From positions 1 through 28,465 of IMG/VR virus record IMGVR_UViG_3300009082_000051: a DNA stretch of 28,465 bases. One strand, written 5' to 3'. Below the pieces are notes generated by a model. The model saw only the letters and a program-made list of their open reading frames with translations, was not told the origin of the DNA and made no database searches. Of this stretch, positions 1 through 28,465 are shown one piece after another (position 1 is the first letter of the stretch; each line of letters begins with the position of its first letter). The translations under genes and the position numbers were made by a program. This DNA is from a virus.

Positions 1-333
1 CAGTTGATGTAACCCTCTTTGTGCATCGGTGCTGAAAACGATGTCAATAATGGGTTGTTGAAACAGTCGATGTAACCCTCTTTGTGCATCGGTAATGATA
101 ACGATGTCAATAATGGGTTGTTGAAACAGTCGATGTAACCCTCTTTGTGCATCGGTAATGATAACGATGTCAATAATGGGTTGTTGGAACAGTAGATGTA
201 ACCCTCTTTGTGCATCGGTAATGATAACGATGTCAATAATGGGTTGTTGGAACAGTCGATGTAACCCTCTTTGTGCATCGGTGCTGAAAACGATGTCAAT
301 AATGGGTTGTTGGAACAGTCGATGTCGCCCTCT
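1..333. repeat. 63-bp tandem repeat inside the LRR gene
   Basis: Five full copies start at 1, 64, 127, 190 and 253, and a diverging partial copy starts at 316. The period of 63 bases is exactly 21 codons, so a gain or loss of units keeps the frame. Copies differ at only a few bases: copies 1 and 5 carry GCTGAAAAC where copies 2-4 carry AATGATAAC, with a few single changes elsewhere. Near-identity at the DNA level points to recent expansion or gene conversion. The array may continue left of the window. Confidence 0.95.
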
Positions 334-431
334 TTCAGATAGACTACCCAATCACCGCCCTCGCAGTTCAAAAGCCCTTGACTAATAAGGTCTTCTTTTG
401 TAATATGATTATTTAGATTATAATATTCCAT
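1..431 (-). CDS. Leucine-rich-repeat protein, 3' end beyond window
   Basis: This reading frame starts at ATG 431-429 behind a clear AAGGAG site and stays open to the left edge, so the stop lies outside the window. The first 40 or so residues (start MEYYNLNNHITKEDL, then CEGGDWVVYLKEGDIDC) are unique. After them comes a 21-residue unit, about CSNNPLLTSLSLP followed by MHKEGYI, repeated in frame. The spacing of Cys, Asn-Asn, Leu and Pro matches the 21-residue leucine-rich repeats (CxNNQLTSL type) common in phage and bacterial proteins, which form solenoids that usually bind other proteins. It is the last visible gene of the minus-strand run and begins 10 bases after the stop of the secreted-protein gene. 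The binding partner is unknown. The LRR call is confident; the function is open. Confidence 0.8.
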   Translation of the reverse strand, partial: MEYYNLNNHITKEDLISQGLLNCEGGDWVVYLKEGDIDCSNNPLLTSFSAPMHKEGYIDCSNNPLLTSLSLPMHKEGYIYCSNNPLLTSLSLPMHKEGYIDCFNNPLLTSLSLPMHKEGYIDCFNNPLLTSFSAPMHKEGYIN

Positions 432-441
432 TCTTAACTCC

Positions 442-813
442 TTAGTTATAAATTTCAATAATTAAAACTATTTCGGCTAACACGCTAACAGCATAACCGT
501 AATTAGTTTTTTTAATTTTTATAGTAACATCATCCCGATATACAAATTCACCGCTCGGACTCCAAAAGAGTAATATAGGCTCTTGACCTATGCAAATATA
601 CAAAAATACTACATTATTTGAAAAGTAATACCCTGTATATTTCTTTATGTCTTCCATCCAATTAGTCCGCTTTATTTGACAGATATTATTATAGTGAGTT
701 TCATTATTTATCTTTACAAGCGCTTTCCTGTTTAGCTTTTCAACTTCAAACCGTTCTGTATAATCAATTGAATATAAGCTGACAGTTAGCAAAAGGAAAA
801 ATATAACTCTCAT
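442..813 (-). CDS. Small secreted hypothetical protein
   Basis: A 123-residue protein. It begins MRVIFFLLLTVSLYS, a positively charged residue followed by a short hydrophobic stretch, which looks like a Sec signal peptide. No lipobox cysteine follows, so it is probably not a lipoprotein. The mature part is mixed and ends in a hydrophobic strand-like stretch (VSVLAEIVLIIEIYN). I do not recognise the family. The start codon lies one base after the stop of the upstream gene, so it is co-transcribed and probably translationally coupled in the minus-strand run. An exported small protein encoded by a phage could act at the envelope, but nothing in the sequence proves this. Confidence 0.6.
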   Translation of the reverse strand: MRVIFFLLLTVSLYSIDYTERFEVEKLNRKALVKINNETHYNNICQIKRTNWMEDIKKYTGYYFSNNVVFLYICIGQEPILLFWSPSGEFVYRDDVTIKIKKTNYGYAVSVLAEIVLIIEIYN

Positions 814-814
814 A

Positions 815-1093
815 TTATTTACCGTCCTTTATAAATTGATGCTCAAAGCAATAAGTTATCTTATTTAAATAATTATTACAATTATATATATTTTTACAAT
901 TGCTACAACTTTTTAGTCGTTTATTTTCTTCAATCAATTCTTTTTGTGTTTGCTCTAATCTTTTAAGTTCTGGTATAAGTGTTTTATAGCAAAATGCAAA
1001 GCTCTTTAAAATTTCTAACGGTGATAACATTCTATTATTGTTTATGTCATCATATTCTTTTTTTACTTTATCAATCAACTCTGTTATATTCAT
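815..1093 (-). CDS. Small coiled-coil protein with Cys cluster
   Basis: A 92-residue protein of unknown function. Residues 40-62 are rich in Leu, Glu and Lys and look like a short coiled coil. They are followed by Cys63, Cys66, Cys72 and Cys82 with His85, a spacing that could bind zinc. The start overlaps the stop of the upstream gene by four bases (ATGA), which indicates translational coupling. It may be a small DNA- or protein-binding accessory factor, but this is inference only. Confidence 0.6.
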   Translation of the reverse strand: MNITELIDKVKKEYDDINNNRMLSPLEILKSFAFCYKTLIPELKRLEQTQKELIEENKRLKSCSNCKNIYNCNNYLNKITYCFEHQFIKDGK

Positions 1094-1509
1094 TCTGTTA
1101 CCTCATTACCGCAAGGCGTACCGTCTTCGTTTAGAAAATTTTCAAATAAATCTTGATACATTACCCAAACAACACCAACACGAACCGAATATTTATCTTG
1201 ACTAATTATTACAAAAGTGCTTGTGTTCTCTTTATTTTTTATAACCTTTAATACCAATCTATCCTTTTCAGTATAAGGCTCGTATTTTTTATCTTTGATT
1301 TTTCGGGCATATTTCCAGTATTCTATATTATAATCACCGTTTTCAAATTTCTTTCTATACTCTTCATCTGACTCATTATATCTTACAACCGCCCCAAACC
1401 TTACCTCTGAATAATGACTTTTATAATCTTTATGAATAAAAATTCTTTCAAACCATTTTATGCCATAATCTGTTACCTCAATCATTTCACCATATTTAAA
1501 TTCACTCAT
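1090..1509 (-). CDS. Conserved-type phage hypothetical protein
   Basis: A 139-residue protein. The N-terminus (FKYGEMIEVTDYGIKWFERIF) and a later WKYARKI resemble a widespread class of small phage early proteins of the form 'F-GD-IEV-D-G-W-RIF ... YARKI', whose role is unknown. It appears globular, beta-rich at the N-terminus, with no membrane segment or signal peptide. It overlaps the upstream glycosylase-like gene and the downstream coiled-coil gene by four bases each, so it lies within one translationally coupled string. I offer no function. Confidence 0.65.
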   Translation of the reverse strand: MSEFKYGEMIEVTDYGIKWFERIFIHKDYKSHYSEVRFGAVVRYNESDEEYRKKFENGDYNIEYWKYARKIKDKKYEPYTEKDRLVLKVIKNKENTSTFVIISQDKYSVRVGVVWVMYQDLFENFLNEDGTPCGNEVTE

Positions 1510-1910
1510 TTTCCGCCCCCTAAATTAAATATTTCTTCAGATATAATCACGCCCTTACCTTTCAAGTTATCCAAGCACTCCCGAAGATAATTATCATCGT
1601 GCTTAGTAAAAGTAAAACCGGATCCGCCGTTGTTTGCATGAAATAGCCACGCACTATCAAAGCCCAACGCCTTGCCTCGATAAGACATTTTAAACCAGTT
1701 TTCCTCTACCTTATACCCTCGACTCTCCATCTCAAGCATAACGATCAAATGATAAAAGTACAGAACTACTGGATCATACTCAAACACATAATCAACGGTT
1801 GAATGTTTTCTACCCCATCCCTTGCCCCTCAATGCGCAACACTCGCGATGCTGGCCGAGAATCTGTTGTCTCGGTAAATAAGGGATTAATTTTCGGTGCC
1901 ATAGCCTCAT
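1506..1910 (-). CDS. Pyrimidine dimer DNA glycosylase-like protein (TIGR02328 type)
   Basis: A 134-residue protein that starts MRLWHRKLIPYLPRQQ and continues ILGQHRECCALRG and GWGRKH. This pattern matches the TIGR02328/Pyr_excise (PF03013) family, distant relatives of T4 endonuclease V, a base-excision enzyme that cuts UV-induced pyrimidine dimers. The length is typical. In T4 endonuclease V the catalytic group is the free amine of Thr at position 2 after Met removal. Here residue 2 is Arg and Met would normally be kept, so the classical mechanism is not obviously preserved. The HRE segment aligns with the AEYRE segment that carries the catalytic Glu in the T4 enzyme. The gene overlaps both neighbours by four bases. 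Its 5' end looks more GC-rich than the flanks, a hint of separate origin. Family assignment is fairly sure; activity is not. Confidence 0.8.
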   Translation of the reverse strand: MRLWHRKLIPYLPRQQILGQHRECCALRGKGWGRKHSTVDYVFEYDPVVLYFYHLIVMLEMESRGYKVEENWFKMSYRGKALGFDSAWLFHANNGGSGFTFTKHDDNYLRECLDNLKGKGVIISEEIFNLGGGK

Positions 1911-2152
1911 AATATTACCTCAACAATATCAGCAACAAACACACTCTTAATATTGTGGATGTTCTTAATAGCCGTATGATCCTTAACGCCACTCATAACG
2001 ACAGACTCTTTCTCATTATAGAAAGACTTGTCTTCAAACATCACTTGACATCCGGATTCTGTATTACGAAAAGCGTAATTAACACCAATGACAGCGTGCG
2101 GCTTTTCAGAATATCGCCATCCTGCAGAAATAGCTTTTGAAATATCACTCAT
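1907..2152 (-). CDS. Small hypothetical protein, first gene of run
   Basis: An 81-residue protein starting MSDISKAISAG behind AAGGGGG. No family is recognised, and no membrane segment, signal peptide or metal cluster is seen. It is the first gene after a strong minus-strand promoter and overlaps the downstream glycosylase-like gene by four bases, so it leads a five- to six-gene polycistron that ends in the LRR gene. Confidence 0.6.
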   Translation of the reverse strand: MSDISKAISAGWRYSEKPHAVIGVNYAFRNTESGCQVMFEDKSFYNEKESVVMSGVKDHTAIKNIHNIKSVFVADIVEVIL

Positions 2153-2175
2153 AATAATTCCCCCTTAATAAAACA

Positions 2176-2204
2176 ATTATAGCACATTAATAAAAACAAT
2201 GCAA
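2176..2204 (-). promoter_or_regulatory. Sigma70-type promoter for the 2152-to-1 gene run
   Basis: On the minus strand a -35 box TTGCAT (2204-2199) is followed, 17 bases later, by a perfect TATAAT (2181-2176), preceded by TGC as an extended -10. The start codon of the first gene lies 24 bases downstream with an AAGGGGG site between. Confidence 0.8.
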
Positions 2205-2217
2205 CAAATATTTTGTA

Positions 2218-2334
2218 TTATTTCATTTTTTTTCTTTCAGCAATAACAGCTTCTTTCAACATAACGGACAATCTTTCATCTGTATCAAGTATTTCTTGAA
2301 CTGTTTTCTCTATGTTTTTAGTGTTCCTTGCCAT
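2218..2334 (-). CDS. 38-residue hypothetical protein
   Basis: A short frame beginning MARNTKNIEKTVQEIL and ending ERKKMK, preceded by a very strong GGAGGGGG site. It is highly charged and predicted helical. It starts 14 bases after the stop of the primase-helicase gene, in the same direction, so it is probably its co-transcribed neighbour. The ribosome site and tight spacing support it as a real small gene; function unknown. Confidence 0.55.
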   Translation of the reverse strand: MARNTKNIEKTVQEILDTDERLSVMLKEAVIAERKKMK

Positions 2335-2347
2335 GTTCCCCCTCCTA

Positions 2348-5110
2348 TCAATACGGTAAAATACCTTTATTCTCTTTCAAATCATAGTGTATCTGTTCGA
2401 CTACGCTCCAATCCAATACTATGCACCGTTCTCGTTTGCCTGCTACCATTCTGACCTGCTTCGTATCTTCATATAATGACGCCGGATGACGAATAAGAAT
2501 GTTCTTATACTTACTGAACGGCGTTGACTTCAGCATATCGCTAATATAGATACTATTCACACTAATTGACAATGAGTTCAGATCGTATCCGTCCATCTTC
2601 AGCCTAAAATCTCTTCTAATACCTATCTGTCTCAAATTGTTATCATAAGTGAGTTTCCCTTGAGAGTCAACTGATACAAGCATTTCAGATATTGTTTTCT
2701 CTGTTCCCGGGTCTATTCTCACCTTATAATTCAAAATGTTATCCAGTAAAAGCTCTTCATCTCTTTGAACCTCATCGACTTCAATCTTCACTTGAGACAA
2801 TGCGTCTATCACAGACTGATTTATCGCAGGATCACTGCTTCCAAGAAAATCACATTCGCTTATTGCTGACCAAAACCCGCCAATCAATGCTCCGTATGTA
2901 TCTGCTGCTCTGTCGTCAAGATCGCAATTGCTCTTAATGTATTCCTTTGCAAGTTCTATGTTGTCAAGCGTTCTCTTGAAAGTGTCAAATGTTCTTTTTC
3001 TTAATCCTGAGAAGTCAAATGTTTTACCTATCTTATTCGTGCTTCTCTTCATCTTCAAAACCGGTATTCTCGATCTATCACCGTCATTATCAAGGTGAAT
3101 GTTAATTGCAGCTAACAAAAACATACTCCGAGTTTCAAATATGATAGGCGATCTTTGATTTTGGCTACCCTTAATCGTTGTGCTGTCTCCGCCGTATGCA
3201 CTACGCATAAGACCCAATATGCTTTTCAATTTCTGAAAGTCCTCGTGAGTATGGGCTTCAAACTCATCGAATGTACCGGATCGGCAATCTCTGCCGATCG
3301 CCTGTCTTATTCCGGCTTCAGAGCTTTGTTTCCCCTCAACAAATATCCCTGTACTTCCAATTGCCGGTTTCACGATGTTGTTAATTAGAGTCGTCTTACC
3401 TGTTCCTCTCTGTCCCATTACTGCTATGTGCGGTCTTCTATGCAACAATGATGCAAAAGGAGCAAGTACAATAAAACCCATCAACAGCATGTAATCAACA
3501 TTCCTTGCAAATCCGTACTGGCAAATCTCACGGAACAGAGCGTGAGTATCGGAGATGCTCCAAGACTTGCCCTTAACATCAAAGAATATTCTCGATCGAG
3601 TGTAAAGGTTTTTACCTTCATATTCGGAATATTCAAGATATTTCTTTTGATCTTGACTATATAAGTTTCTTCCTGTATTCAATACGATGTCGTCTCCGTC
3701 AATATGAGCTCCGACGCCTTTTTCGTTATTCATATCATACCACCCTTTCTTTTGGGCCTCTGATCTGAACCAAGCAACAGCTTTTGATATATTAACCGTT
3801 ACAATCCATTGACCGTCCGGCATTTCTTTCTCTTTCGTGAAATTCTCAATCCACCAATCCTCAGGAGCAATATCGTACATCATGTTTCTGATGTTAGTGT
3901 CTCCTCTCCCGATCTTAATCGGTATTCTCTGATTAGTCGGCATAACATAATAACTGTTTTCATCATAACCGACGAAATAGAAAGGCATTTTCTTCTTATC
4001 CGGTTGAGAGTTCTCGTTGTTGTTCGCTCTGTTTATTGCCTCTTGCTCTTTTACAGCCTCTTGCTCTTTTCTGTCTTTCTCTTCTTTCGCTTCTTTCGCC
4101 TTGACTTCGCTCTCTTTAATGATCCTCTTCAGCTCATCTCTCTTGCCTTTCTTCACCATGTCGTCAGGATCGTATCCATCCGGCAAATCAACAGGGCAAA
4201 TAAGACCGTCATAACCACAGAACACAAGTCTCTCAATTAGATCGTCTTTACCATCTCTGCCGGCTTTGTCTCCGTCAAAAGCGATGAAAACTTTTCTGTA
4301 TTTCAATAACGCACGGACTCCATCGTTTGACAGAGATGACACGCCACCAATAGCAACCGTGTTTTTGAATCCCATGAAAAACATACTTAACGCTGACATT
4401 TCACCTTCAACGAGTATAATATCATCATTATCAGGCAAGCAAGGAAACGGAAAAGTGCAACACTCTTTACTTCCCATTTTCTTGCTCTGTTTTTTGACTG
4501 ATATTTCAGTATCATCATAATAGAAGAGCTTGAAACCTTTTCCGATTTTCAACACAACACCCGGACTATTCCAAGAGCTCTTATTCGTCTCTGGGTTCTT
4601 CTGCGGTATTCCTGCCATTTTCAGCATTTTGTAAGACAGTTCTTTTCCTGCTTGCTCAAAACCAGTCCAATATCCCAAACCTAATGAAGAGAAGTAGTCA
4701 ATCATATCTTGATTACATTCTCTTCTTTTGAAATATTCTGTTATTCTCTCTTTGTTCTTGTTGCTTTGATTGCGGAGATATATCCTTAGATTGTTCTCGC
4801 TCTCAATATCAACCATGAAGTTTTTTTTTTCTTCAGGTAAAGAGTAGTCGCCGTTTCCGAACATTCTGTCTATTTCTCTGTATTGATCAATCTGCTTACT
4901 AATGCCCTTAATGTAGTTCACGGCGTCATATATATCGCCTTTTATACCGCAGCTTTGACATTTGAAATAATCATCATATATCAGCATTGACGGCGTACTA
5001 TCTTTGTGATAAGGGTTAATGCACCTCATAGGATTATGTTTTACATTGTACCCTGATACACGAAGATACTCTTTGAGATGTCTTTTGTATTTCTCAAACT
5101 CTATGCTCAT
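2348..5110 (-). CDS. Phage primase-helicase (CHC2 zinc finger, TOPRIM, P-loop ATPase)
   Basis: A 920-residue replication protein. Residues 30-54 form a DnaG-type zinc finger (Cys30, His35, Cys51, Cys54 in CINPYHKDSTPSML...FKCQSCG). Residues about 229-300 are a TOPRIM domain with VEGE (Glu235) and FDGDKAG (Asp279, Asp281), the metal-binding catalytic residues for RNA primer synthesis. A charged linker (335-375) follows. The C-terminal part has a Walker A motif GQRGTGKTT (566-574), an acidic Walker B-like FDEFE (614-618) and a sensor-like Asn (LLAAINIH, Asn669), giving an ATPase/helicase module. One chain therefore likely primes and unwinds at the phage fork. The start overlaps the upstream 80-residue gene by four bases. 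A run of ten A's codes for Glu-Lys-Lys near residue 95, between the zinc finger and the rest, and could cause slippage. Family assignment is confident. Confidence 0.93.
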   Translation of the reverse strand: MSIEFEKYKRHLKEYLRVSGYNVKHNPMRCINPYHKDSTPSMLIYDDYFKCQSCGIKGDIYDAVNYIKGISKQIDQYREIDRMFGNGDYSLPEEKKNFMVDIESENNLRIYLRNQSNKNKERITEYFKRRECNQDMIDYFSSLGLGYWTGFEQAGKELSYKMLKMAGIPQKNPETNKSSWNSPGVVLKIGKGFKLFYYDDTEISVKKQSKKMGSKECCTFPFPCLPDNDDIILVEGEMSALSMFFMGFKNTVAIGGVSSLSNDGVRALLKYRKVFIAFDGDKAGRDGKDDLIERLVFCGYDGLICPVDLPDGYDPDDMVKKGKRDELKRIIKESEVKAKEAKEEKDRKEQEAVKEQEAINRANNNENSQPDKKKMPFYFVGYDENSYYVMPTNQRIPIKIGRGDTNIRNMMYDIAPEDWWIENFTKEKEMPDGQWIVTVNISKAVAWFRSEAQKKGWYDMNNEKGVGAHIDGDDIVLNTGRNLYSQDQKKYLEYSEYEGKNLYTRSRIFFDVKGKSWSISDTHALFREICQYGFARNVDYMLLMGFIVLAPFASLLHRRPHIAVMGQRGTGKTTLINNIVKPAIGSTGIFVEGKQSSEAGIRQAIGRDCRSGTFDEFEAHTHEDFQKLKSILGLMRSAYGGDSTTIKGSQNQRSPIIFETRSMFLLAAINIHLDNDGDRSRIPVLKMKRSTNKIGKTFDFSGLRKRTFDTFKRTLDNIELAKEYIKSNCDLDDRAADTYGALIGGFWSAISECDFLGSSDPAINQSVIDALSQVKIEVDEVQRDEELLLDNILNYKVRIDPGTEKTISEMLVSVDSQGKLTYDNNLRQIGIRRDFRLKMDGYDLNSLSISVNSIYISDMLKSTPFSKYKNILIRHPASLYEDTKQVRMVAGKRERCIVLDWSVVEQIHYDLKENKGILPY

Positions 5111-5349
5111 TGTATTATTTCTTTGCCTTTATTTTTGATTTCAACATAAGCAAAACGGAAACGAATAGTTAAGTCGTCTCCGATTTGTGATTCTTCTATT
5201 AATATATCATTCTTAATGCTTAATACCAAAGAGCTTAATACATCTTGGAATATTTCTTTCTTTCTTTTTGATATATCCTTTTCTTCAGATAAGTTAATTT
5301 GATATTTCTTTTCAAAAAGAAAAACATTTTTTGAGTTGTTCATATACAA
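5107..5349 (-). CDS. Small hypothetical protein preceding primase
   Basis: An 80-residue, charged protein with no recognised family. The first ATG is chosen because a GGGGG ribosome site lies about 11 bases upstream; the next Met (residue 3) would be too far away. Its stop overlaps the primase-helicase start (ATGA), so it is translationally coupled to that gene and transcribed from the promoter just upstream. It may assist replication or only serve to set primase expression; the sequence does not say. Confidence 0.6.
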   Translation of the reverse strand: MYMNNSKNVFLFEKKYQINLSEEKDISKRKKEIFQDVLSSLVLSIKNDILIEESQIGDDLTIRFRFAYVEIKNKGKEIIQ

Positions 5350-5368
5350 TATACCCCCGTTTATATTT

Positions 5369-5397
5369 TATATAGCACAAAATTATTGTTGTGTCAA
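5369..5397 (-). promoter_or_regulatory. Sigma70-type promoter for primase operon
   Basis: Minus strand TTGACA (5397-5392), 17-base spacer, then TATATA (5374-5369) with an upstream TGC extended -10. It overlaps the last codons of the preceding gene, giving primase its own promoter within the early run. Confidence 0.8.
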
Positions 5398-5681
5398 CAA
5401 GAAATGAACTTCTTCGCTTCTTCTTCTCCAAAAGACAAATGAAAAACATCATCAAATGTAATATCATCGTCTTTCAGTATGTTTTTTATATTCTTATTTT
5501 CATCCAATAGTCTCAAAAGTCCGGATAAAAACTTCTTCATCTCATCCCTTTCCGAGAAAACATCATTTGAAAATCTCTCTAAAGGCCCGCATATAGATGT
5601 ACAATGTTCTTTATGCGCACACTCTGAACAAAAGCCTTCCATTCTGTTGTCAATGTCAAAATGGTTATCCTTATATCTCAT
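5394..5681 (-). CDS. Small Cys-cluster protein
   Basis: A 95-residue protein. The start is placed at the ATG at 5681 because GAGGAGG lies six bases upstream; a longer frame from 5696 has no ribosome site. Cys18, Cys21, Cys27 and Cys31 (FCSECAHKEHCTSICGPLERF spacing C-x2-C-x5-C-x3-C) suggest a small zinc or iron-sulfur site, a layout seen in several small phage regulators. The rest is helical and acidic. The start overlaps the stop of the DUF4406 gene, so the two are coupled. Function unknown. Confidence 0.65.
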   Translation of the reverse strand: MRYKDNHFDIDNRMEGFCSECAHKEHCTSICGPLERFSNDVFSERDEMKKFLSGLLRLLDENKNIKNILKDDDITFDDVFHLSFGEEEAKKFISC

Positions 5682-6066
5682 TACTGTCCTCCTCAAGAAA
5701 ATGTCTTATGCTGTCGTCCGTGTTTTTATATCCCTCGTAAAATATCGGTATATCTAATATCCTTGCCGTGTTGTGCTCTTGTATAGCACCTTTGCTGTCT
5801 TTCCATCCCGACATCATATAGACGCAGTCCGATCGCCTCAATAACTCTAAAGAACCGGCTATCCAGTAATCGTAATCAACGCCTAACACATGATCAACAT
5901 CTTCAAAATGAGCTGTGTTTTTATGTGGGATTAAAGTAAATAAACCGTGTTTTTTTCCAAACTTCCATATCAAAGACTTAGCGACAAACTCGGATTTCTT
6001 GATATTGTCGTCAACTTCCTGTCTGTTATTGCCGGAGTATTTACCGGAAATGTAAATTATTTTCAT
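5671..6066 (-). CDS. DUF4406 / nucleoside 2-deoxyribosyltransferase-like protein
   Basis: A 131-residue protein. The N-terminal MKIIYISGKYSG strand-loop, the IPHKN segment and the C-terminal LRRSDCVYMMSGWKDSKGA with QEHNTA match the DUF4406 family, which shares the fold of nucleoside 2-deoxyribosyltransferases. Asp80 and Glu97 sit where that superfamily binds the sugar and places its catalytic Glu. Enzymes of this fold cleave or transfer the N-glycosidic bond of deoxynucleosides or nucleotides, so a role in phage nucleotide salvage is plausible but not proven. Its ribosome site is a run of nine G's only three bases before the ATG, an unusual arrangement. It lies between the RHH-like gene and the Cys-cluster gene. 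Confidence 0.75.
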   Translation of the reverse strand: MKIIYISGKYSGNNRQEVDDNIKKSEFVAKSLIWKFGKKHGLFTLIPHKNTAHFEDVDHVLGVDYDYWIAGSLELLRRSDCVYMMSGWKDSKGAIQEHNTARILDIPIFYEGYKNTDDSIRHFLEEDSNEI

Positions 6067-6078
6067 ACTCCCCCCCCC

Positions 6079-6351
6079 TTATAAGAAATCAACATCGCTC
6101 TTATCAAGCTCACCAACGACCGTGCTTTCAATAACAATATCACCCGATTTGTTCTCTTCATTGAAAGTCTGTATCTTAGTCTCTGCGACAACAGCTTCCA
6201 AAGCGTCATTGTTTTTCAAAACATACAGCACTGCCTGCTTCAAAAAATCCTTAATTCTCGCAATATCATTCTGGGCACATCTGATTTTCACCCTCTTATA
6301 ATCCTCTTTTCCAACTTGAAAAGATAACCATTTTTCTTCTTTGTCGTACAT
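6079..6351 (-). CDS. Probable ribbon-helix-helix DNA-binding protein
   Basis: A 90-residue protein. The start is placed at 6351 (MYDKEEKWLSFQVG) because AGGAGG lies seven bases upstream. A longer frame from 6624 would translate the A/T repeats and overlap the promoter. Residues 8-46 fit a ribbon-helix-helix (CopG/Arc-like) pattern: a short strand (WLSFQVG), helix 1 (KEDYKRVKIRCAQND) and helix 2 (IKDFLKQAVLYVLK). Such proteins dimerise and bind repeated operators. Six near-identical hairpin repeats begin just upstream of its promoter, so autoregulation or origin binding is a natural hypothesis. The acidic C-terminal tail is unlike any family I know. The fold is predicted from pattern only. Confidence 0.6.
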   Translation of the reverse strand: MYDKEEKWLSFQVGKEDYKRVKIRCAQNDIARIKDFLKQAVLYVLKNNDALEAVVAETKIQTFNEENKSGDIVIESTVVGELDKSDVDFL

Positions 6352-6370
6352 ATTTTGTCCTCCTGATGAA

Positions 6371-6399
6371 CATATATCACAAAAAAATAGCCCTGTCAA
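6371..6399 (-). promoter_or_regulatory. Sigma70-type promoter for RHH-like gene and downstream
   Basis: Minus strand TTGACA (6399-6394), exactly 17 bases, then TATATG (6376-6371). The RHH-like gene starts 20 bases downstream with AGGAGG between. The first A/T hairpin repeat lies within a few bases of the -35 box, where a bound regulator could act. Confidence 0.8.
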
Positions 6400-6401
6400 C
6401 A

Positions 6402-6682
6402 TTTTTTTATCACTTTTATAATAAAAAAGCAAACATTTTTTTATTACTTTTATAATAAAAAAAATGAAAAATCGACCTAAAATCATTTTTTTTATCACTT
6501 TTATAATAAAAAAAAACAGCAAAAAGGTAAAAAAAGGGCAAAAATCATTTTTTCTATTACTTTTATAATAAAAAAAAATAAAAAAAATCTTTTTTCTATT
6601 ACTTTTATAATAAAAAAAAGACAAAAACAGGCAAAAAACAGCTAAAAAGTTTTTTTTCTATTACTTTTATAATAAAAAAAAA
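6402..6682. repeat. Six A/T hairpin iterons
   Basis: Six copies share the 18-base core ATYACTTTTATAATAAAA, beginning at 6409, 6443, 6494, 6556, 6598 and 6660. Four copies read ATTAC and two read ATCAC. Together with the flanking T and A runs each forms an inverted repeat with arms TTTTTTATTA and TAATAAAAAA around a six-base loop. Spacings are 34, 51, 62, 42 and 62 bases, and the spacer DNA differs, so the conserved part is the box itself. They are candidate binding sites for a protein such as the neighbouring RHH-like product, or DNA-unwinding elements of an origin. Confidence 0.9.
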
Positions 6683-6699
6683 TAATTTTCCGGTTTTTT

Positions 6700-7137
6700 T
6701 GTGACACTTTCGCCTTTTTTTGTGACAGCAGTCATTTTATAAACCATTGATATACAACGAATTACAAGAAACTGACTCAAAACGCCTTTTTTTTGTGACA
6801 AAAGTTGTGACAGTAGTTTTTATATGTTTTATATCATATGTATTTTTTGTATGCAGCTATTGTAGTTTTTATATGCGAAAAAGCTCTAATAATAATAATA
6901 ATAATAAAAACTATACATATTTATTATTATTATTAAGCGACTGACTCAAAATAAAAAAGTACAGATATATATAGGGATTTTTTTATTATTAATTTTTACT
7001 TTTCCCTATAGGCTATGTTCCGGGGGGAATTTCTGTGACAGTGACCTTTTTTAGGGTTTAACTCGTTGATATATAAAGAAATAAGGTGTCACAAAAAGTG
7101 TCACAACGCTGACTTGCTGTCACAAAAAACTGTGACA
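6700..7137. repeat. Nine TGTGACA boxes
   Basis: Plus-strand copies start at 6700, 6721, 6794, 6806, 7034 and 7131; inverted copies (TGTCACA) start at 7087, 7099 and 7118. Most are preceded or followed by an A/T run (for example TTTTTTTGTGACA). Two pairs are 12 bases apart (6794/6806 and 7087/7099), close to a helical turn. The clustering of a 7-mer nine times within 440 bases is far above chance and suggests an initiator or repressor binding array. Confidence 0.88.
6887..6935. repeat. TAA/TTA trinucleotide inverted repeat
   Basis: Seven TAA units (6887-6907) are separated by 13 bases from five TTA units (6921-6935), making a 15-base-pair stem. It is pure A/T, prone to slippage and easily melted. 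It lies midway between the two clusters of TGTGACA boxes, where an unwinding element could sit. Confidence 0.8.
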
Positions 7138-7141
7138 GCAA
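7114..7141. repeat. 11-bp perfect inverted repeat of TGTGACA boxes
   Basis: Arms TTGCTGTCACA (7114-7124) and TGTGACAGCAA (7131-7141) pair perfectly around AAAAAC. This is the longest dyad formed by the TGTGACA family and sits 49 bases upstream of the plus-strand promoter, so it may be an operator. No T-run follows, so it is not an intrinsic terminator. Confidence 0.85.
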
Positions 7142-7189
7142 AATATTTGTTGTATTTTCGGTAAAAATTAAGAAATATCTAAAAATAAA

Positions 7190-7218
7190 TTGACTGATGT
7201 GTATAAATATGATATAAC
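7190..7218 (+). promoter_or_regulatory. Sigma70-type promoter for membrane protein gene
   Basis: TTGACT (7190-7195), 17 bases, then TATAAC (7213-7218) preceded by TGA as an extended -10. GGGGG and the TTG start at 7240 follow closely, so the mRNA leader is short. Confidence 0.75.
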
Positions 7219-7239
7219 AAAATAAAAGGGGGATGTAGT

Positions 7240-8346
7240 TTGAGCGTTCTTAATAAGACAATTAAATTATATAACCATATTATTTGGTATGTTAACCGGT
7301 ATAATAATTCGCCGCCTACTGTTCCTTATCTTGCAAAATATATGCAGACGGATGAAAAGGAGGTCGTGAAGTTATTAGATGATCTTTCAAAGCAGGGAAA
7401 GTTAAAAAGACTTAACAATAAGTTTTCTATTCCGGCGGTATCAAAGAAAGATAATCCGGTTAAAGAGGATGATAAAAAAACAGATGAAACAGAGAGCGTG
7501 CCTCTTAGTATCGACAGTGTCGTAAGCGCTAATGAAAAAAAAGAGGCGATAAAATTAAAGACAGCGGGAGTCCAATCAACAAAATCTTTTCATGCATTCC
7601 CCCGAATCAAAAAGAATTTAAACTTACCCGCTGTTTTTAATTTTATTATCTTTGCTGTTTTTTTGGATTTCGTATATATCGGCATTAAGTACAACTATTA
7701 CGGCAACCTTGATTTCAAGGATCGGATCGACGCCCTAACATCAGCGGCAGCGTTCATGCTTGCGGCGATAGTGTTTTTCAAGAAGTTCATAGAGAAAGCA
7801 AAAGAAAAAAAACCGATAGCACTTTTATATTTTTGTATATATCTTTGCCTTTTCGCTTATAATACAATGACGGTACTGCAATATCAATATGAAAAATATC
7901 AAGATAAACTATACAGTCAAGAGAATGTCGAGAACACATCAAAAATTAACCAATCTGAAATAATAACAAAAAAAATATCGATCATAGAAAAAGAGATACA
8001 GGATATTGAGACTGAAAAGAACAGGCAAGAGAAAATATTATCCGCTCTTACTACTGACGACAAGCAATATAATTTTTACTTTTGGCAGATTAACGGATCC
8101 AATGGTTTTTTGAAAAAACTCGAATCGAAAAGATCAGCATTAAACAAGCTCTTTGACGAAAAGAGCAACCTATCGAAAGAAATAAAAACAGATAAGACAA
8201 AATCTCGGTTGTTATCTGGCAAGCTATTGACTGTATATTTATTCTTTCCGGCTTTTTGCATTGAATTGTTGGCGAGTATTAGCCTCGTATTGTTGTTAGA
8301 AAGCAAAAAAAACAGGCAGGGGTATAAAAACCACCCTGCCGCATAG
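7240..8346 (+). CDS. Membrane protein with N-terminal winged-helix-like segment
   Basis: A 368-residue protein starting at TTG behind GGGGG. Residues 1-62 are helical and end in KQGKLKRLNNKFSI, which looks like a winged-helix DNA-binding segment, preceded by a helix-turn-helix-like stretch (TVPYLAKYMQTDEKEVVKLL). A charged linker (63-120) leads to hydrophobic segments at about 129-150, 163-181 and 192-212, a long coiled coil at about 225-320, and a last hydrophobic segment at 328-353. Positive charges between segments 2 and 3 (KKFIEKAKEKKP) suggest the N-terminus is cytoplasmic and the coiled coil is outside. It is the only plus-strand gene near the control region and has its own promoter. 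Family unknown; it may tether DNA to the membrane, sense a signal, or exclude other phages. Confidence 0.75.
   Translation: MSVLNKTIKLYNHIIWYVNRYNNSPPTVPYLAKYMQTDEKEVVKLLDDLSKQGKLKRLNNKFSIPAVSKKDNPVKEDDKKTDETESVPLSIDSVVSANEKKEAIKLKTAGVQSTKSFHAFPRIKKNLNLPAVFNFIIFAVFLDFVYIGIKYNYYGNLDFKDRIDALTSAAAFMLAAIVFFKKFIEKAKEKKPIALLYFCIYLCLFAYNTMTVLQYQYEKYQDKLYSQENVENTSKINQSEIITKKISIIEKEIQDIETEKNRQEKILSALTTDDKQYNFYFWQINGSNGFLKKLESKRSALNKLFDEKSNLSKEIKTDKTKSRLLSGKLLTVYLFFPAFCIELLASISLVLLLESKKNRQGYKNHPAA
8305..8340 (-). terminator. Intrinsic terminator for the 11277-8354 minus genes
   Basis: Read on the minus strand, arms GGCAGGG (8340-8334) and CCCTGCC (8321-8315) form a 7-bp GC stem, followed by TG and eight T's (8312-8305). 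It lies 14 bases past the last minus gene and inside the final codons of the convergent plus gene. In the plus direction no T-run follows, so it should stop only minus transcripts. Confidence 0.85.
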
Positions 8347-8353
8347 TTTCGCC

Positions 8354-8716
8354 TCACACAAGCTCGTTATGAGTCAATCGCAGAGTGTTTCTGCTGTTTC
8401 TGTAATCGTTAATATTCCTAAGAAACAAAGCATACTCTTTACACTCTTTGCATTTCATAAATTCAGTCGGTTTACAGCATTGAGTTTTACAGGTGATATA
8501 ACATTGTTTCAAAGATATGACTTCTTTTGTGTTTTTGTGTATTTTCTTATTAGTGTTGAGCGTCTCTCTTATTTCATCGTTTTGCTGTTTTAATTTTTCG
8601 CGTCTCTTTTGAAAAAATTCACTGTTGTATTCAGGGTTGCTTTTTACTTTTTCCCAGTATTTCTCGCGTGCTTTTCTTGCATTCTCTTTTCGCTCTTTCT
8701 CTGATACTACTCTCAT
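8354..8716 (-). CDS. Charged Cys-cluster hypothetical protein
   Basis: A 120-residue protein preceded by AAGGGGG. Residues 1-60 are extremely charged and helical (many Lys, Glu and Arg). They are followed by Cys72, Cys76, Cys80, Cys81, Cys89 and Cys92 (CYITCKTQCC then KCKECKEY), a likely metal site. The tail is polar. I recognise no family. It is the last gene before the minus terminator and follows a tiny zinc-finger gene. A nucleic-acid-binding role is possible from its charge and cysteines. Confidence 0.6.
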   Translation of the reverse strand: MRVVSEKERKENARKAREKYWEKVKSNPEYNSEFFQKRREKLKQQNDEIRETLNTNKKIHKNTKEVISLKQCYITCKTQCCKPTEFMKCKECKEYALFLRNINDYRNSRNTLRLTHNELV

Positions 8717-8764
8717 GTAATCCCCCTTAGTTTGTTATTACTTTGATTTTCTGGCAGAACCATT

Positions 8765-8890
8765 TCAGTTCTTGCTTAGTGAAAATTTCTTTGTCAAAAC
8801 ATAACAGTTATGATCCGGACAAAGATTTAAGAACGCTTCATCGTCTTTTTTTATGATGATCGGCGTATTCTCACAGTTTTTGCATTTCAC
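8765..8890 (-). CDS. 41-residue zinc-finger-like protein
   Basis: A short frame with a GTG start (8890-8888) behind GGGGGTG. It reads MKCKNCENTP at the start, with Cys3, Cys6, Cys24 and Cys29 (CxxC ... CPDHNC), spaced like a small zinc ribbon. It lies 13 bases downstream of the methyltransferase stop on the same strand. The ribosome site and two Cys pairs support a real gene; its role is unknown. Confidence 0.6.
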   Translation of the reverse strand: MKCKNCENTPIIIKKDDEAFLNLCPDHNCYVLTKKFSLSKN

Positions 8891-8903
8891 AATTTCACCC
8901 CCT

Positions 8904-10514
8904 TTACACTAATAATTTAATGTTTTTTGTTTCAATTTTCTTGTTGCTTGCGTATAGTTCTCTTACTTCGTTTTCAGGGATTTCAAGCTCTTCTGCACAT
9001 TCAGACACATCTTTCACCCATTTGTTGAGCCTTGCTGCCTCGATATTGAATTTTTTCATAAACTCTTGATTTATCTTGCAATGGATGTTTCCGTTTTTAA
9101 ACGCCCGAACTCGCATGAATTCTTTCCCATCTGCATATTTGAAAATATTTTCAACTCCTGCAACCCATTGAAATTTGTAACTACTATCAACGCCTATGAA
9201 CCCTAAATTATCGGCAACTGTAATAATGTCATTTAGGAAAGCGTGAGTCGTTTTGTGTAATCCTTTTGGGTAATCATATCTCCATGAGTCTGAAGAAAAA
9301 CAAGTGCCTCTTTGAAATACAAGCCTGTAATCAAGAGTATAGTGAGTCTGTTCTTTTTTTGAATATCTCCAACCATCCTCAACTAATTTCTTATTTGATT
9401 TGTAATTTTTGATATTATCTTTTTCAGACATCTCAAAATACAATTCCTTCAACTGTTCATCAATGTAGTTATTTGCATTTTTCAAAGCCCATATTACAAC
9501 TGAATAAATATTGCTTGCAGAGAAATCAATATTTGTGTTTCTGTTTAACACGCTTAATAGTTTGTCTCTACTGCCCGAAGTTAGCCTTTTTGTGATCTTA
9601 TCAAGATTGTCAAAAAGCTCTTTCCAGTACAGATTTTTCAAGCCCTCAATTTTTGTTCTTAATCCCTCTTTGAGATTTGATAGATTAATGTTCAGTTCTT
9701 TCAGAATGTCGCTGTCAAGATTTTCAAGAGATTTGTAGTTATTGAGTAGTTTTGTTAATTCCTCTTGGTACAATTCAACTAACGATTCAATAATGTTTTT
9801 GCCTTTGACAAGAGCCTGTTCTCTGACTGCCTCTCGTTTCTTTTGCTCTGATCTGTACTCATAGCCATTGTGTTTCTCTGCGTTGATTTTGAAATGAGTA
9901 TCAAACCACTCTTCAAAAGCGTTGTATTCTCTGTTGAAGTCAATTCGTACAATATCGATTTTTGCTCTTGCCTGCCTTTCTGCATTGAGAAAATCCGATG
10001 AATGTAAGACATTGTAATTCTTTGATCGCTTCTCTATCGACTTCATTAGCTCTTTGTTATCTTTCCATCTTTGCGGGATAACAAAATAAGCTGTCTTGCA
10101 ATTTGCCTCTTGCAATATTTTTGACATCCATCCATCGTAATCGGAATACGGCGGATTACAAAAAATGAAATCCATTTTCTTATCAACAAAGGTCTGCTGA
10201 TAGAAATCTGTCCCGATTACTATAATATCACTTGCCATCTGATTGATCAGTATTTCTGATTTTTCAATGGCGTACTTATCGATATGCGGCTTGTAATATT
10301 GATCGGGCGGAGGAGGCATAAGCTCTTCAATCAGATTGAATACATTGCCGTTTCCTGCCCCTATGTCAAGAAGTGAGAAATTATCAAAAGAACCTCTGTA
10401 ATCTTTTTTCTTCTCTCTTATGTCTCGAAAGACAATATCAACCATTTCTTTTGTTGTCGGATAGAACTCAAAGTCTTGGTTCGACTCTTTTAGTTTTGTA
10501 ATTAATTGTTGCAT
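8904..10514 (-). CDS. Adenine-specific DNA methyltransferase with DUF4942 domain
   Basis: A 536-residue protein. The start is placed at 10514 (MQQLITKL) because GAGGAG lies six bases upstream; the frame extends nine codons further without a better site. FYPT (17-20), the SAM-binding loop LLDIGAGNG (48-56) and the catalytic NPPY (120-123, in FIFCNPPYSDYDGW) define an N6-adenine class enzyme. The middle is helical, and the C-terminal part, about 380-515 (DGWRYSKKE, LVFQRGTCF, HAFLNDI), matches DUF4942, a domain often fused to phage and plasmid methyltransferases. No restriction partner is visible, so it likely protects phage DNA from host restriction or marks replication or packaging sites. Target sequence unknown. 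Confidence 0.85.
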   Translation of the reverse strand: MQQLITKLKESNQDFEFYPTTKEMVDIVFRDIREKKKDYRGSFDNFSLLDIGAGNGNVFNLIEELMPPPPDQYYKPHIDKYAIEKSEILINQMASDIIVIGTDFYQQTFVDKKMDFIFCNPPYSDYDGWMSKILQEANCKTAYFVIPQRWKDNKELMKSIEKRSKNYNVLHSSDFLNAERQARAKIDIVRIDFNREYNAFEEWFDTHFKINAEKHNGYEYRSEQKKREAVREQALVKGKNIIESLVELYQEELTKLLNNYKSLENLDSDILKELNINLSNLKEGLRTKIEGLKNLYWKELFDNLDKITKRLTSGSRDKLLSVLNRNTNIDFSASNIYSVVIWALKNANNYIDEQLKELYFEMSEKDNIKNYKSNKKLVEDGWRYSKKEQTHYTLDYRLVFQRGTCFSSDSWRYDYPKGLHKTTHAFLNDIITVADNLGFIGVDSSYKFQWVAGVENIFKYADGKEFMRVRAFKNGNIHCKINQEFMKKFNIEAARLNKWVKDVSECAEELEIPENEVRELYASNKKIETKNIKLLV

Positions 10515-10524
10515 TATTTTCTCC

Positions 10525-10770
10525 TCAAAATAGATCTTCACTAATTAGATATTCAGGGCATTCATTGTACGGCAACTGTCCGCATGAAAAAGCATGAATA
10601 GCCGCTTCGTGCCTGTTATAGAAATTATTGTTTTCGTCAACAAACCCTTTGACGATGTTTGTGCAAACAACCGGATATTTTTTGTTGAATAATATATCAG
10701 AGTGTCTTTGTCCTTTTTCTCCGATTATAATCACGCCATCGTCTTTTTTGATTGCTGCAAAAGTAATCAT
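10525..10770 (-). CDS. Conserved-type phage hypothetical protein
   Basis: An 81-residue protein. The C-terminal pattern GFVDENNNFYNRHEAAIHA, then SCGQLP and LISEDLF, matches a common small phage protein of the form 'GF-d-nGrFv-R-eAa-iA--GQ---SEDL' whose function is not established. The start follows GGGGG. It ends 10 bases before the methyltransferase start, in the same direction, so they are probably co-expressed. Confidence 0.65.
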   Translation of the reverse strand: MITFAAIKKDDGVIIIGEKGQRHSDILFNKKYPVVCTNIVKGFVDENNNFYNRHEAAIHAFSCGQLPYNECPEYLISEDLF

Positions 10771-10784
10771 ACATTCCCCCTTTT

Positions 10785-10940
10785 TTAGTCTTTTGTGATT
10801 GTTATTTTTCCGGCCTCGATTAGATCAACTTTCACGGAGTCCCCCTCGTTAATTCCGCAGTCTCCGGGGATTGCAATCCGCAACATTGTTGATCTTTTGT
10901 TCGGCTTTGACACTATATAGTGTCCTGTCGTTTTTCTCAT
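10785..10940 (-). CDS. AbrB/SpoVT-like small DNA-binding protein
   Basis: A 51-residue protein. The start at 10940 (MRKTTGHYIV) is chosen because AGGAGG lies just upstream; a longer frame to 11081 would read through a terminator and has no ribosome site. The core STMLRIAIPGDCGINEGD followed by VKVDLIEAGKITI fits the swapped-hairpin AbrB/SpoVT fold (R-IP--c-I-eGD-V-V----gkI-I). Such proteins are dimeric DNA-binding regulators, often antitoxins; no toxin gene is adjacent, so regulation is more likely. It leads the run that contains the methyltransferase. Confidence 0.7.
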   Translation of the reverse strand: MRKTTGHYIVSKPNKRSTMLRIAIPGDCGINEGDSVKVDLIEAGKITITKD

Positions 10941-10983
10941 ATATCCTCCTATCGTTTTAAGCCCGTCGGCTAATTTTTTTAAC

Positions 10984-11021
10984 AAAAAAAAGGCTTGACA
11001 GATATTTCTACCCATCAAACC
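10984..11021 (-). terminator. Probable intrinsic terminator after 11277-11029 gene
   Basis: On the minus strand arms GGTTTGA (11021-11015) and TCAAGCC (10998-10992) pair, with one G-T wobble, around a 16-base loop, and eight T's follow (10991-10984). It lies just past the stop of the 82-residue gene. The long loop suggests partial termination, letting some transcripts reach the AbrB-like and methyltransferase genes, which show no clear promoter of their own. Confidence 0.6.
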
Positions 11022-11028
11022 TTTTAGA

Positions 11029-11277
11029 TTAACTCCAATCCCTACCATTCCACATATGTACGGAGTAATCGCAATGCTCATCTCCGTCTATCATTTCTAC
11101 GGTTAGATTAAAACCGCAGAAATACTGCCCGCTTTTTGAGCGGACTATTTTTGGGCTTCCGCTCATATTCCAAGCAGAGTCATTGTATGTCTCTGCTAAT
11201 TTTTCTATCATAAGGACTTCTTGTTCAGCCCTTATTTTTTTATTTCTTAATATTTTTCTTTTTTTAAAATTTTTCAT
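11029..11277 (-). CDS. Small hypothetical protein under strong promoter
   Basis: An 82-residue protein. The N-terminal 20 residues are very basic (KNFKKRKILRNKKIR). The rest contains GQYFCGFNLTVEMID and YSVHMWNGRDWS, which look like beta strands. No family is recognised. The start has AAGGAG seven bases upstream and a perfect-consensus promoter, so it is probably highly expressed early, and it is followed by a terminator. The basic start could contact nucleic acid. Confidence 0.6.
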   Translation of the reverse strand: MKNFKKRKILRNKKIRAEQEVLMIEKLAETYNDSAWNMSGSPKIVRSKSGQYFCGFNLTVEMIDGDEHCDYSVHMWNGRDWS

Positions 11278-11302
11278 ATTAACTCCTTTATCTTATATAT
11301 TG

Positions 11303-11331
11303 ATTATATACTACATTGTCTATTTTGTCAA
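11303..11331 (-). promoter_or_regulatory. Perfect-consensus sigma70 promoter, leftward
   Basis: Minus strand TTGACA (11331-11326), 17 bases, TATAAT (11308-11303), an exact match to the consensus at both boxes and spacing. It drives the 82-residue gene and probably the minus run beyond it. Confidence 0.88.
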
Positions 11332-11349
11332 TATTTATTTAATATAATA

Positions 11350-11380
11350 TCTAATCAATTATATATATTATCTGATCGAT
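11350..11380. promoter_or_regulatory. Candidate operator between divergent promoters
   Basis: TCTAATCAAT (from 11350) and TCTGATCGAT (from 11371) are related decamers exactly 21 bases apart, two helical turns, midway between the leftward and rightward promoters. This placing suits a regulator that switches between the two directions. Only two copies are present, so the call is tentative. Confidence 0.35.
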
Positions 11381-11412
11381 TTGCATGTCTGTTTTGTTGT
11401 TTTATAAAACTC

Positions 11413-11441
11413 TTGACAAAACAACGATATTGTCTTATACT
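11413..11441 (+). promoter_or_regulatory. Sigma70 promoter for the packaging operon
   Basis: TTGACA (11413-11418), 17 bases, TATACT (11436-11441). It shows that the first gene cannot start at the TTG inside this -35 box but at the ATG at 11482, which has its own ribosome site. Confidence 0.82.
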
Positions 11442-11481
11442 TCTTATTGATATTTTTTCTCACATAACAGGAGCAAGCGAC

Positions 11482-12210
11482 ATGCATGACGGCAGCAAAC
11501 TAACGAAATATCAAACATTCATAATAGAGAGAGTCCACAGATCACAAATCAACGAGGCTTATTACAATCCTCGCAAAATGACAGACGAAAACCGCAAAGG
11601 GCTTGGGAAGATCATCAAAGAGCATGGATTAGTTGAGGCTCTTGTTTGGAATGCCCGATCCGGCAATCTTGTCGGCGGTCATCAGAGGCTATCCGAGATC
11701 GACAGGTTAGAAAAGCACGGAGATTACTATATAGATGTTTGCAAGGTCGATGTTGACGATTACACGGAAGCACAGCTCAACTTGATACTGAACAACACAT
11801 CTATTATGGGAGAGTACGACAAAGAGAAGTTACAGGGCATTCGGGATCAGTTCCCGCAGATAGATTTCATCAAAGATGTTTGTTTCACGAAACAGGATGT
11901 TGAGTTCTTACAGCTTGATTTCGTTGAAATGGAGTCGGAGAAAAAAGACAAACCGTATGAAAAGAAAGTCGAGAGCTTGGAGAAATACAAAGAAAGTTAC
12001 GACAACTTCAAAAAGAACGAAATACAGCAGGAGAAAATCAACGGTAACAGCGTTTCACATCCCGAACGGAATGACAAATGCCTAACTATTGTATTCGAGA
12101 ACAACATCGAGAAATGGGACTTCATGCGGTCAATTAACCAAAATGAGAACGATAAGTTTTTGAAATACATTGATATTATAGACGCAATCAAAGAGGAATA
12201 CAGAATATGA
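11482..12210 (+). CDS. ParB-like nuclease (ParBc) domain protein
   Basis: A 242-residue protein. The start at 11482 has AGGAGC seven bases upstream and follows the promoter; a longer frame would begin within the promoter. The N-terminal NPRKMTDENRKGLGKIIKEH (29-48), VWNARSGNLVGG and GGHQRL (65-70) match the ParB/Srx N-terminal domain seen in many phage genes beside the terminase, often fused to DNA methylases. Residues after 140 are charged and helical with no methylase motif. The domain binds nucleotides and in some relatives cuts DNA. Its place before the terminase genes, with a four-base overlap, suggests a role in packaging or genome marking. Confidence 0.8.
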   Translation: MHDGSKLTKYQTFIIERVHRSQINEAYYNPRKMTDENRKGLGKIIKEHGLVEALVWNARSGNLVGGHQRLSEIDRLEKHGDYYIDVCKVDVDDYTEAQLNLILNNTSIMGEYDKEKLQGIRDQFPQIDFIKDVCFTKQDVEFLQLDFVEMESEKKDKPYEKKVESLEKYKESYDNFKKNEIQQEKINGNSVSHPERNDKCLTIVFENNIEKWDFMRSINQNENDKFLKYIDIIDAIKEEYRI

Positions 12211-12788
12211 GTGATCAAACAGATAACAACATCGATATTGCAAACGGTATAGAGAGAATCAAGAAACTCGGCAAAAAAACCGGAAGAGTGTTGACAAAGG
12301 CTCTCAAGAGAAGAATACTTGAATGGGTATCAAAAGGCTTAAGGGATTACGATATATTCACGGCATTGAAAATCAGCAAACAAACATATTACAACTACAT
12401 GACAGACGATCCCGATTTCGCAGATGAAGTCAGAGAGGTGAGGTACAAAATAGACGAACCGGTCGTCTCTGCCTTACGGCGTAATGCGCTCGGTTTTAAA
12501 TACGAAGAACGACAGTACATAGTCGAGAAAGACGACCTAACCGGTGAAGAAGTTAGGGTCTTGAAAAAAGTAGTTGAAAAAGCGGCGTTGCCGGAGACGG
12601 AAGCGTGCAAGACTTGGTTATACAACAGATACCCTGATGAATGGAAAGCAAAGCAGGCTATTGATGTTACAACGGACGGCAAGAGCATTATCCCTCCGGT
12701 TGATTACAGTAACATAACTGAAGAAGAGGCAAAGAAGCTATATCTTAAAATGGTATCACAACAGCAAATACAAGAAAACAAAGAATGA
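12207..12788 (+). CDS. Terminase small subunit
   Basis: A 193-residue protein. Residues about 33-66 form a helix-turn-helix (LKRRILEWVSKGLRDYDIF then KISKQTYYNYM), followed by DPDFADEVREVRYKIDEP, LRRNALGFKYEE and TWLYNRYPDEW, patterns typical of phage small terminases that recognise the packaging site and recruit the large subunit. It overlaps the ParB-like gene and the large terminase gene by four bases each, so the three are coupled. Location and helix-turn-helix make the call secure. Confidence 0.85.
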   Translation: MSDQTDNNIDIANGIERIKKLGKKTGRVLTKALKRRILEWVSKGLRDYDIFTALKISKQTYYNYMTDDPDFADEVREVRYKIDEPVVSALRRNALGFKYEERQYIVEKDDLTGEEVRVLKKVVEKAALPETEACKTWLYNRYPDEWKAKQAIDVTTDGKSIIPPVDYSNITEEEAKKLYLKMVSQQQIQENKE

Positions 12789-14356
12789 GTAATGAGTTAA
12801 TAGTACCTGTTTTATCTTTCAAAGAGAAAGCTCAAATAATCTCTAATCCCGAGAAAATGTACGAATTGAAAAAACTGTATTCACTTCCTTTGGTTGAAAG
12901 CTGTTTGCATTTCGTGAACAACTTTGTATTCACTTATGATCCGAGAAACAAAAACGATAAGGTCATACCGTTCAAGCTATTCAAGAAACAGACAGATTTT
13001 TTCTATTGGTTATGGGAAAGATATGTCAATCAAGAGGACGCCGCAATAGATAAATGTCGAGATGTCGGGGCCACATGGTGCTTTATTGCCTTTGCTACAT
13101 GGATTATGTTGTTTCAGAAAAACGCAGCAGTCGGGATTTACACTTTCAAGGCGACAGAGTGTCATAGAGCTGGCGATCCGGCGACACTATTCGGAAAAGT
13201 TGAGTTCATTCTTGGTAATTTGCCGTCTTTCTTCAGACAGAGTATTGATTCAAAGAATATGTTTTTTCATAATACGGAGACAGGATCAAGCATTGCCGGC
13301 GCAAGCGGTGAGAACCCTTTTCGAGGCGACAGAAAGAGTATTATATTTTCAGACGAGTGTGCATTCTATGAACAGGCTGACAAAATAGAGGCGTCTATGT
13401 CGGAGGCGTCTCCGTGTAAGATATATGTTTCAACTCATGCAGGTACAGATACAATCTTCTTTCAGAAAACATCATCGGGAGCAATACCTGTGTTTGTTTT
13501 TGAATGGTATGACAATCCTATGCATAATCAGGCGTGGTTTGACAAGAGAAAAGAGAAAGCAGAGCTTGAAGGCACAATGCATATATTCCAACGAGAGATA
13601 TTAAGAAACGCTCATGCTTCAATTGCAAGTGTGTTGATACCGTCTATATGGGTTAATGCGGCAAAGAGAGTTACAGCAGAGTTAAGAGGCAGAAAGATCG
13701 TTAGTGTTGATGTTGCGGATGAGGGTACTGATACAAACGCTTGTTTTTGCTTTGATGGCAATATGCCTGTTGATATTGATGAGTGGTCAACGGATGATCC
13801 GAACGAGTCAGCTCGGAGAGTGTTCTTTAGGGCCGTTGATTTCGGAGCGGATGAGATACGATATGACTGTATAGGCGTTGGTGCAGGACTGAAAGCCGGT
13901 TTCAATTCGATATTAGAAGAGCTGCAAAAAGAACCGGAGAAAAACAAAAAAGCTCTTGCCATGAAGATAATAGGATGGTCTGCTGCCGGATCAGTAGTAA
14001 GGCCGGATGACAGCGATTACGGATATGTTCAAGAGGGCGACAAAACAAACGGAGATATATTCGAGAATTCAAAAGCTCAAGCGTATTTCAAAGTGAGAAA
14101 CGAGTTTTTGCAGACTTTCTATTGCAGCGAGGGTAAAAACCATGATGCAACAAAAGTTATAAACTTCAAGCATATTGTAGAACATCGTCTTTTCAACAAG
14201 TTCGTGAATGAAATGTCTCAACCGATTCAGCGTTTAAGTTCAAGAGGCAAGGTACTTGTTGATAAAAAAGGCAAGTCGTCGAAGTCTCCAAACCTTGCGG
14301 ATGCATACATGATCGGAAGAGCAGAAATAGAATATGTCGGCTCTGTTTGGGATTAA
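12785..14356 (+). CDS. Terminase large subunit
   Basis: A 523-residue packaging motor. The Walker A-like KCRDVGATW (90-98) is of the R-x-x-G-x-[ST]-W type seen in large terminases, and IIFSDE (186-191) is Walker B with the catalytic Glu. VSTHAGT (215-221) fits the coupling motif. The C-terminal RNase H-like nuclease shows Asp309 (VSVDVADEG), Asp361 (RYDCIGVGAG) and Asp506 (NLADAYMI). The enzyme uses ATP to push DNA into the prohead and cuts concatemers. Length is normal. It follows the small subunit with a four-base overlap and precedes the portal gene, the classical order. Confidence 0.95.
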   Translation: MSNELIVPVLSFKEKAQIISNPEKMYELKKLYSLPLVESCLHFVNNFVFTYDPRNKNDKVIPFKLFKKQTDFFYWLWERYVNQEDAAIDKCRDVGATWCFIAFATWIMLFQKNAAVGIYTFKATECHRAGDPATLFGKVEFILGNLPSFFRQSIDSKNMFFHNTETGSSIAGASGENPFRGDRKSIIFSDECAFYEQADKIEASMSEASPCKIYVSTHAGTDTIFFQKTSSGAIPVFVFEWYDNPMHNQAWFDKRKEKAELEGTMHIFQREILRNAHASIASVLIPSIWVNAAKRVTAELRGRKIVSVDVADEGTDTNACFCFDGNMPVDIDEWSTDDPNESARRVFFRAVDFGADEIRYDCIGVGAGLKAGFNSILEELQKEPEKNKKALAMKIIGWSAAGSVVRPDDSDYGYVQEGDKTNGDIFENSKAQAYFKVRNEFLQTFYCSEGKNHDATKVINFKHIVEHRLFNKFVNEMSQPIQRLSSRGKVLVDKKGKSSKSPNLADAYMIGRAEIEYVGSVWD

Positions 14357-14367
14357 TAAAAAAATGT

Positions 14368-14395
14368 TTGCTTTTATTTGAAAATGTATTATAAT
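14368..14395 (+). promoter_or_regulatory. Probable promoter before the portal gene
   Basis: TTGCTT (14368-14373), 16 bases, then TATAAT (14390-14395) in the 62-base gap between terminase and portal, with GGAGG before the portal ATG. The -35 box is imperfect and AT-rich DNA yields such matches by chance, so confidence is moderate. Confidence 0.5.
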
Positions 14396-14418
14396 TATAT
14401 GATTTTGGAGGCAAAAAA

Positions 14419-15864
14419 ATGTCAATATCAGTAACTCCTAAGAAAACACCTAAGAAGTTCAACAGAATATATAACAATTCCATAACGGAATTGGCGGCAA
14501 TGGCAAGAATAGCAAACATGACAACAGGAACGGCGCAGTTGTCAGAGTATGGCACAATAAGCGCTGCTAACAATTACTCTCTTATTACTCTTAACAGGAT
14601 CATTTTAACCTATCTTTTCTCCGGTAACGGTATCTTTCAAAGAGCTGTCCAAGTTCCTATTCTTGATGCAATATCGAAAGGTATAGAGATAGAGTCAGAT
14701 GAAGTGTCCGCAGATGAAATTGAGGCTGTAATGGAATGGTGGGAGAGCAATAATCTATGGGATGTAATACTTAATTTCTATACATGGTCAAGACTATATG
14801 GCGGCGGCGGTATAGTTATCAACACTGATCAGGACTCTTCAAAGCCGCTTGAAATATCGAAGCTCAATAAAGACTCTCTTTTAGATTTCTATGACATTGA
14901 CAGATGGGTATTGCAACACTCACAGAGTCCCATTGAGAATATTGAAGATGTTTTTATGTCTTTTGGAAATATTGAGAGCTTTCATATATACGGTCAAGAG
15001 ATACACAAAAGCCGTATGATATTATCAACAGGTAAAAAAGCGCCTTATTACATCCGCAGACAATTGCGAGGTTGGGGAATGTCTGTTGCCGAATCCATGA
15101 TCAGAGACTTGAACAACTACATTAAAACAGACGATGTGCTATATGAAATATTAGATGAATCAAAACTTGATGTATATTATATCAAAGATTTGTCTCAAAA
15201 ACTTCTTACAAATGGTGGCGTGTCAAATATCAAGAAACGGTTAGAAGCCTCAAACGAGATTAAGAGCTATCTTAATGCTCTGTTGATGGACATTAACGAT
15301 AAATATGAACAGAAAACGCTTGCGTTTGCAGGATTAGCAGAGGTTAAGCGTGAAAACAGATATGGTATAGCCGCTTGTCTGAATATGCCTGTTACAAAGA
15401 TTTTTGGTATGTCTGCTGCAGGGTTCTCATCCGGTGAAGACGACTTAGAGAATTACAACTCAATGGTTGAGTCCGAGATAAGACCGAAGTTGAAACCGGC
15501 TATCAAGCAATTAATGCAGATTGGTTTTCAAGTGTTATACGGATATATACCGTCATTCAAAATCAAGTTTCCGCCGCTTAGGATATTATCTGAAACTGAT
15601 CAAGAGACAGTTAGAACATCTAAGCAGAACAGAATACTGCAATGGTTTGACAGAGGAATATTATCAGCTCCGAAATGCGTAGAGATGGCTAAAAAAGACG
15701 GATTGATTACGATTGAAGTTGATGAGAACACGATACCCGAAAAGCCTTTACCGCCGTCCGGGGATTATGAGAAAATAACATCTGTTACGCCAATGCCTAC
15801 GACTACAAGTAACAATGCAAAGAAAGAGATAAAGAATGTCAAAGTGATTAGAAACAAAAAGTGA
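14419..15864 (+). CDS. Portal protein (DUF1073 type)
   Basis: A 481-residue protein. WSRLYGGGGIVI (123-134), MPVTKIFGMSAAGFSSG (323-339) with the acidic DDLENY after it, and IKFPPLRILSETDQ are hallmarks of the DUF1073 portal family found in many myoviruses. The dodecameric portal forms the DNA entry vertex, binds the terminase and later joins the tail. It starts with GGAGG before ATG and follows the large terminase. The C-terminal Lys-rich tail is variable. Relatives of DUF1073 are sometimes annotated with an anti-CBASS Acb1 label; here no separate Acb1 phosphodiesterase domain is evident. Confidence 0.9.
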   Translation: MSISVTPKKTPKKFNRIYNNSITELAAMARIANMTTGTAQLSEYGTISAANNYSLITLNRIILTYLFSGNGIFQRAVQVPILDAISKGIEIESDEVSADEIEAVMEWWESNNLWDVILNFYTWSRLYGGGGIVINTDQDSSKPLEISKLNKDSLLDFYDIDRWVLQHSQSPIENIEDVFMSFGNIESFHIYGQEIHKSRMILSTGKKAPYYIRRQLRGWGMSVAESMIRDLNNYIKTDDVLYEILDESKLDVYYIKDLSQKLLTNGGVSNIKKRLEASNEIKSYLNALLMDINDKYEQKTLAFAGLAEVKRENRYGIAACLNMPVTKIFGMSAAGFSSGEDDLENYNSMVESEIRPKLKPAIKQLMQIGFQVLYGYIPSFKIKFPPLRILSETDQETVRTSKQNRILQWFDRGILSAPKCVEMAKKDGLITIEVDENTIPEKPLPPSGDYEKITSVTPMPTTTSNNAKKEIKNVKVIRNKK

Positions 15865-15873
15865 GGTATTATT

Positions 15874-16140
15874 ATGAGCAACCCTGTTAATGTTCTTTTA
15901 CCTGTTAAAAACACATGGTATAAAGTTGCAAGTTCGGTTATGTCTGGGACGATTGATATACTGAAATATCCATCGGCAGACTATGTTTACACCTATAAAG
16001 TCGCAGACGATCCAGCGCCTGTTGATTTATCTGACGATATTAACTGTGAAGTCAATCAGCTTGTTATTGTTAACGACGCTCCAATTGATGTTTATATGAG
16101 GTGTGTCAATGATAACGGCTCTGTGGAGGTTTCATTATGA
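15874..16140 (+). CDS. Small virion-associated protein
   Basis: An 88-residue protein, predicted all-beta. TWYKVASSVMSGTIDILKYP and APIDVYMRCVNDNGSVEV resemble small proteins found between portal and head genes in many tailed phages, with the same 'aIDVY---------v-V' ending, thought to be minor structural or decoration proteins. Its stop overlaps the start of the next gene by four bases, so the two products are probably made in similar amounts and may work together. Exact role unproven. Confidence 0.6.
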   Translation: MSNPVNVLLPVKNTWYKVASSVMSGTIDILKYPSADYVYTYKVADDPAPVDLSDDINCEVNQLVIVNDAPIDVYMRCVNDNGSVEVSL

Positions 16141-16688
16141 GAAAGATAATAGGCAATGGCTTGGCGAAAGTGTCTCTTGATCAGATAGATCAGTCCACAA
16201 ATGCCGTGAAAACAATTGACTATGCTCACGCTGAAATTCATGCAGGGGATCATTATTTCTATACTGATCATGTCACACTCAATTCTGCAGGTGTTCAGGA
16301 TTATCTTATAACAACTCCAGATACAGCGAAATGGGGGCATTTTTCGTTTTTAAAGGACGGCTCGGCAATAACTCAATTTGAGTTATTTGAGGCGACTGAT
16401 AAGACAGGAACGACATTGCAGTCAGTATTCAACAACAACAGGAACTCTGTTAAAACTCCGGGGGTCACAATACACAAAGGGACTTCGGGCGGGACAACGG
16501 ACGGAACGAGATTAATCTACTACAAAAGCGGTTCTGACACCAACCAGAGTAAAGGATCATCAGGAACGAGAAACGATGAAGAAATAAACTTTAAACAAAA
16601 CACGAAATACATTTTCCGTATTACATCGGGGTCGAACAACAATCTTTGTAATGTCCAATTCTATTGGTACGAACATACAAACATATAA
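16137..16688 (+). CDS. Probable beta-sandwich virion protein
   Basis: A 183-residue protein, predicted beta-rich. TIDYAHAEIHAGDHYFYTDH, TTPDTAKWGHFSF and FNNNRNS match a recurring phage protein type with 'i-YeHhEIH-GsHyf ... tPd-tkW-H ... NRNS', encoded near capsid genes and likely a head fibre or decoration. The C-terminal half is rich in Ser, Thr, Gly and Asn, a composition common on exposed surfaces and, in principle, suited to glycosylation by the enzyme encoded 1.1 kb downstream. That link is inference. Confidence 0.6.
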   Translation: MRKIIGNGLAKVSLDQIDQSTNAVKTIDYAHAEIHAGDHYFYTDHVTLNSAGVQDYLITTPDTAKWGHFSFLKDGSAITQFELFEATDKTGTTLQSVFNNNRNSVKTPGVTIHKGTSGGTTDGTRLIYYKSGSDTNQSKGSSGTRNDEEINFKQNTKYIFRITSGSNNNLCNVQFYWYEHTNI

Positions 16689-16700
16689 CAAAGGCGTTAA

Positions 16701-17726
16701 ATGCAGAAAAGCGAAGATTTATGGATTGATATTGAGAAAGAGCTGTTTCAAGCGTTAAGAGATGTTTACTTCAATCCTATATTCGAGTTGTTGAAAGAGT
16801 CTCTATATAACTCGACTAACGCCGTGATTTCAGCGATCAATTCCGGTAAAATATATTTACAAGGCAATGATATTAAAGGCAAGTTCAACATCTCAATATC
16901 GAAAGAGCTGTCTAAGTTCTCAACTTTCGACAGCCGAAGTAAATCATTCAAGATAAAGAACAGGTCAGACATACCGAATGATATATTAACAGCTTCTATT
17001 TCAGCATCAGAGAAAGCAAAAAGACTTCATTCTGAAATAATGATCCGACTTGATAACATGAGTAATGAGGCAAAAGAGCGGTTCAAAACAATGAGGTATT
17101 CAATTGATAAAACCGCAGATGACATTGAAATAGCTCTAAACAGAGAATACACGGACTTAGGACTTATACCGAACATCAACCCTGTAATGAAAGAGAAAAT
17201 GATCCAACAATACAACAAGAACATGAACTTGTATATTGTCAATGAGGATGATCCAAAGCTATGTTGGAACAGTGAACAGGTTGAACGATTACGAGACATG
17301 ATGTCTAAGTCAATTACAGAGGGATATAACAAAAAACGGCTAATTGAGAGAATAGAAGCGGAGTTCGAGACGACACGGAATAAAGCGAAGTTCTTAGCGC
17401 GACAGGAAACATCTCTTTTTCTGTCTGATTTCAGAGATAACAGATACCAATCAAGCGGGATAAGACTCTATAAATGGTCAACGAGTAACGATAACAGAGT
17501 TGTAGGTAATCCTGCGGGTAAATATCCTACTGGAAGCGCAGGGCATGAAAACCATTATGTATTGCAGGGTAAAATATGCACTTATGATGACGATACTATA
17601 TATGCAGACAGCGTGCAAGAGGCAAAGGCTGGAAAGTGGAAAAGCCGAAGTATGATCGGAGCAGAGTGTCAAAGGCCGGGGAGAGCGTTCCTTTGTCGAT
17701 GCGTTCCTATCCCTATCATAGAGTAA
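16701..17726 (+). CDS. Phage head morphogenesis protein (Mu F / SPP1 gp7 type)
   Basis: A 341-residue protein. The N-terminal two thirds are helical. The C-terminal part, about 225-341, carries KFLARQETSLFLSDFRDNRY, YKWSTSNDNRV, a spaced His (GHENHYVLQGK) and the end GAECQRPGRAFLCRCVPIP, the signature of the Mu F-like head morphogenesis domain (PF04233). These proteins enter the prohead in few copies and assist assembly or DNA injection. It normally lies directly before the protease and scaffold gene; here 4.8 kb of accessory DNA separates them. Confidence 0.88.
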   Translation: MQKSEDLWIDIEKELFQALRDVYFNPIFELLKESLYNSTNAVISAINSGKIYLQGNDIKGKFNISISKELSKFSTFDSRSKSFKIKNRSDIPNDILTASISASEKAKRLHSEIMIRLDNMSNEAKERFKTMRYSIDKTADDIEIALNREYTDLGLIPNINPVMKEKMIQQYNKNMNLYIVNEDDPKLCWNSEQVERLRDMMSKSITEGYNKKRLIERIEAEFETTRNKAKFLARQETSLFLSDFRDNRYQSSGIRLYKWSTSNDNRVVGNPAGKYPTGSAGHENHYVLQGKICTYDDDTIYADSVQEAKAGKWKSRSMIGAECQRPGRAFLCRCVPIPIIE

Positions 17727-17763
17727 CAGCAATAATATAATTATATTACTATCCCTAATCAAC

Positions 17764-17792
17764 TTGACACAATTTCATAATCATAGTATAGA
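17764..17792 (+). promoter_or_regulatory. Promoter of the glycosyltransferase cassette
   Basis: TTGACA (17764-17769), 17 bases, TATAGA (17787-17792), then AAGGAG and ATG at 17811. The 84-base gap also holds a perfect 14-base palindrome AATATAATTATATT (17734-17747). An internal promoter lets the cassette be expressed apart from the late operon. Confidence 0.75.
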
Positions 17793-17810
17793 CAATCAAG
17801 GAGTTAATCT

Positions 17811-20800
17811 ATGGGGTGGCATTTGCAAAGAATACCAAAGAAAGCATTTTTCTATTGGGGTAATGATAAATTGCCATACTTAAGAATGATGTCTGTTGTA
17901 TCGTTTCATCTGCTTAATCCCGATTGGGAAGTGTATTTTTACTATCCGGCGGTTAAGTTCCAAGGCAAAAACACATGGAATACAGGAGAGCAGAGTCAAG
18001 AGTTCACAGGTCAGGATTATTATTCGTATTTCAGAGATAATTATCCTAAGATTAACAAAATATGCTTTGACTTCAGAACGATAGGAATTAGTAATTCAAT
18101 ACCGGAAGTGTTTAAGTCCGATTTCCTTAGATGGCATTTGTTGTCAGAACATGGCGGACTATGGTCAGATATAGACATTTTGTATTTTAACCCGATTACT
18201 GATTTGAAGATAAACACTCCCGATAACGCAGGAAAAGACACTTTCATTTGCTTGAATCACGGCTATCATTCGATAGGTTTTTTGTTATCTTCACAAAGAA
18301 ACAACTTCTTTACTAAGATATACCAATATTCAAAAAGTTCATTCTCAATCAAAGATTATCAATCTGCAGGCAGTCATATTTTCAGAAAGCAGAATCTTAA
18401 CACATGGGACAACATAAAATCAGCAACAGTCAGTAATATAGAAATGGACGCAGTCTATCCAATTGACAGTAACAACATTGATACAATATTCAATAAAGAT
18501 ATATCTGATAGTATATACAACAGGTCAATAGGTATTCATTGGTTCGGAGGATCGAGAATATCAAACGATTATGTTAATAGCGTTAACGAAGCAAATTATC
18601 AAAATTATCATAACACAATATCGGGATGTTTGAACTTTTTCTATACAGGCAAGTCTCCGGCTAAAATGAAAAACAACTTCAAAATAATAACAACTTTCTA
18701 CAACGCAAACGAATGGATAGGAAACTGTATTAGATCAGTAATAAACCAAACATACGGTAACTGGAAAATGCATATTGTGAATGATTGCTCCACGGATGGA
18801 AGTCATAAAGAAATAGAATCAATTATATCTAATTCCGAAGTGAAAGACAAAATAAAATATGTTGTAAATGAGAAAAGAGTCGGTACTGGCTTAGTAAACA
18901 TGATAGCTGCTATAAAACAAACAGCAACAGATCCGAATGACATTATAGTAATATTAGACGGTGATGATTGGCTGGCCTCTAACGATGTGCTTGAGTATTT
19001 GAACGAGGTTTACTGTGATCCTAATATTTGGATGACTTACGGCAGTTTTGAGCCGTTGAGTGGTAAATATTCAAATACTTGTAAACAGGTTGAAGACACT
19101 CGAACATATAGAAAATCAGGAAAATGGACAACTTCGCATTTAAGAAGTTATAGAAAATGGTTATGGGATAAGATTAAAGACGATTCATTCAGGAATAAGA
19201 ACGGTGATTATATCTCAAGTGCGGATGACTGCGCTGCAATGTTTGCAATGATTGAGATGTCAGGCTTAAAGCACAGTAAGTTCATTGATAAGGTGTTATA
19301 TGTTTACAACGATTTAAATCCGTTAAATGTAATGAAAATCAATGAGAACTATCAACTAAGCAATGCTGAATACATAAGAAGTCAAAAAGAATATCAAGAG
19401 ATAGACAGAATATCCTTGAGTATTCTTATTACGACATTCAATCGGACAGACTTACTCAAATACGACCTTATTAGTCTATCCGAACAGGGATTAAAGAAAT
19501 ATGATTATGAAATTATCATACTTGATGAGGGCATAGAGTCAGAGGATATTCATAATCTCATAAACAGCTTCAAAGACTGCTTGAATATTATTTATATCAA
19601 TACTGCAGCAACAAAGAAAAATCAAGACGATTGGAGAATCCCCGGATATGCGTTTAACATAGGTGCAAAGAAAGCAAAGGGAGAATACATATTGCTAATG
19701 TGCGCCGAGATGTTGTCTTTCAACAAGAACAACATTGATGTTATGATTTCAACTCTTATGTCAAACGACAGAGCACTTGCAATACCGTCTTTTGCAAAAG
19801 ATGATGACGGTTCTGTTTTGGAGAAAATGAAGAGTGGAAAAACTTTCTCTAAAGACGCTCTTATAAAACTCAATAACCTTAGAATAGAGCTCCCGTTTTA
19901 TTTGGGCATGAAAAAATCAGAATATCTTGATATTAACGGCTATGACGAAGACTTAACCGGCATTGCTTATGATGACGATGACATTGTTTCAAGGCTTATT
20001 GCAAACGGATGTAAGTACATGAAGTATGAGGGTGCAGTTGTACATCTGTGGCATGAACGGAAATGGAACTGCTCTTTCGACAAGCTGCCGGAAGAGATAA
20101 AGAAGCTGATAAACCATAATAAGAATATATATGAAACTCGAAAAGGTGTAATAAAAAGAAATGTAAATAAAGAATGGGGAGCATTAAAGCCTATGAGTGA
20201 TAATCCAGTTAATTTGTGTCCTAAATATCCGAATGACATAAAAATTACAATGATGATAACTTCGTGTAAAAGGTATAATCTATTGGAGCAAACTCTAAAC
20301 AGTTTTTTTGATTGCTGCTTAGATCACGATTTCATAAAAGAGATTATACTGATTGATGATAATTCTGATAAAGAAGATGTGTCTAAAATCATACAGTTGC
20401 TAATGAAAATAAACAAGCCGTATATTGTAGTACACAAATCATCTCATACAAAAGGCCATGCAAACAGCTTGAATTATTATTTTGACTTAATCAAGACTGA
20501 TTATATATTTCATGCAGAGGATGATTGGCTGTTCACTATCAAGGACAATCTTATCAGCAAGGCTTTTTTCGTTATGGATGAATACCCAGAGATTAAAGAA
20601 GTTGTTTACCGCATTGGTACGAACATGGCGAAAAATCAGACAGTTATTAAGACAAAAAACGGAATAGATTATATTAAATATAATTATGAGAATAATCAAG
20701 TCCGAGATAATTTAGATCGTCCGGCTTGGACAGGTTGGAACTTAAACCCATCTGTACAGAAATGGAGTGATATAAAAACTCTTGGGAAATTCAACCCGAA

Positions 20801-20936
20801 TGTAAGCGGTGTGGAGTATGAATTTTCAAGAAGATATTTGAAAGCAGGATTTAAGATTGCTTATTTTACTCAAGACCATTGCAAACACTTAGGGGATAAT
20901 AACTCAAGTTATACGCTAAATAATACGCCAAAATAG
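17811..20936 (+). CDS. Four-module glycosyltransferase
   Basis: A 1041-residue protein with four tandem modules. Module 1 (about 1-280) starts IPKKAFFYWG and has DFLRWHLLSEHGGLWSDID (Asp120, Asp122) and HWFGG (243-247), resembling the DxD sugar-transferase (Gly_transf_sug, GT32-like) type. Module 2 (about 289-515) is GT2-like: IITTFYNANEWI, VNDCSTDG and ILDGDDW (Asp383, Asp385, Asp386). Module 3 (about 535-790) is GT2-like: ILITTFNRTDLL, ILDEG and IGAKKAKGEYILL, but MCAE replaces the usual DxD; its end LGMKKSEYLDINGYDE resembles the Glyco_transf_7C acceptor region. Module 4 (about 810-1030) has MMITSCKRYNLLEQTLNS, LIDDNSD and HAEDDW (903-905). No membrane segment is seen, so it is probably cytoplasmic. 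It may build a short glycan on virion proteins or host polymers. A radical SAM gene follows 13 bases later. Confidence 0.88.
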   Translation: MGWHLQRIPKKAFFYWGNDKLPYLRMMSVVSFHLLNPDWEVYFYYPAVKFQGKNTWNTGEQSQEFTGQDYYSYFRDNYPKINKICFDFRTIGISNSIPEVFKSDFLRWHLLSEHGGLWSDIDILYFNPITDLKINTPDNAGKDTFICLNHGYHSIGFLLSSQRNNFFTKIYQYSKSSFSIKDYQSAGSHIFRKQNLNTWDNIKSATVSNIEMDAVYPIDSNNIDTIFNKDISDSIYNRSIGIHWFGGSRISNDYVNSVNEANYQNYHNTISGCLNFFYTGKSPAKMKNNFKIITTFYNANEWIGNCIRSVINQTYGNWKMHIVNDCSTDGSHKEIESIISNSEVKDKIKYVVNEKRVGTGLVNMIAAIKQTATDPNDIIVILDGDDWLASNDVLEYLNEVYCDPNIWMTYGSFEPLSGKYSNTCKQVEDTRTYRKSGKWTTSHLRSYRKWLWDKIKDDSFRNKNGDYISSADDCAAMFAMIEMSGLKHSKFIDKVLYVYNDLNPLNVMKINENYQLSNAEYIRSQKEYQEIDRISLSILITTFNRTDLLKYDLISLSEQGLKKYDYEIIILDEGIESEDIHNLINSFKDCLNIIYINTAATKKNQDDWRIPGYAFNIGAKKAKGEYILLMCAEMLSFNKNNIDVMISTLMSNDRALAIPSFAKDDDGSVLEKMKSGKTFSKDALIKLNNLRIELPFYLGMKKSEYLDINGYDEDLTGIAYDDDDIVSRLIANGCKYMKYEGAVVHLWHERKWNCSFDKLPEEIKKLINHNKNIYETRKGVIKRNVNKEWGALKPMSDNPVNLCPKYPNDIKITMMITSCKRYNLLEQTLNSFFDCCLDHDFIKEIILIDDNSDKEDVSKIIQLLMKINKPYIVVHKSSHTKGHANSLNYYFDLIKTDYIFHAEDDWLFTIKDNLISKAFFVMDEYPEIKEVVYRIGTNMAKNQTVIKTKNGIDYIKYNYENNQVRDNLDRPAWTGWNLNPSVQKWSDIKTLGKFNPNVSGVEYEFSRRYLKAGFKIAYFTQDHCKHLGDNNSSYTLNNTPK

Positions 20937-20949
20937 AAAGGAATTAACA

Positions 20950-21933
20950 ATGAAAAAAGAAAAAGACAATTTAAATTCATATAAAAGCGCAGAGATTGAT
21001 ATACCGGAGAAACTAATATTAAACAGAAAAGCATTGAAAATGCTTGCAGAGAACAAATTAAAACCGGTCCATTTACAGTTGTTTCCGACAAACAAATGCA
21101 ACTTGAATTGCTCTTTTTGTAGTTGTGATGACAGGAATAAAAAAGATGAACTCGATATTGAAGAAATTAAGGCTTTTATTAATAAGAACATTAGCACAAT
21201 TCAGTCAGTAACTGTTTCCGGCGGCGGTGAGCCTCTTATGTACCCACACATTAACGAGCTATTCGACTTCCTTACAGAGAAAGAGATTAAGATAGGACTT
21301 GTATCAAACGGTTTGTTAATGGATAGATACACTCCTGATTTATTTGATAAATGTACTTGGATCAGATTATCGTTATCCGAGGCTTCGCATGATAACAAAG
21401 TTTTTGATGTTATAGAGAAATATATCAAGAATGTAAAAACAGACTGGGCGTTTAGTTATGTCGCGGGTAAAGATACTGATAAGGATGTTACGACAATATT
21501 GAAGTTTTATAATGATTTTTTTAATGAGATAACGCATTTCAGGGTAGTTGGGGATATAAATAACACGGATGATAGGGTAAAGAAAATTGAAGAATATTTC
21601 ATACGGAATAACATTGATTGCTCTAAATTGATTTTTCAATCACGAACATCTTTCACAAAAGGTGCGAAAAAGTGTTATCTTGCAATGATTAAGCCTGTTA
21701 TTGCAGCTAACGGCAATATATACCCCTGCTGCGGCGTTCAATATGCGATTAAGAACAGTAAGAAAGATTTAAACGATATGTTGAAAATGGGCCATATTTA
21801 CGATACAAAGACAGTTTTCAACAAAGAGTATTTTGATACATACGGTGTTTGTTCAAAGTGTTACTATGATGTTTATAACAAATTCATAGATATATTTTTC
21901 AAAAAGAACACAAAACATAAACAGTTTATTTAA
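20950..21933 (+). CDS. Radical SAM protein with SPASM-like C-terminal cysteines
   Basis: A 327-residue enzyme. CNLNCSFC (Cys50, Cys54, Cys57) is the CxxxCxxC motif that holds the SAM-cleaving 4Fe-4S cluster, and VSGGGEPLMYP (89-99) is the SAM-binding GGE region. LGLVSNG-like IGLVSNGLL (115-123) continues the partial TIM barrel. The C-terminus has Cys242, Cys260, Cys261, Cys301 and Cys304 around NGNIYPCCG and VCSKCY, a pattern of an auxiliary SPASM/twitch cluster, used by enzymes that modify peptides or sugars. AAGGA precedes the start, and the gene is the direct partner of the glycosyltransferase. The substrate is unknown; a peptide side chain of a virion protein or a sugar intermediate are the main options. 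Confidence 0.9.
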   Translation: MKKEKDNLNSYKSAEIDIPEKLILNRKALKMLAENKLKPVHLQLFPTNKCNLNCSFCSCDDRNKKDELDIEEIKAFINKNISTIQSVTVSGGGEPLMYPHINELFDFLTEKEIKIGLVSNGLLMDRYTPDLFDKCTWIRLSLSEASHDNKVFDVIEKYIKNVKTDWAFSYVAGKDTDKDVTTILKFYNDFFNEITHFRVVGDINNTDDRVKKIEEYFIRNNIDCSKLIFQSRTSFTKGAKKCYLAMIKPVIAANGNIYPCCGVQYAIKNSKKDLNDMLKMGHIYDTKTVFNKEYFDTYGVCSKCYYDVYNKFIDIFFKKNTKHKQFI

Positions 21934-22057
21934 TGTCTTTTTTGTCTTTTGAATTAATGTAGTCTATAATATCATTGATTTTATCAACTACTCGCAATAT
22001 AGCTGGTTGCCCTGATGGAATTAATAATTCAGACTTATTCATTTTAGATATTTTCAT
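21926..22057 (-). CDS. 43-residue protein, third of minus-strand trio
   Basis: A frame from ATG 22057-22055 ending at TAA 21928-21926. It reads MKISKMNKSELLIPSGQPAI at the start, then a helical part (RVVDKINDIIDYINSKDKK). The start overlaps the stop of the previous tiny gene (ATGA), and the stop overlaps the end of the radical SAM gene, which runs the other way. Coupling and exact packing argue for a real gene. No family is recognised. Confidence 0.5.
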   Translation of the reverse strand: MKISKMNKSELLIPSGQPAILRVVDKINDIIDYINSKDKKDIK

Positions 22058-22224
22058 TTCTTTATCCCTGTCTTAAGATTGGAGTTTTCAATAGTGAGTT
22101 TTAATATCACCTGTATCAACTGGTTTTTTGTGAAACCCTTGAACATTTCTTTGACTTCTTTTTTTGATATGATCTTACGAGCTCTGTTTCTTTTGGTGAA
22201 TATGTTTTTAATGAAGTTGAACAT
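22054..22224 (-). CDS. 56-residue basic protein, second of minus-strand trio
   Basis: A frame from ATG 22224-22222 behind GAGGGGG. It starts MFNFIKNIFTKRNRARKIIS, a basic amphipathic-looking segment, followed by KKEVKEMFKGFTKNQLIQV and a helical tail. It could sit at a membrane or nucleic acid through its basic start. It overlaps the next gene by four bases and begins one base after the stop of the previous one. No family is recognised. Confidence 0.55.
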   Translation of the reverse strand: MFNFIKNIFTKRNRARKIISKKEVKEMFKGFTKNQLIQVILKLTIENSNLKTGIKK

Positions 22225-22225
22225 C

Positions 22226-22384
22226 CTACACCCCCTCTTTATCTAAAAATCTTTCAAGCAGAGACTCTACTATTTGAAAGTTATATACCGGATTACCCTC
22301 TTTTATGGATTTATCGGCAGTATATTTATTCAGTCTCAAAATCAAACTTTTGTCCTTAATTTGTATTGAATAATATTGTTCCAA
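22226..22384 (-). CDS. 52-residue protein, first of minus-strand trio
   Basis: A frame with TTG start (22384-22382) behind GGAGGAG. It begins MEQYYSIQIKDKSLILRLNK and ends ESLLERFLDKEGV. The N-terminal strand followed by helices (TADKSIKEGN, VYNFQIVESLLERFL) faintly resembles a small ribbon-helix-helix regulator, but this is weak. It is the promoter-proximal gene of three tiny overlapping genes lying against the direction of the virion genes. Confidence 0.55.
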   Translation of the reverse strand: MEQYYSIQIKDKSLILRLNKYTADKSIKEGNPVYNFQIVESLLERFLDKEGV

Positions 22385-22406
22385 ACACTCCTCCTTTTGT
22401 CAAGTC

Positions 22407-22435
22407 ATAATAACATAATAATATTACTATGTCAA
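22407..22435 (-). promoter_or_regulatory. Promoter for the minus-strand trio
   Basis: Minus strand TTGACA (22435-22430), 17 bases, TATTAT (22412-22407), 22 bases before the TTG start at 22384. It lies back to back with the plus-strand promoter at 22442-22469. Confidence 0.75.
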
Positions 22436-22441
22436 TAAACA

Positions 22442-22469
22442 TTGATATATTTCGTGAAAATTATATAAT
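22442..22469 (+). promoter_or_regulatory. Promoter restarting the head operon
   Basis: TTGATA (22442-22447), 16 bases, TATAAT (22464-22469), then GAGGG and ATG at 22493. Together with the opposing promoter at 22407-22435 it forms a divergent pair at the right border of the accessory cassette. Confidence 0.7.
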
Positions 22470-22492
22470 TAAAAGAAAAAAGAGGGTAATTA

Positions 22493-23581
22493 ATGAATTT
22501 TGATAAATATCCTAAACGATACCGTGCGGAGTTCATAGAACCCGGAGTTATAAGTTATCAAGATGTCGGTCAAGGAATGGTTTTTGTTTCGAGAGAGGCA
22601 TTAAGCCGGATGATACCTTCATTCATTGGGAAACCAGTTGTAAATGTTGAGCATAAGGACTTAACAGTCGAGCAAGCATTTAAATTAACGGATGAAGAAG
22701 TTGAAGCCTTAGCTGATGGTGTGGTTTATGATTGCGGATGGCTTGAAAACGGATGGAAGTTTTGCGATTTTATCGTTTGGGATTTAGAGACTCAAAAGAA
22801 CATCGACGAAAACGGTTTTTCGGTATCATGTGCCTATAAACCGTCAGAGGTTGGGAAAGGCGGAAGTTGGCATAATATTCCTTATGACGAAGAAGTTATT
22901 AACGGAAATTATACCCACTTGGCGATTGTTATCAATCCGAGATATGAAAAATCTAAAGTATATGAGTTGCCTAAAGAATATCAAAATTCATTATCAGATG
23001 AATTGGTTAACATTTTAACAAAAAAAAACAAGGAGAGTAAAATGGGCGGAGAAAAATCAGGCAAGAAAGTATTTTTTTTCTTTGATCAGAAGAAAAATTC
23101 TGTTGAAGATAAACCTGCAATAGAAGAAGAAAAAATCAATGCCGAAGAAGCCGTTGTAGATATTGACGGCAAACAGGTATCTTTAAAAGACTTAATCACA
23201 ACTTATCAAGCAGAACAGGCTGAAATATTGAAAAAAGAAGAGCTTGCAAAAAACATGCTTAATCCCGATGACGAGATTGAAGTTGACGGTAAAAAAGTTC
23301 TTATTAGCGCTCTTGTAGACGCTTACAACAAATGCAATGCTGCAAAGAACGGAATAGAAGCGTCAAAGTATGATCAGGGCGCTGTTCAAAACGAAGTTGC
23401 AGAAGACGAAAAGAAAACAGAAGAAGAAAAAGCAAAAGAAAATGCTTTAAAAAAAGACAACTTTCTGAAAGTTCAGAAAGCTCTTAACAATGCCGGCGCG
23501 TTTGCTCCGAATAAGCCTAAAACGGCGGATCAGAGAATTGCAGCAGGTAATGCAAAATACGGACGAAAGGAGGCTAAATAA
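22493..23581 (+). CDS. Prohead protease (DUF2213 type) fused to scaffold
   Basis: A 362-residue protein. The N-terminal domain (1-170) has IGKPVVNVEHK (His54), GFSVSCAY (Ser110/Ser112) and THLAIV (His142), the His-Ser-His arrangement of herpesvirus-like phage prohead proteases, as in DUF2213. From about residue 184 it becomes extremely Lys/Glu/Ala rich and helical, typical of a scaffold. The protease would cleave the scaffold and itself as the head matures. A second in-frame start inside makes the scaffold alone. It is followed by the decoration and capsid genes, the usual order. Confidence 0.87.
   Translation: MNFDKYPKRYRAEFIEPGVISYQDVGQGMVFVSREALSRMIPSFIGKPVVNVEHKDLTVEQAFKLTDEEVEALADGVVYDCGWLENGWKFCDFIVWDLETQKNIDENGFSVSCAYKPSEVGKGGSWHNIPYDEEVINGNYTHLAIVINPRYEKSKVYELPKEYQNSLSDELVNILTKKNKESKMGGEKSGKKVFFFFDQKKNSVEDKPAIEEEKINAEEAVVDIDGKQVSLKDLITTYQAEQAEILKKEELAKNMLNPDDEIEVDGKKVLISALVDAYNKCNAAKNGIEASKYDQGAVQNEVAEDEKKTEEEKAKENALKKDNFLKVQKALNNAGAFAPNKPKTADQRIAAGNAKYGRKEAK
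23042..23581 (+). CDS. Scaffold protein from an internal in-frame start
   Basis: Within the protease gene, AAGGAGA lies five bases before ATG 23042-23044, which is Met184 of the long frame. Translation from there gives a 179-residue charged, helical protein (MGGEKSGKKVFFFFD, then Glu/Lys-rich) without the protease domain. The same arrangement is known for phage lambda C and Nu3, where the internal product is the main scaffold. The ribosome site is as strong as those of neighbouring genes, and the start falls exactly at the domain junction. Confidence 0.75.
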   Translation: MGGEKSGKKVFFFFDQKKNSVEDKPAIEEEKINAEEAVVDIDGKQVSLKDLITTYQAEQAEILKKEELAKNMLNPDDEIEVDGKKVLISALVDAYNKCNAAKNGIEASKYDQGAVQNEVAEDEKKTEEEKAKENALKKDNFLKVQKALNNAGAFAPNKPKTADQRIAAGNAKYGRKEAK

Positions 23582-24084
23582 TGAGTAATTATTTTTATCC
23601 GAATCAATTTAAGAAAAAAAGAGCAATAGGTGAGTCAAGCCTAAGCGTTGTTCCTAATCCATACCAGATGGAAGTAAAATATGATCCTGAAGACACTTCA
23701 ACCAACACAATGTTACCGGCTGAAGGTGTTGTATTGAAAGACTTAGGCGCAGACGATCAGGCAGCAGCAGGCATTCCTATTGTTGGGAAGAGAACAAACA
23801 ACTACGATGCTGTTTACGGTGTTAAAGTTTTCTCTGTATTGAAAAACCAGCATTCACCCGGGGATAATTTCGTTCTTGCAAAAAAAGGCGATATTATCAA
23901 CTTCCAATGTTCTGGTGCAATTAACAGAGGAACGAAAGTTGCTCTTATTGTTGCAAGTACAGGATATGTAAGAGCTGTTACAACCGGCTATGCAGAGGTT
24001 GGGGTTGCGCTTGACAAAGGCGCTAATGACGATATTATCAGAGTCGAATTAACTTGTGATAATACCGCTGTTTCAGCAACATAA
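23581..24084 (+). CDS. Head decoration / stabilisation protein
   Basis: A 167-residue, beta-rich protein. It contains AAGIPIVGKRTNNYDAVYG, KGDIINFQCSGAINRGTKV and TGYAEVGVALDKGANDD, a pattern of DUF2190-like or structural cement proteins that bind the outer capsid. It begins on the last base of the protease/scaffold stop codon and precedes the major capsid gene, the standard place of a decoration gene. AAGGAGG lies upstream within the scaffold gene. Confidence 0.75.
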   Translation: MSNYFYPNQFKKKRAIGESSLSVVPNPYQMEVKYDPEDTSTNTMLPAEGVVLKDLGADDQAAAGIPIVGKRTNNYDAVYGVKVFSVLKNQHSPGDNFVLAKKGDIINFQCSGAINRGTKVALIVASTGYVRAVTTGYAEVGVALDKGANDDIIRVELTCDNTAVSAT

Positions 24085-24099
24085 GGGGAGGTTACAGAA

Positions 24100-25104
24100 A
24101 TGAGTAAAATATTAAATAAGGCGTTGAATAATTCAACAGGAATATTCTCGCCGTCTGAAGCAGGGTATCAGTATGCAATTGATACGCTATCATACTTAAG
24201 GGCAGAAGTAATAGAACAGAAGTTCTATGAAGTTCCGATTGCAGAATATTTTGATGTTGATGTTGGTCAAGCAGCATATGCGTCCGAGATTGTTCAGAAT
24301 ATGAGCATTCAGACAGGTGGAGACTTCTTCTCCGGTGATGTGTCTGCAAACGGCAATATGGGTCAGCTTGAAGGAGTTGGGGCGTTTGTAACTCCGATCA
24401 GAATCCCGACTCAATACTGGTTAAAAAAAGTAAACTGGAATATACTTGAAATTAAACAAGCAGCACAGTTTCAAAGATGGGATGTGGTTGAAGAAAGATT
24501 AAAATCTCTTAAAAAAGACTGGGACTTAGGTCTTCAGGAAGTGAGCTTTTTAGGACACCCTAATATTAGCACACTAACAGGACTAATTAACAATCCTGAT
24601 CTTACACCTAATACAACTTTGATTTCATCTCCGTTATCTGAAATGACAACTGCTGAATTCAAATCTTTTGTTGCCAATGTGTTAAAAACATACTGGACAT
24701 ATTCTAACAAAACAGCTAAGCCGGACACATTTATTATACCGACTACTGATTTCTTAGGTTTAGGCGATTTTGTTTCTGATTTAGATGTAAGAATGTCTAA
24801 AATTGAATATCTTGAAAAAATATTTAAATTGATGACAGGAAACGCTAACTTCAAAATACTTGATTTAGCTTATTGTCAGTCAGATGTTAATGATTCAAGA
24901 GGCATTGCAAAAAACAGATATGTATTGTATAGAAGAAACAAAGACACATTGAAAATGACTTTACCGGTTGATTTCACAATGTTTGCTGCTGATACTGCAA
25001 ATCAATATCAGTGGACACAGGCTGCAATGGGGCAGTATTCCGGCGTATTGATTACAAGACCGCAGGAAGTTCTTTATATCGACGAAACAGCGTCAAGCAC
25101 TTAA
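24100..25104 (+). CDS. Major capsid protein (DUF2184 type)
   Basis: A 334-residue protein. AYASEIVQNMSIQTGGDFFSG, VTPIRIPTQYWLKKVNWN, LGLQEVSFLGHP, LTGLINNP and PDTFIIPTTDFLGL are typical of the DUF2184/HK97-fold capsid family of myoviruses. The C-terminal VLITRPQEVLYIDE is the conserved final strand. Hundreds of copies form the icosahedral shell. Its ribosome site GGGGAGG is strong. A stable hairpin follows at 25116-25144. Confidence 0.92.
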   Translation: MSKILNKALNNSTGIFSPSEAGYQYAIDTLSYLRAEVIEQKFYEVPIAEYFDVDVGQAAYASEIVQNMSIQTGGDFFSGDVSANGNMGQLEGVGAFVTPIRIPTQYWLKKVNWNILEIKQAAQFQRWDVVEERLKSLKKDWDLGLQEVSFLGHPNISTLTGLINNPDLTPNTTLISSPLSEMTTAEFKSFVANVLKTYWTYSNKTAKPDTFIIPTTDFLGLGDFVSDLDVRMSKIEYLEKIFKLMTGNANFKILDLAYCQSDVNDSRGIAKNRYVLYRRNKDTLKMTLPVDFTMFAADTANQYQWTQAAMGQYSGVLITRPQEVLYIDETASST

Positions 25105-25115
25105 TTTTTTTAAAG

Positions 25116-25144
25116 ATAAGGGGTATGCTTTGTATATCCCTTAT
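25116..25144 (+). other. mRNA hairpin after the capsid gene
   Basis: Arms ATAAGGGGTAT (25116-25126) and ATATCCCTTAT (25134-25144) form an 11-bp stem with one G-T pair and a seven-base loop. No T-run follows, so it is not a classical terminator. It lies between the capsid stop and the next start and could protect the capsid mRNA 3' end or partly attenuate downstream transcription. Confidence 0.7.
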
Positions 25145-25166
25145 TATAGTTTATAACGGAGTTAGT

Positions 25167-25598
25167 ATGTCTTTTGAAATAACGGTTGCAGATTTTAAAG
25201 ATAAGTTCGATAGAGGTCAATTCACATACGGCACAACAATACCCGCAGTTAGAGACAAAGACATAGAAGAATCTATAAGCGAGGCTCTTTTAATAATCAA
25301 TTCAGATTTATATCCATCGGATAATGACAACTTGATTGGTAAAAAAGCCTTACTTTATTTATCGGCTCATTATTTAGAGCTTATGATAAGACAGGATGAC
25401 GGCGGAGGTCAAGCAGATTTCGCACAGTCATCAAGATCAGTTGGATCAGTATCAGAGTCTCTGTCTATACCTCAATGGATGCAAGACGGAGCGTATTCGT
25501 TCTTTATCGCAACTTCATACGGCGTAATGTTCTTGAATATATCAAAACCATATCTTGACGGTGCGGCATATTGTATTATTGGAGGAACTAACTATTGA
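25167..25598 (+). CDS. Head completion protein (DUF4054 type)
   Basis: A 143-residue protein. The start is ATG 25167 (MSFEITVADFKDKF) with a CGGAG site; a longer frame begins inside the capsid gene and is rejected. FKDKFDRGQF, ISEALLIINSDLYP, LIGKKALLYLSAHYLEL and TSYGVMFLNISKP match DUF4054 proteins that sit at the head vertex between portal and tail. The gene follows the capsid gene as in related myoviruses. Confidence 0.8.
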   Translation: MSFEITVADFKDKFDRGQFTYGTTIPAVRDKDIEESISEALLIINSDLYPSDNDNLIGKKALLYLSAHYLELMIRQDDGGGQADFAQSSRSVGSVSESLSIPQWMQDGAYSFFIATSYGVMFLNISKPYLDGAAYCIIGGTNY

Positions 25599-26077
25599 CA
25601 ACTGAAAATATCGGAAGTGTAAAGATTAAGTATGATTTCAAGAAATTAGAAAGCCTAATAAAGAAGTTAAACGCTAAGGTTTACACTAAGATAGGTATAT
25701 TAGGCGGTCAATCGTACGAGGGCGGAGCAACAGTTGCAGGGATAGGAGCAGTACACGAGTTCGGCAGACTTGACGGTTCAATACCTGAAAGGTCGTTTAT
25801 CCGGATGCCGATTGAAGAGAAGCAAGCGAATATAGCGAAGATGATAAAAAGTAAGTCGGCTGGATATGTCAAAAACGGCGATATGGAAGGACTGTTCAAG
25901 CTGATTGGGGTTTCATGCGAGGCGGCGATACAAGAGGCTTTTGATACAAAGGGCTTTGGTAAATGGGAAGCAATTAAAGAAGAGACATCAAGAAGAAAAG
26001 GCGGAAGCGAAGCGGTGCTTATAGATGACGGAACACTAAGGAAGAGTATATCGAGTGAGGTTATAAAGAAGAAATGA
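25595..26077 (+). CDS. Neck / virion morphogenesis protein (HK97 gp10-like)
   Basis: A 160-residue protein with TTG start overlapping the previous stop by four bases, behind GGAGG. VYTKIGILGG, GIGAVHEFG and SIPERSFIRMPIEEKQANI are the marks of the gp10/Mu G-like family ('GilG ... a-iGavhEfG ... iP-RsFlR'). Such proteins complete the head-tail joint or tail tip. KEETSRRKGGSEAVLIDDGTL and SISSEV resemble the usual C-terminus with 'L-dTG-L--si'. Confidence 0.78.
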   Translation: MTTENIGSVKIKYDFKKLESLIKKLNAKVYTKIGILGGQSYEGGATVAGIGAVHEFGRLDGSIPERSFIRMPIEEKQANIAKMIKSKSAGYVKNGDMEGLFKLIGVSCEAAIQEAFDTKGFGKWEAIKEETSRRKGGSEAVLIDDGTLRKSISSEVIKKK

Positions 26078-26409
26078 GCATACCGAGAGTTTCTGGGGCA
26101 TTAAGAGGGTGGATGAAGACACAGACTATATCAAGAGTTACGAAGTCTGTCGTGAACCATAAACCTGTTGAGGCGTTTGAGGATATTGTTGTTAAGTTAA
26201 TGAAACAGCCTCTGCCGCCGGAGAAAGTGAACAGAAAGCCGGAGGAGCAAAGAAGCTGGGTATGGTATTCAATATGGATGAAGTCGAGTGTAGAGTTCAA
26301 GATAGATGATGTTATTGTTATATCTGGCAAGAAGTACAAAGTACAGAGTAAAACAAACTGGGATGAGGCCGGATATTACAGCTATGAAGCAACAGAGGAT
26401 TTTGATTAA
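26074..26409 (+). CDS. Head-tail connector protein
   Basis: A 111-residue, beta-rich protein. QPLPPEKVNRKPEEQRSW, WMKSSVEFKIDDVIVISG and GYYSYEATEDF fit a short connector/stopper type common in myoviruses ('kpegqRsW-W--- ... l--dD-i---G--Y-V ... Gy--Y---eD'). It overlaps the previous gene by four bases and precedes the tail terminator. Family recognition is by pattern and place. Confidence 0.65.
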   Translation: MSIPRVSGALRGWMKTQTISRVTKSVVNHKPVEAFEDIVVKLMKQPLPPEKVNRKPEEQRSWVWYSIWMKSSVEFKIDDVIVISGKKYKVQSKTNWDEAGYYSYEATEDFD

Positions 26410-26417
26410 GGTGTGTT

Positions 26418-26915
26418 ATGCAAAGTGATGTCGATGTTATGTTATGTGATATTATTTCAACACAGATGGACATAGAACCTGAGAGAGTTGTTGTCTATGC
26501 TGAAAACTATGATCCGCCAAAGGATGACGGCTTATACATTGTCGTTTCAACAAGAAGAGGCAAGCCAATATCGAATGTAAGGCGATTTGATTATGAGAAC
26601 AACAGAGAAATACAGTCGTTGGTAACATACGATACATTTGATATAGACATAACATCTAAAAACAGAGATGCGATTGATAGAAAAGAAGAGGTGTTAATGG
26701 CGTTAAACTCTTTTTATTCTGAAGATAAACAGGCAGAGAACAGCGTGAAGATATTTAAGATGGGTGAGATTTTAGACTTATCTTTTATCGAGGCTGCAAG
26801 CGCATTAAAGAGATTTAGAATACCGGTTATGGTATCTAATATAAAGACAAAAACGAAAGTAACTGACAATTACTATGATAAGTACAAAACAAACGAGGAG
26901 GTAGTGGATGAGTAA
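26418..26915 (+). CDS. Tail terminator-like protein
   Basis: A 165-residue protein. GLYIVVSTRRGKPISN, YDTFDIDITSKNRDAI and RKEEVLMALNSFYSE, followed by ASALKRFRIPVMV, follow the layout of tail completion/terminator proteins, which form a ring that ends tail growth and joins tail to head. It ends 8 bases into the sheath gene (overlap) and sits directly before it, as expected. Confidence 0.65.
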   Translation: MQSDVDVMLCDIISTQMDIEPERVVVYAENYDPPKDDGLYIVVSTRRGKPISNVRRFDYENNREIQSLVTYDTFDIDITSKNRDAIDRKEEVLMALNSFYSEDKQAENSVKIFKMGEILDLSFIEAASALKRFRIPVMVSNIKTKTKVTDNYYDKYKTNEEVVDE

Positions 26916-28392
26916 ATTATCGTTGGATAATATAATGAGAGTATCTGTATTATCTGCATTAAGAGGTGTAGCAGATGTAAATACTTCGGCTTTAGCTCTT
27001 TTTACAGATGAAGTTCCGTTAATTTCTAATTACGGAGATTACAAATTGTATTTAGAGCCTTTGAGTGTTGCGGAACACTTCGGGAGCAACTCCGCAACTT
27101 ACAGGATGGCAAATGTAGTGTTTGCACAAAACCCTAATATCTTAACAGGGAAAGGATATTTAGTTATTATACCGCAGAGTCAATCTGCATTAGCGCAGCC
27201 TGCAACAATATTATCGAGCAAGACGGTTGACTTCACACAGTTAACAGCCGATGATTATTTCCTTAGAGCAGAGGTTGACGGTGGATCTCAAGCAGATATA
27301 GAGATCGGAGAGATTGACAGTACAAGTATCAGCACGGTTCTTTCAAGTCTTAATAGCTCTGCTGTTACTCTTGCAGGCCTTGCGTTCACTCTTTCAGGTG
27401 ATGTAACAAGCGCGAAAGTAACATTGAAGACAGTAGCAACCGGAGAGAGCGCAAGCATTGTGATTAACACTCCAAGCACGGCTCCGGCAACAGGAACAGA
27501 TATTAGTACCCTTATTGGTATAACAGGAAGTGCGACAGGAAGCGACGCCGGAGTTGAGAGACTGAAAGACGCTATAATCAGAACGGCAGGATCGGTGAAT
27601 TATTTCGGTATAATGGCTAATAAGAAAATGAGCGATGCGTTACTTGAAGAAACCGCGTTGTTAGTTCAAACATTGGATAAATTGATGTTTGTAGCATCTT
27701 CAGTAGAAGCTGACATTGAGGGAGTTTTCAAAGATATAACTGACGCAGGATTAACACATACCAGATGTTTGTATTATTCTGTATCTGCGAATGACGCCCT
27801 TGATTTTTCAGCAGGTTATGCATCAAGAGGCCTTAGTGTTAATATGTCAGGGTCAAGAACAGCGTCAACAATGCACTTGAAAGAAATTACAGGCTTAGTC
27901 GCTGATACAGGACTTGATCAGACAGTTTTAGACTCGGCTTATAACAACGGTGTTGATGTTTACGGAGATTTTGGAGTTCCTAAGCTCTTTACTTCCGGGG
28001 CCAATTCTTTTTTTGATGTGATTTATTTCACTCTTGCATTCAAAGTGAAGTTGCAAATCGCCGGGTTTAATTTTCTTGCACAGACACAAACAAAGATACC
28101 TCAAACAGAAGAGGGCATGGACGGCTTAAAGAAAGCATGGAGAGGCGTTTGTCAGGCATTCGTAACAAACGGCTACTTAGCTCCGGGTACTTGGTTGCAA
28201 AGTGTGTACTTTGGTGATCCCGAGGATCATGTGAGAAATATTAAGGATCAGGGATATTATATTTACACTTTACCTATATCGGCACAGCAGTTAATCGAGA
28301 GAGAGAAGAGAGTTGCTCCGGCTGGACAGATTGCGGTAAAATCAAGCGGTGCAATACATTCGGCTGATTTAGTTATTTATTTAGAAGCGTAA
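26908..28392 (+). CDS. Tail sheath protein (DUF3383 type)
   Basis: A 494-residue protein. The C-terminal part LAQTQTKIPQTEEGMDGLKK, VTNGYLAPGTWLQSVYFGD, QGYYIYTLPISAQQLIER and VKSSGAIHSADLVIYLE is characteristic of DUF3383, a contractile sheath family. The centre (about 130-210) is Ser/Thr-rich and looks like an added beta domain exposed on the sheath. The sheath surrounds the tube and contracts to drive it into the cell, so the phage has a myovirus tail. GAGGTAG precedes the start. Confidence 0.88.
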   Translation: MSKLSLDNIMRVSVLSALRGVADVNTSALALFTDEVPLISNYGDYKLYLEPLSVAEHFGSNSATYRMANVVFAQNPNILTGKGYLVIIPQSQSALAQPATILSSKTVDFTQLTADDYFLRAEVDGGSQADIEIGEIDSTSISTVLSSLNSSAVTLAGLAFTLSGDVTSAKVTLKTVATGESASIVINTPSTAPATGTDISTLIGITGSATGSDAGVERLKDAIIRTAGSVNYFGIMANKKMSDALLEETALLVQTLDKLMFVASSVEADIEGVFKDITDAGLTHTRCLYYSVSANDALDFSAGYASRGLSVNMSGSRTASTMHLKEITGLVADTGLDQTVLDSAYNNGVDVYGDFGVPKLFTSGANSFFDVIYFTLAFKVKLQIAGFNFLAQTQTKIPQTEEGMDGLKKAWRGVCQAFVTNGYLAPGTWLQSVYFGDPEDHVRNIKDQGYYIYTLPISAQQLIEREKRVAPAGQIAVKSSGAIHSADLVIYLEA

Positions 28393-28407
28393 TAAAAGGA
28401 GACAAAC

Positions 28408-28465
28408 ATGAGTGTTAGCTTAACAGGAAGTGATACAATAATATTGAGTAAGTTCGGTGCTCAAG
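28408..28465 (+). CDS. Tail tube-like protein, 3' end beyond window
   Basis: Only 19 codons are visible (MSVSLTGSDTIILSKFGAQ) after AAAGGAGA. Position directly after the sheath gene, and the opening 'LTGsDTI' seen in tube-like proteins that follow DUF3383 sheaths (DUF3277-like), support a tail tube. The rest lies outside the window. Confidence 0.6.
   Translation, partial: MSVSLTGSDTIILSKFGAQ

Follow-up and report, generated by a model that had tools for sequence, protein, structure and literature searches.

Glycosyltransferases (GT) encoded by mycobacteriophages place glycans on capsid and tail-tube subunits (Freeman et al. 2023, as cited in PMC12619734). Phage virion glycosylation is already known; what is new in the locus described here is the radical SAM partner of the GT and the repeated assembly of the pair inside structural gene clusters. 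We know of no radical SAM partner in mycobacteriophage virion glycosylation. That system belongs to other phages, and the virion target of the present one is a prediction from the genes.

DesII is a radical SAM deaminase/dehydrogenase that acts on a TDP-sugar (8hzv, PMC11434129). It is the best structural match of the radical SAM enzyme of this locus (Z 21.1 over 304 of 327 residues) and the CX3CX2C motif is common to both. However, the identity is 14%, DesII carries a single [4Fe-4S] cluster whereas the present enzyme has four extra invariant cysteines, and the N-terminal six-helix domain of DesII is missing from the present model, which contains only short N-terminal helices. BtrN performs the two-electron oxidation of a sugar-like cyclitol, and auxiliary clusters that are fully ligated, like that of BtrN, have been proposed to accept electrons in such oxidations (PMC9012708). 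One auxiliary cluster ligated by four cysteines is likewise predicted in the present enzyme (Z 15.8 to BtrN), but the identity is about 15% and the family of the present enzyme conserves a C-terminal HxxF-[VIAL] end.

K4CP and heparosan synthase, the top Foldseek matches of the GT, also contain tandem GT-A modules in a single chain. They have two modules, whereas the phage-borne GT has four, with CAE replacing DxD in the third. Gtr-type seroconversion cassettes combine a GtrA flippase with a membrane-anchored GtrB, whereas the GT described here has no transmembrane (TM) span. In the variable regions of pelagimyophages and cyanophages (PMC7029224; HTVC008M, SynMITS9220M01), radical SAM proteins distantly related to the present enzyme are encoded close to GTs, methyltransferases and sugar enzymes. 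They share 23-25% identity with it and lie outside the head module, in regions for which no defined cassette has been described. No description of the GT/radical SAM pair as a recurrent cassette was found in the open-access literature.

The cassette in the late gene module

The window, which is the whole stretch of DNA analysed, is a virus record of 28,465 bases and probably a fragment. Its rightward late module extends from the portal gene (14419-15864) to the gene of a sheath-like DUF3383 protein (26908-28392). The GT (17811-20936, + strand; 1041 aa; Pfam GT2 1.1e-35, in three stretches) and the radical SAM enzyme (20950-21933, +; 327 aa; PF04055 3.7e-16) are encoded by complete ORFs, and Shine-Dalgarno-like sequences lie upstream of both (AAGGAG and GAAAGGA, respectively). 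The left flank is a Mu F-like head morphogenesis protein (16701-17726, +; PF04233 9.8e-08, phrog_324) and the right flank a DUF2213 head maturation protease/scaffold (22493-23581, +; PF09979 1.4e-07, phrog_530). A phrog_673-like gene (23581-24084, rightward) and the major capsid protein (24100-25104, +; PF09950 4.1e-25) follow. The ORF coordinates bear out the arrangement given in an earlier note on this DNA: 13 bases separate the two genes, and the Mu F-like gene and the protease gene enclose them. Between these flanks the window contains no membrane protein gene, and the 28-kb fragment contains no sugar-nucleotide synthesis gene.

With the major capsid protein as query, 306 viral relatives were obtained. 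The claim that the two flanking genes are usually adjacent agrees with a gap of at most 200 bases in 39 of the 56 relatives having both. Only one of the 56, designated L094, shares the GT/radical SAM cargo at this junction, which in several relatives is occupied by unrelated small ORFs. The cassette had also been credited with its own promoter. The sequence TTGACA(17764)-N17-TATAGA is present, yet the site fails a promoter scan, and the promoter-like sites of the region are not above chance (31, versus 26.5 ± 4.4 in shuffles).

Three short leftward ORFs (43, 56 and 52 aa) are placed between the radical SAM and protease genes, at 21926-22469. A strong leftward promoter-like site with a TG element (TTGACA-17-TATTAT, 22435-22407) lies ahead of them and adjoins a rightward promoter-like site (TTGATA-16-TATAAT, 22442-22469). 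Leftward ORFs occur at the same position in L002, L097, L111, L124, L131 and L133.

The two enzymes

The reading of the long protein as a GT of four modules and 1041 residues is confirmed by its Pfam GT2 stretches, by stand-alone homologues of the modules and by their motifs. Module 1 (17817-18623, +; residues about 3-271) is GT32-like. It scores 20.6 bits with Gly_transf_sug, slightly below the cut-off, its DxD (SDID, residues 119-122) is kept in all seven aligned sequences, and it has stand-alone homologues in L037 (38%), L016 (37%) and L055 (30%). Module 2 (18672-19403, +; residues about 292-531) belongs to GT2, with the best Pfam GT2 stretch at 292-404, a stand-alone match of 27% in L076 and a DGDDW motif (residues 383-387) also found in L094. 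Module 3 (19410-20186, +; residues about 534-792) is of GT2 type and combines a GYDEDxxGxxxDDxD motif with a weak Glyco_transf_7C match. Its CAE in the place of DxD recurs across phages (8 of 9 sequences), and its stand-alone homologues adjoin a radical SAM gene (L064 42%, L071 36%, L075 36%, and also L062, L063 and L070). Module 4 (20241-20933, +; residues about 811-1041), again of GT2 type with EDDW at residues 903-906, is 45% identical to a stand-alone 249-aa gene of the L094 cassette.

The catalytic-type motifs SDID, DGDD, CAE and EDDW are intact, and the DxD-type motif of GT2/GT32 GT-A modules is present in modules 1, 2 and 4 (SDID, DGDD, EDD). Single-module homologues of modules 1, 3 and 4 (30-45%) lie mostly beside the same radical SAM family in other viruses; consequently, the 1041-aa GT looks as if units that also function singly had been fused. 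No membrane span is predicted in this protein, which is read as soluble, and one of its modules weakly matches the GtrB-like phrog_841. The structure model from which chondroitin polymerase K4CP and heparosan synthase emerged as best Foldseek matches is only moderate (pLDDT 68.8) and poor in module 2, with low confidence from about residue 383 to 532, and no conclusion is based on its details.

The partner enzyme is placed in the radical SAM superfamily by its CX3CX2C and GGGEP motifs, the PF04055 match and a partial TIM-barrel fold with Z up to 21. In an alignment of 75 sequences, the cysteines of the CX3CX2C cluster motif (C50/C54/C57; 21097-21120, +) and those of the auxiliary cluster (C242, C260, C301 and C304; 21673-21861, +) are 100% conserved. 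K21, W137 and R139 are also invariant, and the C-terminal end of the family is mostly HxxF-[VIAL]. The Twitch subclass, with one auxiliary cluster, is defined by CX9-15GX4C plus CX2C (PMC6231123). Since the four invariant auxiliary cysteines take the form CX12GX4C...CX2C (C242-X12-G255-X4-C260 and C301-X2-C304), the enzyme is assigned to the Twitch subclass and not to full SPASM, with a predicted auxiliary cluster. The SPASM seven-cysteine motif for two auxiliary clusters is absent, as only four C-terminal cysteines are invariant, and the Pfam SPASM score of 17.9 bits is below the cut-off of 21.5. The earlier label "SPASM-like" is therefore to be narrowed to Twitch.

The AlphaFold2 model of the radical SAM enzyme (pLDDT 94.1) matches DesII with Z 21.1, SkfB with 19.9, SuiB with 18.2, viperins with about 18 and BtrN with 15.8. 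The modelled fold does not decide between sugar and peptide substrates, because the RiPP maturases SkfB and SuiB nearly equal DesII in Z and DesII has no auxiliary cluster.

Recurrence of the pair among viral structural genes

Single-sequence searches of viral contigs with the GT or the radical SAM protein returned zero relatives, and profile searches were required. NCBIfam gave only matches far below the curated cut-offs, and the BFVD search no close viral structure (top match 16% identity). The profile search identified 530 viral radical SAM relatives, of which the best-scoring 80 were analysed, corresponding to 74 non-redundant loci. Within these best 80 of 530, a related GT adjoins the radical SAM gene in 30/74 loci, lies within four genes in 57/74 and is found anywhere in 63/74. 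The GT counts are highest one to two genes to either side and drop off by seven to eight genes. Control genes have a GT within four genes in 13/1491 cases, and control capsid loci of similar total length, all from one phage group, hold a GT anywhere in 2/84 (versus 63/74; Fisher p 7.5e-30, with GT profiles built on the same set). In the reverse direction, the radical SAM family occurs within four genes of GT module 1 in 32/77 loci. Tested both ways (57/74 and 32/77), the pair stands as a recurring unit, and the proposition that the two genes rarely co-occur fails. The GT association may even be underestimated, since other GT families are missed by the profiles, as in L014. One candidate (H4; MT835673, unverified) was dropped, as it appears to be bacterial DNA.

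The radical SAM enzyme of L014 is the closest relative of the window enzyme (44%). Its gene is flanked by two paralogues (7018-8016 and 8984-9916; 51% identical) that look by eye like GT10-type fucosyltransferases; both are without a PHROG match, and the first also lacks one in Pfam.

In L094, whose capsid protein is the closest to that of the window (56%), the interval from the Mu F-like gene to the protease gene codes for a membrane protein of 283 aa, a GT with a single module, a methyltransferase and a GT of 1079 aa, as well as for a radical SAM enzyme. The long GT occupies the same slot as that of the window and is co-linear with it, at 46% identity over 1047 aa. The structural genes of the two phages are 45-56% identical, so the conservation of the GT is similar to that of the capsid genes. 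On the other hand, the two radical SAM proteins share only 24% identity and fall in different deep branches of the tree, that of L094 being shared with L216 and L219, which both sit near a GT32-like module. The slot was thus filled twice, by two subfamilies of the same enzyme kind beside an orthologous GT, which argues for a functional need for such an enzyme beside this GT. In a further contig (L214), the portal gene is followed by two other genes, by Mu F and by two small ORFs, after which the GT begins. Chimeric assembly was rejected as an explanation, because L094 and L214 come from other metagenomes and show the same arrangement. Judged from its sequences, the cassette is real and recurrent, not an assembly artefact.

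The second radical SAM subfamily (L094, L216, L219 and L090) also lies near a GT32-like module, and in L219 the GT-radical SAM pair is ahead of what look like terminase and portal genes. A four-TM protein of the window (7240-8346), weakly tetraspanin-like by Pfam, has its only homologue among the fetched loci (45%) at 890-1741 of L094, adjoining the GT cassette.

At least five arrangements place the cassette within a run of head or tail genes. The Mu F/protease placement is that of the window and L094. About 13 siphophage contigs have the cassette between capsid and connector genes, in the order, with some variation, portal (phrog_146), Mu F (phrog_758), protease, decoration (phrog_766), capsid (phrog_771), a small gene, GT-like genes, radical SAM, GTs, sulfotransferase, connectors and major tail protein. 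In L027 and L043 it has tail completion/terminator genes on one side and tail tube-like/tape measure genes on the other, in L032 portal, decoration and capsid-like genes precede it, and in the podovirus record MW202801 it lies between the capsid and a stabilisation gene, with a single small gene separating it from the capsid. Tape measure, terminase, portal and head-tail adaptor families are among the commonest matches of a broader neighbour scan. A GT gene within the structural gene module, as expected of a phage virion glycosylation system, is found in the window, in L094 and in several other lineages. The structural-module cassettes are scattered on the radical SAM tree, which indicates that they were captured repeatedly among the virion genes of unrelated phages. 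The position among head genes may be a tolerant insertion site rather than a pointer to the target.

Function of the cassette and other features of the window

Methyltransferases account for 27 of the 148 proteins next to the viral radical SAM gene, and NDP-sugar epimerases, sulfotransferases, LicD and MptE-like proteins are further neighbours. Rarity of the family in cellular genomes is only suggestive, since these were scanned with a single pattern (matching 58 of 83 viral members) that differs from the patterns of the viral scan. Cellular relatives are few, and three of them (L176, L177 and L179) occur in polysaccharide loci, one of them (L177) with proteins resembling chain-length, polymerase and flippase proteins, the gene roles being read from sequence. 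These cellular relatives, the sugar-tailoring neighbours and the DesII-like fold make a sugar a more likely substrate of the radical SAM enzyme than a peptide. Predicted TM spans are absent from 161 of the 166 GTs near the radical SAM enzyme, and the viral cassettes are mostly without membrane partners, which favours direct cytoplasmic glycosylation.

The reading preferred here, to which slightly less than an even chance is given, is that of a late glycan cassette in the head cluster, whose GT glycosylates, most likely, a virion protein and whose radical SAM enzyme modifies the sugar. The cytoplasmic GT would act without a lipid carrier and assemble a short glycan, at most about four sugars long, straight on a protein. 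The acceptor would be made at the same time and place as the cassette and would most likely be a virion protein. The radical SAM enzyme would abstract a hydrogen atom from a sugar, either a nucleotide-sugar or the growing glycan, and the fully cysteine-ligated auxiliary cluster would accept the electron from this reaction. The resulting sugar would be oxidised or rearranged in some other way, for instance to a keto or deoxy sugar, and the modified glycan may shield the particle or tune adsorption. The lack of a sugar-nucleotide synthesis gene in the fragment counts against this reading.

The earlier note had proposed a virion or host-surface modification system. Placement in head/tail modules and the lack of membrane spans favour the virion and speak less for the host surface, and virion-protein glycosylation is, from the gene content, the most economical reading. 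The suggested order, in which a radical reaction creates the acceptor and the GT builds on it, is unsupported; the context points to a sugar substrate. The product of 16137-16688, named as a target, cannot be singled out: it has no homologues among the fetched relatives and no function assignment.

Alteration of a host-surface polysaccharide during infection, which would block superinfection or change receptors and reduce the head position to a sign of late expression, is rather unlikely. The cellular radical SAM relatives in polysaccharide loci and the weak match of one GT module to phrog_841 speak for it, and pelagimyophage GTs are proposed to change host O-chains (PMC7029224). However, the window cassette has neither GtrA/flippase nor a GtrB-type membrane GT, the GTs near the radical SAM gene are nearly always free of TM spans (161/166), and cassettes are repeatedly inserted inside head/tail runs. 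The odds are poorer still for a radical SAM enzyme that modifies a virion protein side chain, e.g., by oxidising Ser/Cys or cross-linking residues, and so makes the acceptor of the GT. Twitch/SPASM enzymes are often peptide-acting, the closest structures include SkfB and SuiB, and virion protein genes surround the cassette; yet the cassette showed no precursor-like peptide gene, sugar enzymes rather than peptide genes make up the conserved neighbours, and the cellular homologues sit in polysaccharide loci.

DNA hypermodification, in which the two enzymes would add sugars to modified bases in the phage DNA or remodel such bases, is very improbable. DNA-glycosylating phage GTs do exist (cited in PMC12619734; Thanatos phage, PMC12838424), but the 25 commonest Pfam matches among the 148 radical SAM neighbours include no TET/JBP, thymidylate-synthase-like or base-modification families, and no base-modification family appears among the window proteins scanned. 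That two unrelated cargo genes became neighbours by accident is scarcely credible, for although small unrelated ORFs do occupy the junction in several relatives, the strong two-way co-occurrence contradicts it, as do the conservation of the pair in L094 and the arrival of a second radical SAM subfamily in the same slot.

Virion-protein glycosylation by a sugar-modifying cassette can also be extended, tentatively and with more doubt than confidence, to a widespread virus-centred system. In it, a dedicated Twitch radical SAM family would make an unusual sugar and multi-module GTs would put this sugar on capsid/tail proteins, the system having been assembled repeatedly in unrelated phages. Phage particles are mostly regarded as bare protein. 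A recurrent glycan cassette in head/tail clusters suggests sugar-coated particles in many uncultivated viruses, and its invariant radical SAM enzyme predicts a sugar chemistry that virions are not known to show. The signature of seven cysteines and a C-terminal HxxF-[VIAL] beside GT32/GT2 genes can be used to select cultivable phages for mass spectrometry.

Two further loci (L172 and L178), filed under Diapherotrites and Archaeoglobaceae, have small repeated virus-looking genes in common. Many GTs occur in both, along with the radical SAM family (38% identity), and they are possibly archaeal viruses with the same cassette. In the window itself, the fetched set contains about 50-77 relatives of the portal-to-sheath genes (14419-28392) but only three, weaker ones, of the terminase-like protein (12785-14356), which places a module boundary at about 14.4 kb. 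At the left end (1-458), near-identical repeats of leucine-rich type (SNNPLLTSLSLPMHKEGYI) are encoded by a leftward gene that the contig end truncates.
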